Source of the DNA: an uncultured Rivibacter sp.
GTDB lineage: Bacteria; Pseudomonadota; Gammaproteobacteria; Burkholderiales; Burkholderiaceae
Assembly: GCA_946480925.1 (NCBI GenBank)
Contig: CAMLLU010000015.1
Coordinates: forward strand, 27,787 to 91,786
DNA: 64,000 nt
Direction: 5' to 3'
Shown: positions 1-64,000 of the stretch, piece by piece
Layout of the letters: each line of letters opens with the position of its first letter
Numbering within the stretch: the stretch's first letter is position 1
Translations under genes and position numbers: made by a program
Notes under the pieces: generated by a model
The model's input: the letters and a program-made list of their open reading frames with translations, nothing else
Told to the model about the DNA's origin: nothing
The model's database searches: none

Positions 1-1280
1 TGCGCATCGCTCAGATCGGAGACGGTCAAGCCAAGAGCCGTGGTCGCGCCAGCAGGCGGCTTCGGGTCGGTTTGTGACTGACGACGCGGACGCTGATCAG
101 GTTCAAGCTCGGCTACCGTGAGCGACAGATCACGCGCGGTGCCACGACGGAAGACTTGTACCGCGACCTTGCTACCCGGCTTGGTGTTGCCCACGATGCG
201 CGGCAGATCGCCTGCCTTGTCGATGGCCTTGCCATCGAAGCGCGTGATGATGTCGCCAGCCTCGACACCACCTTTTTCAGCGGGGCCACCGGACTCCACC
301 GAGCGCACCAGCGCCCCGACGGCCTTGCCCAAGCCCAGCGTCTCGGCAACCTCCTTGGTCACCTCGCCGATCTGCACGCCGATGCGTCCGCGAATGACTC
401 GCCCATTCGCGCGCAACTGCTCCGCCACTCGTGTGGCTTCGTCAATCGGGATAGCAAACGAGATACCCATGAAGCCACCCGAGCGACTGAGGATCTGGGA
501 GTTGATGCCCACCACTTCGCCGCGCAGGTTGATCAGTGGACCACCGGAATTGCCGGGGTTGATGGCAACGTCGGTCTGGATAAATGGGACGAACTCACCG
601 GTGTCCCGCGCCTTGGCACTCACGATGCCGGCCGTCACGGTGCTGTCCAACCCGAAGGGTGAGCCGATGGCCATGACCCATTCACCAACCTTCAGGCGGC
701 TCACATCACCGATCTTCACAGCGGGCAGGTTGCCCGCCTCGATCTTGACCACAGCGACATCAGTGCGCTTGTCGGAGCCGATGATCTTGGCTTTGAACTC
801 GCGCTTGTCGGTGAGGGTGACGTACACCTCGTCCGCACCTTCGACCACGTGAGCATTGGTCATCACGTAGCCGTCGTTGCTGAGAATGAAGCCGGAGCCT
901 ACGCCGCTGGGTCGCGTTTCCTCTTCTTGCCCACCAGGGCGCTGGTTGCGCCGTGGGTCTTGCCTCGGATCCTGGCGGGGCATGGGCACGCCAAAGAAGC
1001 GGCGGAAGAACTCCTGCATCTCCTCGTCCATCTCGGGAGACACGGAGCCACTGCGACCACCACGCACACGTTCGGTCGTGCGAATGTTGACTACCGCCGG
1101 GCCGACCTGCTCAACGAGATCGGTGAAATCAGGCAACCCGCGGGCAGCCGCGGGCGCCGATTGCGCATGAGCAGGCTGCCACGCCAGCGGCGCAAAACCC
1201 GAGAGCATTGCCACGCTCGTCAGACCCAGCAAGGCCCAACGACGCAACCGGGCCTGAATCGAGTGATGTTGTGTGTTCAT
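1..1280 (-). CDS. mucD: DegP/DegQ-family periplasmic serine protease MucD, 3' end cut by window edge
   Basis: Periplasmic quality-control protease and chaperone of the HtrA family; MucD removes misfolded envelope proteins and damps sigma-E signalling. About 426 codons are visible from the ATG whose complement ends at 1280; the 3' end lies left of the window. A signal peptide covers residues 1-40 (ending AHAQ). The trypsin-like domain has His144 (TNAHVV), Asp174 (KRTDVAVVK) and Ser245 (NPGNSGGP), the complete catalytic triad, followed by a PDZ domain from roughly residue 280 and the start of a second region at the edge. It is the last visible gene of the mucD-mucB-mucA-rpoE order, 82 bp after mucB, so co-transcription is likely. 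Open reading frames on the opposite strand here are shadows. Confidence 0.95.
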   Translation of the reverse strand, partial: MNTQHHSIQARLRRWALLGLTSVAMLSGFAPLAWQPAHAQSAPAAARGLPDFTDLVEQVGPAVVNIRTTERVRGGRSGSVSPEMDEEMQEFFRRFFGVPMPRQDPRQDPRRNQRPGGQEEETRPSGVGSGFILSNDGYVMTNAHVVEGADEVYVTLTDKREFKAKIIGSDKRTDVAVVKIEAGNLPAVKIGDVSRLKVGEWVMAIGSPFGLDSTVTAGIVSAKARDTGEFVPFIQTDVAINPGNSGGPLINLRGEVVGINSQILSRSGGFMGISFAIPIDEATRVAEQLRANGRVIRGRIGVQIGEVTKEVAETLGLGKAVGALVRSVESGGPAEKGGVEAGDIITRFDGKAIDKAGDLPRIVGNTKPGSKVAVQVFRRGTARDLSLTVAELEPDQRPRRQSQTDPKPPAGATTALGLTVSDLSDA

Positions 1281-1362
1281 ATCCTGACCTTCGCGTCAAG
1301 TTCGCAGACAAAACAGATGCAGTGCCTGCCGTTTCGGCACAGACATGCTGCATCAAAGGGAA

Positions 1363-2406
1363 CTACTGCTTTTTCCGCTCGAGCCCTGCGGCAAAGCTGC
1401 GCAGCGTGGCGACTGGGACATCACCCATCACCGTAACCCACCAGTCACCCTGGCGGCGCATCAGCGTGCGTGTCGCTCCGAGTGCCATCACCATTTCGCG
1501 CCGATGTACCGACGGGTTGTATGGCTCCACGAACACCGACACATAAGTAAGTCCGTCTGCATAGATGGCTTGCAGCATCTGCGTGTCGGAGGAGGCCCCA
1601 CCCTGCACGCTCTCGACCGGCCGCTTCACGCAGCTGACATGGCGGAAACCTGGAACCTGTACTTGCAACGACCACCCCTCGCGCTCAAGGTCCGCTGGGC
1701 TCATTACTGGCCGCTGCACGCGGTAGCCTTCGAGCTTCTTCATCGGCAGGACGACAGCATCGAGCTGAGGCCTCACGCCGATGGAGACCTCCGAGAAGGC
1801 TGACGATTCGAGCACCTGCTCTTTCTCATCGAGCACGTCGGCACGCAACAGCAGGCCCGATTGCCGCTCGGCCCATAGTCGGTAGCCGAAGCGGTAGGCG
1901 TCCTTCGGCCGCAGGCCCAGCACATTGGCCTCGTGGCCGGCCACGCGGTCAGTGCCCAGTGGCTTCACGTCGTAGAACTCGACGATGCTGTCGCCACGCG
2001 ACTGCAGCAATGCCGGAAAAGCGTTGATCGACTCGCGCTGTTCAACCACCGCAACGCGGCTGAGCGGCCAAAGTGTGTGCACCACGTCGTTGTGGCGAAA
2101 GACCTTGCGCATCTCACCATCCATGGCTTCGATGCGCTCGAACTGGTTGTTGCCCTCGTAGAAATGCACGATACGCGAGCTGGAAACCGTGCCCCCTGCG
2201 CTGACCACGAAGATGCCCTGGAAGTTCTTCTTCTTCGCGGCGTCATGAATACGCATCAGCCACGAACGCGCCTCGCGAGCCTCCACCAACGGATCGGTGT
2301 TCTGCGTCACGGTCTGCGCACGCGCGGGCAACCCGCCCCACAGCAAGGTCAGCGCGACGGTGCCATGGGCAACTCTGGACAGAAAACGAAACAAGCTTCG
2401 AGTCAT
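1363..2406 (-). CDS. mucB: MucB/RseB-type sigma-E regulatory protein
   Basis: Periplasmic sensor that binds the anti-sigma factor MucA and protects it from proteolysis until envelope stress. The protein is 347 residues from the ATG at 2406, which begins a clear signal peptide (MTRSLFRFL... LPARAQ). An in-frame GTG at 2439 would add 11 charged residues before the signal peptide, so I prefer the ATG. The mature part fits the two-domain lipoprotein-like/MucB fold: the segment with SWLMRIHDAAKKKNFQGIF and IVHFYEG is the typical RseB N-terminal pattern. It follows mucA closely (stop at 2445) and precedes mucD, giving the conserved rpoE-mucA-mucB-mucD order. Assignment rests on both sequence pattern and context. 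Confidence 0.92.
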   Translation of the reverse strand: MTRSLFRFLSRVAHGTVALTLLWGGLPARAQTVTQNTDPLVEAREARSWLMRIHDAAKKKNFQGIFVVSAGGTVSSSRIVHFYEGNNQFERIEAMDGEMRKVFRHNDVVHTLWPLSRVAVVEQRESINAFPALLQSRGDSIVEFYDVKPLGTDRVAGHEANVLGLRPKDAYRFGYRLWAERQSGLLLRADVLDEKEQVLESSAFSEVSIGVRPQLDAVVLPMKKLEGYRVQRPVMSPADLEREGWSLQVQVPGFRHVSCVKRPVESVQGGASSDTQMLQAIYADGLTYVSVFVEPYNPSVHRREMVMALGATRTLMRRQGDWWVTVMGDVPVATLRSFAAGLERKKQ

Positions 2407-2444
2407 TCGCGGCGGTCGGGCCTTTTGCACAAACAGCACTGTGA

Positions 2445-3098
2445 TCAGCGGCTGGGCGCCTCGTAGGTCGCACTGCGCAGGAAGCCCGAAGGCACACCCA
2501 GCGCCGTATTGCCACCGAATTGCTTGTGTGCTGCGAGGTAGCGGTCCAGCCGAGCATCACGGACCAACTCGCCATTGACCATCAGCACCGGTTCAGCGGC
2601 AACAGCCCTAACCGGTTCCGGGCTGACAACAGGCGTCGCCACTGCGATGGTGGCATCTGGCGAAACAGGTTCGTCAACCCGCGTGACAACCAACGCGCCG
2701 GCCACCACCATGAAACCCGCTGCCACAGCCGCCGGCGGTCCCCAGCGACGCCGCCGACTCGACCTGATGCCGCCAGCCACGGCGATCGCCGGCATGTCAG
2801 CCCGTTCCTGTTCGCCCAGCTCGGCCGAGGCGGTCGGAGCCAACACCACCGGCTCCTGCGCCAACCGCGTACGCAGGGCCTGAAGGAATGGCTCGTCACG
2901 TGCACCGCTGGCCGCCAATTCGTCAGAACGCAGTACGTCGCCGATCAGGTGGTACGTGTGCCACGCCTTGCGCGCCCCCTCGCAATCGCGCCACTTCGCC
3001 GCCACTTTGACAGCGGCATCGAAGTCGAGCTGACCGTCGGCAAATGCTGAGAGCTCTTCCAGCTGCGGATCCGACATCGGGTTCGAACAGTCTGACAT
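2445..3098 (-). CDS. mucA: Anti-sigma-E factor, MucA/RseA type
   Basis: Single-pass inner-membrane protein that sequesters RpoE in the cytoplasm. The 217 residues contain the RseA N-terminal motif near residues 13-55 (LEELSAFADGQLD ... WHTYHLIGDVLRSDEL), which contacts the sigma factor. One hydrophobic segment at about residues 103-122 (PAAVAAGFMVVAGALVV) is followed by a periplasmic tail, where MucB would bind and regulated proteolysis would start. It lies 23 bp downstream of rpoE and just upstream of mucB. The C-terminal half is poorly conserved in this family, so I assign it from the N-terminal motif, the topology and the neighbours. Confidence 0.92.
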   Translation of the reverse strand: MSDCSNPMSDPQLEELSAFADGQLDFDAAVKVAAKWRDCEGARKAWHTYHLIGDVLRSDELAASGARDEPFLQALRTRLAQEPVVLAPTASAELGEQERADMPAIAVAGGIRSSRRRRWGPPAAVAAGFMVVAGALVVTRVDEPVSPDATIAVATPVVSPEPVRAVAAEPVLMVNGELVRDARLDRYLAAHKQFGGNTALGVPSGFLRSATYEAPSR

Positions 3099-3121
3099 GA
3101 TTTCACTCCTGGCCAGCGCAA

Positions 3122-3730
3122 CTACCAGCGCTCGCCTTCACGCGTATCCAGCAAGGGACGCAGCCGCTCGGCAATCGCCTCGCGCGCCCGGAAAATTCGC
3201 GACCGCACCGTACCGATTGGGCAGTTCATCACGGTTGCAATCTCTTCGTAGCTCAAACCTTCGATCTCGCGCAGCGTGATCGCCTGACGCAAATCATCCG
3301 ACAGTGCCTCGATAGCAGCATTGACCGTGGCTGCGATCTCCTTGCTGGCCAACAAGGCGTCGGGGGTCTCGCCGTCGCTTAGTTCGTTCTCGACGCGGGA
3401 AGGTTCCTCGTCGTCTTCCCGCGCGAAAAGCGCAGATTCGGTGACCAGCGGATCGCGCTTGAGTTCCACAAGCGCCTTCTTGGCGGTGTTCACCGCGATG
3501 CGGTAGAGCCAGGTGTAAAAAGCACTCTCACCGCGGAACTGCGGTATCGCACGGTAGGCGCGGATGAAGGTTTCCTGCGCAATGTCTTCCACCAAGTCGG
3601 TGTCACGCACCATGCGGCCGATCAGGCGCTCGATACGCCGCTGGTATTTCACGACCAGCATCTCGAACGCCCGCACGTCACCGCGCTTGACGCGGTCGAT
3701 CAACAGGGCATCGGCGTCAGCGGCGCTCAT
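3122..3730 (-). CDS. rpoE: RNA polymerase sigma factor RpoE (ECF, AlgU type)
   Basis: Extracytoplasmic-function sigma factor directing transcription of the envelope-stress regulon. I choose the ATG at 3730 (MSAADADALLIDRVKRGD), giving 202 residues; the frame stays open to 3859 but that extension is not family-like. Region 2 carries VEDIAQETFIRAYRAI and FYTWLYRIAVN; region 4 carries LREIEGLSYEEIATVMNCP followed by GTVRSRIFRARE, the helix-turn-helix for the -35 element. Its start overlaps the stop of the upstream membrane-protein gene as ATGA, so the two are probably translationally coupled. mucA, mucB and mucD follow. I did not find a convincing sigma-E autoregulatory promoter in the short gap upstream. 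Confidence 0.96.
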   Translation of the reverse strand: MSAADADALLIDRVKRGDVRAFEMLVVKYQRRIERLIGRMVRDTDLVEDIAQETFIRAYRAIPQFRGESAFYTWLYRIAVNTAKKALVELKRDPLVTESALFAREDDEEPSRVENELSDGETPDALLASKEIAATVNAAIEALSDDLRQAITLREIEGLSYEEIATVMNCPIGTVRSRIFRAREAIAERLRPLLDTREGERW

Positions 3731-4221
3731 GCAGGCGGAAAGGTGGAATCTTGGGCAGGAGAGCCGGCCTCCGCGAGCCGGGGCGGGCGCGGCGAATATA
3801 CCGCACAGCGCAGTGCGTGCCAGTCGCCGTCGGTGCTGCTGCGCTGGATCGCCAACCAACTGCGGTGAATACGGCGGCTGCCGCCGCGCTGCGTGAGACG
3901 CAGCAGCAGCCAGTCTCCCAGATCGATCGCAACAGTGAGTTCGCAGGCCGCCTCTTCATGCATGGCCGCGAACGGTGAGAGGTCCAGATGCCAACACTGC
4001 CGATCCCATCGCAGGGCCACGGGCTGACGACGGCATTCCCCCATGAAAACAGTGCCGCTGAACGCCGCGGCGGCGGCCACGGCAAGCCAGCGAAGCTGGC
4101 TTTCTCCCCAAAGGACCCACACCAGTGGCGCCGCAATAGCGGCTATTGCCAGCAATGCGACAAAGACGATCCACCGCGAACTGCGGTGGATCGTGACGGC
4201 GACGGCCGGGGCCGTGCGCAT
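3727..4221 (-). CDS. Uncharacterised inner-membrane protein coupled to rpoE
   Basis: A 164-residue protein of unknown function. Two hydrophobic segments lie at about residues 16-37 (WIVFVALLAIAAIAAPLVWVL) and 44-60, followed by a mostly soluble tail rich in Arg and Trp with the pattern LGDWLLLRLTQRGGSRRIHRSWLAIQRSS. The stop overlaps the rpoE start by four bases (ATGA), so the gene is probably read on the same message and coupled to sigma factor synthesis. It starts only 27 bp after fabF, so it may also be reached by fab read-through. From memory, similar small ORFs sit between fabF and rpoE in other Burkholderiales; I do not recognise a domain. Confidence 0.8.
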   Translation of the reverse strand: MRTAPAVAVTIHRSSRWIVFVALLAIAAIAAPLVWVLWGESQLRWLAVAAAAAFSGTVFMGECRRQPVALRWDRQCWHLDLSPFAAMHEEAACELTVAIDLGDWLLLRLTQRGGSRRIHRSWLAIQRSSTDGDWHALRCAVYSPRPPRLAEAGSPAQDSTFPPA

Positions 4222-4248
4222 GCGCTCAAGATGATTGCGAAGATGGCG

Positions 4249-5493
4249 TCAGACGCGCTTGAATACCAACGATCCGTTGGTACCGCCGAAGCCGAAGTTG
4301 TTCTTCAGCGCGACGTCGATCTTCATCTCGCGCGCCGTGTTGGCGCAGTAGTCCAGGTCGCACTCGGGATCCTGGTTGAAGATGTTGATCGTGGGCGGCG
4401 ACACCTGGTTGTGGATCGCCAGCACGGTGAACACCGACTCGATGCCGCCGGCCCCGCCCAGCAGGTGGCCAGTCATCGACTTCGTGGAATTGACCACCAG
4501 TTTCTTGGCGTGGTCGCCGAAAGCCAGCTTGATCGCGTTGGTCTCGTTGACGTCGCCAAGCGGCGTCGAGGTGCCATGCGCATTGAGGTAGCTCACCTGC
4601 TCTGGCGTGACGCCAGCGTTGCGCATGGCAGCCTGCATCGAGCGGCGCGGACCATCGACGTTGGGCGCGGTCATGTGATACGCGTCTGCGCTCATGCCGT
4701 AGCCGCCCAGTTCCGCATAGATCTTGGCACCGCGCGCCTTGGCGTGTTCGTATTCTTCGAGCACGACCACCCCAGCGCCTTCGCCCAGTACGAAGCCATC
4801 GCGATCCTTGTCCCAGGGGCGGGACGCGGTCTTTGGGTCATCGTTACGGGTGGACAGTGCGCGTGCAGCCGCGAAACCGCCGATGCCCAGAGGAGATACC
4901 GTAGATTCCGCACCGCCGGCGATCATCACGTCGGCATCGCCATATTCGATGAGCCTGCCCGCCTCGCCGATGCAGTGCAGGCCGGTCGTGCAAGCCGTGA
5001 CGATGGCCAGGTTGGGACCTTTGAACCCGCACTGGATCGACACATGGCCGGAGATCATGTTGATGATCGAAGCCGGCACGAAAAACGGCGACACCCGACG
5101 CGGGCCACGGTTCATCAGCTCGGTATGGGTTTCCTCGATCATCGGCAGACCACCGATGCCAGAGCCGACCAGGCAGCCGATGCGCTCCGCGAACTCTGCG
5201 GTGAGCGCTTCGCCTGTGGGCAGGCCTGCATCCTTCACAGCCTGCAGCGACGCTGCCAGACCATAGTGGATGAAGGTATCCATGTGCCGTGCTTCCTTGC
5301 CGGGGATGTAGTCCTCGACGTTGAAGCCCTTCACTTCGCCGGCAAAGCGGCAAGCCAGATTCGAGGCATCGAACTTCGTGACGGTGTCGATGCCGGACTT
5401 GCCGGCCACAAGGTTGGTCCAGGATTCGGCCACCGTGTTGCCCACGGGGGTCACGAGTCCAAGTCCTGTCACGACGACGCGGCGGCGACTCAT
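4249..5493 (-). CDS. fabF: Beta-ketoacyl-ACP synthase II (FabF)
   Basis: Condensing enzyme that elongates acyl-ACP with malonyl-ACP in type II fatty-acid synthesis. Its 414 residues match the usual length. The thiolase-fold active site is complete: Cys168 in TACTTGLHC, His306 in [11 protein letters not shown], Lys338 in NSTKSM and His343 in [10 protein letters not shown]. The N-terminal [15 protein letters not shown] is the FabF signature. It sits 42 bp downstream of acpP and is the last gene of the fab run; the rpoE-linked membrane-protein gene follows 27 bp later. Confidence 0.97.
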
Positions 5494-5535
5494 GCGGTAA
5501 AGCTCAGGTTGCAGTTGAAAAGCAAGCCAGGGAGA

Positions 5536-5814
<279 letters not shown>

Positions 5815-5823
5815 CTACGGTGT

Positions 5824-5847
5824 CTAGGGGCTCTCCCCTAGGAGAGC
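5824..5847 (-). promoter_or_regulatory. Two overlapping, mutually exclusive hairpins between fabG and acpP
   Basis: On the plus strand CTAGGGG (5824-5830) and CCCCTAG (5835-5841) form a perfect 7-bp stem with a 4-base loop. GCTCTCC (5830-5836) and GGAGAGC (5841-5847) form a second perfect 7-bp stem with a 4-base loop. The stems share bases, so only one can form at a time. There is no run of U after either, so a simple terminator is unlikely. The structure lies in the acpP leader on the minus strand. A role in attenuation or mRNA processing is inference. Confidence 0.5.
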
Positions 5848-5892
5848 ACACCGCGTACCGGACGGGCTCAAACCGGCTGGGGCACGAGGCCC

Positions 5893-6642
5893 TCAATTCA
5901 TGTACATGCCGCCGTTGACGTGAAGTTCGGTTCCTGTCACGTACCCAGCCTGCGGCGATGCCAGGTAAGCCACCGCTTCCGCGATGTCGTCCGGGCTGCC
6001 GAGGCGGCCCAATGGAATTTGCGCCAAAAGCGCTGTCTTCTGGGCTTCGGGCAAGACCTCCGTCATGTCGGTGGCAATGAAACCGGGCGCCACGCAATTG
6101 ACCGTAATGCCCCGGCTGCCGAGTTCGCGCGCAAGCGAGCGCGTCATGCCGGCCACACCGGCTTTGGCTGCCGCATAGTTCGCCTGACCGGGATTGCCAC
6201 TGGCACCGACGACCGAGGTAATGTTGATGATGCGTCCATAGCGCTGCTTCATCATCGGCTTGATGGCTGCGCGGCTGGCGCGGAACACCGCCCTCAGGTT
6301 GGTATCCAGCACAGCATCCCAGTCTTCGTCCTTCATGCGCATCGACAAGGTGTCGCGCGTGATGCCAGCGTTGTTGACCAGCACGTGGAGGCCGCCCAGT
6401 TCCTTGACGATGCCGTCGATGGCACTGTCCAGCGCAGCCGCGTCGTTAACATTCAGCACCAAGCCCCGGCCGCCCAAGGGCGCCAACGCTTCGGTGATCG
6501 CCGCGGCACCGCCTTCGGTCGTGGCGGTTCCCACGACCTTGTAGCCACGCTGTGCCAGCGTCATTGCAATGGCACGCCCGATGCCACGGCTGGCGCCGGT
6601 GACCAGTGCAACCTGCGTTGCTGCAGACTGGTTCTCGCTCAT
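5893..6642 (-). CDS. fabG: 3-oxoacyl-ACP reductase FabG
   Basis: NADPH-dependent short-chain dehydrogenase that reduces beta-ketoacyl-ACP. The 249 residues show the cofactor motif TGASRGIG (15-22), NNAG (90-93) and the catalytic Ser143, Tyr156 and Lys160 (GQANYAAAKAG). The C-terminal VTGTELHVNGGMYMN is typical of FabG. Its start overlaps the fabD stop as ATGA, so the two are coupled. Confidence 0.97.
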   Translation of the reverse strand: MSENQSAATQVALVTGASRGIGRAIAMTLAQRGYKVVGTATTEGGAAAITEALAPLGGRGLVLNVNDAAALDSAIDGIVKELGGLHVLVNNAGITRDTLSMRMKDEDWDAVLDTNLRAVFRASRAAIKPMMKQRYGRIINITSVVGASGNPGQANYAAAKAGVAGMTRSLARELGSRGITVNCVAPGFIATDMTEVLPEAQKTALLAQIPLGRLGSPDDIAEAVAYLASPQAGYVTGTELHVNGGMYMN

Positions 6643-7580
6643 GCCAACAGCCCTTTCGCCTCAGTCAAGCTCGCCGGGTCGTATACCGCAGCACTCGTCA
6701 ATTCCGCATCGATGCGTTTGACCATGCCGGCAAGCACCTTGCCCGGCCCACATTCGAACACGTACTGCAGGCCACGCGCTTTCAGCGCCTGCACCGTTTC
6801 GACCCAGCGCACCGGACCGAACGCCTGACGGTACAGCGCATCACGGATCATCTGGACGTCACTTTCGGCCTTGACGTCAATGTTGTTCACCACTGGCACA
6901 GCCGGCACGGCGAACGACGTGGCTGCCAGCATCGCCTTCAGGCGCTCCGCAGCCGGCTTCATGAGGCTTGAATGAAAGGGCGCCGACACAGGCAGCGGCA
7001 GCGCCCGTTTTGCGCCTTTGGCCTTCAAGACATCACAGGCTTTTTCGACGCCAGCCTTGCTGCCGGCGATCACCGTCTGCTTTGGGTCATTGAAGTTGAC
7101 CGCTTCCACCACCTCGCCACTTGCAGTGGCCGCTTCGGCACAACCAGCACGCACCGCGTCCGCGTCGAGCCCCAGGATCGCAGCCATGCCACCAGCGCCT
7201 ACCGGCACGGCTTCTTGCATCGCCTGCGCGCGAAAGCGTACGAGCGGCAAGGCATCCTTCAGTTGCAATGCACCAGCAGCCACCAGCGCGGTGTATTCAC
7301 CCAGCGAATGGCCGGCCACTGCAAAAGGCTTGAGGCCGGTTTCGGCCAACCAAGCTCGATAACACGCCACGCCGGCCGTCAGCATCACTGGTTGCGTATT
7401 GGTGGTGAGGTCGAGTTGTTCCTTCGGGCCTTGCTGGATCAGCTGGCCAATGTCTTCACCGAGTGCCTCGGAAGCTTCGGCCAGCGTCTGATTCACGACA
7501 GGGTGATCACCCCAGGCGTCGAGCATGCCGACGGCCTGCGAGCCTTGACCTGGGAAGACGAATGCGAACGAGGTCGTCAT
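6639..7580 (-). CDS. fabD: Malonyl-CoA:ACP transacylase FabD
   Basis: Transfers malonyl groups from CoA to ACP for chain extension. The 313 residues include the N-terminal FPGQGSQAVGM, the nucleophile Ser92 in GHSLGEY, and the PVSAPFHSSLM segment with the partner histidine. QTVIAGSKAGVE and the C-terminal VFECGPGKVLAGMVKRI are family-typical. It follows fabH after a 59-bp gap and overlaps fabG by four bases. Confidence 0.97.
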   Translation of the reverse strand: MTTSFAFVFPGQGSQAVGMLDAWGDHPVVNQTLAEASEALGEDIGQLIQQGPKEQLDLTTNTQPVMLTAGVACYRAWLAETGLKPFAVAGHSLGEYTALVAAGALQLKDALPLVRFRAQAMQEAVPVGAGGMAAILGLDADAVRAGCAEAATASGEVVEAVNFNDPKQTVIAGSKAGVEKACDVLKAKGAKRALPLPVSAPFHSSLMKPAAERLKAMLAATSFAVPAVPVVNNIDVKAESDVQMIRDALYRQAFGPVRWVETVQALKARGLQYVFECGPGKVLAGMVKRIDAELTSAAVYDPASLTEAKGLLA

Positions 7581-7639
7581 CGCTGCAAACCTTCTCTTCT
7601 TCTCGTCGAGATTGTTGAAAGGGAAAGAGGAAGCGCGGC

Positions 7640-8629
7640 TCAGAAATCGAGCAGCACTGCGCCCCAGGTGAAGCCACCGCCCACACCTTCGAGCATGACC
7701 GTATCACCCTGCTTGATGCGTCCGGTGCGCACCGCATGGTCCAGCGCCAGCGGGATGGAGGCAGCAGAGGTATTGCCGTGTTCATTGACCGTGACGATGA
7801 GCTTTTCGAACGGAAGCTTCAGCTTCTTCGCTGTGCCCTGCATGATGCGGATATTGGCCTGGTGCGGAATCAACCAGTCGATGTCGGCATCATTACGGCC
7901 AGCCTTGCTCAGCACCGAACGCGCCACGTCTTCCAGCACGCCAACTGCCAGCTTGAAAACGGCCTGACCATCCATTTTGAGCAGTGGGTCGCCCAGCACC
8001 TTTCCGCCGGCCACGGTGCCTGGCGTACACAGGATTCCGACATGGCGGCCGTCGGCATGCAGCTCACTGGCCAGGAGGCCAGGTTGATCGGACGCCTCCA
8101 ATACCACGGCACCAGCACCATCGCCGAACAGCACACAGGTGGTACGGTCGTTGAAGTCGAGAATGCGCGAGAAGACTTCCGCGCCAACCACGAGCGCCTT
8201 CGTCGCCGCGCCGGTGCGGATCATCGAGTCGGCCACCGTCAATGCATAGACGAAGCCCGAGCACACCGCCTGCACGTCGAACGCTGGGCAGCCCTGCACG
8301 CCCAGCTTCTGCTGGATCAGGCAGGCCGTCGACGGAAAGATCATGTCCGGCGTCGAGGTGGCGACAAGGATCAAGTCGATGTCCGAGGCGCTCCGTCCGG
8401 CCGCCTCGAGCGCGTGCTTTGCCGCCTCGAAGCCCAGATCACTGGAGGTCACCTCCGGCGCCGCGAAATGCCGCGCATGAATACCAGTGCGCGCGACGAT
8501 CCACTCATCGGACGTTTCGATGCCACGCTGGGCCAGCTCGTCGGCCAGCTGTACGTTGGTGACCCGCTTGGGCGGCAGGAAGCTGCCGGTACCTGTGATG
8601 CGGGAATAGCGAGGAAGCGAAAGTGTCAT
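7640..8629 (-). CDS. fabH: Beta-ketoacyl-ACP synthase III (FabH)
   Basis: Starts fatty-acid synthesis by condensing acetyl-CoA with malonyl-ACP. The 329 residues carry the KAS III triad: Cys123 in [13 protein letters not shown], His256 in IPHQANIRI and Asn286 in [10 protein letters not shown]. The N-terminal [15 protein letters not shown] and RTGIHARH are typical of FabH. The start overlaps the plsX stop as ATGA. A second, divergent KAS III homologue lies at 60431-61561; this copy, set in the fab cluster, is the housekeeping one. Confidence 0.97.
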
Positions 8630-9741
8630 GCAGCTTGGGCTACGGCAGCTACCTCGGGTGCAGCGCCAGCTGCGTCTGCCGGCAACGCCTGCAGTGTTTC
8701 GAGGATGCGATCGTGGACCCGGTCTAGCAGTCGATTGCGGGCGGCATCATACGCTCGATTGAGCGCTTGCTCGAACGCGAAGGCGTCAGCCGAACCATGG
8801 CTCTTGAATACCAGTCCGCGCAGCCCAAGTAGCGCGGCGCCGTTGTAGCGACGGTAGTCCACGCGATGTTTGAAGCTCTTTAGCACCGGAAGGGCGATGA
8901 TCGCCGCTGCTTTGGTAAAGATGTTGCGCGTGAATTCCTGCTTGATGATGCTCGAGAGCATCGCCGCCAAACCTTCGGCAGTCTTCAACGCCACGTTGCC
9001 CACAAAGCCGTCGCACACCACAATGTCAGTGGTGCCCTTGAAGATGTCGTTGCCTTCGACGTTTCCGTAGAAGTTGATGTGGCCGCCGTTCGCGGCCGAG
9101 CGCAGCAATTCACCCGCCTTCTTGATCACGTCGCTGCCCTTGATGGCCTCCTCGCCAATGTTGAGCAGGCCAACAGTGGGGTTCTGGTCGCCCTCGACTG
9201 CAGCTGCCAGCGCACTGCCCATCACCGCGAACTGCAGAAGGTGCTCGGCAGTGCAATCGACGTTGGCGCCCAAGTCGAGCACGATCGTGTGACCGTCGTG
9301 CTGGTTGGGCATCACCGTGGCGATCGCCGGGCGGTCAATGCCGTCCAGGGTCTTCAGCAGATAGCGGGCCACAGCCATCAACGCACCGGTGTTTCCGGCC
9401 GAGACACAGGCGTCGGCAGCGGGCTTCGCCGACTCCACGGCCCTGACCTGGCTGATGGCCACGCGCATCGAGGAATCCTTCTTGCGGCGCAGCGCCACCT
9501 CGATGGGGTCGTCCATTTCCACCACCTCCCCGGCGGGCACAACAGTGCAGCGCGGCCACGCTGCCGCCACGGCCAGCACGTCCGGCCGCCCGACGAGGAT
9601 CAATTCCGCCCCGGGATGCGCCGCCAGAAAGGCTTGGCAGGCCGGCAGCGTCACGGACGGACCATGATCACCACCCATGCAATCGACGGCGATTCGCACC
9701 GGCCGCTCGGGCGGCTGGGCGAGAGGTTGGGAATCAGTCAT
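8626..9741 (-). CDS. plsX: Phosphate acyltransferase PlsX
   Basis: Makes acyl-phosphate from acyl-ACP, the first step toward phosphatidic acid via PlsY. The 371 residues begin after a short leader with the family pattern [20 protein letters not shown], and include [21 protein letters not shown] and [11 protein letters not shown], both typical of PlsX. It overlaps fabH by four bases. The 230-bp stretch upstream (9742-9971), before the rpmF stop, shows no gene and no clear T-run terminator. Confidence 0.96.
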
Positions 9742-9971
9742 GAAGGAAGGACGTCAGGCGTCACGCCCGGCAGGCGCAAGAAGGTGCCAACACTACGCGA
9801 GCCTCGCCCTGCGGACAAGCCGCCTGACCCCTAACGACAAAGGGCAAGCAGGAAACGGCAAATGTCAATGCACAACGCCCGACAACCCCTCCGGGCAGCC
9901 GGGCGCAGGTGCAGCGCATGCGACGAACTCAAGGCGAAGGCGCCGCTTAATGCAGCACCTCGGGCACAACG

Positions 9972-10154
9972 TCAGGCGTCAGCCTTGGTCTTGAGTACCT
10001 TGCGACCACGGTAGAAGCCAGTCGGGCTGATGTGGTGGCGCAGGTGGGTTTCGCCGGTGGTGGGCTCGATCGCGGTGCCCGGCGCTGCAAGAGCGTTATG
10101 CGAGCGATGCATGCCACGCTTGGACGGCGACTTTTTGTTCTGCTGAACGGCCAT
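9972..10154 (-). CDS. rpmF: 50S ribosomal protein L32
   Basis: Sixty-residue ribosomal protein of the large subunit. [20 protein letters not shown] at the N-terminus and [15 protein letters not shown] at the C-terminus are the L32 pattern; no zinc cysteines are present. The ATG at 10154 has an AGGAG Shine-Dalgarno sequence about 6 bases upstream. The reading frame stays open upstream to 10397 but that is not coding. The yceD-rpmF-plsX-fab order matches E. coli. A probable extended -10 promoter lies at 10230-10238. Confidence 0.97.
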
Positions 10155-10229
10155 GATGAACTCCTGGGTCCTGCGGCAAGCGCCTCGAGCAGCATTCGGC
10201 TCGACAGGCAACTTGGCGGAAAGCCGAAA

Positions 10230-10238
10230 ATTATAGCA
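10230..10238 (-). promoter_or_regulatory. Extended -10 promoter element upstream of rpmF and the fab cluster
   Basis: Read on the minus strand this is TGCTATAAT, a perfect TGn extended -10 joined to the consensus TATAAT (hexamer at 10235 to 10230). It lies about 76 bases before the rpmF ATG. No good -35 hexamer is seen at 17 bases, as is usual for extended -10 promoters. It would drive rpmF, plsX and the fab genes. Confidence 0.55.
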
Positions 10239-10244
10239 GGGCTG

Positions 10245-10262
10245 GCTCGCGCTAGCGCGAGC
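10245..10262. repeat. Perfect 18-bp palindrome in the -35 region of the rpmF promoter
   Basis: GCTCGCGC (10245-10252), TA, GCGCGAGC (10255-10262) is a perfect inverted repeat in the short yceD-rpmF gap. It sits where the -35 contacts would be for the extended -10 at 10230-10238. It could be an operator for a fatty-acid or envelope regulator, or a hairpin ending the yceD message. I cannot tell which from sequence alone. Confidence 0.55.
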
Positions 10263-10272
10263 ATCAAGTGCG

Positions 10273-10839
10273 TCAGTGGGAATTACCACCGGACCGACCA
10301 CGCTTGAGCGCCTCCAAGGCCGCAAAGGGGTTCTGCCTGGGCTCTGGCTGCTCTGCCGGCTCGGCGCCCGAAACTTGCAAAGGCTGCGGGCAGACATCGT
10401 GACGAGGCACGATGGGCAAGGCCAACAGCAATTCGTCCTCTACCAATTCCTGGAGGTTCAACGCGCGAGTGAGCACCAACACATCGTCATCCATTTCGGC
10501 ATCGAGCTCGGCCGCAGCAGCCTCATCAGCCACGAACCGCAGAGAGCGCCCCACCGCCAAGGTTTTGGCCGCGGGCCGCAGGCACCGCTGACACTCCAGC
10601 GAGATGCCGGCACTCACCTCCAAGTGCAGCCAGACCTCAGGCTGCCCACCCATTTTCTGCCGGAGCTCCCCTCGCGCACTCCAGCGGACAGGTTGCGCTT
10701 GATCCTGCCTCGCCTCCGCAGGCTGACAAGCAGCCAACCGCTCGAGATCGACCACAGGCCATTCGCCCGCGAGCGAACCGCCAGCCTGAGCAAATGCGGC
10801 CACATCCAGACGAAATGGATCGAAAGCTTTGGGTTTCAT
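10273..10839 (-). CDS. yceD: YceD family protein (DUF177), 23S rRNA accumulation protein
   Basis: Conserved protein encoded beside rpmF; in E. coli YceD affects 23S rRNA accumulation. I take the ATG at 10839 ([18 protein letters not shown]), giving 188 residues; the frame is open to 10920 but would overlap the divergent maf start. The domain shows [20 protein letters not shown], with the CxxC pair typical of DUF177, then [19 protein letters not shown] with a further Cys. The C-terminus is a charged tail ([16 protein letters not shown]). Confidence in family is high, in exact biochemical role low. Confidence 0.88.
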
Positions 10840-10918
10840 CGTGGGCAGTGTATCGAGCCACAACTGACGCCTTAGGCTCGATGGGACAATGTCGAGCCCC
10901 TCGCCGTCAAAACGGACC

Positions 10919-11536
10919 ATGGCACCCCAACCCCAACTGATCCTGGCCTCTACCTCCCGCTACCGGCGCGAACTGCTCGAACGTTTACACCTTCCCTTTC
11001 AGGTGATCTCACCGCAGGTCGACGAAACACCGCTGCCCGGTGAGTCGCCGCAAGCGCTGTCGGAACGGCTGGCGCTGGCCAAGGCGTTGGCGGTGGCACA
11101 CACACATCCGGACGCTGTGGTCATTGGCTCCGACCAGGTGGCCGATCTGAACGGCTTGGCGATCGGCAAACCGGGCCATCACGAGCGAGCAGTCCAACAA
11201 CTGAAGGCCATGCGCGGCCAGAAGGTCGTGTTTCACACGGCGCTTGCCGTCGTGAGGCTGAGCTCGGCTTACGAAGGCAAGACGCGCGTACCGGTGGATG
11301 TGCACTTTCGTACTGACCTCACCGAGGCCGACATCGAGGCCTACCTTCATACGGAACGACCGTATGACTGTGCCGGCAGCGCCAAAGCCGAGGCTCTGGG
11401 CATTGCGCTGCTCGAATCGATCCATTCTGACGACCCGACCGCGCTGATCGGGCTGCCATTGATTCAGACCTGCGCGCTCCTCCGCGCCGCAGGGCTTGAC
11501 CCGCTACGCACTGCGGCCGGAGCAGCGAGGTCATGA
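10919..11536 (+). CDS. Maf-family nucleoside triphosphate pyrophosphatase (YceF type)
   Basis: House-cleaning enzyme that hydrolyses modified nucleotides; the YceF subfamily acts on 7-methyl-GTP. I start at ATG 10919 (MAPQPQLILAS), giving 205 residues; the frame is open upstream to 10889. Motifs seen: LASTSRYRRELLERL near the N-terminus (the Maf S/T-S-x-R-R nucleotide-binding loop), QVDETPLPGESP, IGSDQVADLNG and YDCAGSAKAEALGIALLES. It is divergent from yceD, the usual neighbour of yceF. The stop overlaps the next gene as ATGA. Confidence 0.9.
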   Translation: MAPQPQLILASTSRYRRELLERLHLPFQVISPQVDETPLPGESPQALSERLALAKALAVAHTHPDAVVIGSDQVADLNGLAIGKPGHHERAVQQLKAMRGQKVVFHTALAVVRLSSAYEGKTRVPVDVHFRTDLTEADIEAYLHTERPYDCAGSAKAEALGIALLESIHSDDPTALIGLPLIQTCALLRAAGLDPLRTAAGAARS

Positions 11537-12321
11537 GCACCGCATTCGGCCGCCTGCTGCTGGTGCCCAACACACTGGACTTCGGCACGCTGCAAGAAGG
11601 CCCCCCGCTTCCCGACCTGCAAGAGGTGCTACCGCTGGGCGTGATCCGCACTGCGGCAAGCCTGAAACACTGGGTTGCGGAAAACGCCAAAACCACCCGA
11701 GCCTTCCTGAAGCGTGTCGATGTCGTGATCCCACTGGCACGACCGCTGCAGGAAATCGAGATCCGTGAACTGCCACGCGCGCCCAAGGGCACACACAAGA
11801 CCACCCCCGGCTCATTGGCTGCGGATCTGCGCGAGCTGCTCGCGCCGGCACTGGGCGGAGAAGACCTCGGGCTCATTTCCGAAGCCGGGTTGCCTGCCAT
11901 CGCAGATCCCGGCGCGCCGCTGGTGGAAGCGGCCCACGCTGCCGGGCTTACCGTGCAGGCACTGTCTGGCCCAAATTCTTTGTCGCTTGCCCTGGCCAGC
12001 AGTGGGCTGAACGGCCAGAGCTTTGCCTTTGTCGGCTACCTGCCCACCCAAACCAGCGAACGCGCTCAACGGCTCAAGGAGCTGGAGCAGATTTCGAAGC
12101 GGCTGGACCAGGCGCAAATCGTCATCGAGACGCCTTACCGCAACAACGTGCTACTCGACGCAATGCTCACGACTCTTCAACCGAGCACCCGGCTCAGCGT
12201 GAGCTGCGGACTCACGCTCACCGCCGGATGGACCCGCAGCGAAACCGTGGCGCGCTGGCGCGGCCAGCGTGATGTGCTGCCCGACGATACGCCGGCTGTC
12301 TTCTGCTTCCAGGCTGCCTGA
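11533..12321 (+). CDS. SAM-dependent methyltransferase, tetrapyrrole methylase/RsmI-like family
   Basis: Member of the tetrapyrrole (corrin/porphyrin) methylase fold, closest in pattern to the RsmI 16S rRNA 2'-O-methyltransferases. The 262 residues include LISEAGLPAIADPGAPLVEAAHAAGL and ALSGPNSLSLALASSGL, the RsmI-type SAM and substrate loops, and FVGYLPTQTSERAQRLKELE. The N-terminus (FGRLLLVPNTLDFG) differs from true RsmI, where a VPTPIGNL motif stands, so the substrate is uncertain. It overlaps the maf stop by four bases and ends 21 bp from the convergent helicase gene. Confidence 0.82.
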   Translation: MSTAFGRLLLVPNTLDFGTLQEGPPLPDLQEVLPLGVIRTAASLKHWVAENAKTTRAFLKRVDVVIPLARPLQEIEIRELPRAPKGTHKTTPGSLAADLRELLAPALGGEDLGLISEAGLPAIADPGAPLVEAAHAAGLTVQALSGPNSLSLALASSGLNGQSFAFVGYLPTQTSERAQRLKELEQISKRLDQAQIVIETPYRNNVLLDAMLTTLQPSTRLSVSCGLTLTAGWTRSETVARWRGQRDVLPDDTPAVFCFQAA

Positions 12322-12342
12322 AGCTCCGGGCGCTACCTGCGA

Positions 12343-13770
12343 TCAGGGCTTCCCACCCAATAGTGCAGCCACCTTGCGCTTGGGTTTGATGAAGCGGGAC
12401 AGCCCGGTCGCCGCTGGAGCCTGCGCAGCCTTTTTCTCCCACGCAGGGTCGGCATTGGCGTCCGGCTCATAAGGTTGATCGAACAGTGGATCTGCCGGCG
12501 GCGCAGGCGGCTTGGCAAGACGACGCGGCTGGGAAGACGCCTCTCGCGGCACCTCTTCACCGCCGAATTCACGGCGGGGCGAGCGCCTGGGCCGGTCGTC
12601 GTCCAAGTCCAGCGGCTCGATATCGAGCTTCTTCTTGATGAGCTTTTCAATTTCGGCCGTCAGCCGGCTGTCGTCTTTTGCTACCAGCGTAATCGCCAAG
12701 CCTGATGCACCAGCCCGGCCGGTGCGGCCGATGCGATGCACGTAGTCTTCGGCGTTGAACGGCACGTCGAAATTGAAGACAGCCGGAAGGTCCGCGATGT
12801 CGAGACCACGCGCCGCGACATCGGTGGCCACCAGGAGGTCGACCTCGCCGGCCTTGAACGCAGCCAACGACTTGAGCCGCTCGTCCTGCGACTTGTCACC
12901 ATGCAACGCCGAGGTCCGCAGACCGTCGCGCTCGAAAGCTCGCGCCAGGCGCGCGGCGCCAAGCTTGGAATTGACGAACACGATGCTCTGGGTGATGGAA
13001 CGTTCACGCAGCAGTTGCCGCACAGCACGGCGCTTGTCGTCCTCTTCGACGCGATAGAAGCGCTGCTCCACCGTCGACGCAGTGGCATTGGGGCGCGCCA
13101 CCTCCACCAGCACGGGGTGCTGCAGATAGCTTTGCGCGAGCTTCTTGATTTCGGGTGAAAACGTGGCAGAGAACAACAGCGTCTGCCGCTGCTGCGGCAG
13201 GTGGCTGAGGATGCGCTGCAGGTCAGGCAGGAAGCCGATGTCGAGCATGCGGTCGGCTTCGTCGAGCACCACGTACTCCACCTGGCTCAACGAGCAGTTC
13301 TTGGCCTGGATGTGGTCCAGCAGCCGGCCGGGGGTGGCAATGAGCACCTCCACGCCGCGCTTGAGTTCCGCGGTCTGCGGAGCCATGTCGATGCCGCCGA
13401 AGACGACCGTCGAGCGCAGCTGCGAGTGCTTGGCATAGGCCTTTACGTTCACGGCCACCTGATCGGCCAGCTCGCGGGTGGGCGCAAGCACTAGCGCACG
13501 CACGGGGTGGCGCGCTGGAGACGCACTCGAGTTCTCATGCCGCAGCATCTTCTGCAGCAGAGGCAACGAAAAGGCCGCGGTCTTGCCGGTGCCTGTTTGC
13601 GCAGCGCCCATCACGTCGCGCCCATCGAGCACGATGGGAATGGCCTTGGCCTGGATGGGTGTCATCGTCGCGTAGCCGGAGTCGGCTACGGCACGCAACA
13701 GCTTGGCGTCGAGCGGCAGGGTGTCGAAGCGGGCCGGCGCCAGCTGCTGTTCCGTGGAGATTTCGGTCAT
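12343..13770 (-). CDS. rhlE: DEAD-box ATP-dependent RNA helicase, RhlE-like
   Basis: ATP-driven RNA helicase probably involved in ribosome assembly or RNA turnover. Of 475 residues, the first 370 or so form the two RecA domains: Q motif (TPIQ, 37-40), motif I AQTGTGKT (57-64), Ia PTRELADQ, Ib TPGRLLD, II DEAD (170-173), III SAT (201-203), and VI HRIGRTGRAG. The C-terminal 100 residues are basic and Pro-rich ([14 protein letters not shown]), the low-complexity RNA-binding tail common to beta-proteobacterial RhlE proteins. It is convergent with the methyltransferase gene. Confidence 0.93.
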   Translation of the reverse strand: MTEISTEQQLAPARFDTLPLDAKLLRAVADSGYATMTPIQAKAIPIVLDGRDVMGAAQTGTGKTAAFSLPLLQKMLRHENSSASPARHPVRALVLAPTRELADQVAVNVKAYAKHSQLRSTVVFGGIDMAPQTAELKRGVEVLIATPGRLLDHIQAKNCSLSQVEYVVLDEADRMLDIGFLPDLQRILSHLPQQRQTLLFSATFSPEIKKLAQSYLQHPVLVEVARPNATASTVEQRFYRVEEDDKRRAVRQLLRERSITQSIVFVNSKLGAARLARAFERDGLRTSALHGDKSQDERLKSLAAFKAGEVDLLVATDVAARGLDIADLPAVFNFDVPFNAEDYVHRIGRTGRAGASGLAITLVAKDDSRLTAEIEKLIKKKLDIEPLDLDDDRPRRSPRREFGGEEVPREASSQPRRLAKPPAPPADPLFDQPYEPDANADPAWEKKAAQAPAATGLSRFIKPKRKVAALLGGKP

Positions 13771-13797
13771 CCGCGGATTATCCGCGACACACGGAAA

Positions 13798-14916
13798 TCA
13801 CCGATTCACGACCAGGATACGGGGCGTCGCGAAGCGCACGATGCTGCGATACAGGAATACGTACGACGCCACGAACAGGGCGATGAATGTCGCAAGGACG
13901 CCGGTGCTGTCCCACCAAAGCACCGCCGGGGCCACGGACAGCGAACACAGCAACCATAGGTATGGCGATGTCATCGAGTTGCGGCGCACCAGCACGTCGG
14001 CGTCCCGACTGCCAATGGCCCAGCGCATCAGCCGGCGATAAATCAACGTGTGGAGGTGGATGCCGTCGGGCATGCCCATTGCCTGCCCGCGCACGAACTT
14101 GCGGCGGTACATCGAGAACATGGTCTCGAAGATCGGGTAGGCGCACAGCAGAACCGGGAAGATGGGCGAAACGTCCGGGTTGCGATGCACCAGCAGGATG
14201 CTCAGCTCCACCAGCACGAAGCCGAGGAAATACGCCCCGCCGTCACCCAGGAAAACCAATCCGCGCGGGAAATTCCACAGAAAGAAACCGAGTACCGCGC
14301 CAACAGTGGCCAAGGCCAAGCCAGCCACGAACGTGTCACCGACCTGCATGGCCACATAGGCCAAGCCTGACAGCATGATGGCCGAACACATCGATGCCAG
14401 CCCATTCATGCCGTCGATGATGTTCACCGAATTGGAAACACCGGCCACCATGAACAGTGTTACCAGCCAAGCGCCGAGTGGAAAGCTGACGACGAATTCC
14501 AATCCCGGAATGTCAGTGCGCAGGATCAGCGCGTCGAGCAGCCATACGCCCAAAGCACCGGAGAGCACCGTGGCGGCCAACCGCCGGCGCGGAGAAATAT
14601 TCTTGGTGAGGTCTTCCCACAAGCCGACCGCGAAAGCCGGCAGGCTGCACAACAACATGGCCCAGACCGACCAGCTCTGGCTTGCCGAGCGGAATGACAG
14701 GGCTGCAACGCCAAGTGTGAAGCCGACAAAGATGCCGATGCCGCCGATGCGAGGCACAGACCGCGCATGCATTTTTTGTGGGCCGGAGAGATCGAAGTCG
14801 CCGGTGATGTGGCCATGCATACGAGCCGAGCGGATGACCAGCAACGTGGCGATGGCAGCCGCTGCAAAGGCAAGAAGCAGAACCAGGAGCATCGCGCGAG
14901 TGTAACGGCGCGTCAC
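13798..14916 (-). CDS. WecA/MraY-like polyprenyl-phosphate sugar-1-phosphate transferase
   Basis: Polytopic inner-membrane enzyme that starts lipid-linked glycan synthesis by moving a HexNAc-1-phosphate from a UDP-sugar to undecaprenyl phosphate. The 372 residues are mostly hydrophobic with about ten membrane segments. Conserved cytoplasmic motifs are present: MHARSVPRIGG, VNIIDGMNGLASM, FLGDGGAYFLGF and MPDGIHLHTLIYRR, with catalytic Asp residues and a His-rich loop as in WecA. It is divergent from the rhamnose genes across a 125-bp gap. WecA is the nearest named relative, but the sugar donor cannot be read from the sequence. A second, unrelated initiating transferase lies at 39646-40245. 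Confidence 0.88.
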   Translation of the reverse strand: MTRRYTRAMLLVLLLAFAAAAIATLLVIRSARMHGHITGDFDLSGPQKMHARSVPRIGGIGIFVGFTLGVAALSFRSASQSWSVWAMLLCSLPAFAVGLWEDLTKNISPRRRLAATVLSGALGVWLLDALILRTDIPGLEFVVSFPLGAWLVTLFMVAGVSNSVNIIDGMNGLASMCSAIMLSGLAYVAMQVGDTFVAGLALATVGAVLGFFLWNFPRGLVFLGDGGAYFLGFVLVELSILLVHRNPDVSPIFPVLLCAYPIFETMFSMYRRKFVRGQAMGMPDGIHLHTLIYRRLMRWAIGSRDADVLVRRNSMTSPYLWLLCSLSVAPAVLWWDSTGVLATFIALFVASYVFLYRSIVRFATPRILVVNR

Positions 14917-14951
14917 CTCTGGCTATCTGAGAAACAGCCCGTGCTGATACA

Positions 14952-14967
14952 GGTTGTCTCGACAACC
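14952..14967. promoter_or_regulatory. Inverted repeat between the WecA-like gene and rfbB
   Basis: GGTTGTC (14952-14958), TC, GACAACC (14961-14967) is a perfect 7-bp inverted repeat in the 125-bp gap between two divergent polysaccharide genes. A dyad of this size and position suits an operator acting on both directions. I found no clear -35/-10 pair around it and no second exact copy in the regulator's own upstream region. Confidence 0.35.
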
Positions 14968-15041
14968 CCACAAGTAAACTCGCCCCGCACTGCAGTCCAG
15001 TCAAACTGGCCCCGAGCCCCCTTCCAACAAGACGACATCAC

Positions 15042-16106
15042 ATGATCTTCATCACCGGCGGCGCTGGCTTCATCGGCGGCAATTTTGTTCATCATTGGTT
15101 CGAGCGCAGCGACGAACCGGTGATCGTGTTGGACAAGCTCACCTATGCAGGCAACCCAGTCACCATCGCCGAGTATCTGAAGGCTGGCCGAGCCTCGTTG
15201 GCCAAGATCGACATCTGCGATCGGGACGCCGTGCGCGGCCTGCTGCAACAGCATCGCCCGCGCGCGGTGCTGCACTTTGCAGCCGAAAGCCACGTCGACC
15301 GCTCGATCCATGGTCCTGGCGAGTTCATCCAGACCAACATGGTGGGCACCTTCAGCCTGTTGGAAGAAACGCGCGCCTACTGGAGGAATTCGCTGGCCAG
15401 CAACGAGAAGGAGTCTTTCCGCTTCCTGCACGTCTCGACCGACGAGGTGTATGGCTCCCTGTCTGACACAGACCCAGCGTTCAGCGAGACCACGTCCTAC
15501 GCGCCCAACAGCCCCTATTCGGCCAGCAAGGCCGGCAGCGACCACCTGGTACGCGCCTACCACCACACCTATGGCCTGCCCACGCTGACCACCAACTGCA
15601 GCAACAACTATGGGCCGTATCACTTCCCCGAGAAGCTGATCCCGCTGATGATCCTCAATGCCCTCGAAGGCAAGCCGCTGCCGGTATACGGCGATGGGCA
15701 GAACATCCGCGACTGGCTTTATGTGCGCGACCATTGCGAGGCCATCTGCCAGGTGCTACAGAAAGGGCGGCCCGGCGAAACCTACAACGTCGGCGGCAAG
15801 AACGAAGTGAAGAACATCGACGTGGTCACGACGATCTGCCGCAAGCTCGATGCGCTGCGTCCGCGAGCGGGCGCAGCGCGCTACGAGGAACTGATCACCT
15901 ACGTGGCAGACCGCCCGGGGCATGACCGCCGTTACGCGATCGACCCACGCAAGATCGAGCGCGAAATCGGCTGGCGGCCGGCTGAAACCTTCGACAGCGG
16001 TATCGACAAGACCATGCGCTGGTACCTCGACAACAACGTGTGGATCGACAGCGTGCGCACTGGTGCCTACCGCGAATGGATGACCACCAACTACGCCGCA
16101 CGATGA
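15042..16106 (+). CDS. rfbB: dTDP-glucose 4,6-dehydratase
   Basis: Second step of dTDP-L-rhamnose synthesis: converts dTDP-glucose to the 4-keto-6-deoxy sugar using bound NAD. The 354 residues start [19 protein letters not shown] (Rossmann GxxGxxG). The extended-SDR active site is seen as [11 protein letters not shown] (Thr, Asp, Glu) and [16 protein letters not shown] (YxxxK). It leads the rfbB-rfbD run and overlaps rfbD by four bases. Confidence 0.97.
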
Positions 16107-16999
16107 AACTCCTGTTGCTCGGCAAGAACGGTCAGGTCGGGTGGGAGCTGCAGCGTGCGCTGGCCCCCCTCGGTGAAGTGGTAGCGCTCGACCGCCACGG
16201 CGCTCACGGCCTGCATGGCGATCTTTCACAGCCAGACGCCCTGCGCGCCACGGTACGAAACCTGCGACCTGACGTGATCGTCAATGCTGCGGCCTACACC
16301 GCGGTAGACAAGGCGGAAAGCGAACCTGCCCTGGCACGCACGCTCAACGCGGAAGCGCCTGCGGCCTTGGCGCAGGAAGCGGCAGCCATTGGCGCCTGGC
16401 TGGTGCACTACAGCACTGACTACGTGTTCGATGGCAGCGGTAACGCCGCACGTGACGAGCAGGCGCCGACCGCCCCGCTTTCCATCTATGGGCAGACCAA
16501 GCTCGAAGGCGAACAGGCCATCGCCGCGAGTGGCTGCAAGCATCTGACCTTCCGCACCAGCTGGGTCTATGCCGCACGTGGCGGCAACTTCGCGAAGACG
16601 ATGCTCAAGCTGGCTGGTGAACGCGATCAACTGCGCGTGGTGGCCGACCAGATCGGTGCGCCGACTGGGGCGGACTTGATTGCCGACGTGACTGCGCACG
16701 CGTTGCACGAAGCCCTGCGCCAGCCCAGCGTCAGCGGCCTGTACAACTTGGCAGCAGGCGGTGAAGTCAGCTGGCATGGCTACGCCTGTCACGTCATCGA
16801 GTGGGCGCGTGCGCAAGGGCATGCCATCAAGGTAGCTGCCGACGCCGTGCAAGCCATTCCCTCGAATGACTACCCCACGCCGGCACGCCGGCCGCTCAAT
16901 TCGCGCTTGAGCACCGACAAGCTGCGAAGGGCATTCGGATTGGTGCTGCCTGCCTGGCAGAACGGTGTCGAGCGCATGCTCAGCGAAGTGTTGGGCTGA
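16103..16999 (+). CDS. rfbD: dTDP-4-dehydrorhamnose reductase
   Basis: Last step of dTDP-L-rhamnose synthesis. The start at ATG 16103 ([20 protein letters not shown]) overlaps the rfbB stop as ATGA and gives 298 residues. Features include the N-terminal nucleotide loop [34 protein letters not shown] and the active-site [12 protein letters not shown] (YxxxK), all typical of RmlD. Confidence 0.96.
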
Positions 17000-17130
17000 A
17001 GAACCGCGAGACAATCGGGCCCCTGTCCTGGGGGGTCATGGCCTGATCTGTGGGCCAGCTTTTGGCTTCAGAATCCCAGCCCAGCAGGCACAAACGTGCT
17101 CGACTCCGCTTCAACGTCTTCCAAGACCCT

Positions 17131-18426
17131 ATGAGCCTCGCAAACACCACTGTGGCCGTCATCGGCCTTGGCTATGTCGGCCTGCCCCTGGCCGTCGCCT
17201 TCGGCAAGCAGTACCGCACCTTCGGCCTCGACCTGTCGAAGGAAAAGGTCGAGGCCTACAAGCGCTTCGTGGACCCCACCGGCGAAGTTTCCACCGAGGA
17301 ACTGCGCGCCGCCACGCAGCTGCACTGCACCACTGACCCCGCTGTCCTCAAAGAGGCCGACTTCATCGTCGTCGCGGTGCCGACACCGGTAGACGATGCC
17401 CACCGCCCGGACTTCACGCCACTGGTGAAGAGCTCTGAAAGCGTGGGCAAATACATCAAGCCAGGCGCGATCGTCGTGTACGAATCGACCGTCTACCCTG
17501 GCGCCACCGAAGAGGTGTGCATCCCCATCATCGAGCGCCTGTCGGGCCTGAAGTGGAAGCAAGACTTCTTCGTCGGCTACAGCCCCGAGCGCATCAACCC
17601 CGGTGACAAGGAACGCACGCTCACGAAGATCGTGAAGGTCGTTTCGGGCGATACGCCGAAAACACTGGCAGTCGTTCAGAACATGTACGGCTCCGTCATC
17701 ACGGCGGGCGTGTACCCGGCGAGCAGCATCAAGGTAGCTGAAGCCGCCAAAGTGATCGAGAACACACAGCGCGACCTCAACATTGCGCTGATGAACGAGC
17801 TGGCTGTCATCTTCAAGCGCATCGGCATCGACACACTCGAAGTGCTGGAAGCTGCCGGCACGAAATGGAACTTCCTGCCCTTCCGCCCTGGCCTCGTAGG
17901 CGGTCATTGCATCGGCGTGGACCCGTACTACCTGACGCACAAGGCCGAAATGCTGGGCTACCACCCGCAGGTGATCCTGGCCGGCCGGCGCATCAACGAC
18001 AACATGGGCAAGTTCATCGCCGAGCAGACAGTGAAGGAAATGCTCTCTGCGGACCTGCCCGTGAAGGGCTCCGACGTGATCGTGCTGGGCCTCACCTTCA
18101 AGGAAAACTGCCCTGACCTGCGTAACAGCAAGGTCATCGACGTGATTCGCGAACTGCAGAGCTATGGCATCAACGTGCACGTGTGCGACCCCACAGCCGA
18201 ATCGGCCGAGGCCGAGCATGAATACGGCGTGAAACTCACCGCCTGGGACAACCTGCCGAACAGCGCGCGCACCATCGTGGCAGCCGTGGCGCACCGCGAG
18301 TTCAAGGAACTTTCCGCGCCCGTGCTGGCCCGCAAAATCGGCAAGGGCGGCGTATTCGTCGACGTGAAATGCGCTTTCGACGCCAAGACGCTCGAAAGCG
18401 AAGGCCTGAAGGTCTGGCGACTGTAA
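17131..18426 (+). CDS. UDP-N-acetylhexosamine 6-dehydrogenase (TviB/VipA/WbpO type)
   Basis: Oxidises a UDP-HexNAc at C6 to the uronic acid form with NAD. I start at ATG 17131 (MSLANTTVAVIGLGYVGLPLAVAF), giving 431 residues; the open frame upstream is not family-like. The UDP-Glc/ManNAc dehydrogenase fold shows GLGYVGLP, ESTVYPGATEEVC, KVIENTQRDLNIALMNE and the catalytic Cys in GLVGGHCIGVDPYYLTHKA. It is followed by a WbpP/TviC-like 4-epimerase, the classic partner for making UDP-GalNAcA from UDP-GlcNAc. It may also feed the WbpB/E/D/I-like enzymes of the convergent cluster. Confidence 0.92.
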   Translation: MSLANTTVAVIGLGYVGLPLAVAFGKQYRTFGLDLSKEKVEAYKRFVDPTGEVSTEELRAATQLHCTTDPAVLKEADFIVVAVPTPVDDAHRPDFTPLVKSSESVGKYIKPGAIVVYESTVYPGATEEVCIPIIERLSGLKWKQDFFVGYSPERINPGDKERTLTKIVKVVSGDTPKTLAVVQNMYGSVITAGVYPASSIKVAEAAKVIENTQRDLNIALMNELAVIFKRIGIDTLEVLEAAGTKWNFLPFRPGLVGGHCIGVDPYYLTHKAEMLGYHPQVILAGRRINDNMGKFIAEQTVKEMLSADLPVKGSDVIVLGLTFKENCPDLRNSKVIDVIRELQSYGINVHVCDPTAESAEAEHEYGVKLTAWDNLPNSARTIVAAVAHREFKELSAPVLARKIGKGGVFVDVKCAFDAKTLESEGLKVWRL

Positions 18427-18435
18427 GAGGGTACG

Positions 18436-19464
18436 TTGACGACAGCATACGAACGCGCACTGAGCGACCTGCGCAAGGCTCCACGCCAGTGGCTCATCAC
18501 CGGCGTGGCCGGATTCATTGGCAGCCACCTGCTCGAAACCCTGTTGCAACATGGCCAACAGGTGGTCGGCCTCGACAACTTTGCCACCGGTCACCGGCAC
18601 AACCTCGATGCTGTGCAACGCAACGTGGCGCCCGAGCAGTGGGCGCGCTTTCGCTTCATCGAGGCCGACATCCGCGACCCGGCTGCCTGCCAGGAAGCCT
18701 GTGCCGGAGCAGACTACGTGCTGCACCAGGCTGCCCTCGGCTCGGTGCCACGCTCCATCAACGACCCATTGACCACCAACGCGGCCAACATCACCGGCTT
18801 CTTGAACATGCTGGTGGCGGCACGCGATGCCAAGGCGCGCCGCTTCGTCTATGCAGCCAGCAGCTCGACCTACGGCGACCACCCCGGCCTGCCGAAAGTA
18901 GAAGACCGCATCGGCAAGCCTCTGTCGCCCTATGCAGTGACCAAATACGTGAACGAGCTTTATGCCGACGTGTTTGCCCGCTGCTACGGCATGGAATCCG
19001 TCGGGCTTCGATACTTCAACGTGTTCGGCCCCAGGCAAGACCCGCAAGGCGCCTATGCAGCCGTGATTCCCAAGTGGGCAGCGTCCATCCTCCGCGGCGA
19101 GGCGGTCTACATCAACGGCGACGGTGAAACGAGCCGAGACTTCTGCTTCGTGGCCAACGCCGTGCAGGCCAACCTGCTGGCGGCCACCACTGCAAACCCT
19201 GAAGCGGTGAACCAGATCTACAACGTGGCAGTGGGCGACCAGACCACGCTCAACCAGCTGTACACGCTGCTGGCCGAGCAGCTGAAAGCGCGCCAACCGA
19301 GCCTGGTCCCAGCCGAGCCCGTGTATCGCGATTTCCGCAGCGGTGACGTTCGCCACTCCCGGGCCGACATCGGCAAGGCACGTGAGCGGCTGGGCTACCA
19401 GCCTACACATCGCATCGGTGAAGGGCTCGACGTGGCGGCCGACTGGTACACGCGAAACGTTTGA
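18436..19464 (+). CDS. UDP-GlcNAc/UDP-GlcNAcA 4-epimerase (WbpP/TviC type)
   Basis: Extended short-chain dehydrogenase that interconverts gluco and galacto forms at C4. The 342 residues begin at a TTG with GAGGG at 18427-18431 just upstream; no better ATG is in range. Motifs: [17 protein letters not shown] (NAD loop), [27 protein letters not shown] and the YxxxK in [14 protein letters not shown]. The N-terminal extension before the Rossmann loop (about 18 residues) is typical of WbpP-like enzymes. It lies 9 bp after the dehydrogenase gene. Confidence 0.92.
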
Positions 19465-19549
19465 CCACTCGTAACGGCCGGGCTGTGCCGGCGTTGTGCG
19501 CTGCGACAATCCGGGCAGGCCTTTGCGCCACTCAAGGAGCAACGCACTC

Positions 19550-20440
19550 ATGAGCACACTTCCCCGCAAGGGCATCATCCTCGCCGGAGGTTCCGGCACA
19601 CGGCTGCACCCGGCCACGCTTTCCATCAGCAAGCAGCTGCTGCCGGTGTACGACAAGCCGATGGTCTACTACCCGCTCAGCACCCTGATGCTGGCGGGCA
19701 TTCGCGACATCCTCGTCATCAGCACACCGCAGGACACACCTCGCTTCGAAGCGCTGTTGGGCGATGGCAGCCGCTGGGGCATCAACCTCAGCTACTGCGT
19801 GCAACCAAGCCCAGACGGGTTGGCACAAGCGTTCATCCTGGGCCGGCAATTCGTGAACGGCCGCCCCAGCGCACTCGTGTTGGGAGACAACATCTTCTAT
19901 GGCCACGACTTCCAACGGCTGCTGAGCAACGCCACGGCCCGTGAACGGGGGGCCAGCGTGTTTGCCTACCATGTGCACGACCCGGAGCGCTATGGCGTGG
20001 TGGAGTTCGATGCCGAGCAACGGGCCCTCAGCATCGAAGAAAAGCCCAAGGCACCCAAGAGCAGCTATGCCGTCACGGGGCTTTATTTCTACGACGAGCA
20101 GGTGTGCGACATTGCCGCCGACATCGAGCCTTCGGCACGCGGTGAGCTTGAGATCACCGACGTGAATGCACGCTACCTCACGAAGGAGCAACTCAACGTC
20201 GAAATCATGGGCCGCGGCTACGCGTGGCTCGACACAGGCACACATGACAGCCTTCTCGAGGCCAGCCAGTTCATCGCAACGCTGGAAAAGCGCCAAGGAC
20301 TCAAGGTGGCCTGCCTGGAAGAGATTGCCTATCGCTCGAAGTGGATCACCGAGGAAGAGCTGGAGCGCCAGGCGCAGCCCATGCTCAAGAACGGCTACGG
20401 CCAATACCTGCTGAAGGTGCTGAAGGAAAAGGTGTTCTGA
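19550..20440 (+). CDS. rfbA: Glucose-1-phosphate thymidylyltransferase
   Basis: First step of dTDP-L-rhamnose synthesis, joining dTTP and glucose-1-phosphate. The ATG at 19550 has an AAGGAG sequence about 10 bases upstream and gives 296 residues. [18 protein letters not shown] is the nucleotidyltransferase signature, with [11 protein letters not shown] and [20 protein letters not shown] further on. It is separated from rfbB/rfbD by the two UDP-sugar genes and sits two bases before rfbC. Confidence 0.97.
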
Positions 20441-20442
20441 AG

Positions 20443-20994
20443 ATGAAAGTGACCCGAACAGCGCTGCCTGAAGTGCTGGTGATCGAACCCAAGGTGTTCG
20501 GCGACGAGCGTGGCTTCTTCATGGAGAGCTTCAACCAGCGCGCCTTCAACGAAGCCGTGGGTTACGAAGTGAGCTTCGTGCAGGACAACCACTCGCGGTC
20601 CAGCAAGGGCGTGCTGCGCGGCCTGCACTACCAGCTGCCACCACATGCACAAGGCAAGCTCGTGCGCGTGGTGAGCGGCGCCGTGTTCGACGTGGCGGTG
20701 GACATGCGGCGCAGCAGCCCGAATTTCGGCAAGTGGGTGGGCGAAGAACTCAGCGCCACCAACCACAAGCAGCTGTGGATTCCGCCAGGCTTCGCGCACG
20801 GCTTTCTCGTATTGAGCGAAACGGCGGACTTTCTCTACAAGACAACCGACTACTACGCGCCGCAGGCCGAAGGCGCAGTACGCTGGAACGATGAACGCAT
20901 CGGCATCGCCTGGCCTCAGGTGAATGTCGAGTTGCAGCTCTCCACAAAAGATACCGCCGCACCAAACTTCGTTGGTGCCATCAGTTTCGACTGA
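20443..20994 (+). CDS. rfbC: dTDP-4-dehydrorhamnose 3,5-epimerase
   Basis: Third step of dTDP-L-rhamnose synthesis. The ATG at 20443 gives 183 residues. The cupin fold shows FGDERGFFMESFNQRAF, the catalytic His region VLRGLHYQLPPHAQGKLVRV, and WIPPGFAHGFLVLS. With rfbB, rfbD and rfbA it completes the pathway. A GC-rich stem (CCCGC at 21013-21017, GCGGG at 21025-21029) follows the gene but lacks a T-run. Confidence 0.97.
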   Translation: MKVTRTALPEVLVIEPKVFGDERGFFMESFNQRAFNEAVGYEVSFVQDNHSRSSKGVLRGLHYQLPPHAQGKLVRVVSGAVFDVAVDMRRSSPNFGKWVGEELSATNHKQLWIPPGFAHGFLVLSETADFLYKTTDYYAPQAEGAVRWNDERIGIAWPQVNVELQLSTKDTAAPNFVGAISFD

Positions 20995-21071
20995 CAGCGC
21001 CGGCTGTTGTGACCCGCCAAAAATGCGGGCTCATACGGCTGAGCCTCATCACAAAGCTCGTCTACACTCGC

Positions 21072-21090
21072 GCGTTCATGCGATGAACGC
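21072..21090. promoter_or_regulatory. Inverted repeat just upstream of the EPS-associated regulator gene
   Basis: GCGTTCAT (21072-21079), GCG, ATGAACGC (21083-21090) is a perfect 8-bp inverted repeat ending seven bases before the GTG start of the MarR-type gene. Position and symmetry suit an autoregulatory operator for a dimeric winged-helix protein; binding is inference. A TACACT at 21062-21067, just before it, could be a -10. Confidence 0.4.
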
Positions 21091-21096
21091 AGCCGT

Positions 21097-21489
21097 GTGA
21101 CGAGCATGCCCCTTCCTTCCCCCGCCATCTCAGAAGCCGACTCTGCTGCCACGCTCGAGACTCTGCGGCTGCTTGCCGTTCGGCCCGAACTCTCGCAGCG
21201 GCAGCTCTCCAAAGAGCTCGGTCTGAGCCTGGGCAAGACGCACTACGTGCTGCATGCCTTGCTCGACAAAGGGCTGGTGAAGATCCAGAACTTCAAGCGC
21301 AGCGACAACAAGCTGGCTTATGCCTATTTGCTCACGCCCAAGGGCGCCAAGGAAAAACTGCGATTGACACGCACATTTCTTGCGCACAAGGAGAGAGAGT
21401 TCGAGCTACTGAAAAACACCATCGCACGGTTGAAGCAGGAGGTCCTTTATATGGATCCCTCGACTTCAGCGACACGCGCATCGCGCTGA
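21097..21489 (+). CDS. MarR family EPS-associated transcriptional regulator
   Basis: Small DNA-binding protein of the type found inside exopolysaccharide loci. The 130 residues show a winged helix at about 25-85 (LSQRQLSKELGLSLGKTHYVLHALLDKGLVKIQNF) followed by AYAYLLTPKGAKEKLRLTRTFL and a coiled C-terminal helix (HKEREFELLKNTIARLKQEV). The start may be GTG 21097 or ATG 21106; I give the longer form. It stands between the sugar-nucleotide genes and the flippase gene, so it probably controls expression of this locus. Its own upstream region carries the inverted repeat at 21072-21090. Confidence 0.88.
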   Translation: MTSMPLPSPAISEADSAATLETLRLLAVRPELSQRQLSKELGLSLGKTHYVLHALLDKGLVKIQNFKRSDNKLAYAYLLTPKGAKEKLRLTRTFLAHKEREFELLKNTIARLKQEVLYMDPSTSATRASR

Positions 21490-21515
21490 CGTTGCTCACT
21501 CAAGGCTGAAGGCCC

Positions 21516-22964
21516 GTGCTCGGTCATACCGCCGCTTACTTTGTGATTCGCGCAGCTAACGGTGCAGTGGCATTCGCCTCACTATTTCTGTTGACTCGCC
21601 TGCTGCCGGCAGATCAGTACGGTGCATATGCCCTTGGCATCACGGGCATCAACGTACTCGCATCGGTAATGTTCCAGTGGCTGAACGTGGCTGTTGCACG
21701 ATTTCATGCGGCTGACGCACTTGGCACCGGTGTACTGCTTGCCGAGACCCGCTGGCTCTTCGTCCGCGTTGCGGGAGCCATGCTGGCAATAGCTGCAAGC
21801 TGTGCCATGACAGGAGCATTGCTCAACGGACCTCCTGCCATGGCTTTGATCATCTCCGTCGGCGCACTGGTGATGGGGTTGCACAACCTAAACCTACAGT
21901 TCGCCAACGCGCGAGGTGAGCCGCTACGCTACGGGCTGCTAACCGCTTCACGCGCAGTGTTCACGCTGGCTGCGGCTATAGCACTGATATACGCCGGTTT
22001 CGGCAGCTCGGGTGCAGTGGCCGGTGTGGCGATAGGAGGGCTCTTCTCGGCCATCTTGTTTGGCATTCGCAACAACAAGCACAAGGCTGCCCCCGATCCT
22101 GAACTGCGCCGGAAGCTGGTGGCTTATGGGGTACCGCTTTCGCTCACCTACGTCTTCGTGCTGGTGCTTGATGCCTCGGATCGATTCATGATCGGTCTGT
22201 GGCACGGGACCTCGGCTGTAGCCAGCTATGCAGCCGCCTTTGATCTTGCGCAGCAAACTATCGGCGCGATCCTCAACGTGTTTTTTCTGGCCGGCTACCC
22301 GCGCGTCACCGTTGCATGGGAAGCCGGGGGGGCCAATGCAGCACGCATCGCCTTGGCTCCGTTGAGTCGCGGCATGCTCTTGGCTGCCCCTGCAATAGTG
22401 GGCGTGTTCGTTGGAATGGCACCTGAGATCGCGCACGTGATGTTCGGCAGCGCGCTCCGCGATCAAGCAGGAAGCTTGATACCGTGGATCGCGCTTGCAG
22501 TCGGGATGAGCTGCGTGAGAGGCTTCCTGTTGGACATCGCGCTTCATCTGACAAAGGCTGCACGCACTCACGTGTTTATCACCGCCACCATGGCAACGTT
22601 GAATGTAGCGCTCAACTTCTTGCTCATCCCGCGCCTTGGAGCGGTGGGGGCAGCGATATCCGCAGCTGCCGCATTTTCACTTGGGACTTGTTTGAGTTGG
22701 TGGTTCGGACGCTCCGCCGACGTCTTTCCAGAGTTCGTATGTGAAGCGCTGAAGGCCGCAGCAGCACTTACGAGCATGGTGATCTGGCTGCGACTCTGTA
22801 CCCCCGAGAGCGCCGGTGCAGGGCTTGGTGACATTGCAAGCGCCCTGACGAAGCTCGGGAGCGGCGCGCTCTTGTTTGCCATCGTGGCACTCGCCACCAA
22901 CTTGTCCGGAACCCGGGGTTGGGTTGCCCACAAGCTCGCCGCTATCGGAGGGCGAGCCAAGTGA
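21516..22964 (+). CDS. wzx: Wzx-type oligosaccharide flippase
   Basis: Polytopic inner-membrane protein of the polysaccharide transporter/MATE-like superfamily; predicted to flip an undecaprenyl-linked repeat unit to the periplasm. The 482 residues begin at GTG 21516 and form about 12-14 membrane segments, with the N-terminal pattern FASLFLLTRLLPADQYGAYALG typical of this family. The stop overlaps the next gene as GTGA. Wzx sequences diverge widely, so the substrate cannot be predicted. Confidence 0.85.
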   Translation: MLGHTAAYFVIRAANGAVAFASLFLLTRLLPADQYGAYALGITGINVLASVMFQWLNVAVARFHAADALGTGVLLAETRWLFVRVAGAMLAIAASCAMTGALLNGPPAMALIISVGALVMGLHNLNLQFANARGEPLRYGLLTASRAVFTLAAAIALIYAGFGSSGAVAGVAIGGLFSAILFGIRNNKHKAAPDPELRRKLVAYGVPLSLTYVFVLVLDASDRFMIGLWHGTSAVASYAAAFDLAQQTIGAILNVFFLAGYPRVTVAWEAGGANAARIALAPLSRGMLLAAPAIVGVFVGMAPEIAHVMFGSALRDQAGSLIPWIALAVGMSCVRGFLLDIALHLTKAARTHVFITATMATLNVALNFLLIPRLGAVGAAISAAAAFSLGTCLSWWFGRSADVFPEFVCEALKAAAALTSMVIWLRLCTPESAGAGLGDIASALTKLGSGALLFAIVALATNLSGTRGWVAHKLAAIGGRAK

Positions 22965-24193
22965 ACCAGCAGACTGTGAGTGTGCGCAATGGTCAGTACC
23001 GATCCATCCTGATCGTTGCGGCCGGGTTGATCTCGATATTCTTCCCAAGCTCGCTAGGCGGAGTCATTGAGCCCAAGCTCATGCTCTTACTGTGTGCATT
23101 CGCTAGCGCCGCACTCGTCCTCACGTTTGTGCGTGGGCGATGGATCGTGCCGAACGCGATCGCCGGGCTTGCGGTTCTAGCGTTATTCGCACTCTTCACT
23201 GCAACATCGCCACTCCCTGATCTCGCAGCCGGAGGACTCCTTCCTTATCTGCTGCTGCTGACGGTACTGTTGGTTGACGTTCGCCACGTCGACCACACAA
23301 GTTGGGCAACAAGGGCTTTGCTAATCGTCAACGCATTCGTTCTATTCCTCGGCTTCGGCACGGTCGCTGGCAATGAGCTTGCCCTGCACGTCATTGAGTC
23401 GTACTACAAAGAGTTCGGCGAAGAATTGTTCGAAAGCATGATCATCTGGTATTCGAAGCCCGTCTCGGTCTTCGCATCACATTCGATTGCTGCACTCGCA
23501 TATTTCTCCCTACTTTGCCTCAACCTGAGAATTGCTAGGTCAGAAGAAGGGGTCGCATCAGCTCGCGCGCTATATCGAGTATCGGCGCTCGGGTACCTAG
23601 TGCTGATTCCCCTCCTCACCTCGAATACTGCGTTCGCCTTGTTCGTGCCGGCACTCGGGTTGTTCATTTCACATTTCCTCAGCTCACTAAAGACCATACA
23701 CCGAGCCGGTGCGCTAGCGGCAATACTTCTCGCGGCCATGATTGGTGCTGCTGCTGCGATTGACTCAGACGAGCTTCAGGCTCTCGGCGCGTCACTGGTT
23801 GCCATCGTTTCAAATGAGGGCGGTGGCTTTTTAGGTCGATACAGCTATGGCACTCGATTGCAGGGTACTTACGACTACCTGGTAGCTCACAACTTTTTGC
23901 CGATCGGCATCACTTACTCAACGAGTGTCGCTCTGGGTGACAATTTGATCGCCGAGTACATCCTGAAGATTTCTGTCGTCGGCTATGCGCTCATCTTGAT
24001 CATGTTGTGGGTGTGGTTGCGCCATAACCTGCCAGATCGCAGGAGTCGAATCATGTTTTTCTTGTTCTTCCTGACAGCGGATCTTGGCTACCCGCTTCTC
24101 ACGTATCACCGCGTTGCTGGTTTCTTGCCACTGTTCGCACTGCTTTGGGTCGGCGTCCGTCCTACTGCGACTATCAAGAGATACAGTGGTTGA
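22961..24193 (+). CDS. Probable O-antigen/EPS polymerase (Wzy-like membrane protein)
   Basis: A 410-residue integral membrane protein with about ten hydrophobic segments and a long periplasmic-type loop in its second half (residues about 265-330, including FLGRYSYGTRLQGTYDYLVAHNFLPIG), the layout expected of Wzy/ligase-type polymerases. I choose the GTG at 22961 because it overlaps the wzx stop (GTGA) and has GGAGGG about 10 bases upstream. Wzy proteins share little sequence, so the call rests on topology and position after wzx. The gene is noticeably less GC-rich than its neighbours, which is common for wzy. Confidence 0.65.
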   Translation: MNQQTVSVRNGQYRSILIVAAGLISIFFPSSLGGVIEPKLMLLLCAFASAALVLTFVRGRWIVPNAIAGLAVLALFALFTATSPLPDLAAGGLLPYLLLLTVLLVDVRHVDHTSWATRALLIVNAFVLFLGFGTVAGNELALHVIESYYKEFGEELFESMIIWYSKPVSVFASHSIAALAYFSLLCLNLRIARSEEGVASARALYRVSALGYLVLIPLLTSNTAFALFVPALGLFISHFLSSLKTIHRAGALAAILLAAMIGAAAAIDSDELQALGASLVAIVSNEGGGFLGRYSYGTRLQGTYDYLVAHNFLPIGITYSTSVALGDNLIAEYILKISVVGYALILIMLWVWLRHNLPDRRSRIMFFLFFLTADLGYPLLTYHRVAGFLPLFALLWVGVRPTATIKRYSG

Positions 24194-24269
24194 CTAAAAA
24201 GTCGATCGGAATAATGACATAGCCGTCATCGATGCACGGGCCACTCTCACTACCTAACAAGCACAGCAC

Positions 24270-25307
24270 GTGACATCCACCACCCTACCTAAGCAGCTTC
24301 AGATCGCCGCATTCACTGGATCGCCCACCATATCGAGCCGACGATTCAGAGTACTCCAGTACAAAGCAGATCTGGAACAACTTGGAATCCAAGTCGACGA
24401 GTTTATCTCCAGGTTTGGTAGCTGGCCTCCACAGAGCAATTGGAAGCGGCCATTCTGGCTTGCGGCCACATTAGCCGACCGTCTACCTGCCATCGCATTG
24501 TCACATCGTTACGACCTAACACTATTCCAGCGTGAATTGGTGTCAACGATGTTTACCCTCGAGAGATTTTCTAAGCGCCCCAGATTTCTAGATGTGGATG
24601 ACGCTGTCTGGCTTAACGGCAGGAGATCTGCGATTCATTTCCCATCCCTGGTAAAATCCTGCGATCGCATTCTGTGCGGAAATATTTATATATGTGAAAA
24701 TGTATCAAAATGGAATCGGAATGTCCGCCTTCTTCCAACAGCGGTGGATACCACACGGTTTCACCCGAAGCGCAGTGATTCAGCGAACAGGCTCATCATT
24801 GGTTGGTCAGGGCTCAATGCTGGAGCAAAATACCTTCTCAATATCGAAGACGCCTTGTATCAACTTCTAAGTCGGAGAAGGGATGCAGTACTTCGGGTAG
24901 TCTCAGATGCAAGGCCATCGTTCACAAAGCTCGAAGATTCTATGGTCGAGTTCGTCAGATGGTCGCCAAAGAATGAAGTTCAAACCATTCAGGAAATGTC
25001 CGTTGGCCTGATGCCGATAGATGACACACCGTGGTCGCGCGGCAAATGCAGTTACAAGATGCTCCTGTATATGGCATGCGGAATTCCTGTGGTAGTTTCC
25101 CCCTACGGCATGAACGATGAGGTCCTGTCCAAGGGGCGTGCTGGCTTAAGTGCGAAGAGCCATTCGGAGTGGATTGATTCAATCGACTGGTTGCTTGACA
25201 GCCCGGGCGACCGACTAAGCATGGGGATCACAGGCAGGAACATTGTCGAAACGGAGTACAGCCTGAACGTTCTGGCTCCACGCATGGCTTCATATCTAAG
25301 GGATTAA
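24270..25307 (+). CDS. Glycosyltransferase (GT4-like, GT-B fold)
   Basis: Probable cytoplasmic glycosyltransferase of repeat-unit assembly. The 345 residues begin at a GTG. The C-terminal half has the GT-B donor-binding pattern: IIGWSGLNAGAKYLLNIEDAL, then MPIDDTPWSRGKCSYKMLLYMACGIPVVVSPYG, equivalent to the E-x7-E region of family 4, with Cys/Lys variants. The N-terminal half (FTGSPTISSRRFRVLQYK) is divergent. The DNA is markedly AT-richer than the rhamnose genes, suggesting separate acquisition. Sugar and linkage are unknown. Confidence 0.72.
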   Translation: MTSTTLPKQLQIAAFTGSPTISSRRFRVLQYKADLEQLGIQVDEFISRFGSWPPQSNWKRPFWLAATLADRLPAIALSHRYDLTLFQRELVSTMFTLERFSKRPRFLDVDDAVWLNGRRSAIHFPSLVKSCDRILCGNIYICENVSKWNRNVRLLPTAVDTTRFHPKRSDSANRLIIGWSGLNAGAKYLLNIEDALYQLLSRRRDAVLRVVSDARPSFTKLEDSMVEFVRWSPKNEVQTIQEMSVGLMPIDDTPWSRGKCSYKMLLYMACGIPVVVSPYGMNDEVLSKGRAGLSAKSHSEWIDSIDWLLDSPGDRLSMGITGRNIVETEYSLNVLAPRMASYLRD

Positions 25308-25328
25308 TAATCAATCTAGGGATTAGCT

Positions 25329-26153
25329 ATGGAATCGAGTCCAAAAAATATCGACAAAGCAGGTGTTGCGCATTGGAACAGCACCGAACGAAACAAGAAA
25401 TTGTTCCGATCCTTCAATCCAGGAGCAGGCATCAGGGGCTTCGCTCAGCGACAACTGCATGAGCAGTTTGTCAACACCTTCGGCGGCTCTCAATCTGGCA
25501 AGCGAAGCCTTCTGGAGCTGGGCTGTGGAGGTTCCGCATTCCTTCCATATTTCGCTCACCAGTTCTCGTTCCACATACATGGAATCGATTATTCTGAACG
25601 AGGAGTCGAGCTCGCTCGTGAAATGTGTGAAGCGAACGAAATATCATCAAGCATAGTTTGCGCGAATTTCTTTGATGCTCCCAAAGACTTCATGAACCGA
25701 TTCGATGCCGTTGTTTCCTTCGGAGTCGTCGAGCACTTCACCAATACAGCCGACACCGTCACCACTTTTGCAAATTTTCTTCGACCTGGCGGCCTGATGT
25801 TCACACTTATCCCCAATATGCGGGGGTCGGTTGGATACTTTCAGCGAGTCCTGGAGCGATCTGTCTATGACGCGCACGTACCACTCACTCCGAACCAGTT
25901 GAGGGAGGCGCATGCAAATGCTGGGATGGACATCCTGCGAAGTGACTACTTCACATTCATGAACTTCGGCGTAATCAATCCTGGAATCAAGCCGAAAATT
26001 GGAAGAAGGTTGGTTTTCGAAGCGCTTAGAGGAATAACCTTGATATCCTGGATTGCTCAATCCACCTTCAAGCACTTTGCCCCCAATGAATTCACTTCTC
26101 CGTATGTTCTTTGCATCGCGAGAAAGCCGTACCAAGAAAGTGACGGATCTTGA
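25329..26153 (+). CDS. Class I SAM-dependent methyltransferase
   Basis: A 274-residue Rossmann methyltransferase. Motif I is LLELGCGGSAFLPYFAHQF (about residues 59-77), motif II IHGIDYSERGVELAREMC, and the motif IV region is FDAVVSFGVVEHFTNT. The C-terminal helix-rich part (YDAHVPLTPNQLREAHANAGM) resembles small-molecule or sugar methyltransferases. It lies between two glycosyltransferase genes and overlaps the next one (TTGA), so it probably O- or N-methylates a sugar of the repeat unit. The DNA is AT-rich like the gene before it. Confidence 0.8.
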   Translation: MESSPKNIDKAGVAHWNSTERNKKLFRSFNPGAGIRGFAQRQLHEQFVNTFGGSQSGKRSLLELGCGGSAFLPYFAHQFSFHIHGIDYSERGVELAREMCEANEISSSIVCANFFDAPKDFMNRFDAVVSFGVVEHFTNTADTVTTFANFLRPGGLMFTLIPNMRGSVGYFQRVLERSVYDAHVPLTPNQLREAHANAGMDILRSDYFTFMNFGVINPGIKPKIGRRLVFEALRGITLISWIAQSTFKHFAPNEFTSPYVLCIARKPYQESDGS

Positions 26154-27289
26154 GAACACCGCTTTCAGTAGTGCACGTCATTACTGACCTTGCGCAAGGT
26201 GGCGCCGAGGCGATGCTAGAGAAGCTCATCATCGCTGCTCGTGTTGAAGATCCATCCATCGCCCATGAGGTCATTTCCTTACTGTCGATGGGCGATGTCG
26301 GCCCGCGTCTCGTCGCGGCGGGAATTAAGGTGCGCGTCTTGGGGCTGCGTCGATCTCCTGCCGCGCTTCTGGACCTTGTGCGGCTGGTGCTCTGGTTGCG
26401 GAAAGCGGGGCCGCGCGCCGTCGTGCAGACATGGATGTATCACGGCGATCTCGTTGGCGGCTTGGCAGCGACTCTCGCGGGCCAGCGCAAGATCGTTTGG
26501 AATGTGCGCCAAACAGGACTCGACTTGCGTGACATCGGGCGCGCGACCCGTTTGGTGGTGCGTGCTTGTGGGCTTGTCTCGCGCTGGCTGCCGACCCGCA
26601 TCGTCGCAAACGCACAGGCAGCCGTCACGTCCCACGCAGCTGTTGGCTACGACACAAATCGGTTCGTTGTGATCCCCAATGGCTTCGACACGTCCACCTT
26701 CTCCCGAGATCTACAGAGTCGACATGCATTGCGCCAGGCATGGGGCATCGCCGAGCATGAACTGGCAATTGGCATGGTTGCGCGACTCGATCCACAGAAG
26801 GACCACGGCAACTTTGTTGCCACGGCGGCTATCGTTGCCAAGGAGTTGCCTTCCACTCGATTTGTTCTCGTGGGTCGCGGCGTAACCCAAAGTGCGCTCC
26901 TCTCCCGACAGATCTCAGAGGCGGGTTTGTTGCAGCGCTTCGTTCTGGAGGAGCAACACAGAGACGTTCCACGTGTCATGAATGCGCTCGACATCTTCTG
27001 CTTGTCGTCGCGCACTGAAGGGTTCCCAAACGTCCTCGGCGAGGCTATGGCGTGCGAAACGCCCTCCGTCACAACCGATGCTGGGGACGCTCGCAATTTG
27101 ATTGGCAACGACATGCTGGTGGCTCGTGTGGAGGATCCGTCAGAGCTAGCGCAATGCATCCTGCGTATAGGACGCCTGCCTGAGTCAAGACGTCGTGAAC
27201 TGGGACGGCAGCAGAGAGCCAGGGTCGTTGGCACATTCGGTATTGCGCGCATCTGGCGGCAATACCGCAGCCTCTATCTTCAGAGCTGA
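26150..27289 (+). CDS. Glycosyltransferase family 4
   Basis: GT-B transferase of 379 residues starting at TTG 26150, which overlaps the methyltransferase stop. The N-terminus VVHVITDLAQGGAEAMLEKLI is a typical GT4 acceptor-domain start. The donor domain shows IGMVARLDPQKDHGNFVATA and FCLSSRTEGFPNVLGEAMACETPSVTTDAGDARNLIG, the EGFPNVLGEAMA motif carrying the E-x7-E pair. Composition returns toward the high-GC background. Donor and acceptor are unknown. Confidence 0.88.
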   Translation: MRTPLSVVHVITDLAQGGAEAMLEKLIIAARVEDPSIAHEVISLLSMGDVGPRLVAAGIKVRVLGLRRSPAALLDLVRLVLWLRKAGPRAVVQTWMYHGDLVGGLAATLAGQRKIVWNVRQTGLDLRDIGRATRLVVRACGLVSRWLPTRIVANAQAAVTSHAAVGYDTNRFVVIPNGFDTSTFSRDLQSRHALRQAWGIAEHELAIGMVARLDPQKDHGNFVATAAIVAKELPSTRFVLVGRGVTQSALLSRQISEAGLLQRFVLEEQHRDVPRVMNALDIFCLSSRTEGFPNVLGEAMACETPSVTTDAGDARNLIGNDMLVARVEDPSELAQCILRIGRLPESRRRELGRQQRARVVGTFGIARIWRQYRSLYLQS

Positions 27290-27328
27290 TCACGGCCCCA
27301 GTGCAGAAATCACTACTAAGAGACACCC

Positions 27329-29290
27329 ATGTGCGGTATCGCCGGCTACCTGACTACCTACGCTGAATCCGAGGCTGACCTACGGCGGCATGCCACACAC
27401 ATGTGTGAGGCGATCTCGCATCGCGGCCCCGACAGCCACGGTGTATGGAGCAATCCGGAAGATCGTGTCGTGCTCGGGCATCGTCGACTAGCCATCGTCG
27501 ACTTGTCCCCGCAGGGGCAGCAACCCATGACATCGAAGTGCGGACGCTACGTCGTGGTCTTCAACGGAGAGATATACAACCATGCGGCCTTGCGACAGGA
27601 AATCGGCAACGATTCTTGGCGAGGTCATTCGGACACCGAAACCATGCTTGCGTGCTTTTCGCGCCATGGCGTGAGAGCAACGCTTGATCGACTAGTCGGC
27701 ATGTTTGCAATTGCAGTCTGGGACCGTACGACACGCAGATTGATACTGGCTCGCGACCGCGTCGGTGAGAAGCCGCTGTACTACGGCCGCCTGCCCAGCG
27801 GAGACATCGTCTTCGGGTCAGAGCTGAAAGCCCTGCGCGCGCACCCGCGCTGGCAAGCCGAAATCGACCGAGACGCGTTGGTGCAATTCATGCGTCACGG
27901 CTACGTGCCCACACCACGCTCCATCTATAGGGGCATATCGAAGCTTGCGCCGGGCACCATGGTGACGGTGGCATCCACCGACGCGCCTGAACACGTCGAA
28001 GCGTATTGGTCAGCCACGAAGGTCATGCTGGACGGTGCAGCCGACGCCTTGAAGACGACTCCCGAGGAGTCAGTCAGCGGGCTCGAGCGTGTGCTCCATA
28101 GCGCGATAGGCCAGCAGATGGTGGCCGATGTCCCTCTGGGTGCATTTCTATCCGGCGGCATTGACTCCTCCACGGTGGTAGCCCTGATGCAGGCGCAGTC
28201 ATCGCGACCGGTGCGGACGTTCTCGATTGGCTTCCACGAAGAGGGATTCAACGAGGCAGAACACGCGAAGGCGGTCGCCGCCCATTTGGGCACTGACCAC
28301 ACGGAGCTCTACGTCACGGCGCAACAGGCGATGGATGTCGTGCCCTTGCTGCCGTCGATGTACGACGAGCCGTTCGGGGACTCCTCGCAGATCCCCACCC
28401 ACCTTGTTTCGCATCTCGCCAAACAGCATGTCACCGTCGCGTTGTCGGGCGATGCAGGAGATGAGCTTTTTGGCGGCTACAGCCGCTATGCGATCACTCA
28501 GCGCCTGTGGGGAAAGCTGAGCCTTATCCCCCTGCCGCTGCGTCGTGCCATCGCAGGTGCATTGCGCAGCCTGCCCGAGACCGCATGGAACCGCCTCGCC
28601 GCCTTGGGGCCGGGCGGTCTGCGCGGCAGCAATGGCTACACGCGCCTCGGCGAGAAGATCCACAAGGGCGCGCGTGCCATGTGCAGCCCCGCCTTCGATG
28701 CGCTCTACCTCGAGCTGGTGTCGCAATGGTCCGACCCTGCATCCCTGGTGCGTGGTGGCACCGAGCCGGCCACCGTGCTCACGCAAGCGGACCCAGCGCT
28801 CGCCGCTCTGACTGGCGTGCCGCGCATGATGGCGCTGGACTTGCTGACATACCTCCCAGACGACATCCTCGTGAAGGTGGATCGCGCCGCGATGTCGGTC
28901 TCACTCGAAACCCGCGTGCCGATGCTGGACCATCGGGTCATCGAGTTCGCATGGCGCCTGCCCATGGAGCACAAGATCCGTGACGGCGTGTCGAAATGGG
29001 CCTTGAGGCAGGTGCTCTATCGCCATGTGCCGCGTGCCCTGCTCGAGCGGCCGAAGATGGGTTTTGGCGTGCCGATCGACCATTGGCTGCGCGGGCCGCT
29101 GCGCGAATGGGCTGAAGCGCTCCTGGAGCCCCGGCACCTCGAGGCGGGCGGGCTGCTCGAACCGGCACCGATCCGTCGCGCCTGGGCCGAGCACCTGCAA
29201 GGCGTGGCCAATCGTCAGCACCAGCTGTGGAACGTCCTCATGTTCCAGGCCTGGAAGCAATCGGTGGATGCTGACCGGAACGCGCCTTGA
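27329..29290 (+). CDS. asnB: Asparagine synthetase (glutamine-hydrolysing), AsnB type
   Basis: Two-domain amidotransferase that in its standard form makes asparagine from aspartate, ATP and glutamine. Of 653 residues, the N-terminal class II glutaminase begins with Cys2 (MCGIAGYLTT) and has HRGPDSHGVW and VVFNGEIYNH. The synthetase domain has the pyrophosphate loop SGGIDSS (275-281) and SGDAGDELFGGY. Such genes are common inside capsule and O-antigen loci, where the product may amidate a uronic acid or be misannotated; with a UDP-HexNAcA dehydrogenase in the same locus, sugar amidation is a plausible alternative. The stop touches the next gene's start. Confidence 0.9.
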   Translation: MCGIAGYLTTYAESEADLRRHATHMCEAISHRGPDSHGVWSNPEDRVVLGHRRLAIVDLSPQGQQPMTSKCGRYVVVFNGEIYNHAALRQEIGNDSWRGHSDTETMLACFSRHGVRATLDRLVGMFAIAVWDRTTRRLILARDRVGEKPLYYGRLPSGDIVFGSELKALRAHPRWQAEIDRDALVQFMRHGYVPTPRSIYRGISKLAPGTMVTVASTDAPEHVEAYWSATKVMLDGAADALKTTPEESVSGLERVLHSAIGQQMVADVPLGAFLSGGIDSSTVVALMQAQSSRPVRTFSIGFHEEGFNEAEHAKAVAAHLGTDHTELYVTAQQAMDVVPLLPSMYDEPFGDSSQIPTHLVSHLAKQHVTVALSGDAGDELFGGYSRYAITQRLWGKLSLIPLPLRRAIAGALRSLPETAWNRLAALGPGGLRGSNGYTRLGEKIHKGARAMCSPAFDALYLELVSQWSDPASLVRGGTEPATVLTQADPALAALTGVPRMMALDLLTYLPDDILVKVDRAAMSVSLETRVPMLDHRVIEFAWRLPMEHKIRDGVSKWALRQVLYRHVPRALLERPKMGFGVPIDHWLRGPLREWAEALLEPRHLEAGGLLEPAPIRRAWAEHLQGVANRQHQLWNVLMFQAWKQSVDADRNAP

Positions 29291-30432
29291 TGAGGATCCT
29301 CTACGTCGTCAACAACGCCGCCTTCTTCTGCTCGCATCGGCTACCGCTGGCCCTGGCAGCGCGAGCCGCAGGCCACGAGGTGGCGCTGGTCACCGGGCGG
29401 GCCGGCAGCCCCACGCTGGAAGCCGATGCCGTGCAGCGGCTGGCAAGCCTGGGCATACCTCACACGGCAACGAACTTCCGCAGCGGTGGCCTGCACCCGC
29501 TCGCCGAGGCCAGGGGCCTGCTCGAACTGGCCCGGGCGATGCGGCGCTGGCGGCCGGACCTCGTGCACTGCGCCTCACCCAAGGGCCTGCTCTACGGCGG
29601 GCTTGCGGCCCGCATGACGGGCTGCAAGGCCCTGGTGCTGGCGGTTTCGGGCATGGGCTCGCTCTTCACCGGCGAGGGCAACGCGCGTCTGGTCTGGCTG
29701 CGGCGCGCCTACTCGGCCATCGTGCGCATTGCCTACGGGCACCCGCACCGCCGTGTGATCGTGCAGAACTCCGACGACTGGGCCCTGGTGTCGAAGGCGG
29801 GGCTGGCCCGCGAAGAGGATCTGCGGCTGATCCCTGGTTCAGGGGTCCCACTCGGCCGCTACGTCGACCTGCCGCTGGAAGGGCGGCAGCAGATCGTGGT
29901 GCTGCCCGCACGCCTGCTGAAGGACAAGGGCGTCGAGGAATTCGTCGAGGCGGCCCGCCGCATCCGACAGGCGGGGAGCCCTTGGCGCTTCGTGCTCGTG
30001 GGCACCGCCGACTATGTCAATCCATCGGCGATCCCTGAGACTCGGGTACGAGCCTGGGTCGATGAAGGTGTGGTCGAGTGGTGGGGGCACCGCGCAGACA
30101 TGGCCGAAGTGCTGGGCCAGGCGCCGATCGTCTGCCTGCCTTCGTATCGTGAAGGCATGCCGAAGGCGCTGCTGGAGGCCGCCGCCGCCGGCTGCGCCGT
30201 CGTCACGACCGACGCAATCGGCTGCCGCGACGCGATTGAACCCGGCCTGACCGGCGACCTCGTGCCCGTGGCGGATGCAACGGAACTCGCCTCGACGCTG
30301 CGGCGTCTGATCGAGGAACCGGCGCGGCAGCGAGCCTACGGGGAGGCCGGACGCACACTCGCCCGTCGTCGCTTCGACCTGGAGGCCGTCGTACAGACGA
30401 CCTTGGCGATCTATGGTGAACTCCGAAGCTGA
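29290..30432 (+). CDS. Glycosyltransferase family 4
   Basis: GT-B transferase of 380 residues. ATG 29290 (MRILYVVNNAAFFCSHRLPLA) overlaps the asnB stop by one base (TGATG); a TTG one codon earlier is possible. The acceptor domain includes LVHCASPKGLLYGGLAARMTG and GMGSLFTGEG. The donor domain includes LPARLLKDKGVEEFVEAAR and PSYREGMPKALLEAAAAGCAVVTTD with the E-x7-E pair. The pattern resembles PglA/Cap-type alpha-glycosyltransferases that act early on lipid-linked sugars. High-GC codon use. Confidence 0.88.
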   Translation: MRILYVVNNAAFFCSHRLPLALAARAAGHEVALVTGRAGSPTLEADAVQRLASLGIPHTATNFRSGGLHPLAEARGLLELARAMRRWRPDLVHCASPKGLLYGGLAARMTGCKALVLAVSGMGSLFTGEGNARLVWLRRAYSAIVRIAYGHPHRRVIVQNSDDWALVSKAGLAREEDLRLIPGSGVPLGRYVDLPLEGRQQIVVLPARLLKDKGVEEFVEAARRIRQAGSPWRFVLVGTADYVNPSAIPETRVRAWVDEGVVEWWGHRADMAEVLGQAPIVCLPSYREGMPKALLEAAAAGCAVVTTDAIGCRDAIEPGLTGDLVPVADATELASTLRRLIEEPARQRAYGEAGRTLARRRFDLEAVVQTTLAIYGELRS

Positions 30433-30504
30433 GTAACTGCCGCTCCTTTGCCGCAGCGACACCCCCGGCACAATCAGCTTCGCCATCCCACCTTCTCTCA
30501 AGTC

Positions 30505-31839
30505 ATGATGCCCATGAAGCCCCTCATCGTCATCCAGCTGAACGAGGTCAATTTCGATGTCGTCCGGCACTACGCCGCAAAGTACGACGATCTACCCGCG
30601 TTCAAGAGTCTTCTGAGCAGTTTCAGTGCCCTGGAGACCTTTGGCGAGCAACGATATGAGGAACTGGAACCCTGGATCCAGTGGGTTTCTGCACAGACCG
30701 GGAAGACCTACGCGGAACACGGCGTCTTCCGATTGGGCGACGTCGTCAATACACCCGACAGCCTTCTGCAGATCTTCGAAGTGCTGGAAGCGAAGGGACT
30801 GCGTGTCGGCGCGATTTCGCCGATGAACGCCCGCAATCGCCTGCAAAGGCCTGCCTACTTCGTGCCGGACCCGTGGACCGACACGCCGCCGGATGGGTCA
30901 GGCTTTTCCCGCCGCCTCACGGAAATGCTGCGCCAGACCGTGAACGACAACGCATCGGGCCGCATCACCAAGCGCTCGCTATTCACGCTGGCCGAAGCCG
31001 TGTTGCGCAGCTTCCACCCTCGGGGCACGACCGATCTGGTTCGATTGATCCTCGGCACGCGGCGCAAACCCTGGACGAAGGCGCTTATCCTCGATCAGTT
31101 GATTCACCTCGTGCACAGGTCGCTCTGGCGGCGCGCCCGCCCGGATGTGTCCTTCGTGTTTCTCAATGCCGGGGCCCACATCCAGCACCACTACTTCTTC
31201 AACGCCGAGATAGACCGCAAGTCGTCGGCCAACCCGGCCTGGTACATCTCGCCCGAGGCTGATCCGGTGCGCGACATGCTGAAGGTCTACGACCGCATCC
31301 TGGGCGACTACCTGGCACTCACCCGCCAGGGCGCGCGGCTGATGGTCGCCACCGGCCTGACCCAGGTGCCCTACGACCGGGTGAAGTACTACTACCGGCT
31401 GGCCGACCACGCCGCCTTTCTGAGGACCGTTGACCTCGACTTCCTCCGGGTGCAGCCACGCATGACGCGCGACTTCGAGGTCGAGTTCGATGACACGGCG
31501 CGCGCCAAGGCTGCGGCGGAGATGCTGGGCGGCATCACGCTCGAGCGCACGGGCAAGGCCTTGTTCCGCGAGATGGAGATCCGAGCCCACAGCCTCTTTG
31601 TGACCCTGACCTATCCCGACGAGATCCTTCCTGACGACGTGGCTGTCACCGCCGCTGGCCAGCGCATCCACGGCTTTGGTCGATCGCTCAACTTCGTGGC
31701 CATTAAGAACGGCATGCACAGCACTCGCGGCTTCGCGTTCGTCACGCCCTCCACGACGCTGAATCTTCCCAAAGAGGCCGTGTCGGTAACACACCTGTTT
31801 GACCTCACCCAACAGCTCGCCGGCGTGAAGGTCGCATAG
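30505..31839 (+). CDS. Alkaline-phosphatase-superfamily-like protein with altered metal site
   Basis: A 444-residue protein with no signal peptide. Its architecture echoes type I phosphodiesterase/nucleotide pyrophosphatases: a beta strand ending in polar residues (IVIQLNEVNFDVV), a DLPAFKSLL helix, a QTGKTYAEHGVF segment matching the TGxxPxxHG motif, and GAHIQHHYFFNAE as a metal His region. The usual IDG..D strand has NE instead, and the expected SDHG motif is replaced by VATGLTQVPYD; GMHSTRGFAFV near the C-terminus may be the last motif. I infer a relative that transfers or hydrolyses phosphate or sulfate groups, or a non-catalytic relative. The start could be any of three nearby ATGs (30505, 30508, 30514). 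Confidence 0.6.
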   Translation: MMPMKPLIVIQLNEVNFDVVRHYAAKYDDLPAFKSLLSSFSALETFGEQRYEELEPWIQWVSAQTGKTYAEHGVFRLGDVVNTPDSLLQIFEVLEAKGLRVGAISPMNARNRLQRPAYFVPDPWTDTPPDGSGFSRRLTEMLRQTVNDNASGRITKRSLFTLAEAVLRSFHPRGTTDLVRLILGTRRKPWTKALILDQLIHLVHRSLWRRARPDVSFVFLNAGAHIQHHYFFNAEIDRKSSANPAWYISPEADPVRDMLKVYDRILGDYLALTRQGARLMVATGLTQVPYDRVKYYYRLADHAAFLRTVDLDFLRVQPRMTRDFEVEFDDTARAKAAAEMLGGITLERTGKALFREMEIRAHSLFVTLTYPDEILPDDVAVTAAGQRIHGFGRSLNFVAIKNGMHSTRGFAFVTPSTTLNLPKEAVSVTHLFDLTQQLAGVKVA

Positions 31840-31976
31840 CCGGCGCCAGCGACGACCGCGCGCATGCTTGTAGGCTTCGTCTCTCCGGTACGCGCACCGC
31901 GTAGACCGAGCAAGACGCGCCAAGGGCCCTTCTCCACAGCGCTTTAAGGCCAATTGCTAGCTGCGACGCTCCATAG

Positions 31977-33563
31977 ATGAAGCCCCCCATGATCAAGGCC
32001 GCCCTGATTCTCGACAACGACTCCCTGACCCGATGGCAGCGCGACGCGCTCGCCGCCGCCGCACCCCAGCTCGACATCCGCCTTGTTCTGTCGTGCCGGA
32101 ACACGATGACGAAGAAGCATCTTGCAAAGAACTTTCTCTACTACGTCCTGAACTATCTGTCGCTCAAGAACCGGCTGACGGGTCGCTCGAAGTACGACGC
32201 CGACACTCCGGTCGTCGCCTTCGATTCGATCTACGAAGGCATGTGGCAGCGTATCCCCGAGGGAGTCACACAGCAGCTGCTCGAGAGCGGCATCAAAGTG
32301 GTCATCAAGTTCGGCATGTCGCTGCTGCGGATTGACGAGTCTCTAAGCAAACTCGACATCCTGTCCTTTCATCATGGCGACCCCACGCGATTCCGCGGGC
32401 GGCCAGCCGGCTTCTACGAGGTGCTGCAGGGCGAAGGGAGCGTCGGCACGATCGTCCAGAGCATCTCGAACAAGCTAGACGCCGGTAAGGTCTGGGCCAT
32501 ATGCCACTCCAAGGTCCACCATCACTCGTACAAGAAGACAGCGCTCAACTTCTACGAGAACTCGCGGCATCTGCTGCTCAAGGCGCTCATCAACTACGCG
32601 AACGACTCGCCAGTGGAACTGGTTCCGAACGGCAAGGTCCACAAACTTCCGAGCAATGCAGTGGTCCTCAGGTTCCTGGCGCTACTTGCATACCGCAAAC
32701 TGTCGCGCGTCTTGTACGGCGCCTTCTACGAGAAGAAATGGAACGTCGCAACCTTCGACCGTGTCGGAATAGCGGACTTCGCCCTGATCAAGGCGGCAGA
32801 TGCTCGGCCGGCCCCAATCGCCCCCGGCTACAAGTTCTACGCCGATCCGTTCTTCAGTGCGGACGGCAGTCTCATCCGCCTCGAGGCGCTAAACGCCTCC
32901 AACGGCCTTGGCGAAATCGTCGAGGTTGACCGCGCCACCCTGGCGGTAAAGAAGGTACTGCTCAAGGGCGCGCACTACTCGTACCCATTCTCGTTTGTCG
33001 AGGACGGCACCGAGTACCTGCTGCCCGAGGTTGCGTCGCATTCGTCACCGCGTCTTTTCCAGCAGACAGCGGACGGTCTGCAGGAGACTGAGCTCAAGGG
33101 GCTCGAAGACCTTCGCGTTCTCGACGGCACGGTCTTTCGCCACGACGGGATTTACTACTTGTTCGGTGGAATGGACGGCTCGGCGGCTGACTGTCTGCAT
33201 ATCTTTTATGCGCGGTCCCTCGCCGACGAATTCAAGCATCACCCGCTCAACCCCGTCGTCATCGATCCAGCCCGAGCTCGCATGGCCGGCCGAATCATGT
33301 TGGAGGGCGGCCGCATTCTTCGCTTCGGTCAGGACAATAGCTACGGCTACGGCGACGGCGTGTCCGTGTCCGAGGTGACACGGCTTTCTCCCGAGCACTA
33401 CGAGGAGAAGGTGATTCATGCGATCCGCTTCAAAGACGCGTCGGGGCCACACACGGTGGACGCCGCCGGCGCCCAGTTGCTGGTTGACTATTACGTCGAT
33501 GAGTTCTCGATACTCGCGGGCTACCGTCGGCTCGTGCCACTGTTGCTGAGGCGCAGCTACTAG
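31977..33563 (+). CDS. Fusion: formyltransferase-like domain plus beta-propeller (GINT1-like) domain
   Basis: A 528-residue protein with two parts. Residues about 1-210 resemble the formyl-transferase fold: IKFGMSLLRIDESLSKLDILSF, then HHGDPTRFRGRPAGFYEV (132-149), GTIVQSISNKLDAGKV with Asp168 matching the catalytic Asp of the family. The usual Asn of the Asn-His-Asp triad is not obvious. Residues about 250-528 show repeated beta-rich units (YKFYADPFFSADGSLIRLEAL, YSYPFSFVEDGTEYLLPEV, FRHDGIYYLFGGMDG) like GH43/GH32-type five-bladed propellers and the N-terminal domain of GINT1-type transferases. In a glycan locus it may formylate or acylate an amino sugar. It follows a 137-bp gap with nothing recognisable. 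Confidence 0.65.
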   Translation: MKPPMIKAALILDNDSLTRWQRDALAAAAPQLDIRLVLSCRNTMTKKHLAKNFLYYVLNYLSLKNRLTGRSKYDADTPVVAFDSIYEGMWQRIPEGVTQQLLESGIKVVIKFGMSLLRIDESLSKLDILSFHHGDPTRFRGRPAGFYEVLQGEGSVGTIVQSISNKLDAGKVWAICHSKVHHHSYKKTALNFYENSRHLLLKALINYANDSPVELVPNGKVHKLPSNAVVLRFLALLAYRKLSRVLYGAFYEKKWNVATFDRVGIADFALIKAADARPAPIAPGYKFYADPFFSADGSLIRLEALNASNGLGEIVEVDRATLAVKKVLLKGAHYSYPFSFVEDGTEYLLPEVASHSSPRLFQQTADGLQETELKGLEDLRVLDGTVFRHDGIYYLFGGMDGSAADCLHIFYARSLADEFKHHPLNPVVIDPARARMAGRIMLEGGRILRFGQDNSYGYGDGVSVSEVTRLSPEHYEEKVIHAIRFKDASGPHTVDAAGAQLLVDYYVDEFSILAGYRRLVPLLLRRSY

Positions 33564-33699
33564 CCAGCGCCGCAGGCTTACCGGACCTGCAGCCGCGCTT
33601 ACGCTCTTACAGCCATGTTGTGCAGCTGTTCCTTAGGGTTTGCATGACATCTCCGTAGAGTGCAGGATTCATCGAAATCGAACGTTCGAAGTGAACTAC

Positions 33700-36075
33700 A
33701 TGCTGGCGAATGCGGTTGGTCGTCGCGTATCTCTGCAACTTGAAGTCGCTCAGGTACTCTGCGTAGCGTTGTGCTTAGCAGGACTTGTCAGTTGCGGTGG
33801 AGGCGGTAACGGACCCGTATCTCCGGCGCCCGTCAGCCTCGACTCGGTGTTCCCGATTCGGGGCAGCGCCTCGGGCGGGACAAGGATTCAACTGACCGGG
33901 CAGGGTTTCTCCTCCAGCACCCAGGTGAAGGTGGATGGGCAGGCCTGCGAAGACACGACGGCGCTCAGTTCTTCATCTCTCACGTGTGTGACCCCTGCCC
34001 ATGAGCAGGGGAGCGTGGACATCCAGGTCTTCAACTCGGATGGAGGGCTGGCCAAGCTCCCTGCCGCCTACACCTACCGCCCGAGCGGCAGCGACATCAC
34101 GAGCTTCGGCATCCTGTCGGCAGCCCCTTTCAAAGGCATTTATCCGAGCCCGTACTCGGCGAAGCTCGAATCGGTGATCACCGGGTTCGATCTTTCGACG
34201 TCAACGCGCTCCTGGGTCGTTGACGACAAACCCTACAACGAGGGCGATACCGTAACCCTCGAGGCCGGAAGCCACACGGTGAGCCTCACCGTGCGCGACG
34301 CAACCGGCGACAGTGACCAAGCGTCATACACCATCGTCATCGGCGAGCTGACGGATCCCGGCACCAGCCTGGAAACCCAGAACGAGACGTCCACCCTCAG
34401 CCCTGGCACCTCGATTTCCGTGGTGAACACGGGCTTCCTCCCGTTGCTCAACCCCAGGCTGGTCGGGGTGGGCAAGCCCGACTACGTGGACTGGCCCGGC
34501 TACCTGAACAGCCTGGCCCGGCTCGGCAACCTGCCGATGGACGCATCTGAAAGCAGCCGAGCAAGGCTGCTCGAGGCGGCCTGGAAGGACCTCTCCAACG
34601 CGACGGTGCACATCTGCTCGCCGGGGCGGGAAGCCGAGAACATCAACGATCCGGCGCTGCTGGTGCGGGGCTATGGCTACGAGTGCTGCTCCAACGCATC
34701 CCGGGCGCTGGCCTACCTGGGGTCCCTTCTCGACATTCCGGCTCGCGTCAGGACGACCGCGGCCCACGAATTCCCGGAATTCACGGTGGGCGGCAACATG
34801 TTCATCCTGGACCCGGACCTGCGCTTGCGCTTCTGGGGAGACGACCAGCTGCCGCTGAGCGCCTGGACCACCGGCACCACACCCTTGTCGCTCGAGAACG
34901 TGACTCGCTATTCCGTGCAGACGCCGAACGGCGACTCCTACGAAACCCAATCGGGTGGGACGCTGCCGTTCCGGAATTCACTCCAGTATCCCGAGCAAAC
35001 CCTGCGCGGTTTCTACTTAACGGACATCGTCGGGGAAACCGTCTGGGGTTATCGCGAGGCGTTCTCGAATTCGAATTACGTCCTGTACCCGAACGAGAAA
35101 ATGGCCTTCCAGCAGTCCTCGGCCTATGTTCCGCTGCAATGGCGAAACAGCGATGGAACCACCACGGGGGGTGCCGATGCACCTGCGGTCGGAAAGGTCG
35201 TATTCAAAAGGCTTTGGTCAGCCAGCGGGCCGAGAACCTTCCAGCAGGACGGCGAAGGGAACCGGATCATCCCCTTGAATGACCTGCCTTATCCCGTGCA
35301 GGACCTGGTTTTTCACTTCAGCAAGCAGATCGATCCGCAGGATTTCTGGCTGACCTCGGAAGGCAATACCTATCGCATCGGCGACTTCACCGCGAACACT
35401 TGGACGGTGTCGGCTCAACAGCTGCGAGTTCTCCGCCATGTCTCGGACCTGGCTGCCGTGGTCTCGCAGAACCAGAACCTGGTGGCAGTGGACATCGGCA
35501 TGCAGTTCAACCCGGGCATCTTTGGCGACCCCACCGCTGCCGTGTCCCTGAACTACGTGGACGACAGCGGCACCTGCCAACGCCAGTTGAGCGTCACCAC
35601 CAGCAGCGGCACGAAGGAACTCACCATCGGCGCCTCTCTTTGTGAACCGCAGGCCTCGCAGAGGGTGGAAACCAGCTACAGCCTCCAGAGGGGCAAGCCT
35701 GGCGTGAGCGTGATCTCGGGCTACGGCAACTCATATCAAGGCACCTGGGGACTTGCCGCCGCCGCAGGCGTGCGGGCCTATGCCGAGATCTCGTTGCCGC
35801 GCACGGCCGGCCTTTCGGGCATCCTGCGTGTGATCAACGAAGGAGTCTTCGCGGACTGGCAGATCCACGACGGCAGCGATTGGGTTCCGCTGAGCGCGAC
35901 CGACGTGGCGATCTCACAGTGGATCAAGCTGCCGGCCGCTTCTTCGCCCACGACCCGCCTGCGGGCGACGCTTCGACAGGCGCCGACCAGGGACAGCACC
36001 TATCTCAGCTATCTGAGCCTGATAGAGGGTCGGGGTATGACCCGCCTGCCCTTCGTCAGCGAGTCGACCGATTAG
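33700..36075 (+). CDS. Outer-membrane lipoprotein with IPT/TIG and transglutaminase-like domains
   Basis: A 791-residue secreted protein. I choose ATG 33700 (MLANAVGRRVSLQLEV) because it leads straight into a lipoprotein signal with lipobox LVSC (Cys32), followed by a Gly linker; the frame is open to a TTG at 33640. An IPT/TIG domain covers about 45-125 (DSVFPIRGSASGGTRIQLTGQGF). A second Ig/PKD-like domain follows, then a transglutaminase-type core with Cys329/330 (YECCSNASRAL), His356 (AAHEFPEF) and Asp371 (ILDPDLRL). The C-terminal 350 residues are beta-rich and unknown. It lies in the glycan locus before a beta-helix protein. The substrate is unknown. Confidence 0.65.
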   Translation: MLANAVGRRVSLQLEVAQVLCVALCLAGLVSCGGGGNGPVSPAPVSLDSVFPIRGSASGGTRIQLTGQGFSSSTQVKVDGQACEDTTALSSSSLTCVTPAHEQGSVDIQVFNSDGGLAKLPAAYTYRPSGSDITSFGILSAAPFKGIYPSPYSAKLESVITGFDLSTSTRSWVVDDKPYNEGDTVTLEAGSHTVSLTVRDATGDSDQASYTIVIGELTDPGTSLETQNETSTLSPGTSISVVNTGFLPLLNPRLVGVGKPDYVDWPGYLNSLARLGNLPMDASESSRARLLEAAWKDLSNATVHICSPGREAENINDPALLVRGYGYECCSNASRALAYLGSLLDIPARVRTTAAHEFPEFTVGGNMFILDPDLRLRFWGDDQLPLSAWTTGTTPLSLENVTRYSVQTPNGDSYETQSGGTLPFRNSLQYPEQTLRGFYLTDIVGETVWGYREAFSNSNYVLYPNEKMAFQQSSAYVPLQWRNSDGTTTGGADAPAVGKVVFKRLWSASGPRTFQQDGEGNRIIPLNDLPYPVQDLVFHFSKQIDPQDFWLTSEGNTYRIGDFTANTWTVSAQQLRVLRHVSDLAAVVSQNQNLVAVDIGMQFNPGIFGDPTAAVSLNYVDDSGTCQRQLSVTTSSGTKELTIGASLCEPQASQRVETSYSLQRGKPGVSVISGYGNSYQGTWGLAAAAGVRAYAEISLPRTAGLSGILRVINEGVFADWQIHDGSDWVPLSATDVAISQWIKLPAASSPTTRLRATLRQAPTRDSTYLSYLSLIEGRGMTRLPFVSESTD

Positions 36076-36111
36076 CATCGGTGGTCACCGTAGCTTCGGA
36101 CGAGGATTGCC

Positions 36112-37752
36112 ATGGACACGATTTGGCACACATTTGGCAGGCGTGATTGGCTGCTCGCCGCCTCGGCGCTGGCGTTGACGCCCGGGGGATGGGCAAAGCC
36201 TCCCGCATCCACAGGTCCGAAGGTGCAGCTGAGCCAGTACCTGACCGAGCCGGGGACCGACGACACCGACGCGTTCGTAGCAGCACTGAAGGCTGCCGTG
36301 GGTGGCACGCTTGTCGTGCCCGCCATCGAGTTGACGCTGCGACCAGTGATGGTGCCGTCCAACGTGCGCATCGAACTGGCATCTGGCACGGTGCTGAAGG
36401 CCAAATCAGGCTTCGGCCGCAATGACCGGCTGCTCAACATCACCAACGCGTCGAACGTCACCATCATCGGCAATGGCGCGACGGTGCAGATGCCAAAATC
36501 CGAATACCAGGAAGGTGAGCAGCGCCACGGGGTGTTCATCTTCGGCAGCTCCGACGTGCAGATCCACGATCTGGTGTCGCGCGACAGCGGTGGCGACGGC
36601 TTCTACATCGGCCGCTCGGGCAAGCCCGGCACCCACAGCCGGCGCGTACTGCTCAACAACTGCCGCGCGATCAACAACCGGCGGCAGGGTCTCTCCATCG
36701 TTTCCGGGGAAGACATCGAGGTGCGCGGTGGCATCTACGAATCGACAGCCGGCACGGCGCCCCAGTACGGCGTTGACGTCGAGCCCAACAACGGAGACGA
36801 CGTCATCCGCAACGTCCGGCTCCTTGGCGTCCGGACTCGGAACAATCAAGGTGGAGGATTGCTCATCGCGCTCCAAGGTTTCGCCAGCCGCGCCGATGTC
36901 AGCGTGAACGTCGAAGTGACCGACTTCACCTCAGAGAATGACGGCTTGTCATCGGGCTGGGGTTGCGCAGGCATCCGGTTTTCCGGCTCTGGCGGCGGAG
37001 CATGGGCAAACACCGTCAGCGGCCAAGTGAAGATCCGCAACGCAAGGATCTTGAATCCAGGGCGCTCAGGCATCCGCCTGGACCGCTGGGACGCGGACCA
37101 TGCCCCGCTGGTCCAAATCGACGATGTGGAAATCGTGAATCCGGGTTCTGCGAGCGCGGGCGCCAAGGCCCCCGAAGAGCGCAGCGGTCTCGTCATCTGG
37201 GCATCGCATCTTGGAGGCGCCAATTTCGGCAACCTGCAAGCCAGCCGGGTCCGCGTGCGTGACACGCGCGGCCAGCAGCTCACCTACAGCCCTGTCTACA
37301 TCTACGGGACACCGGGCCAGAGCGGCGTAGGTCATGCGGCCCGCATCACCCTGCGCGACTGCGTCGGCGTCGGACTCAAGCCCACCAGCGGACGGGGGCA
37401 CCTGGTAGCGGCCACAGACCTCGACGAATCGAGCGTCGAATACTCGACCGAGCAAGTGGCGAGCGACGTCCCGGCCGACGACGTCGTGGCAACCCGCTCG
37501 CTGGCCGGCTACACGATCACACAGGCCTCGGGCGCCGCGATCCGCCTGCCGCCCCAGGCCACGAATCGCGGCCTGACGTGGTCGTTCCGGCCGGTGGGCA
37601 ACGGCGCGCAACTCAGGCTCCGCCCCGACCCATCGGATCGACTCAACGTCCCGGTCGACGCGACGGGCGACCTTGTGGTGCGGCCCTCGAAGCAAGGCCT
37701 GCGCGTGCGCATGGACCCGCAGGCCGGCCTCGTTTCCACGCAGACGCGCTGA
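36112..37752 (+). CDS. Secreted right-handed beta-helix protein, pectate-lyase-like
   Basis: A 546-residue exported protein. The N-terminus has a twin-arginine-like signal, RRDWLLAASALAL (10-22), ending near GWA. The body shows the parallel beta-helix pattern: SNVRIELASGTVLKAKSGF, LNITNASNVTIIGNGATV, GVFIFGSSDVQIHDLVSRDSG, and further turns RRQGLSIVSGEDIEVRGGIY and GVDVEPNNGDDVIRNVRL, as in polygalacturonase/pectate-lyase folds. This suggests a polysaccharide lyase, hydrolase or epimerase acting on the exported glycan; catalytic residues could not be fixed. It ends only 16 bp from the convergent dehydratase gene. Confidence 0.75.
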   Translation: MDTIWHTFGRRDWLLAASALALTPGGWAKPPASTGPKVQLSQYLTEPGTDDTDAFVAALKAAVGGTLVVPAIELTLRPVMVPSNVRIELASGTVLKAKSGFGRNDRLLNITNASNVTIIGNGATVQMPKSEYQEGEQRHGVFIFGSSDVQIHDLVSRDSGGDGFYIGRSGKPGTHSRRVLLNNCRAINNRRQGLSIVSGEDIEVRGGIYESTAGTAPQYGVDVEPNNGDDVIRNVRLLGVRTRNNQGGGLLIALQGFASRADVSVNVEVTDFTSENDGLSSGWGCAGIRFSGSGGGAWANTVSGQVKIRNARILNPGRSGIRLDRWDADHAPLVQIDDVEIVNPGSASAGAKAPEERSGLVIWASHLGGANFGNLQASRVRVRDTRGQQLTYSPVYIYGTPGQSGVGHAARITLRDCVGVGLKPTSGRGHLVAATDLDESSVEYSTEQVASDVPADDVVATRSLAGYTITQASGAAIRLPPQATNRGLTWSFRPVGNGAQLRLRPDPSDRLNVPVDATGDLVVRPSKQGLRVRMDPQAGLVSTQTR

Positions 37753-37768
37753 GGCCGGGGCGGCCTTC

Positions 37769-39622
37769 TCAGGCCGAAAACTCCGGCACCAGTGCACGCA
37801 GCCGGTCGCGAATGACGAGGTCGCCATGCTCACGCGCGGCACTCGCCAGCCACTCGCCGACGTCGCCGAGCGCGGCCCCCTGGTTCAGCCGCGCGATGCG
37901 CAGGCGGGGGTGCTGCGTGGGCAAGGTGCTATCGGCATCCGCCAGCAGCTCCTCATACAGCTTCTCCCCCGGCCGCAAGCCCGAGAACACGATCTGGATC
38001 TCCTCCAGCGCATGCCCCGCCATGCGAATCATGTCCTTCGCCAAGTCCACGATCCTCACCGGCTCCCCCATATCCAGCACGTACACCTGCCCCGTCTCCC
38101 CAATCGCCGCAGCCTGCAGCACCAGCCGCGCCGCCTCGGGGATGGTCATGAAATAGCGCGTGATCTCCGGGTGCGTGACCGTTACCGGCCCGCCCTTGGC
38201 GATCTGCTCCTTGAACTTGGGGATCACGCTGCCGCTGGAGCCCAGCACGTTGCCGAAGCGCACGGCCATGAAGCGGGTCTTGTAGCCCCCCTGTGCCGCG
38301 AGCTGTGATATGGCCATTTCGGCCGCACGTTTGGTCGCGCCCATCACGTTGGTGGGGTTCACCGCCTTGTCGGTGCTGATGAGCACGAAGCGCTCCACGC
38401 CGGCCTCGCCAGCGGCCTTGGCGGCGAGATAGGTACCCAGCGTGTTGTTGCGCAGTGCAGCCCAGGCGTTGTCTTCTTCCATGAGCGGCACGTGCTTGTA
38501 GGCCGCGGCGTGGAACACCACCTGCGGCTTGTGGCGTTCGAAGGTGATGCGAAGGTGCTCGGCATCCTTCACGTCGCCGATCAGCCGCACCAGCGGCAGG
38601 TGCGGGAAGCTCTCGCTCAGCTCCTGCTCGATGGTGTAGAGCGCGAACTCGCTCAGCTCGTACAGCACGATCCTGCTCGGCCCGTAGCGAGCCACTTGCC
38701 GACACAGCTCGCTGCCGATGGAGCCGCCGGCACCGGTAATCAACACCGTCTTGCCGCCCAGCGTTTCGGAGATGCCGCCTTCGTCCAGCACCACCGGCTC
38801 GCGGCCCAGCAGGTCCTCCGGCTCGATGTCGCGCACGGTGGCCACCTTGCGGCCTTCGCGCAGCTCTTCGGCTGAAGGCACGGTGAGCACGGGCAGGTGG
38901 GTCTGCGCTGCAAGGTCCAGTGCACGACGGCGCTCGGCGCCCTTGGCAGAAGGCATGGCCACCACGATGTGCGTGATGCCGTGCAGTGCCGCCCAGTGCG
39001 CTGCTGAATCGAGCGGCCCCAGCACCGGTATGCCGCTCACTCGCGCCCCCCGCTTGGCCGGGTCGTCGTCGAGCAGGCCCACCACCACCCACCCCTGGTG
39101 CTGTATGCCGACGATGAGCAGCCTTGCTGCATCGCCCGCCCCCATGACCAGTGCGCGCCGGGTTTCCAGGGCGCTGCCGGTGATGCGGCCTCGCATGTGC
39201 TCGTAGAGCATGCGGTAAGCAATGCGCACCATGCACAGGCCCATGAGGCTCACCACCGGGTGCAGCGCCAGCACGGCACGCGGCACCTTGGTGAGTTGTG
39301 CCATCAGCACCAGCACCGCCCCCACCACGCCGGCGATGAAGCACGCCACCGTGAGACGCTTCACCTCGCCAAAGCCTGAAAAGCGCCACATGCCCCTGGG
39401 CACGCCCAGCAGCACGAACACCAGCAGGTACAAGGCCACCAGGCCCAGCATCACCCACAGGTCGTAGCCGGGCCGCGCGCTGACCCAGCGTTCGAAACCC
39501 AGGCGGAACAGGTAGGTGATGTTCCAGCACGCCACGATGACCAATGCATCGATGAGCAGCGACAACGGCTGCCGCCAGGGGCGGACGCGGGTGAGAAAGC
39601 TGTCGAGCTGTTGCCAGGGCAT
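37769..39622 (-). CDS. Membrane UDP-HexNAc 4,6-dehydratase (PglF/WbpM/CapD family)
   Basis: Inner-membrane nucleotide-sugar dehydratase that makes a 4-keto-6-deoxy UDP-HexNAc. Of 617 residues, about 20-130 hold four membrane segments. A first Rossmann domain carries GAGDAARLL (161-169) and a second, catalytic one carries VLITGAGGSIGSELCRQV (293-310) and ISTDKAVNPTNVMGATKRAAEM. The full-length, membrane-bound form is like WbpM and PglF rather than the short FlaA1/PseB type. It is the last gene of the minus-strand cluster, next to a PglC-like transferase and an aminotransferase, so the product is probably a 4-amino-4,6-dideoxy sugar. Confidence 0.92.
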   Translation of the reverse strand: MPWQQLDSFLTRVRPWRQPLSLLIDALVIVACWNITYLFRLGFERWVSARPGYDLWVMLGLVALYLLVFVLLGVPRGMWRFSGFGEVKRLTVACFIAGVVGAVLVLMAQLTKVPRAVLALHPVVSLMGLCMVRIAYRMLYEHMRGRITGSALETRRALVMGAGDAARLLIVGIQHQGWVVVGLLDDDPAKRGARVSGIPVLGPLDSAAHWAALHGITHIVVAMPSAKGAERRRALDLAAQTHLPVLTVPSAEELREGRKVATVRDIEPEDLLGREPVVLDEGGISETLGGKTVLITGAGGSIGSELCRQVARYGPSRIVLYELSEFALYTIEQELSESFPHLPLVRLIGDVKDAEHLRITFERHKPQVVFHAAAYKHVPLMEEDNAWAALRNNTLGTYLAAKAAGEAGVERFVLISTDKAVNPTNVMGATKRAAEMAISQLAAQGGYKTRFMAVRFGNVLGSSGSVIPKFKEQIAKGGPVTVTHPEITRYFMTIPEAARLVLQAAAIGETGQVYVLDMGEPVRIVDLAKDMIRMAGHALEEIQIVFSGLRPGEKLYEELLADADSTLPTQHPRLRIARLNQGAALGDVGEWLASAAREHGDLVIRDRLRALVPEFSA

Positions 39623-39645
39623 GTGCTTTTCTAGTACGCCGTGCG

Positions 39646-40245
39646 TCAGCCGCGCACGAGCGTCTTGAGGGTGAGGCCGATGATGCGCAGGTCGGTGGCC
39701 AGCGACGCTTCGTCGACGTATTGCGCGGCGTATCGCAGCTTCTGCGGCATCACCACTTCGACGTATTCACGCTCGGGGTCGGCGGCCTGCGCCAGCAATT
39801 CGCTTTCGCGGCGGAATTCGAGTGAGGCCAAGTCCGTGATGCCGGGGCGCACTGAAAGCACCTTGTCGCGCAACGCCGCGGGGTATTGCGCCACGTAGCG
39901 TGGCACTTCGGGGCGCGGGCCCACCAGGCTCATGTCGCCGCGCAGCACGTCGATGAACTGCGGCAGTTCGTCGAGCTTGCTGTGGCGCAGCCATTGCCCG
40001 GCACGGGTGATGCGTGGGTCCGCCCCCACGGTGATCTGGCGGTGCGCCAGGGCTTCGTCGCTCACCATCGTGCGGAACTTGTGGATGCGGAAGAGCCGCC
40101 CATGGCGCCCCACCCTTTCCTGGCGAAAGAACACAGGCCCCGGCGAATCGAGCTTGATCCACACGGCGATGGCCAGCAGCAGCGGCAACAGCACCAGCAA
40201 GCCGATGCTTGCGAACAGCATGTCCATCAACCGCTTGGCCATCAC
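39646..40245 (-). CDS. Initiating sugar phosphotransferase, PglC/WcaJ type (bacterial sugar transferase)
   Basis: Monotopic phosphoglycosyl transferase that transfers a sugar-1-phosphate from a UDP-sugar to undecaprenyl phosphate. The 199 residues have a single hydrophobic N-terminal segment (LLVLLPLLLAIAVWI), then FFRQERVGRHGRLFRIHKFRTM, the LDELPQFIDVLRGDMSLVGPRPE core and PGITDLASLEFRRES. It has the compact PglC length, not the long WcaJ form. With the PglF-like dehydratase and an aminotransferase adjacent, a diNAcBac- or QuiNAc4N-type sugar is the likely substrate. The start may be one codon later (40242). Confidence 0.92.
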   Translation of the reverse strand: MMAKRLMDMLFASIGLLVLLPLLLAIAVWIKLDSPGPVFFRQERVGRHGRLFRIHKFRTMVSDEALAHRQITVGADPRITRAGQWLRHSKLDELPQFIDVLRGDMSLVGPRPEVPRYVAQYPAALRDKVLSVRPGITDLASLEFRRESELLAQAADPEREYVEVVMPQKLRYAAQYVDEASLATDLRIIGLTLKTLVRG

Positions 40246-40252
40246 GCGCGCG

Positions 40253-41416
40253 TCAGCGGGTCAGCAGCGCTTCGCGTGCGGCAGCCGCAACGCGCTGTAC
40301 GTCGGCCTCAGTCATGCGGGTGTAGAGCGGCAAGCTCACCATGCGCTCATACGCTCGCTGGCTGTGCGGAAACTGCTGCGGCTGCAGGCCGTAGCGTTCA
40401 CGCCAGTAGGGGTGCAGGTGCAGTGGGATGTAGTGCACGCTGCAGCCGATGCCGGCAGCAAACAACCGCTCGATGAACACGTCGCGCGTGACCGGCGCAT
40501 CGCCGGCCAGCCGCACCACGCACAAGTGCCACGAGTGCACCTCGCCTTCGGCCGGCTCGGGCGGCAGCACCAGCGGCAGGCCGGCCAGCGCCTCACGGTA
40601 TTGCGCGGCCAGCGCCTCGCGCTTCTGCTGGAAGGCATGCGCACGCTTGAGCTGCTGCAGCCCCAATGCCGCGGCAATGTCGGTGAGGTTGTACTTGAAC
40701 CCCGGCGCCACGATCTCGTAGTACCAGCTCGGCACCTTGGCGGTGAAGCGGTCGAACGCATCGCGGTTCATGCCGTGCAGGCGCATCACCTTCGCACGCT
40801 TGGCAAGCTCCGGGTCGCGGGTGACCAGCATGCCGCCTTCGCCGGTGGTGATGGTCTTGTTGGCGTAGAAGCTGAAGACGGTGGCGTCGCTTTGCAGCGT
40901 GCCCACCAGCTGACCGCCCACAGTGGTGGGGAGCGCGTGTGCGGCGTCTTCCACCACCTTGAGGCCGTGCTTGCGTGCAATGGCCAAGATCGCCGGCATG
41001 TCGGCCGCCAGGCCCGCGTAGTGCACGGGCATGATGCACTTGGTGCGCGGCGTGATGGCCGCTTCCACGGCCTTGGGGTCGATGTTCAGCGTGGTGGGGT
41101 CGATGTCCACCAGCTTGACGTCGGCGCCCAGGTAGCGCACCACTTCGGCCGTGGCGGTGAAGGTATGCGTGGTGGTAATGACCTCGTCACCAGCGCCGAT
41201 GCCCAGCGCCTCGAGCGCGAGGTGCAGGCCGGCGGTGGCCGAATTGACGGCGATGGATTCGAGTGACGGATCCCCCAGGAACTCAGTGAACGCCTGCTCG
41301 AAGCGCTTGGCCTTCGGGCCGGTGGTCACCCAGCCGGACCTCAGCGTGTCCACCACCTCGGCGATCTCTTCGTCGCCGATCTCGGGCAGTGCAAAAGGCA
41401 AGAAAGATGGGGTCAT
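40253..41416 (-). CDS. DegT/DnrJ/EryC1/StrS sugar aminotransferase
   Basis: PLP enzyme that aminates a keto sugar nucleotide. The start at ATG 41416 ([18 protein letters not shown]) overlaps the upstream methyltransferase stop as ATGA and gives 387 residues. The PLP lysine is in [29 protein letters not shown] and [15 protein letters not shown] are family motifs. Placed beside the PglF-like dehydratase it resembles PglE/PseC-type C4 aminotransferases. A second, different aminotransferase (WbpE-like) lies at 49146-50270. A dedicated PglD-type acetyltransferase is not adjacent. Confidence 0.92.
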
Positions 41417-42135
41417 CGTGGTGCTTGCGGCAGCGGCTTCGCGATCCAGCACAGTGCATGCGTGCGCAGCATGGGCAGTGCGTTGGCCAAAGTGTAGAGC
41501 GGAGGGTGCACGCGGCAGAGCTGGCGCGCCAGCGGCGGAGCCAGCGTCACGCGGCGCGCGCTGATCCGCGCCTGAGGAAACAGCTCGCGGATGCGGCGCA
41601 GTGGCACTCCCCGCACATCGCGATTGCGGGGGTTGTCGTAGGTGAAGTCATACCAGAGCACGGCGCCGCCGGGCTTGAGCCATCGCCACATGGCTTGCGC
41701 CAGGCGCTGCTGCAGGGTGGCATCGAGGATGGAGCTGAACACCGTGAACTGCACGACGATGTCCAGCGACGCGTCTTGCAGTTGCAGTGCGGTGGCATCG
41801 CCGCAGTGCAGCGTGGTCGCGGCCGGCAAGCGCTCACGCGCCAGCGCCAGCCGGTTTGGCTGCAAGTCGTTGCCGGCCAGCCGGCCGGGCTCGGCACCGA
41901 GCAGCAACAGCTCCAGCAGGTTGTTGCCGGTGCCGCAGCCGACTTCAAGAACGTCGAGCCCGGCCAGCGTGGTGTGCCCCGCGGCCCGCAGCAGCTCGGC
42001 CATCGAGCGGTTGCGCTCGAGCACGCGAAGCACGACGTCGGCACTCAGGGGCGCATACCGCTGTGGCTCGATCGACTCGCGCCGACGATAGCGCTCGCGA
42101 ATCGCCTCGAGCTCTTGCTGGTCGCCGCTCGTCAT
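41413..42135 (-). CDS. Class I SAM-dependent methyltransferase
   Basis: A 240-residue Rossmann methyltransferase. Motif I is [21 protein letters not shown], motif II region [15 protein letters not shown], and [15 protein letters not shown] gives motif IV. The C-terminus ([30 protein letters not shown]) is typical of methyltransferases encoded in surface-polysaccharide clusters. It overlaps the aminotransferase gene by four bases and follows a GT4 gene by two. It probably caps or decorates the glycan. Confidence 0.82.
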
Positions 42136-42137
42136 GG

Positions 42138-43367
42138 TTAGCTCTGCAGCGCCGCCAGGAAGCGCCGGGCCAGTACCGGATAGACGTGATGCGACTCGAC
42201 GTACTGCCGGCCGGCGCTGCCCATCCGCTCACGTTCTTCGGGCGCCGTGCGGCCCAGGTGCCGTATCGCCTCGGCCAGCGCCGTCGCGTCTTCAGCGGCG
42301 ATGGAGAAACCACAGCCGGCCTCGCCAACTGGGTCGTTGCCGGCTTCGATCGCGCAGATCACCGGTCGCGCGGCCATCATGTAGTCCATCAGCTTGTTCG
42401 GGCTGATGCCGAAGCGGAACAGCGACTGGCGCTGCAGGCCGATGTACAACACGTCGACCGAGCGCAGCAGCACAGGAATGGCCGCCTTCGGCACGGCGTC
42501 CAGCACCTTCACGTTGTGCAGCGACTCGGCAGCCGCGCGCGTGCGCAGGGCTTCCTTCTCCGGACCGGTACCCACCATCAGCAGCGTCACGGGTTGATCG
42601 CGCAACTGGGCTGCAGCGTCGAGCATCGAGTGCAGCGCATTGGCGATGCCGTGCGCGCCGGCATAGGCAACGATCAGATGTCCCTGCGCACGGGCCGTGA
42701 CAATGGCCTGCGCATGGGCTTGCGGCAGTGCCGCGGCTACGTCATCAGACCACTCGTCCGGGTCGATTCCGTTGGGCACGTAGACGAACTTTCCCTCGGC
42801 CATACCATGCGAGCACAGGTGCTCGTCGGCGCGCGGCAGCATCGACACCACCACATCGGCATTGCGGCAGGCCGTGTTCTCTGCATGCTGCAGCAGCATG
42901 ATGAACGGGTGCCGCCGCGACATGCCGCCCAGCTCGATGGGCGACAGCGGCCACAGGTCATGCACTTCCCACACGAGTTTGGCGCGGTGATGGCGCGCAA
43001 TGCCTCGCGCCACGTAGATGTCCAGCGGGTAAGTCGATGACGCGATCACCACGTCGGGGATTCCGTTGAGCCAGGTGCGCCACTGGCGCAGCCGCCGCAA
43101 GAAGGCAAAGATGTTGACGACCCGGCCCACGCCGTTGCCGTGGTAACCGGGCGTGGCACACCAGACGAAGCGGATGCCGTCGATCCATTCTTCGCGGAAA
43201 GCCTCATCGCCGACCACCGGCTGCTTGCTGCGCACATGCGACTGCGAGGCAGCGACGATGGTTACCTGATGTCCGGCGCGCACCCATTCACGCGCCAGGT
43301 AGTAGGGCCGGAACTCCATGCCGTAGGCCGGCCCACCCGCGTAGTGGTTGATGTAGAGGATGTTCAC
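42138..43367 (-). CDS. Glycosyltransferase family 4 (WbuB-like)
   Basis: GT-B transferase of 409 residues. The N-terminus MNILYINHYAGGPAYGMEFRPYYLAREWVRAGHQV is the pattern of WbuB-type L-fucosamine/HexNAc transferases. The donor domain includes LIVAYAGAHGIANALHSMLDAA, LLMVGTGPEKEALRTRA and LFRFGISPNKLMDYMMAARPVICAIEAG (family-specific version of the nucleotide-sugar motif). Its start overlaps the wbpI-like stop as ATGA. Confidence 0.88.
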   Translation of the reverse strand: MNILYINHYAGGPAYGMEFRPYYLAREWVRAGHQVTIVAASQSHVRSKQPVVGDEAFREEWIDGIRFVWCATPGYHGNGVGRVVNIFAFLRRLRQWRTWLNGIPDVVIASSTYPLDIYVARGIARHHRAKLVWEVHDLWPLSPIELGGMSRRHPFIMLLQHAENTACRNADVVVSMLPRADEHLCSHGMAEGKFVYVPNGIDPDEWSDDVAAALPQAHAQAIVTARAQGHLIVAYAGAHGIANALHSMLDAAAQLRDQPVTLLMVGTGPEKEALRTRAAAESLHNVKVLDAVPKAAIPVLLRSVDVLYIGLQRQSLFRFGISPNKLMDYMMAARPVICAIEAGNDPVGEAGCGFSIAAEDATALAEAIRHLGRTAPEERERMGSAGRQYVESHHVYPVLARRFLAALQS

Positions 43368-44452
43368 GAGCCGACGTCACCCCGCATGCGGTCGACGATC
43401 TGCTGAGAGGCTTGGCCGTCACCATAGGGGTGCTCTTCACGGCCGCGTGTACCGATGGCTGAAACGATCGCTGCCGCGACACCATCGGCGTCCAGCGGCG
43501 GCGCCAGCCGGTTCCAGCCCAGCTGAACGAGTTCGACCCATTCGGTTTCGTCACGAAGCGTGATGCACGGCACCTGGAAGAAGAACGCTTCCTTCTGCAC
43601 ACCGCCCGAGTCGGTGGCGATCGCGCACGCGCTGCTTTCGAGCATGACCATGTCGAGATAGCCGACCGGGTCGATCAGCCTCGCGCGGCCGCTGGCCAGC
43701 AGCGCCGCACCGCGCGCCTGGATCGCCTTGCGCGTGCGGGGATGCACGGGCCAGACGATGTCGCGGCTGGCAGCCACTTGCGTGAGCGCCCGCAGGATCA
43801 CATCGAGCCGCGCCGGGTCGTCGGTGTTTTCGGCACGATGTACGGTGACAAGCACGAACTCGCCCTTCACCACGCCCAGCCTGTCGAGCACTGACGAGTG
43901 GGTTTGCGCACGGTTGCGGAACCGCAGCGAGGCGTCGAGCATCACGTCGCCCACCAGCATGCAGGTATCGTTGGCGAGGCCCTCGTGGGCGAGGTTGCGC
44001 ATCGCCGTGTCGGTGGGCGCAAACAGCCAGCGGCTGATGTGATCGACCAGTACGCGATTGATCTCCTCGGGCATGTGCCGGTTGAACGAGCGCAGGCCGG
44101 CCTCGACATGGGCCACAGGAATGTGCAGTTTGGCCGCTGCCAGCGCACCGGCGAGCGTGGAGTTGGTGTCGCCGTACACGAGCACGGCATCGGGTTTCTC
44201 TGCCAGCAGCAACTGTTCGATACCGGCAAGTTGGGCTCCGGTCATCTGCCCATGCGACCCACCGCCGATGCCAAGATTCCATGTAGGTGCGGGAATGCCC
44301 AGCTCACGGAAAAAGACCTCGGACATGTTGTCATCGAAATGCTGGCCAGTGTGCAGGAGGCGTTCGCTTGCGCCTTCACGGACAAGGACGGCACTCACGG
44401 CTGCAGCCTTGATGAATTGCGGGCGGGCCCCCACAACGGTGATGATGTTCAT
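43364..44452 (-). CDS. UDP-N-acetylglucosamine(-uronate) 2-epimerase, WbpI/WecB family
   Basis: Non-hydrolysing 2-epimerase that flips gluco to manno configuration. ATG 44452 (MNIITVVGARPQFIKAAAVSAVL) gives 362 residues. It has HTGQHFDDNMSEVFFRELGIP, VLVYGDTNSTLAGALAAAKL, HVEAGLRSFNRHMPEEINR and ATDSGGVQKEAFFFQVPCITLRD. The GARPQFIK start, rather than GTRPEAIK, and the presence of WbpB-, WbpE- and WbpD-like genes upstream favour the WbpI role, acting on UDP-GlcNAc(3NAc)A, over plain WecB. The 159-bp gap upstream shows no gene. Confidence 0.88.
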   Translation of the reverse strand: MNIITVVGARPQFIKAAAVSAVLVREGASERLLHTGQHFDDNMSEVFFRELGIPAPTWNLGIGGGSHGQMTGAQLAGIEQLLLAEKPDAVLVYGDTNSTLAGALAAAKLHIPVAHVEAGLRSFNRHMPEEINRVLVDHISRWLFAPTDTAMRNLAHEGLANDTCMLVGDVMLDASLRFRNRAQTHSSVLDRLGVVKGEFVLVTVHRAENTDDPARLDVILRALTQVAASRDIVWPVHPRTRKAIQARGAALLASGRARLIDPVGYLDMVMLESSACAIATDSGGVQKEAFFFQVPCITLRDETEWVELVQLGWNRLAPPLDADGVAAAIVSAIGTRGREEHPYGDGQASQQIVDRMRGDVGS

Positions 44453-44611
44453 GCGTAATTCTCGAATGCGCAGCGGGGCATCGTCGTCCGTGATCCGTCG
44501 GTCGCAACGGCGCAATCGGTCACGGCGTGAAATCCTGCCACGGGGCAATCACTGCGGCTAGTCTTCGACGGCGCGGCAGATGGGCCAATGGGCAATGTCA
44601 CATGCTGAGGA

Positions 44612-45712
44612 TCATCGGGGGGCGGCTCTTGTAGCTGCCTGACGATATGCCTTTTCCATGGTTTCCACGCTGTGCGCCCAGTCATAAGTTTGCAAAACGC
44701 GCTCGCGACCGCGACCGCCAAGCCTCGCACGAAGCGTTCCGTCCAGCACGAGGCGCGTCAAGGCGGCCTGCAACGCATCAACGTCGTCGCGCGGCACGAC
44801 AAAACCGGTATCGCCATCCAACACGACCTCTGGAAGCCCACCCACATCGGAAACAACCACCGGAAGGCCGCAGGCGCTGGCTTCGATCACGGCAACACCA
44901 AAACTCTCGCTATCGAGGCGGCTCGGCGCCGCATAGATATCCAGCTTGTTCAGCCACCGAGGCACATCGGCATGCGGTACAGCTCCGACAAAGGTCGTTG
45001 CCTCTGCGATGCCGAGCTCCCGCGCGAGTTCCTTCAGATCTGATTCCTGCTCGCCACTGCCAACGACAAGCAGCCTGCACGGTTGCGCCACCCCTCGCAA
45101 TCGCACGTCTTTCTGCACCCCGGCGAACGCCCGCAGCAGCAGGTCGATTCCATATTTCGGTGCGAGCGTCTTGACTGTGCCAAGCGTCACGTGGCTGTCG
45201 TCACGCGCGTTGAAGTCGGGCACGAATTGAGACAAATCAACACCAAACGGCGTCACAACAATGCTCTCGATGCGCGGTATCAAACGGCGCACCTGCATCG
45301 CCATGGCCTGGCTGGTACTTGCGATCAACGTCGCGCGGCGAAGATTGAAGCGAATGAGCGCGCCCTTTATGCGACCTTCGTATGGAAAGTCGTACACATC
45401 GCTGCCCCACACAGACAGCAGCAGTGGACGAACACCGCACAGTGCGGCAGTAGTGCCGTAGCCGCTTGCATAGTGTGCGTTGAGAACATCGGGACGCCAG
45501 CGCCGCAGCGCACAACGCACACTCCACGCATTGAGAAAGTAACCCGGCATCCCGCGATGCGGCAGCACGATAACTTCCGCTGACTCCGGCAGCAAAGCTG
45601 GCTTGCAAGGGTGCTGCGTCAACACACACACCGCGTGGCCACGGTCCGCCAACGCGCGCGCCCAGCGCTGCAGGTGGATAGAGCTGGCCGGCCCGAGCAA
45701 TGCGATGCGCAT
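44612..45712 (-). CDS. Glycosyltransferase family 4
   Basis: GT-B transferase of 366 residues from ATG 45712 (MRIALLGPASSIHLQRWARALADRGH); the frame continues to 45850 but that part is not family-like. The acceptor domain has LNAHYASGYGTTAALCGVRPLLLSVWGSDVYDFP. The donor domain has KYGIDLLLRAFAGVQK, LLVVGSGEQESDLKELAREL and APSRLDSESFGVAVIEASACGLPVVVSDVGG with the E-x7-E pair. A 150-bp gap separates it from the upstream methyltransferase gene. Confidence 0.9.
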   Translation of the reverse strand: MRIALLGPASSIHLQRWARALADRGHAVCVLTQHPCKPALLPESAEVIVLPHRGMPGYFLNAWSVRCALRRWRPDVLNAHYASGYGTTAALCGVRPLLLSVWGSDVYDFPYEGRIKGALIRFNLRRATLIASTSQAMAMQVRRLIPRIESIVVTPFGVDLSQFVPDFNARDDSHVTLGTVKTLAPKYGIDLLLRAFAGVQKDVRLRGVAQPCRLLVVGSGEQESDLKELARELGIAEATTFVGAVPHADVPRWLNKLDIYAAPSRLDSESFGVAVIEASACGLPVVVSDVGGLPEVVLDGDTGFVVPRDDVDALQAALTRLVLDGTLRARLGGRGRERVLQTYDWAHSVETMEKAYRQAATRAAPR

Positions 45713-45862
45713 CATGACAATACCCACTCGCCGGCTTCGCCTCGCGAGGCTGGCTCGCCTCGAGAATGTGGTCGCGAGACTGCAAGTGCACTGGCTTTCG
45801 GATGAGGCAAGGCAACGTGCGAGCGTGACTTGGTTTTGTAGTTCCTGCACATCGTCAGCTGC

Positions 45863-46849
45863 TCAGGCTCTGGTCATCCAGGCAACGAGCTGATCGCCTT
45901 CGCCGATGTTGTTGAGTTCGGCAGCACGGCGTGTATAGCCGGCCAGGGTGGCATGTTCGAAGAGATTTGGCGCCGGCTGAAGGGTGCGAGTGTGTTCGTT
46001 GACCAGCGCGAGTCCATGGCGGTATTGCTCGCTGGCCCAGAACTGGAATGCCGTTGAGTCGCACTCCATCCGGTCCACGTGTAGCCCCGCACCGTCTGCC
46101 ACCAACGTGAGACTGCGCCGTGAGTGGAGCCAAAGGTGGCGCGGGGCGTCGAGCTGGGCCCAATGCACCCCGTAGTGGCGCCAAGCCCAGCTGCTGACGG
46201 TTGGAATGCGCACGACGCAACACCCCCCAGGAGCGAGCAACCGTGCGGCGGCGCTCATTGCAGAGGCCTGGTCAGACATGTGCTCCAGCGAATGGTGGAA
46301 CATGACGACGTCCCAGCTGCCATCGACATCATCGATGCTGCAGTTGCGAATGACGAGGCCGTTCCCAAGCTCGAGATCACGGGGAATGAAGGGATCGATG
46401 CCCAGCAGATTGCGAAAGCCTGCATCCTGCAACGCGAGTAGCAGCTCCCCGCCACCCGCGCCCACGTCCAGAATTCTCTCGTCACCACGCAAATGCAGCG
46501 GGCCAAGGCTAGCAAGTGCCGGATACGGCCGCCAATGTGCAAACCAGCGTCCCAGTGGGTCGAAGCGTCCCAGCAAATGCCTGTTGCGAGCCCGCACCAA
46601 GCGACCTGCCAGCCCATGCGGCCGACTGCGGGGATGGTAGGAGTAGTACGAGCTCCCGTAGTGGCTACCAAGGTTGGCGGGAACCTCGGTGATCTGAAGG
46701 CACTCGCAACCGGGGCACTGCACGTATTCAAAAGTCTCCCCCGTGCCAAACATCATCTCGGCGACGGAGTACCGAGCAAACAGACCTCGGTAGCCGCATA
46801 GCCGGCAAACCCACGGGAGCACAGGAACGCTACTTGGTGCGGCTTTCAT
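45863..46849 (-). CDS. Class I SAM-dependent methyltransferase with N-terminal zinc-ribbon motif
   Basis: A 328-residue protein. Near the N-terminus CRLCGYRGLFARYS and CPGCECLQI form two CxxC pairs about 30 residues apart, a probable zinc ribbon. The methyltransferase domain follows with LDVGAGGGELLLALQDAGF, GIDPFIPRDLELG and WDVVMFHHSLEHMSD (the HSLEH motif of the Methyltransf_23-like group). Such zinc-ribbon plus methyltransferase proteins occur in sugar clusters as C- or O-methyltransferases. The start overlaps the GT2 stop as ATGA. Confidence 0.85.
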   Translation of the reverse strand: MKAAPSSVPVLPWVCRLCGYRGLFARYSVAEMMFGTGETFEYVQCPGCECLQITEVPANLGSHYGSSYYSYHPRSRPHGLAGRLVRARNRHLLGRFDPLGRWFAHWRPYPALASLGPLHLRGDERILDVGAGGGELLLALQDAGFRNLLGIDPFIPRDLELGNGLVIRNCSIDDVDGSWDVVMFHHSLEHMSDQASAMSAAARLLAPGGCCVVRIPTVSSWAWRHYGVHWAQLDAPRHLWLHSRRSLTLVADGAGLHVDRMECDSTAFQFWASEQYRHGLALVNEHTRTLQPAPNLFEHATLAGYTRRAAELNNIGEGDQLVAWMTRA

Positions 46850-47919
46850 GAGGCTCGCCCATCCATGGCGGGGAGGTCACGACGTCCGGACATCAACGCC
46901 TCGAAGGTTGTGCGGTCGACCCCGTCCAAACGGGTTGCCAATCGCCACAACGCGCTGACGAAGCTGCTCCAGCCCGTGGGCCCCACCAAGCCTGCTCGCC
47001 ACAGCAGGATGAGGATGTAGGGGAGATAGAGCACAACCCAGGCATCCCAAAGCGGCCGCCCGAGGCGCAAACGCATATGAATGAAGCGATTGAGATAGTG
47101 CGCGAATGCGCGACGTTCAGCATGCGGGCCAGAGGCTCGGTTGATACTGGCGCCCACCTTGTGCCAGACAAGTGCATCCGTGAGGCAGAGGGCGTGAAGG
47201 CCCTGATCTCTCATCCAAAGGCTCAGTTCGAAGTCTTCTTCGCCAAAGAAAAAGCGTTCCGAGAACCCTTCTCGCGCCACCATCTGCTCGGTTCGCACAG
47301 CGAAGCAACATCCCGTCATGAAGCTGCATTCGAGTTCACTCGCCTGACGGGCGCGAGCCAAAGGCGCCCCAGCAAAGTGATAGCGCCGCAAGCCCACACG
47401 CCAGATCCGACCACCAGCGTTCCAAGTCTTGTCTGTGCCGAAGATCCCTATCAGCGGCAACGTGGCCATGATTTTCGGCTCGGCACGTAGCCGGGCGACC
47501 AATCTGCTCAGAGCGCCGGGTTCGACCACCGTATCGTTGTTGAGGAAGACGGTCACATCCGCCCCCATCGCCTGCGCAACTCGCAGACCTTGATTACAAC
47601 CCCGCGCGAAGCCCAGGTTCTCCGGACTCAGAAGGAGAACCGCCTGCGGGTCTTGCCATGCCAGAGCCCCCCCAGCAAGGTCTTCCAGTCTGATCTCACG
47701 CCACCGTGCGCCCGCCGCTGCGAAGCTCACCCGTAGCTGTGGCACCGAGTCGTCAGAAGAACCGTTGTCCACCACCACAGGCAGGGCCAACGGCTCAGCT
47801 GCACGCAGCGAATCAAGGCAGGCCAGCGTGTCGCTTGCGCCGTTCCAATTCAGCAGAACGACCGCGAAACGCGCCTCTCGTGGGCCGTGGGCAGCGCGAT
47901 TGACCTGATCAGCATTCAT
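46846..47919 (-). CDS. Glycosyltransferase family 2 (rhamnosyltransferase-like)
   Basis: GT-A transferase of 357 residues. I take ATG 47919 (MNADQVNRAAHGPREARF) because it overlaps the flippase stop as ATGA; the frame is open to 48498 but would run into the flippase gene. The domain shows FAVVLLNWNGASDTLACLDSL, VVDNGSSDDSV, LSPENLGFARGCNQGLRVA, the DxD-like FLNNDTVVEPGAL, and FFFGEEDFELSLWMRDQG as the catalytic ED region. This pattern is common in rhamnosyl- and galactofuranosyl-type transferases. A short hydrophobic helix near the end may anchor it. Confidence 0.9.
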   Translation of the reverse strand: MNADQVNRAAHGPREARFAVVLLNWNGASDTLACLDSLRAAEPLALPVVVDNGSSDDSVPQLRVSFAAAGARWREIRLEDLAGGALAWQDPQAVLLLSPENLGFARGCNQGLRVAQAMGADVTVFLNNDTVVEPGALSRLVARLRAEPKIMATLPLIGIFGTDKTWNAGGRIWRVGLRRYHFAGAPLARARQASELECSFMTGCCFAVRTEQMVAREGFSERFFFGEEDFELSLWMRDQGLHALCLTDALVWHKVGASINRASGPHAERRAFAHYLNRFIHMRLRLGRPLWDAWVVLYLPYILILLWRAGLVGPTGWSSFVSALWRLATRLDGVDRTTFEALMSGRRDLPAMDGRAS

Positions 47920-49142
47920 CCCGATCTCGGCGTCGATTTCACGGGCACAAGCGCCACAGAGGCAACATAGGCAGCGCCGGCGATGGCCTTGGCCAACGCG
48001 ACGCCAGTTGCCCCCCACCACTGCATCAGTGGCCAGGCTAGCAAGACAAACAAGAATGCCGCGCCCGCGCACAGCAGTAGCATGTGGCCGGTCCGGCCGC
48101 CAAGTTCCAGAGGTTTGTGCACAAAGACTGCGAGCAACCACAGCGATGCGGCTATCACCAGAGCAAGAGCCGTAGGAAGATCGTCCCCGAACATGGAGGA
48201 AATGGTCGGAATGGGCATCGCTGTCGCAAAGCCAACGAGCGCAAGGCAAAGCATTGCGGCACATGACGTCGCGGCCCATCCAGCACGCAACAAGCGTTTC
48301 ATCGAAACACCGGCCTGTTCGCGTGCCACAGCCAGATAGTGAGGCATCAGAGCCGAGCCAACCACACCGCCAATCGCGCTGCAGACCGCGCCAATCGCAT
48401 CTGCCTTTGCCGCATACGCACCACTTGCGGCCAAGCCTAGGCCGCGTTCGACGATATGGCGCTCCGCGAGCGATAGTGCGCCAACCAACAGGCTCCATAA
48501 AGCGAAGAGCAACCCGTAACTCAAGTAGCGCCGGTCAACACGCCTTGACTCGACGTTGCCCCTTCGCGTCGCTAGCAATGGAGTGAGAGGAACAAGCAGC
48601 AATGCCGCGGCTACCGCTAGCACTTGAGCCCCAACCGGTACCGCCGGCCAAGGCCCGGCAAATGCGAACCCCATCAGTGCCAGCGCCAATGCAAACAGTC
48701 CTCTGGACAGATCCAAACGCAGTACAAGGACCACCTGGCCGCGTGCGATGAGCAGGCTACGTCGTGTGTCAGCCAACGCCATCAATGGAAGCAGCATGAG
48801 GGCGACTACTGCTGTGCTTGCGGTCCGCTCAGGCATGAAAGCGAACGCGAGCGGTGCCGTTAATGCAGAAAACGCCAGAGGCACTGCTACCAACCCCTGG
48901 CGGCGGGCATGCGGCGTGAGCTCATCGCCATGACGCAGCATTGCCTGACCAGTGAGACTGCTGATGAAGCCCGCTGCGAGAAGCACCGGCAGCAACGTCA
49001 GAGAAAAGCGCGCATAGTCTTCTGGCACAAGCGTATGTACGCACGCCAGCGTCAACGCCATAGAAGCAAGCCCTGGAACACCTCGCGAGACTGCATAGCC
49101 CAGGAGAGTACGAAGCGGTACAAGCATCCGTGAAGGATCCAT
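47916..49142 (-). CDS. Second Wzx-like polysaccharide flippase
   Basis: A 408-residue integral membrane protein with about 12 hydrophobic segments. N-terminal VPEDYARFSLTLLPVLLAAGFISSLTGQAMLR is the pattern of polysaccharide-type flippases. The call rests on topology and position between the WbpE-like aminotransferase and glycosyltransferase genes. It is clearly different in sequence from the flippase at 21516-22964, so the two clusters may export separate glycans. No polymerase-like gene was recognised in this minus-strand cluster. Confidence 0.78.
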   Translation of the reverse strand: MDPSRMLVPLRTLLGYAVSRGVPGLASMALTLACVHTLVPEDYARFSLTLLPVLLAAGFISSLTGQAMLRHGDELTPHARRQGLVAVPLAFSALTAPLAFAFMPERTASTAVVALMLLPLMALADTRRSLLIARGQVVLVLRLDLSRGLFALALALMGFAFAGPWPAVPVGAQVLAVAAALLLVPLTPLLATRRGNVESRRVDRRYLSYGLLFALWSLLVGALSLAERHIVERGLGLAASGAYAAKADAIGAVCSAIGGVVGSALMPHYLAVAREQAGVSMKRLLRAGWAATSCAAMLCLALVGFATAMPIPTISSMFGDDLPTALALVIAASLWLLAVFVHKPLELGGRTGHMLLLCAGAAFLFVLLAWPLMQWWGATGVALAKAIAGAAYVASVALVPVKSTPRSG

Positions 49143-49145
49143 GCT

Positions 49146-50270
49146 TCAGCGAAATGCCAAGCACGCGGCGACCAAGGCATTGACGACGAGATCTTGGTCA
49201 TTCCGGCAGAGATCCGCGCTCATCGGCAAACTCAACACGCGCTCTGCTGCTGTTTCGCTGTGTGGCAAGGCCCACACTGGCGCGAACGTCGCATAAGCCG
49301 GCTGGCAATGCAGAGGCTTCGGGTAGTGCACCGCGGTCGGGATACCCGCTTCCTGCAACGCAGCCTGTACGCGCGCGCGCGCGGCCTGTACGCGCGCGCG
49401 CGCGGTCACCAACACGGTGTACTGACCCCACACGCAGTCGCGATTGCTACGCACCGCCAATTGCTGCACGGCCGGCACTGCCACCAGCAACTCTTGATAT
49501 CGCGCACCGATGGCCAGCCGCTGCTGCAGCTCCCATTCGAAACGCTCCAGCTTGGCCAGCACCACCGCGCATTGAAGCGTGTCCATGCGCCCGCCCACGC
49601 CGACGCGCGTGTGCGTGTAGCGAGCACTCTGGCCATGCACGCGCAGTTCGCGACAAGCCTGGGCCAACGCGTCGTCACTGGTAAAGATGGCGCCGCCGTC
49701 GCCATAACAGCCCAGCGGCTTGCTCGGGAAGAAGCTGGTGCAGCCGAAGGTGGAGAGGTTGCAGCTCTTGCGACCGTTGTAGCTGGCACCGAAACTCTGC
49801 GCGGCGTCTTCGATCACCGGCAGGCCGTGACGCGCGGCGATCGCATTGATGGCATCCATGTCGGCCACCTGGCCGTACAGGCTCACCGGCATGATGGCAC
49901 GAGTGCGCGGCGTGATGGCGGCTTCGATCAACGAGGCGTCGATGTTGCAGGTGTCGGGCTCGATGTCCACGAACACCGGCCTGCCGCCCAGCAGCACGAT
50001 CATCTCGGCAGTAGCGGCAAAGGTGAATGGCGTGGTCACGACCTCATCGCCGGGCTTCAGGTCCAGCGCCATCAATGCGATGAGCAAGGCCTCGGTGCCA
50101 CTGGCCACCGTGATGCAGTGCTTGGCACCGGTGTAGGCAGCCAGCGCCTCTTCGAGCTCCTTGACTTCGGGGCCCATGATGTACTGGCCGTGGTCGAGCA
50201 CCCGCTGGATGCGCGCGTCGATGGCAGGCTTGAGCGCCGCGTACTGCGACTTGAGGTCGATGAATTGCAT
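49146..50270 (-). CDS. wbpE: WbpE-like UDP-2-acetamido-3-keto-hexuronate aminotransferase
   Basis: PLP enzyme that aminates C3 of the WbpB product in UDP-ManNAc3NAcA synthesis. The 374 residues begin MQFIDLKSQYAALKPAIDAR and carry HGQYIMGPEVKELEEALAAYTG, ASGTEALLIALMALDL, SFGASYNGRKSCNLSTFGC and FFPSKPLGCYGDGGA with the PLP Lys. Residues near 288-302 hold a tandem ARARVQA repeat from a perfect 21-bp duplication (entry 49363-49404), a feature I do not expect in the family. It follows wbpD-like and wbpB-like genes by a few bases. Confidence 0.9.
   Translation of the reverse strand: MQFIDLKSQYAALKPAIDARIQRVLDHGQYIMGPEVKELEEALAAYTGAKHCITVASGTEALLIALMALDLKPGDEVVTTPFTFAATAEMIVLLGGRPVFVDIEPDTCNIDASLIEAAITPRTRAIMPVSLYGQVADMDAINAIAARHGLPVIEDAAQSFGASYNGRKSCNLSTFGCTSFFPSKPLGCYGDGGAIFTSDDALAQACRELRVHGQSARYTHTRVGVGGRMDTLQCAVVLAKLERFEWELQQRLAIGARYQELLVAVPAVQQLAVRSNRDCVWGQYTVLVTARARVQAARARVQAALQEAGIPTAVHYPKPLHCQPAYATFAPVWALPHSETAAERVLSLPMSADLCRNDQDLVVNALVAACLAFR
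49363..49404. repeat. Perfect 21-bp tandem duplication with alternating CG tract inside wbpE-like gene
   Basis: Two identical 21-base units, 49363-49383 and 49384-49404, each a short GCCTGTA followed by a (CG)n run of about 14 bases. On the minus strand they encode ARARVQA twice. The in-frame length keeps the gene open. Alternating purine-pyrimidine tracts of this kind can adopt Z-DNA and are prone to slippage, so copy number may vary. Confidence 0.85.
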
Positions 50271-50276
50271 GTGTCG

Positions 50277-50855
<579 letters not shown>

Positions 50856-50857
50856 GG

Positions 50858-51916
50858 TCAGAACACCAGAGGCAGGCCCACGCGCACGCCGTCACGCGCA
50901 GAGCGGTAGGCAGCGATGATGACTTCCAGCGAACGCAGGCCCTCGTAGCCATCGACCTCGGCGTTCGCCTCGCCGCGCAGCGTGCGGATCACGTTGTCGT
51001 AGTACAGCGGGTGGCCGAAGCCATAGACCGACGGCGTGGCGTAGTTCGTATTCTTGATGTCGGCGTCCTCAGGCCGCGGCTCGTCGAATTCCCAGTGCTG
51101 GATCTCGTTGACCGCCACACCGCCGATGCGCACCGTGCCGCGTTCGCCCAGCAGCGTGATGCTGCCTTCGAAATTCTTGCCGTGCGTGAGCATGGTCACG
51201 TTGATCGAGGCCAACGCGCCCGATCGCAGCCGCAACGACATCACGCCGGTGTCTTCGGCTTCGATGTTGCGCGCCAGCGTGGCGGTGTAGGCGTGCACGT
51301 TATCGACCGGGCCGATCAGCCAGTCCACCATGTCCACGTAGTGGCTGGCCTGGTTCATGAACGCGCCGCCGTCCAGGTCCCAGCGACCGCGCCAGGGCGC
51401 GTCGTCGTAATAGCTCTGCGGGCGCGTCCAGAACACGTTGACGTTGGCCATCACGATGCGCCCGAAGCGGCCTTCGTCGATGGCACGCTTGAGCACCTGC
51501 ATCGTCGCGTTCAGGCGGTTCTGCTTCACGACGAAAAGCTTCACGCCCGCATCCCGACAGGCACGCACCATGGCCATGCCTTCGTCCCACTTGGTGGCCA
51601 TGGGTTTTTCGGTGAGCACGTGGCGCCCGGCTTGCGCCACCTTGATGGCCTGCCGCGGATGCAGGCCGCTGGGCGTGGCGAGCACTACGACATCGGCATC
51701 GGTTGCAGCCAGCATCGCATCGAGTGATGCATAGCCCTGGGCACCCGTGGCGGCCACTGTCGCCGCCAGCACCTCAGGCTTGTTGTCACACACCGCCACC
51801 AGCTCGGCGCGTTCGCCATGGCGCTCCAGCGCGGCGACGTGGTTCTTCGAGATGCGACCGCATCCCACCAGGGCGAAGCGGATCTTGCGGTCAGTGATCG
51901 GGTGCGGTGCTCTCAT
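50858..51916 (-). CDS. wbpB: WbpB-like UDP-N-acetylglucosaminuronate 3-dehydrogenase (Gfo/Idh/MocA family)
   Basis: NAD-dependent oxidoreductase that oxidises C3 of UDP-GlcNAcA. I take ATG 51916 ([20 protein letters not shown]), giving 352 residues; two ATG/GTG codons upstream are possible. The nucleotide loop is [17 protein letters not shown], the EKP motif is [15 protein letters not shown], and [21 protein letters not shown] carries the GGG..H segment of the family. It is the first gene of the minus-strand cluster, so its upstream region, shared with lysS on the other strand (51917-52021), should hold the cluster promoter; I see no clear one. Confidence 0.9.
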
Positions 51917-52021
51917 CGGAAAGACCATGCGCCCATTCGAGCGCAACGGGGCAAATCGGCAAGTTTACCGGGGCACTGCACTCCCCAGCCTAAAATTGCC
52001 AGCAAATTCAACGAGTTGAAG

Positions 52022-53536
52022 ATGACTTCCACGCCCCACCAGCAGCCCGCCCCCGTTGCCGCCGACGACAACCAGCTGATCGCCGAGCGCCGCGAAAAAC
52101 TCGCCGCCATTCGCGCCCAGGGCGTGGCGTTCCCCAACGACTTCAAGCCGAGCGACCACGCAGCCGACCTGCACCGCCTGCACGAGGGCAAGACCAACGA
52201 GGAGCTGGAGGCGCACCCTATCAGCGCCAGCATCGCGGGGCGCATGATGCTCAAGCGGGTCATGGGCAAGGCCTGCTTCGCCACCCTGCAGGACGGCTCG
52301 GGCCGGTTGCAGGTCTACGTGACGGCCGACGGCGTGGGCATGGATACCCTCAACGCGTTCAAGCACTGGGACCTGGGCGACATCCTCGGTTGCGAAGGCA
52401 CGCTGTTCAAGACCAAGACCGGCGAGCTGACCATCAAGGTGTCGTCGATCCGCCTGCTCACCAAGAGCCTGCGCCCGCTGCCCGACAAGTTCCACGGCAT
52501 GTCCGACCAGGAACTGAAGTACCGCCAACGCTACGTCGACCTGATCATGGACGAGCAGGCGCGCGCTCGATTCGCCGCACGCAGCAAGGCCATCGCATCG
52601 ATCCGCCAGTTCATGGTCGAGCACGGTTTCCTCGAAGTGGAAACGCCGATGCTGCACCCCATTCCTGGCGGCGCCAATGCCAAGCCATTCGTCACGCACC
52701 ACAACGCGCTCGACCAGGAGATGTTCCTGCGCATTGCGCCGGAGCTCTACCTCAAGCGACTGGTGGTGGGCGGCTTCGAGCGGGTGTTCGAGATCAACCG
52801 CAACTTCCGCAACGAAGGCATCTCGGTGCGCCACAACCCCGAGTTCACGATGATGGAGTTCTATGCGGCCTACTGGAACCACCACGACCTGATGGACTAC
52901 ACGGAAGCGCTGCTGCGGCACGCTGCACGCAAGGCCACCGGGTCGGCGCACGTGACCTACCAGGGCCAGGAAGTGGACCTTGAAGCACCGTTCGCGCGGC
53001 TGTCGGTGCGCGATTCGCTGGTGAAGCATGCAGGGCTCACGGAAGCCGAGGCCGGTGACGCCCAGGTGTTGCACGACAGGCTCAAGGCTCTGGGTGAGGA
53101 ACCGCCGGCACATTGGTCGCTGGCCGAGCTGCAGTTCGGGCTGTTCGAAGCAGCCGTCGAAGAAAAGCTCTGGCAGCCCACTTTCATCATCGACTACCCC
53201 GTCGAGGTGTCGCCGCTGGCCCGTGCATCGGACACCAACCCGTCGATCACCGAGCGCTTCGAGCTCTTCATCACCGGCCGCGAGTTCGGCAACGGCTTCT
53301 CCGAGCTCAACGACCCCGAAGACCAGGCGGCCCGCTTTGCAGCGCAGGCCGCCAACAAGGAGGCCGGCGACGAGGAGGCGATGTACTACGACGCCGACTA
53401 CATCCGCGCGCTCGAATACGGCCTGCCGCCCACCGGCGGCTGCGGCATCGGCATCGACCGGCTGATGATGCTGCTTACCGACTCACCCAACATCCGCGAC
53501 GTGATCCTGTTCCCCGCGCTCAGACGCGAAGCGTGA
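52022..53536 (+). CDS. lysS: Lysyl-tRNA synthetase (class II)
   Basis: Charges tRNA-Lys. ATG 52022 gives 504 residues. The OB-fold anticodon domain is N-terminal ([25 protein letters not shown]). Class II motifs are present: motif 1 around [21 protein letters not shown], motif 2 [26 protein letters not shown], motif 3 [13 protein letters not shown] near the C-terminus. It stands alone on the plus strand; a nested palindromic terminator region follows immediately (53541-53654). An earlier open frame to 51818 is not coding. Confidence 0.98.
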
Positions 53537-53540
53537 GGTA

Positions 53541-53654
53541 GTGACTTGTGATCGGCGGGCAGTGACCGGTCACCAACAAAACAAAAGCCCCGGCACCACA
53601 AGGTACCGGGGCTTTTTTGCATTGACCGGTCACTGCTCACCGGTCACAAGTCAC
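53541..53654. repeat. Nested palindrome filling the lysS 3' intergenic region
   Basis: A 32-base arm at 53541-53572 is matched in inverted orientation by 53623-53654 with three mismatches (29 of 32). Each arm includes GACCGGTC dyads. The 50 bases between the arms hold a strong terminator hairpin (53583-53618). The whole 120-bp gap between the convergent lysS and small secreted-protein genes is thus one large imperfect hairpin. It could be a bidirectional terminator or a REP/MITE-like element; I see no other copy in this window. Confidence 0.75.
53583..53618 (+). terminator. Rho-independent terminator, bidirectional
   Basis: AAAAGCCCCGG (53583-53593) pairs with CCGGGGCTTTT (53606-53616), an 11-bp perfect stem with a 12-base loop that can pair further, followed by T-run to 53618. 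The A-run at the other end makes it work on the minus strand too. It lies between the convergent lysS and the small secreted-protein gene, and would end both. Confidence 0.9.
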
Positions 53655-53656
53655 CA

Positions 53657-54031
53657 TTACTTGGCTTGCGCGTATTGCGGCTGGGCTTCCTTGGCAGCAG
53701 GGGCCAGGAACACGCCGTAGTCGGCCGGGTTGTATTCGGCGCGCACGTCGGCACGAGCCTTCGCAGCCTGGGCACGCACCGGCTCGCTCACTTGTTGCTG
53801 TTGCGTGGTGGGCAGGAACACGCCGCTGTTGGCGGGGTTGCGCTCGGCGTACCAGCTCTCGGTGCGAGTGCGTTCCTGAACCTGGGCACGCACCGCTTCA
53901 CGGTTTTGCGTGTTCTGGGTCTGCGGGGCCAGGAAAACGCCGTAGTCCTCAGGCTTGGGGTCGGCGGCTTGAGCGCTCGTGGCAGCAACAGCGACGAGAA
54001 GGGTGGCAACGGTGGCAGACAGCTTGTTCAT
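53657..54031 (-). CDS. Small secreted protein with three GVFL repeats
   Basis: A 124-residue protein of unknown function. Residues 1-22 are a signal peptide (MNKLSATVATLLVAVAATSAQA). The mature part has three copies of a short motif: PEDYGVFLAP (27-36), NPANSGVFLP (65-74) and NPADYGVFLAP (101-111), separated by helical VRAQ-rich linkers with Gln and Arg. A good Shine-Dalgarno sequence (AAAGGAAA) lies upstream. The short periodic layout recalls small exported DUF4148-like proteins of Burkholderiales, but I do not claim membership. Confidence 0.78.
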   Translation of the reverse strand: MNKLSATVATLLVAVAATSAQAADPKPEDYGVFLAPQTQNTQNREAVRAQVQERTRTESWYAERNPANSGVFLPTTQQQQVSEPVRAQAAKARADVRAEYNPADYGVFLAPAAKEAQPQYAQAK

Positions 54032-54338
54032 GACATTTCCTTTGGCACATCCGGGTTGGTAGGTTGGGTGGGCTGGCGTCGGTGGATGCGCATCCGGCGT
54101 CGTCCATGGGCATAACTTTAGAATTCACGGATTCGAAGATAAATCGCAAAAGCGCGAACCAACCATTCCTGAATTTGCAACGATTGGCGCAACCAAAGAC
54201 GCTCGTCACGATCCCGGCCCCGTGAGCAGCTCTACGTTCACCCTTGGGCGATGGATGCATCGCACCGGCGCCGCGCAGACCCTCGTTCGCGGGCAGCAGC
54301 GACAATCGCCGTCTTCTCAAACGACCTGCCGCCCCGCC
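54032..54338. other. Intergenic region between divergent genes (307 bp)
   Basis: No gene is supported here if the next gene starts at GTG 54339. It should hold the promoter of the minus-strand secreted-protein gene, and AT-rich sequence around 54112-54160 is the likeliest place, but no clean -35/-10 pair stands out. A perfect 12-bp palindrome GGATGCGCATCC lies at 54084-54095 in that gene's leader. An open frame from 54222 runs into the next gene; its extra residues are low-complexity and look non-coding. Confidence 0.5.
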
Positions 54339-54809
54339 GTGACCGCCCTGGCCCGTTCGCCCGCGCAACACAACAACTCCACCCTCACGTCGCCCAACCC
54401 GGTCGCTGCGCGGCTCGCCTATGCAGGGCTGTCACCCTTCGTACTGGGCGCGTTGCTCGTGTGGCTGGTGCGGCCTGATGCGCATCCGTACGTGGTGGAC
54501 GCATTGGCCAAGTACGCCGCATTGATCGTCTCTTTCCTCGCTGGTGCGCAATGGGGTCTGGCCATGAGGCAGACCGTGCCTTCGCCAACGCCGTTCGCAT
54601 GGAGCGCGCTGTTCACCTTCGTGGCATGGATTGCAGTCGTGATGCCCGCTTACGCTGGCCTCGTGCTGCAAGGCCTTGCACTCATCGGCTGCTATCTGAT
54701 AGACCGCAAAGGCTATGCATCGGCGGGCGCCGCGGCGTGGCTCACGCTGCGCTTCCGGCTCACGGCCTTGGCCGCGCTGTGCTGCTTCCTCGCTGCTGCC
54801 GGCAGTTGA
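54339..54809 (+). CDS. DUF3429-like inner-membrane protein
   Basis: A small integral membrane protein of unknown function. With GTG 54339 as start it has 156 residues; an upstream GTG at 54222 would add 39 Ser/Thr/Arg-rich residues. Four to five hydrophobic segments are seen, including LAYAGLSPFVLGALLVWLV, YAALIVSFLAGAQWGLAM and FTFVAWIAVVMPAYAGLVL. AYAGLSPF and SFLAGAQWGLAM fit the DUF3429 pattern as I recall it. It is followed 12 bp later by the M61 peptidase gene; co-transcription is likely. Confidence 0.72.
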   Translation: MTALARSPAQHNNSTLTSPNPVAARLAYAGLSPFVLGALLVWLVRPDAHPYVVDALAKYAALIVSFLAGAQWGLAMRQTVPSPTPFAWSALFTFVAWIAVVMPAYAGLVLQGLALIGCYLIDRKGYASAGAAAWLTLRFRLTALAALCCFLAAAGS

Positions 54810-54821
54810 ACTTCCATCACC

Positions 54822-56555
54822 ATGATCCGATACCGCATCGACGTTTTCGACGCCCACGCGCACCTGTATCGCGTCACGCTCAAGCTGCCCGAGCCCGAGG
54901 CCGAACAGGTGCTGAGCCTGCCGGTATGGATCCCTGGCAGCTACCTCGTGCGCGAGTTCGCGCGCCACTTGTCGCAGTTCGAGGCCAAGCAGGGCAACCG
55001 TCCCGTGAGGCTGTCGCAGCGCGACAAGTCCACGTGGGTGGCGCATTGCGACGGGCGCGGCACACTGACGGTGAGCTACCTCGTCTACGCCTTCGACACC
55101 TCGGTGCGCGCCGCCTGGCTCGATGCACGGCGTGGCTTCTTCAACGGCACCAGCGTGTTCCTTCGTGTGCATGGCCGAGAGAACGCCCCGCACGAAGTGC
55201 ACATCGGCAGCCTGCCTCGCGGCTGGGAAGTGGCCACCGCGCTCACGCCCAGCAAGTCAGGCGGCCGCGGGCTGTATGAAGCAGCCGACTACGACGAGCT
55301 GGTTGACCAGCCGGTGGAGCTGGGCCGCTTCTGGCGCGGCGAATTCAAGGCGGCTGGCGTGGCGCACGAGTTCGTGGTGGCCGGCGCGATGCCGGGCTTC
55401 GACGGCAAGCGGCTGCTGGCCGACACGCGCAAGATCTGCGAGGCACAGATCGCCTTCTGGCACCCGGACGGCACCAAGCCCCCCTTCAAGCGCTACGTCT
55501 TCCTGCTCAACGCGGTGGACGACGGCTATGGCGGGCTCGAGCACCGCGCCAGCACTGCACTCATCGCCAACCGTCGCGACCTGCCACGGCTGGGCATGCA
55601 AGGCACGCCCGACGGCTACGTGACGCTGCTGGGCCTCATCAGCCACGAGTACTTCCACACCTGGAACGTCAAGCGACTGAAGCCTCGCGAGCTCGCGCCC
55701 TACGACTACACGCGCGAGAACTACACGCAGCTGCTGTGGTTCTTTGAGGGCTTCACGTCGTACTACGACGACATCTTCCTCGTGCGTGCCGGGCTCATCG
55801 ACGAAGCGCGTTACCTCAAGCTGGTGGCCAAGACGGTGAACCAGGTGCAAGGCACGCCAGGGCGCCAGGTGCAAAGCGTCGCGCAGGCGAGCTTCGACGC
55901 CTGGGTCAAGTACTACCGGCCCGACGAGAACACCAGCAACGCGACGGTGAGCTACTACACCAAGGGTTCGCTGGTGGCTCTTGCGCTGGACCTCACCTTG
56001 CGCGGCGAAGGCAAGGGCACGCTCGACGCCGTGCTGCAAGCCTTGTGGCAGCACAGCAAGGGCGGCCCGATCGACGAGGCCGACATCCTGGCTGCACTGC
56101 AGGAGGTCGGCAAACGCAGCTACCGCCGCGAGATCGGTGCCTGGGTGCATGGCACCGGCGAATTGCCGTTGGCCGCCCTGCTCGAAACCCATGGCGTGGC
56201 GTGGAAGCAGGATGCGCCCACCGCGGTGCAGCGCCTGGGGGCACGTGTGAACGAGGCGGGCGGCAGCCTCAAGGTGCAGTCGGTGTTGCGCGGCAGCGCC
56301 GCCGAAGCCGCCGGCTTGGCCGCGGGTGACGAGCTCATCGCGTTGGGGGACTGGCGGCTGCGCAAGCTCGACGACCTGGTGCTGCTGCGCGCCTTCGATC
56401 AGCCCCTGCCGTTGCTGGCCGCACGCGATGGCCGGCTGCAGCACCTCACGTTGCCCACCACGAGCACGGCGCAGGGCACCGTGAGCCTCGGCCCCCACAC
56501 CCAGGTGGGCCACGCCGTGAACAAACGCCGCGCCGCATGGCTGGGGCCGCGTTGA
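54822..56555 (+). CDS. M61 family metallopeptidase with PDZ domain (glycyl aminopeptidase-like)
   Basis: Zinc aminopeptidase of the M61 family. Of 577 residues, the N-terminal beta domain (YRIDVFDAHAHLYRVTLKL ... LPVWIPGSYLVREFARHL) precedes a catalytic domain with HEYFH at 275-279 (zinc His pair and catalytic Glu276) and the third ligand Glu309 in FFEGFTSYYDD. A PDZ-like domain follows at about 470-555 (VQSVLRGSAAEAAGLAAGDELIALGDWRL). There is no signal peptide, as in many bacterial M61 proteins. Confidence 0.93.
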   Translation: MIRYRIDVFDAHAHLYRVTLKLPEPEAEQVLSLPVWIPGSYLVREFARHLSQFEAKQGNRPVRLSQRDKSTWVAHCDGRGTLTVSYLVYAFDTSVRAAWLDARRGFFNGTSVFLRVHGRENAPHEVHIGSLPRGWEVATALTPSKSGGRGLYEAADYDELVDQPVELGRFWRGEFKAAGVAHEFVVAGAMPGFDGKRLLADTRKICEAQIAFWHPDGTKPPFKRYVFLLNAVDDGYGGLEHRASTALIANRRDLPRLGMQGTPDGYVTLLGLISHEYFHTWNVKRLKPRELAPYDYTRENYTQLLWFFEGFTSYYDDIFLVRAGLIDEARYLKLVAKTVNQVQGTPGRQVQSVAQASFDAWVKYYRPDENTSNATVSYYTKGSLVALALDLTLRGEGKGTLDAVLQALWQHSKGGPIDEADILAALQEVGKRSYRREIGAWVHGTGELPLAALLETHGVAWKQDAPTAVQRLGARVNEAGGSLKVQSVLRGSAAEAAGLAAGDELIALGDWRLRKLDDLVLLRAFDQPLPLLAARDGRLQHLTLPTTSTAQGTVSLGPHTQVGHAVNKRRAAWLGPR

Positions 56556-56592
56556 CGGCGGCGCAACCCCTCTGAAAGCCTCGCGCGCCCCC

Positions 56593-57738
56593 ATGAAACC
56601 GCTGCGGCGCCGCGCAGCCTTCGTGGCGCTGGTACTGGCGGTGGGGGTGGTCCATCTGCTGCTGAGCGAACGCTTCGCCAGCCGCCTGGCGCAGTTGCAC
56701 GAGGCTGCGCAGGTGCCGCCGCGGCTGCAGGCGACCTACGTGCGCACGCTGGCCGTCGCCGATGCGCCGCCGCCCAGCGCCACGCCTGCGCCTGCAGCGA
56801 CACCTCCGCGCAAGAAGCGGCCGGCAAGACGGGCGGCCACTCCGCTGCCCGAGGCACAGCAAGCCGCCGCGTCGGCACCCGAGCCGACCCCGACCCCCGA
56901 GCCCACCGCACCACCGTTGGTGGCCGAGGCTGCGTCGGCGCTGGCTGAGCCTGCCTCTACACCACTGTCTGCACCACCGCCCGCAACGCCTGCCGTCGCG
57001 CAAGCCGCAAGCGCCGCGTCGGCCACGTCTGCTGCTTCGAGCGCGGCATCGCAGCCCGGCACCGGCTTCGCTTGGCCGGCCTCGACGCGCATCCACTACG
57101 TATTCACCGGCCAATGGCAGGGCGAGGTGCATGGCACCGCGCAAGTCGAGTGGCTGCATGCGGGCGAGCGCTACCAGGTGCACGTCGACCTTTTCGTCGG
57201 CCCCCGGTTCGCGCCGCTGGCCACTTGGCGCATGAGCAGCGACGGCGTCGTCACGCCCACCGGCCTGGCCCCGCGGCGCTACGACCAAGAGACCAAGGTG
57301 GCTTTCGGGTCACCTCGGCGCGCCGGCATGAGGTTCGACGACACCGAGGTGCAGCTGGCCAACGGCAATCGCGTGCCACGTCCGCCGGGCCTGCAGGACA
57401 CGGCCAGCCAGTTCGTGCAGCTCACCTATGTGTTCTCGGTCATGCCGCACAAGTTGCGTGCCGGCGAAAACGTCGTGCTGCCGCTGGCGCTGCCGCGCTA
57501 CATCGCGAACTTCGTCTACGACGTGATCGGCGAGGAAACGCTGTTCACGCGCTTCGGCGAGCTGCAGGCCTTCCATGTGAAGCCGCGGCGTGAAGCGCTG
57601 CGCAGTGGTGACCGCGCCATAGAAGTCTGGATCGCCCCGAGGCTGCAATACCTGCCGGTGCGCATTCGCATCGTGCAGGACGAACAGACTTGGCTGGACC
57701 TGATGATCGACGAGCTGCCTGAGCAGGCCCAGAAATGA
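56593..57738 (+). CDS. DUF3108-like protein with N-terminal membrane anchor and Pro/Ala linker
   Basis: A 381-residue protein, probably anchored in the inner membrane and facing the periplasm. One hydrophobic segment lies at about 9-25 (AFVALVLAVGVVHLLL), followed by a 100-residue low-complexity Ala/Pro/Thr linker like those of TonB-type proteins. The C-terminal 210 residues (IHYVFTGQWQGEVHGTAQVEW ... ALRSGDRAIEVWIAPRLQYLPVRIRIVQDEQTWLDLMIDEL) match the DUF3108 beta-barrel-like pattern, whose role is unknown. It follows the M61 gene by 37 bp. Confidence 0.78.
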   Translation: MKPLRRRAAFVALVLAVGVVHLLLSERFASRLAQLHEAAQVPPRLQATYVRTLAVADAPPPSATPAPAATPPRKKRPARRAATPLPEAQQAAASAPEPTPTPEPTAPPLVAEAASALAEPASTPLSAPPPATPAVAQAASAASATSAASSAASQPGTGFAWPASTRIHYVFTGQWQGEVHGTAQVEWLHAGERYQVHVDLFVGPRFAPLATWRMSSDGVVTPTGLAPRRYDQETKVAFGSPRRAGMRFDDTEVQLANGNRVPRPPGLQDTASQFVQLTYVFSVMPHKLRAGENVVLPLALPRYIANFVYDVIGEETLFTRFGELQAFHVKPRREALRSGDRAIEVWIAPRLQYLPVRIRIVQDEQTWLDLMIDELPEQAQK

Positions 57739-57747
57739 CCGCGCGTT

Positions 57748-57772
57748 GCGCGAGGGTCGGTCTTCCTCGCGC
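57748..57772. terminator. Hairpin between convergent genes
   Basis: GCGCGAGG (57748-57755) pairs with CCTCGCGC (57765-57772), a perfect 8-bp stem with a 9-base loop. It fills the 37-bp gap between the convergent DUF3108-like and hypothetical genes. No T-run follows, so its role as a terminator is only suggested by position. Confidence 0.45.
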
Positions 57773-57775
57773 GGA

Positions 57776-58312
57776 TCAGGCCCCGGTCGTGCCGAACCCG
57801 GACGTGCCCGACATGTTGGCCGGCGTGATGATCTCGTCCTGAAACTCCAGCGCGCGTGCGGCACCGAGCTGGTCTCGAATGACGTTGCGCGCCGACAGCA
57901 GCGCAGCCTGCAGTTCTTCCGGCGACTTGGCCGCCTCGATGCGCATGTTCACCATGTCGCCCAGCGGGCCCATGCGGTCGGTGATCCAGCGCACCGCGCG
58001 GCGGCGCGACTCTTCGGGTGATCGCACTTCAGGTCCGACCGCCGCCACGGCCGGTGCAGCGGCCCCAGCGGCAGCACCGGTGGACTTCGCAGCCGGCTTG
58101 TCGGGCGTGACGCTGGCGACTTCGATGAAGCCCTCGTCCTGCAGGGCCTGCAGCGTCTCCTCGGCTTGCGCGGCGATGAGCTTGCGGAGCTCCTCGTCGT
58201 TGCGCTTGCCATCGATCAGGATCAATGCGGAACGCAGGCGTGGCACCAGCTTGAATTGCCGGGTGGCGATTTCAGCCTGGCCTTTTTCAGTCTTGCGGTA
58301 GATGGTGCCCAT
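57776..58312 (-). CDS. Hypothetical protein
   Basis: A 178-residue cytoplasmic protein from ATG 58312 (MGTIYRKTEKGQAEIATRQF). The N-terminal 70 residues (LVPRLRSALILIDGKRNDEELRKLIAAQAEETLQALQDEGFIEV) look like a small winged-helix domain. A Pro/Ala linker follows, then a helical C-terminal part with AAKSPEELQAALLSARNVIRDQLGAARALEFQ. I do not recognise a named family. It is divergent from the enoyl-CoA hydratase gene over 148 bp. Confidence 0.7.
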   Translation of the reverse strand: MGTIYRKTEKGQAEIATRQFKLVPRLRSALILIDGKRNDEELRKLIAAQAEETLQALQDEGFIEVASVTPDKPAAKSTGAAAGAAAPAVAAVGPEVRSPEESRRRAVRWITDRMGPLGDMVNMRIEAAKSPEELQAALLSARNVIRDQLGAARALEFQDEIITPANMSGTSGFGTTGA

Positions 58313-58460
58313 GCAATGCGAAACACGAACCAGCGGGGCCGCCGAGCTTACCCGTTCCTGACAGACTTGCCCACAGGGCGAGTCTTGCCTTGAGACCACG
58401 GAGCGCCAGGTTTCGTGCACTGCTTCCGTATAGTCGGCTGATTCACGAGGAGCGTTCCAC

Positions 58461-59261
58461 ATGAGTTACGAAAACCTGATGGTCGAGACACGCCGCGTCT
58501 CGCAGGCCTCCGAAGCGCTGGCCTGCGGCTGGATCACGCTGAACCGGCCCAAGCAGCTCAACGCGCTCAACGACGCGCTGATGGACGAACTGGGCGCCGC
58601 GTTGCTGGCCTTCGACGCCGACGACGGCATCGGTTGCGTCGTCATCACCGGCAGCGACAAGGCCTTTGCAGCCGGCGCCGACATCGCCGTGATGGCGCCC
58701 AAGACCTTCATGGACGTCTACAAGGGCGACTTCATCACACGCAACTGGGAAACCATCAGACGCGTGCGCAAGCCCGTGATCGCCGCGGTGGCCGGCTACG
58801 CGCTGGGCGGCGGCTGCGAGCTGGCGATGATGTGCGACGTCATCATCGCGGCCGACAGCGCGAAGTTCGGCCAGCCCGAGATCAAGCTCGGCATCATCCC
58901 CGGCGCGGGCGGCACGCAGCGCCTGCCGCGCGCAGTGGGCAAGGCCAAGGCCATGGACCTCGCCCTCACCGCCCGCATGATGGACGCCGCCGAGGCCGAA
59001 CGCGCGGGCCTCGTCTCGCGCGTGGTGGCTGCCGACAAGCTGCTCGAGGAAACCTCGGCCGCCGCAGCAGCCATCTGCGAGTTTTCGCTGCCTTCGGTGA
59101 TGGCCGCCAAGGAATGCGTGAACCGCGCCTACGAACTGCCGCTCAACGAAGGCCTGCTGTTCGAGCGCCGTATGTTCCACGCGCTGTTCGCCAGTGCCGA
59201 CCAGAAGGAAGGCATGGACGCCTTCCTCAACAAGCGCAAGCCGGCCTTCAAGCACAACTGA
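58461..59261 (+). CDS. Enoyl-CoA hydratase (crotonase family)
   Basis: Hydrates trans-2-enoyl-CoA in beta-oxidation. The 266 residues show the crotonase signature: [16 protein letters not shown] (oxyanion hole), [22 protein letters not shown] with the first catalytic Glu, and [22 protein letters not shown] with the second Glu. The [22 protein letters not shown] pattern matches PaaF/short-chain hydratases. A terminator-like hairpin follows at 59325-59358. Confidence 0.95.
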
Positions 59262-59297
59262 AGCCTCGGGGTCTCCCCCTAGAAAAGAACGCTGAAT

Positions 59298-59315
59298 CGG
59301 GCTTTTCCCCGCCCG
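59298..59315 (+). repeat. Short GC-rich hairpin after the enoyl-CoA hydratase gene
   Basis: CGGGC (59298-59302) pairs with GCCCG (59311-59315) around an 8-base TTTTCCCC loop. It stands just before the stronger terminator hairpin at 59325-59358 and may act with it. Confidence 0.4.
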
Positions 59316-59324
59316 TGAAGACCA

Positions 59325-59358
59325 CCGGCCCGCAGACAATGCGGGCCGGCGGCGTTTT
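59325..59358 (+). terminator. Rho-independent-type terminator after enoyl-CoA hydratase
   Basis: CCGGCCCGC (59325-59333) pairs with GCGGGCCGG (59341-59349), a perfect 9-bp stem with a 7-base loop, followed by TTTT at 59355-59358. It separates the hydratase gene from the cluster beginning at 59377. Confidence 0.7.
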
Positions 59359-59376
59359 GGGCTGGGAGAGCCCGAA

Positions 59377-60438
59377 ATGGAGGGAACGGCACTGCATCAG
59401 GCCGGCTTCGTGCCGCCATTGCCCCATGCCCAGCCGATCCAACCGACAGTGTTCGTGAATCCAGTCGTTTCATCTCCGGCCGCTGCACCCGCAAGGAAGC
59501 GCGTGCTGGTCATCCACTACTCGCAGACCGGCCAGCTCAGCTCGGTGATCGAGCAGATCGTCGCGCCGCTCGCGGCCGATGCCGGCATCAGCGTGCACGT
59601 CGAGACGCTGCAGCCGCTGCCGGGCTACCCCTTTCCGTGGCCGTTCTTCCGCTTCTTCGACGCCTTTCCCGAGTCGGCCCACATGGTGCCGCCGGCGCTG
59701 GCGCCGTTGTCGCTCTCGGGCGATGAGCATTTCGACCTGGTGATCCTGCCCTACCAGGTGTGGTTCCTCGCGCCTTCGCTGCCCATCACGGCCTTCCTGA
59801 AGCACCCCGTCGGCAGGAAGCTGCTCGCCGGCAAGCCGGTGGTCACCGTGATCGCGTGCCGCAACATGTGGATGCTTGCCCAGGAAAAGCTCAAGGCCCT
59901 GCTGGCCGGCGCCGGTGCCAGGCTGATCGACAACGTGGTGCTCGCCGACCCGGGGCCCACGCTGGCCACCTTCATCACCACGCCGCGCTGGCTGCTCACC
60001 GGCCGGAAGGGCGGCTTCTGGGGCATGCCGCCGGCAGGTTTGAACGATGGGCAGATCCGCAGCACACGCCGCTTCGGCCTGGCACTGCGCGATGCCTTGC
60101 ATGAAGACCGCGAACAGCAGCCCGCCGCGATGTTGAGCGGGCTGGGCGCGGTGCAGGTCGAGCCTCACCTCTACATCAGCGAAAAGGCCGGCACGCGCGG
60201 CTTCTACATCTGGGGAGCGTTGCTGCGAGCGGCCGGTGGCCCGGGCAGCCCGCAACGCGTGCCGCTGCTTGCGTTCTATTCGATGTTCCTGGTCGTGGCC
60301 ATTGTCACGATCGTGCCCGTGAGCCTTGCGCTGCAGGCCCTGCTGCGGCCTTTGCTGCGGGGGTGGCTCTCTAGAATCAAACAGCAGTTCGAACTTCCCT
60401 CCGGGTCGGCCACCGACCGTCTTGCATCGTATGAATGA
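59377..60438 (+). CDS. Flavodoxin-like protein of the dialkylresorcinol condensing enzyme (DarA-like) type
   Basis: A 353-residue protein opening a five-gene transport/biosynthesis cluster. A short unstructured leader (about 40 residues) precedes a flavodoxin-like fold: KRVLVIHYSQTGQLSSVIEQIV (the SxTG phosphate loop), DLVILPYQVWFLAPSLPITAF and KPVVTVIACRNMWMLAQEKLK. The C-terminus ends in a membrane helix (LLAFYSMFLVVAIVTIVPVSLAL). I recall similar proteins annotated as dialkylresorcinol condensing enzymes, but that name rests on gene neighbourhood and may not fit. It overlaps the KAS III-like gene by 8 bases. Confidence 0.68.
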   Translation: MEGTALHQAGFVPPLPHAQPIQPTVFVNPVVSSPAAAPARKRVLVIHYSQTGQLSSVIEQIVAPLAADAGISVHVETLQPLPGYPFPWPFFRFFDAFPESAHMVPPALAPLSLSGDEHFDLVILPYQVWFLAPSLPITAFLKHPVGRKLLAGKPVVTVIACRNMWMLAQEKLKALLAGAGARLIDNVVLADPGPTLATFITTPRWLLTGRKGGFWGMPPAGLNDGQIRSTRRFGLALRDALHEDREQQPAAMLSGLGAVQVEPHLYISEKAGTRGFYIWGALLRAAGGPGSPQRVPLLAFYSMFLVVAIVTIVPVSLALQALLRPLLRGWLSRIKQQFELPSGSATDRLASYE

Positions 60439-61561
60439 AGTATTTCTGACCCGCACGGGCGCTTTCCTGCCCTTCGCGCCGGTCGGCAACGAAGAGATCG
60501 AGGAAGTTCTGGGGCGGGTGGGAGGCAAGGCCTCGCGGGCGCGCCGGCTGGTGTTGCGCAGCAACGGCATCCAGTCGCGCCACTACGCCATCGACCGCGC
60601 CACGGGCCAGCCGGCGATGAGCAACGCACAGCTCACCGCGGCTGCGATCCGCGCGCTGGGTTCGGACATCGGCGAGGTCGATTGCCTGGCCACCGGCACT
60701 TCGCTGCCCGACCAGCTGATGCCCAACCATGCGGTCATGGTGCATGGCGAACTCGGATGGCCTGCGCTCGAAGTGGTGTCGTGCGCGGGCATCTGCCTGT
60801 CCGGCACCGCGGCACTGAAGCACGCCTGGCTCGCGGTGCGGGCCGGCGATGCACGCCGCGCCGTGGCCACCGGCTCCGAACTGGCGTCGCCCATCCTGAT
60901 GGCGCGCAACTTCGACGCGGAGGTCGAGCACAAGGTGCAGGAGCTCGAGGCGCGGCCCGAGATCGCGTTCGAAAAGGACTTCCTGCGCTGGATGCTGTCC
61001 GACGGCGCCGGCGCGGTACTGCTGGAGCGCGAGCCGCGCGGCCCGCTGTCGCTGCGCATCGACTGGATCGAGCTCTCGTCGGCCGCACACCGCCTGCCGG
61101 TGTGCATGTACGCCGGGGCCGAGAAGAACGCCGACGAATCGCTGCGTGGCTGGCTCAGCTACGAAGCCCGCGACCGGCAAGACCTGTCGGTGATGGCCGT
61201 GAAGCAGGACGTGCGACTGCTCAACGACAACATCGCCCGCGCGATGCGCGACTCGCTGGAAGTGCTGATGAAAAAGCGCCCGCTGCGCGTCGACGACGTC
61301 GACTGGTTCCTGCCGCACCTGTCGTCGCAGTACTTCACGCAGGCTGCCGTCGACGGGCTCGAGCACGTGGGCCTGCCCATTCCTCGCGAGCGCTGGTTCA
61401 CCAACCTCACCAGCAAGGGCAACACCGGCTCCGCCTCGCCCTACATCATGCTGGACGAGCTGTTCCGCTCGGGCCGCATCGAGCGCGGCCACAAGCTTTT
61501 GATGTTCGTGCCGGAGAGCGGGCGTTTCTCCAGCGGTTTCGTCTACATGCAGGCTGTCTAG
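60431..61561 (+). CDS. Beta-ketoacyl-ACP synthase III-like condensing enzyme (DarB-like)
   Basis: A 376-residue thiolase-fold enzyme. Aligning with the FabH of this window gives a complete triad: Cys122 in SCAGICLSGTAALKHA, His296 in FLPHLSSQYF and Asn331 in SKGNTGSASPYIML. The N-terminus (FLTRTGAFLPFAPVGNEEIEE) and the loop RSNGIQSRHYAIDRATG differ from FabH, and it is 47 residues longer, so its substrate is probably not acetyl-CoA plus malonyl-ACP. Set between a flavodoxin-like protein and an exporter, it is likely to make or join acyl chains of a secondary product. Confidence 0.82.
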   Translation: MNEVFLTRTGAFLPFAPVGNEEIEEVLGRVGGKASRARRLVLRSNGIQSRHYAIDRATGQPAMSNAQLTAAAIRALGSDIGEVDCLATGTSLPDQLMPNHAVMVHGELGWPALEVVSCAGICLSGTAALKHAWLAVRAGDARRAVATGSELASPILMARNFDAEVEHKVQELEARPEIAFEKDFLRWMLSDGAGAVLLEREPRGPLSLRIDWIELSSAAHRLPVCMYAGAEKNADESLRGWLSYEARDRQDLSVMAVKQDVRLLNDNIARAMRDSLEVLMKKRPLRVDDVDWFLPHLSSQYFTQAAVDGLEHVGLPIPRERWFTNLTSKGNTGSASPYIMLDELFRSGRIERGHKLLMFVPESGRFSSGFVYMQAV

Positions 61562-61584
61562 GAACTTAGGGTCTACTCCGCCCC

Positions 61585-61980
61585 ATGGACATCGACTCCG
61601 TTCCACAGGAAGGCAACGCCACGCTCGGCGGCCATCGCAAGGCCCTGTACGCGCGCGACGCGCAAGGCCGCATGGTGATCGCGGCCTCGCGCGGCTGGGA
61701 AGCCGAAGAGATCGTCACCAGCCACGCCGTCGAGGCGCTGCAGGCGCAGGCCGAAGCAGCGCGTGCGCGCGCTGCAGCCGGCTTGGCATCGCCGCTCGAA
61801 TACTGGATGTACGCACGCCGCATGGACGTCGGCCTGCTCGCGCAAAGCACGGGCTTCTGGCGCTGGCAGGTGCGCCGCCACCTGCGGCCCGAGGTGTTCG
61901 CCAGGCTGCCGGCCGCAAAACTGCAGCGCCACGCCGACGCGTTGGGCCTGACCATCGACGTGTTGAGGCAGTTGCCATGA
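61585..61980 (+). CDS. Hypothetical 131-residue protein of the KAS III/BtrH-like cluster
   Basis: Unknown function. The sequence is mixed alpha-helical: AAEEIVTSHAVEALQ-like helix in the first third (EEIVTSHAVEALQAQAEAARARA), then PLEYWMYARRMDVGLLAQSTGFWRWQVRRHLRPEVFARL, whose LLAQSTGFWRWQVRRHL part resembles a helix-turn-helix. It overlaps the BtrH-like gene as ATGA, so it is part of the operon; it may be a small regulator or a partner protein. Confidence 0.65.
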   Translation: MDIDSVPQEGNATLGGHRKALYARDAQGRMVIAASRGWEAEEIVTSHAVEALQAQAEAARARAAAGLASPLEYWMYARRMDVGLLAQSTGFWRWQVRRHLRPEVFARLPAAKLQRHADALGLTIDVLRQLP

Positions 61981-62972
61981 CGCAAGCGATCGCGAAGTTC
62001 GACCATCAGCACGCCGCGCACTGCGAGAGCGGCGTCATCGCCAACCTGCTGCGCCACCATGGCGTGCCCATGACCGAGAGCCTGGCCTTCGGCTTGTCGG
62101 CCGCGCTCTCGTTCGCCTACATACCGCTGCTCAAGATGCAGGGCATGCCGATGGTGGCCTACCGCATGCCGCCCAAGTCCATCATCAAGGGCCTGCTGGC
62201 GCCGCTGGCGGCGCGGTTCCGCTTCGAGACGTTCCGCACGCCGGCGGCCGGGCGCGCCCGGCTCGACGCCTTGCTGGCACAAGGCCAGGTGGTGGGCCTG
62301 CAGACCTCGGTGTACTGGCTGCCCTACTTCCCCGAGGACATGCGCTTCCACTTCAACGCACACAACCTGCTGGTCTACGGCAAGGTGGGCGACGACTATC
62401 TCGTCAGCGACCCGGTGTTCGAGGAGCCCATGCGCTGTGCCGCCGCCGACCTGGACCGCGCCCGCTTCGCCAAGGGCCTGCTCGCGCCCAAGGGCCTGCT
62501 GTACTACCCGCAGGCGATCGGCCACAAGGCGGTGGACGCGCAGGCGGTCAAGGCCGCCATCCGCAAGAACGCCCGCATGATGCTGGCGCCGGTGCCCATT
62601 GCCGGCGTGCGCGGCATGCGGCTGCTGGCACGCAAGCTCGAGAAGCTCCCGCCGGGTGATGCGCACAGCACCGCCTTCGTCGGACACGTGGTGCGCATGC
62701 AGGAAGAGATCGGCACCGGCGGCGCGGGCTTCCGCTTCATCTACGCAGCCTTCCTGCAAGAGGCTGCGGAGCTGGCACAGCTGCCGCAGCTGCAAGCGTT
62801 CTCCGAGCGGCTCACCAGCATTGGCGACGGCTGGCGTGCGTTCGCGCTCGCGGCAGCCCGCATGGTCAAGGGCCGCGATCCGCTCGATCCGCCCAAGCTG
62901 GCAGCGCGACTGCGCGAACAGGCGGCCCGGGAAGAAGCCTTCTTCCGCGAGCTGCAGGCGGCGGTGCGTTAG
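61977..62972 (+). CDS. BtrH N-terminal-like protein (DUF4872/C39-like fold)
   Basis: A 331-residue protein whose N-terminal half matches the BtrH type, named after the butirosin enzyme that transfers an acyl chain from ACP to an amine. Candidate catalytic residues are Cys16 in HCESGVIANLLRHHG, His129 in FNAHNLLVYGKVG and Asp145 in SDPVFEE, a Cys-His-Asp set. The C-terminal half is helical (YAAFLQEAAELAQLPQLQAFSERL). No signal peptide is seen. With a condensing enzyme and ABC exporter on either side, acyl transfer from an ACP-bound chain is a plausible role. Confidence 0.78.
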   Translation: MTQAIAKFDHQHAAHCESGVIANLLRHHGVPMTESLAFGLSAALSFAYIPLLKMQGMPMVAYRMPPKSIIKGLLAPLAARFRFETFRTPAAGRARLDALLAQGQVVGLQTSVYWLPYFPEDMRFHFNAHNLLVYGKVGDDYLVSDPVFEEPMRCAAADLDRARFAKGLLAPKGLLYYPQAIGHKAVDAQAVKAAIRKNARMMLAPVPIAGVRGMRLLARKLEKLPPGDAHSTAFVGHVVRMQEEIGTGGAGFRFIYAAFLQEAAELAQLPQLQAFSERLTSIGDGWRAFALAAARMVKGRDPLDPPKLAARLREQAAREEAFFRELQAAVR

Positions 62973-63904
62973 TGCCTGCGATGCTGGAGATCCGCAACCT
63001 CGGGTTTCGCTATCCCCGAGCCGACAAGCCCGCGCTCGACGGCGTGTCGCTGCAGGCCCAACGTGGCCGCGTGCTCGGCCTGCTGGGGCCCAACGGCGCC
63101 GGCAAGACGACGTTGATCTCGCACCTGGCCGGCCTGCTGCCGGTGCGCGAAGGCGAGATCCTCGTCGACGGCGAGCCGCTGGAGCTCGTGCGCCGGCGCA
63201 CACCCACGCGCATTGCCGTGGCGCCGCAGGAATACGCCTTCTATCCGATGCTCGACGTGCGCGAGAACCTCGCCTGCTTCGGCGCGGCCGGCCGCCTTTC
63301 CGGTGCGAGGCTGGCACAGCGCATCGACGCATGCATCGCCTTCGCACAGCTCGAGCGCTTCGCGTCCACACGCGCCGACCGGCTCTCCGGCGGCCTGAAG
63401 CGGCGCCTGAACCTGGCCATCGCGCTGCTGCCCGAGCCCGAGCTGATGCTGTTCGACGAGCCCACGGTGGGCGTCGATCCGCAATCGCGCGCCTTCGTGC
63501 TCGATGCGATCAGGAACCTCGCGAAGCAGGGCGCGGCCGTGATCTACACCTCGCATTACATGGAGGAGATCGAGGCCATTGCCGATGACGTGGTGATCGT
63601 CGACCACGGCAAGGTGCTGCGCGGCGGCACCCTGCAGGCGCTGCTGGCCGAAGGCGCCATGCAGCTCACGCTCGCGGCTGACGGCCTCGACGGCGAAGCC
63701 CTGCATGCGCTGCTGGCGCGCTTCGGCTCGCCCGAAGGCCGAGGCGAACGCATCACCCTGCAACTGGCTGCGCCGCACACGCCGGCCGCCGTGCTGGCCG
63801 CCGTCGAAGCTGCCGGCGCGCACGTGCGCCAGGCCGAATTCGGCCGCTACAACCTGGAGCAGCTGTTCATGACGCTCACCGACCGCTCCCTGCGCGACGA
63901 CTGA
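62972..63904 (+). CDS. ABC transporter ATP-binding protein
   Basis: Nucleotide-binding subunit of an exporter-type ABC system. The 310 residues start at GTG 62972, one base inside the BtrH-like stop; ATG 62981 is possible. Walker A is GPNGAGKT (39-46), the signature LSGGLKRR (141-148), Walker B LMLFDEPTVGVDP (162-173) and the H-loop TSHYM. The C-terminal 80 residues form the regulatory tail seen in CcmA/drug-exporter ATPases. It is followed directly by the permease gene. Confidence 0.93.
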   Translation: MPAMLEIRNLGFRYPRADKPALDGVSLQAQRGRVLGLLGPNGAGKTTLISHLAGLLPVREGEILVDGEPLELVRRRTPTRIAVAPQEYAFYPMLDVRENLACFGAAGRLSGARLAQRIDACIAFAQLERFASTRADRLSGGLKRRLNLAIALLPEPELMLFDEPTVGVDPQSRAFVLDAIRNLAKQGAAVIYTSHYMEEIEAIADDVVIVDHGKVLRGGTLQALLAEGAMQLTLAADGLDGEALHALLARFGSPEGRGERITLQLAAPHTPAAVLAAVEAAGAHVRQAEFGRYNLEQLFMTLTDRSLRDD

Positions 63905-64000
63905 TGCTGGCCGCCCTCATCAAGAAGGAACTGCTCGCGCTCACGCGCGACGTGCACGGCATGGCCGCGCTGTTCCTGATGCCGGTGATGTTCATCGTCA
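63904..64000 (+). CDS. ABC-2 type transporter permease, cut by window edge
   Basis: Only the first 32 codons are visible (MLAALIKKELLALTRDVHGM then a hydrophobic run FLMPVMFIV). The start overlaps the ATP-binding subunit stop by one base (TGATG). The amphipathic N-terminus followed by a membrane segment is the usual beginning of ABC-2 permeases (IKKEL..L.RD). It should be the membrane partner of the ATPase; more cannot be said here. Confidence 0.85.
   Translation, partial: MLAALIKKELLALTRDVHGMAALFLMPVMFIV

Follow-up and report, generated by a model that had tools for sequence, protein, structure and literature searches.

A predicted arcuflavin-type dialkylresorcinol operon at the end of a bacterial contig segment, and two candidate genes for pigment ester formation

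Gene content and junctions of the locus

The window, by which we mean the whole stretch of 64,000 nucleotides that was analyzed, contains five tightly packed genes at 59377–63904 and the start of a sixth, encoding a permease, all at the place where an earlier note on this DNA had put them (Table 1). We refer to them by the names of dialkylresorcinol (DAR) genes. The junctions given in that note were all reproduced: darA and darB overlap by 8 bases (60431–60438), a gap of 23 bases separates darB from darD, darD and darE meet in an ATGA overlap (61977–61980), and single bases are shared by darE and darF (62972) and by darF and the permease gene (63904). The note had read this tight packing as a single operon. 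The "clear terminator" said to precede it was only partly borne out, as the stem-loop is strong (−28.2 kcal/mol, z −3.5, by fold computation) but the T run after it has just four bases, and the terminator-scan list does not include it. The start codon of darA at 59377 is uncertain because many of the listed relatives are shorter (311–335 residues) than the window protein (353 residues).

Table 1. Features of the locus, in positions of the window.
Feature	Position	Strand	Assignment	Basis or remark
Stem-loop	59322..59352	+	Possible terminator with short T run	Arms 59322–59334 and 59340–59352; between upstream enoyl-CoA hydratase gene and darA
darA	59377..60438	+	Flavodoxin-like; DAR aromatase/"dialkylresorcinol condensing enzyme"	Names of relatives; family-profile flavodoxin match; PMC3949708 (its Table 1)
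darB	60431..61561	+	StlD/DarB-family ketosynthase, condensing and cyclizing two acyl chains	NF005293; 5gk0; triad C122-H296-N331
darD	61585..61980	+	131-aa protein (NCBIfam "DarG family")	NF053536
darE	61977..62972	+	BtrH_N + DUF4872 (NCBIfam "DarH"), proposed acyltransferase	NF053550; PF14399; PF16169
darF	62972..63904	+	ABC transporter ATP-binding protein, exporter type	PF00005
darI	63904..64000	+	ABC-2 permease start, cut by window end	Identity to the Methylibium rhizosphaerae permease

Three of the five complete genes have names in NCBIfam (StlD/DarB, DarG family and DarH). DarB scored 572.8 bits against the StlD/DarB model NF005293 (cut-off 450) and 464 against the narrower model NF053539, which is below its cut-off of 550, and it matched the solved structure of StlD (5gk0) with E=8.6e-118. 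All three residues of the previously noted Cys122-His296-Asn331 triad were found, with conservation of 98%, 98% and 100%, respectively, across 53 aligned sequences. The product of the adjoining, overlapping darA gene has a hydrophobic C-terminal stretch, seen by eye, and its named relatives are dialkylresorcinol condensing enzymes. On its own the window DarA gave no Pfam or NCBIfam match and no curated DarA model matched it. At the level of the family the earlier flavodoxin-like call was correct, as the DarA family profile matched a solved flavodoxin-like protein (E=7e-4, profile positions 6–110 of 319) and FMN_red was matched by 3 of 29 family members (best E 1.6e-5).

DarD and DarE exceeded the cut-offs of their NCBIfam models (167.7 bits against NF053536, cut-off 70, and 479.4 bits against NF053550, cut-off 300, respectively). 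DarE also matched PF14399 (BtrH_N, 161.5 bits) and PF16169 (DUF4872), strong matches that agree with its description as BtrH-like. Its invariant residues are H10, H15, C16, E17, H125, H129, N130 and D145, with C16, H125, H129 and D145 invariant in 46 sequences, and these four residues may be catalytic. BtrH of butirosin biosynthesis carries out acyl transfer from a carrier protein. It has the BtrH_N domain in common with DarE but has other partner genes, and the acceptor of DarE would be a phenol rather than an amine, with a putative carrier-bound donor. Searches of PDB sequences with single DarA, DarD and DarE proteins returned nothing usable, and profile searches for DarD and DarE returned only designed, repetitive or sub-significant matches. 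DarF matched PF00005, which confirmed the ABC ATPase of the proposed exporter, and its best NCBIfam matches, DrrA and NodI, were each below cut-off. All 19 aligned residues of the darI start were identical to the M. rhizosphaerae permease, and a full-length relative of darI matched PF12698.

Relatives of the operon

The locus of Methylibium rhizosphaerae is 87.6% identical in DNA to the window up to the window end, beyond which it has a permease, a carrier protein, a second ketosynthase and darK. Based on this close relative, the operon would continue with the acyl carrier protein gene darC, the ketosynthase gene darJ and darK. The carrier protein that the earlier note missed in the visible part has its gene just past the window end in M. 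rhizosphaerae. A check of the gene neighborhood across genomes found it to be conserved, against the refuting case of genes unrelated elsewhere that the note had named, with the order ABDEFICJK in 16 of 28 loci; these orders record the best match above threshold per gene and leave sub-threshold genes uncounted, such as the M. rhizosphaerae carrier protein, and the D and K matches of the gene map included ORFs in flanking frames.

The literature used for comparison was PMC3949708, PMC3992019, PMC4414361 and PMC6403133. In Azoarcus sp. BH72, the dar operon azo0293-azo0283 was described by Schoner et al. (2014; PMC3949708), with the DAR ending in the pigment arcuflavin, proposed to be a polyene ester. 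As given there, it has the same order of darA, darB, darD, darE, darF and darI, followed by darC, darJ and darK, which in our case lie past the window and are seen in M. rhizosphaerae. Its polyene genes are likewise outside the dar operon; by locus number one Azoarcus polyene locus (azo0253-0264) is fairly near dar, whereas the aryl-polyene cluster of M. rhizosphaerae is on another contig than its dar operon. An antitoxin/PilT-like pair, the darG and darH of Azoarcus, lies between darF and darI in the published operon but is absent from that of the window. The chemistry of DarA and DarB, which were shown by others to give DAR in relatives, is common to the window operon and the darABC genes of Pseudomonas chlororaphis and Photorhabdus, although in their consulted descriptions darD, darE, an ABC exporter and a second ketosynthase are not mentioned. 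The DAR half of flexirubin is likewise described as coming from DarA and DarB in Chitinophaga pinensis and Flavobacterium johnsoniae. These clusters belong to another phylum than that of the window, Bacteroidota, and identity is low (45% for DarE of a Cyclobacteriaceae locus, which has both darD and darE, and an ammonia-lyase gene approximately 2.5 kb from darA).

On sequence grounds, the window genes are the 5' part of a DAR operon of the arcuflavin type. They are a new example of an already described kind of gene set for an oily resorcinol, which would most likely be joined to a yellow or orange polyene pigment. The earlier reading, one operon covering synthesis, acyl transfer and export, was right for a phenolic lipid. 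Its "unidentified acyl-amino or acyl-phenol" molecule came close in the acyl-phenol part, but the class is a known one, by the NCBIfam names, the names of darA relatives and the gene order of BH72, and the cluster becomes a named pathway.

Polyene genes in genomes with the operon

We studied marker genes in a sample of 369 genomes and in a set of 28 genomes with darD and 14 controls, and applied Fisher tests to the co-occurrence counts. DarB was over cut-off in 21 of the 369 genomes. DarE and DarD were each found in 18, which were exactly the same genomes and all had darB. The polyene-type ketosynthase domain PF13723 was present in all 18, and in 87 of 369 genomes overall, including 66 of the 348 without DarB over cut-off. 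LolA_3 was over cut-off in 14 of the 18 genomes versus 49 of the 351 others; of the remaining four, G207 had a match below cut-off, and G262, G316 and G381 had none. Within the set of 28 darD genomes, 27 had LolA_3, the exception being the Bacteroidota genome G028. None of the 14 controls had it, and one control (Bacteroides ihuae) had PF13723. ApeI (PF22818), which matched 15 of the 28 genomes but was over cut-off in only two, was dropped as a polyene marker too weak for counts. In seven of the 18 genomes (G099, G100, G183, G280, G316, G375 and G386), a match to PF13723 or LolA_3 was located no more than 30 kb from darB. These co-occurrences fit a joint role of darD and darE in the formation of a polyene ester. 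Three of the 21 DarB genomes (G132, G226 and G249) combined darA and darB with a polyene-type ketosynthase while lacking DarD, DarE and any BtrH_N protein.

When the proteins of the Methylibium cluster were used as queries, no polyene genes were found in the window, where the only condensing-enzyme match was to a FabF-like gene (4249–5493). The window organism itself probably has a polyene cluster outside the window. In both of its nearest relatives, G001 and G002, the polyene cluster includes an aromatic ammonia-lyase gene and the genome lacks a chorismatase, while a chorismatase of the XanB2/ArcB type, for a 3-hydroxybenzoate starter, was present in 25 of 28 genomes. Because of this difference, the pigment of these two relatives may differ from arcuflavin. 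An ammonia-lyase alone is undiagnostic since one is carried by 7 of 28 genomes and 5 of 14 controls, so that only its position beside polyene or dar genes counts; four of the seven genomes also have a chorismatase, and their HutH-like or other copies lie away from the polyene marker. These data suggest that, among related bacteria, one resorcinol operon is combined with polyenes built on different starters.

The ester-forming step and alternative explanations

Based on these comparisons, we are highly confident that the operon is a DAR operon serving a polyene ester pigment. DarB would condense two thioesters derived from fatty acids and close the ring of a 2,5-dialkylcyclohexane-1,3-dione, which the flavodoxin-like DarA would convert to the resorcinol. 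The aryl polyene would come from a further cluster, which the nearest relatives have and which marker genes indicate for almost every genome that carries the dar operon. We take a polyene-resorcinol ester pigment, moved out by a DarF-DarI exporter, to be the most likely product. For the joining of the two halves, we tentatively propose DarE, with DarD as its partner, such that the completed polyene would pass from its carrier to the phenol by way of an acyl-enzyme on the invariant Cys16. The assignment of DarE as the ester-forming acyltransferase is credible, although we place it somewhat below an even chance. We would hold with the same reserve that DarD and DarE together are the enzyme that makes the ester in polyene-resorcinol pigments, as a thioester-using acyltransferase of the BtrH type that requires both proteins and tolerates different polyenes. 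The tolerance is suggested because the same DAR operon sits mostly with a chorismatase-started polyene and, nested within this, with an ammonia-lyase-started one in the window lineage. As one of the 14 control genomes had DarB over cut-off and none had DarD or DarE, this proposal is slightly lowered. In addition, the lack of DarE in G132, G226 and G249 indicates that a genome with both halves can do without it, unless the DAR is kept free or another enzyme acts there. In the arcuflavin and flexirubin literature consulted, the ester-forming enzyme was unassigned or only guessed at, the published guess for Chitinophaga being the ligase-like FlxW. The step thus gains two candidate genes for which the effect of a knock-out can be clearly predicted, and the window operon helps to make the question testable.

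Only slightly less likely, in our view, is that DarD and DarE instead serve export or regulation. DarD would then be a DNA-binding regulator of the Cro/C1 type and DarE a loading enzyme or peptidase-like, and an FlxW-like ligase from the polyene cluster would make the ester. The Azoarcus protein is called a "BtrH-like peptidase" by Schoner et al., who propose FlxW for flexirubin (PMC3949708), and the three genomes with darAB and a polyene ketosynthase but without DarD and DarE are consistent with this explanation. A weak match to HTH_26 was found in 11 of 41 DarD relatives (best E 0.002), but SUKH-3, an unrelated family, matched about equally (3 of 41, best E 0.0013), the window DarD had no HTH match in Pfam, and none of the 120 DarD relatives listed of 4009 had a precomputed Pfam domain. 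One would also expect a regulator to have disappeared or been exchanged by itself in some genomes, whereas the 18 genomes with DarD, among 369, were exactly those with DarE.

Alternatively, the DAR could stay free, as a signal, antifungal or antioxidant exported by DarF-DarI, with DarE adding an ordinary fatty acid or nothing. Free DARs are described as made by P. chlororaphis (from darABC and regulators) and as sensed as signals in Photorhabdus, and the window itself yielded no polyene genes. We consider this improbable, as the consulted descriptions of these free-DAR operons give darABC and leave darD and darE unmentioned, a polyene-type ketosynthase accompanied DarD and DarE in 18 of 18 genomes, and a polyene cluster is present in the closest relative. 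In the Azoarcus extracts, moreover, the hybrid pigment, proposed to be the ester, was detected and DAR itself was undetectable (PMC3949708).

A second housekeeping FabH in a chance neighborhood, an identity that the earlier note had itself raised for the KAS III-like gene, would account for the weak FabH-family matches of DarB but can be dismissed, because DarB is 25% identical to the window's own FabH (7640–8629, named by eye, as are the fatty-acid synthesis genes around it), scores 66.9 bits against the FabH model TIGR00747 (cut-off 292.1) versus 573 against that of StlD/DarB (cut-off 450), and lies in a gene order kept in many genomes.

Gene content of the operon and its product

The operon is real and well formed, and it is a further example of an already described gene set. 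Its five genes with tight junctions were found where an earlier note had described them, followed by a sixth that is truncated at the window end. The ketosynthase (darB) scored 572.8 bits against the NCBIfam StlD/DarB family (cut-off 450), and its closest solved protein was StlD (5gk0, E=8.6e-118, nearly full length); sequence alignment confirmed that it retains the triad C122-H296-N331 noted earlier. The small protein (darD) and the BtrH-like protein (darE) matched the NCBIfam families DarG (167.7 bits, cut-off 70) and DarH (479.4 bits, cut-off 300), respectively, while the fifth gene (darF) encodes an ABC ATPase and the sixth (darI) an ABC-2 permease. Searched by itself, the product of the first gene (darA) had no family match in Pfam or NCBIfam. 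Among the 120 relatives listed of 3425, the majority were nameless or "hypothetical protein", and those with an informative name were dialkylresorcinol condensing enzymes. The darA family profile hit a flavodoxin-like structure (E=7e-4), and some of 29 members gave weak hits to flavodoxin or FMN reductase families.

Table 1 of Schoner et al. 2014 (PMC3949708) lists the Azoarcus sp. BH72 genes darA (DAR-aromatase; DAR, dialkylresorcinol), darB (DAR-cyclase), darD (hypothetical), darE (BtrH-like peptidase), darF (ABC ATPase), darG/darH, darI (permease), darC (ACP), darJ (ketosynthase) and darK. The gene order equals that of the window, except for the Azoarcus darG/darH insert, which the window lacks. 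From the gene identities and the Azoarcus order, the product, which the earlier note had left as an unidentified molecule, is predicted to be a dialkylresorcinol. The names darD and darE used here follow PMC3949708 and not NCBIfam, which calls these two families DarG and DarH; in PMC3949708, the names darG and darH belong to an antitoxin-like and a PilT-like gene located between darF and darI.

Upstream, a stem-loop does stand between an enoyl-CoA hydratase gene and the dar genes, but the "clear terminator" previously reported there has a short T run and was absent from the terminator-scan list. The hydratase gene is not counted as part of the dar system; it adjoins the dar genes in one of 28 related loci (L001, Methylibium rhizosphaerae), and in L026 a partial match, 60% identical, lies ~5.7 kb from them. 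Elsewhere in the window, the fatty-acid synthesis genes plsX, fabH, fabD, fabG and fabF were named by eye, and the FabH used for comparison comes from this set.

The 28 loci were obtained by a scan with the darD protein. The nearest, L001, has 87.6% DNA identity through the window end and adds a permease, a carrier protein, a ketosynthase and darK, in agreement with the earlier expectation that the cluster runs on past the window. The order A-B-D-E-F-I-C-J-K was found in 16 of the 28; six (L001, L004, L009, L010, L020 and L028) were one or two genes short at the thresholds used, four short loci (L008, L015, L017 and L019) were close to contig ends, and two (L016 and L027) were rearranged. In the Ferriphaselus locus L016, the C-J-K block precedes darA rather than following the permease.

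Coordinates of features in the window and in related loci
Feature	Locus	Positions	Strand
Fatty-acid synthesis genes plsX to fabF	window	4249-9741	-
Stem-loop upstream of darA	window	59322-59352	
darD	window	61585-61980	
darD and darE (NCBIfam DarG and DarH)	window	61585-62972	
C-J-K block preceding darA	L016 (Ferriphaselus)	5847-11990	
Aromatic ammonia-lyase	L047 (Methylibium rhizosphaerae)	13217-14971	
Aromatic ammonia-lyase	L028 (darD-bearing locus)	4102-5340	
~410-residue protein adjoining darA	L084	12292-13524	
~410-residue protein adjoining darA	L086	7319-8560	

Association with polyene genes

Azoarcus makes arcuflavin, whose structure was proposed from mass spectra as a dialkylresorcinol ester of a xanthomonadin-like polyene and which needs two polyene loci unlinked to one another; dar and polyene clusters were co-reported in Variovorax, Dechloromonas and Sideroxydans (PMC3949708). 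The dialkylresorcinol of the window operon is most likely destined for a polyene ester pigment. No polyene genes were found within the 64-kb window, and the Methylibium polyene cluster (L047, L048) sits on a different contig from the dar operon. That cluster comprises ketosynthases, an ApeP-like dehydratase, an AMP-ligase fused to ApeI, acyltransferases, a phosphopantetheinyl transferase and an aromatic ammonia-lyase. By eye, two more of its genes resemble carrier-protein genes, and a large gene encodes a membrane protein that matches exporters weakly; the cluster also has matches to LolA_3 and PF13723. LolA_3 was present in 27 of the 28 darD genomes versus none of 14 controls.

We also surveyed 369 genomes of the class to which the Methylibium genome belongs, together with the 14 controls. 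DarB was above cut-off in 21 of the 369 and in one control; DarE (above cut-off) and DarD each occurred in 18 and in no control, in the same genomes, all inside the 21 with DarB. Distant DarE-like proteins, far under the cut-off, occurred in two more genomes and a fragmentary match in one. The polyene-type ketosynthase PF13723 was found in 87 of the 369 genomes and one control, including 18/18 DarE genomes and 3/3 DarB genomes without DarE, such that it cannot split DarE-bearing from DarE-less genomes within the 21; it was found in none of the four genomes with distant DarB-like proteins below cut-off. LolA_3 was above cut-off in 14 of 18 DarE genomes versus 49 of 351 others. One-sided Fisher tests gave 6e-31 (DarD-DarE), 1e-12 (PF13723-DarE) and 8e-9 (LolA_3-DarE), strengths that are overstated because the tests ignore kinship among genomes. 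Within the class sample, A-B-D-E were mostly contiguous, and F-I-C-J often formed a separate second block adjoining them. Three genomes carry darA and darB and neither darD nor darE; in two of them (loci L084 and L086), similar proteins adjoin darA and have the stretch RWDGYISQ in common.

Proposed roles of the Dar proteins

DarB would condense and cyclise two fatty-acid-derived acyl thioesters to a cyclohexanedione, a described intermediate in the DAR pathway (PMC4414361), which DarA, the labelled aromatase, would convert to the resorcinol; C. pinensis DarA and DarB yield DAR (PMC3949708). DarC, DarJ and DarK probably supply or carry acyl chains, and DarF-DarI is, judging from family, probably an exporter of lipid or pigment. 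DarE may transfer a carrier-bound polyene acyl group to the phenol via an acyl-enzyme on Cys16. BtrH is an acyltransferase. We propose acyl transfer for DarE because of its BtrH domain, its fitting presence pattern, and the invariance of Cys16, His125, His129 and Asp145 among aligned relatives. Counting against such a role for DarE are three genomes that have darA, darB and a polyene ketosynthase and neither DarE nor any BtrH_N protein, the control genome with DarB and no DarE, and the published guess for flexirubin, which is FlxW (PMC3949708).

DarD, inseparable from DarE in the 369-genome sample, is possibly a regulator, because the C-terminal half is weakly like a Cro/C1 helix-turn-helix in 11 of 41 relatives (best E 0.002); the window DarD itself had no helix-turn-helix match.

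Polyene starters among relatives

Judging from the distribution of lyase and chorismatase genes and the grouping in a DarB+DarE tree, close relatives seem to combine one resorcinol operon with polyenes built from different starters; a starter swap in the window's own strain would be an extrapolation from these relatives. An FkbO/Hyg5/XanB2-type chorismatase domain was found in 25 of the 28 darD genomes, the three without it being Methylibium rhizosphaerae, Caldimonas mangrovi and a Cyclobacteriaceae genome. Methylibium and Caldimonas each have an aromatic ammonia-lyase near the polyene-cluster LolA_3 match; in the Cyclobacteriaceae genome, such a lyase is found near the dar genes. The Methylibium lyase fell below every NCBIfam cut-off. 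The unrooted tree (FastTree) placed the window with Methylibium (support 1.0), next Caldimonas (0.994), and this group beside loci of the chorismatase-bearing Variovorax and Xenophilus genomes (0.998).
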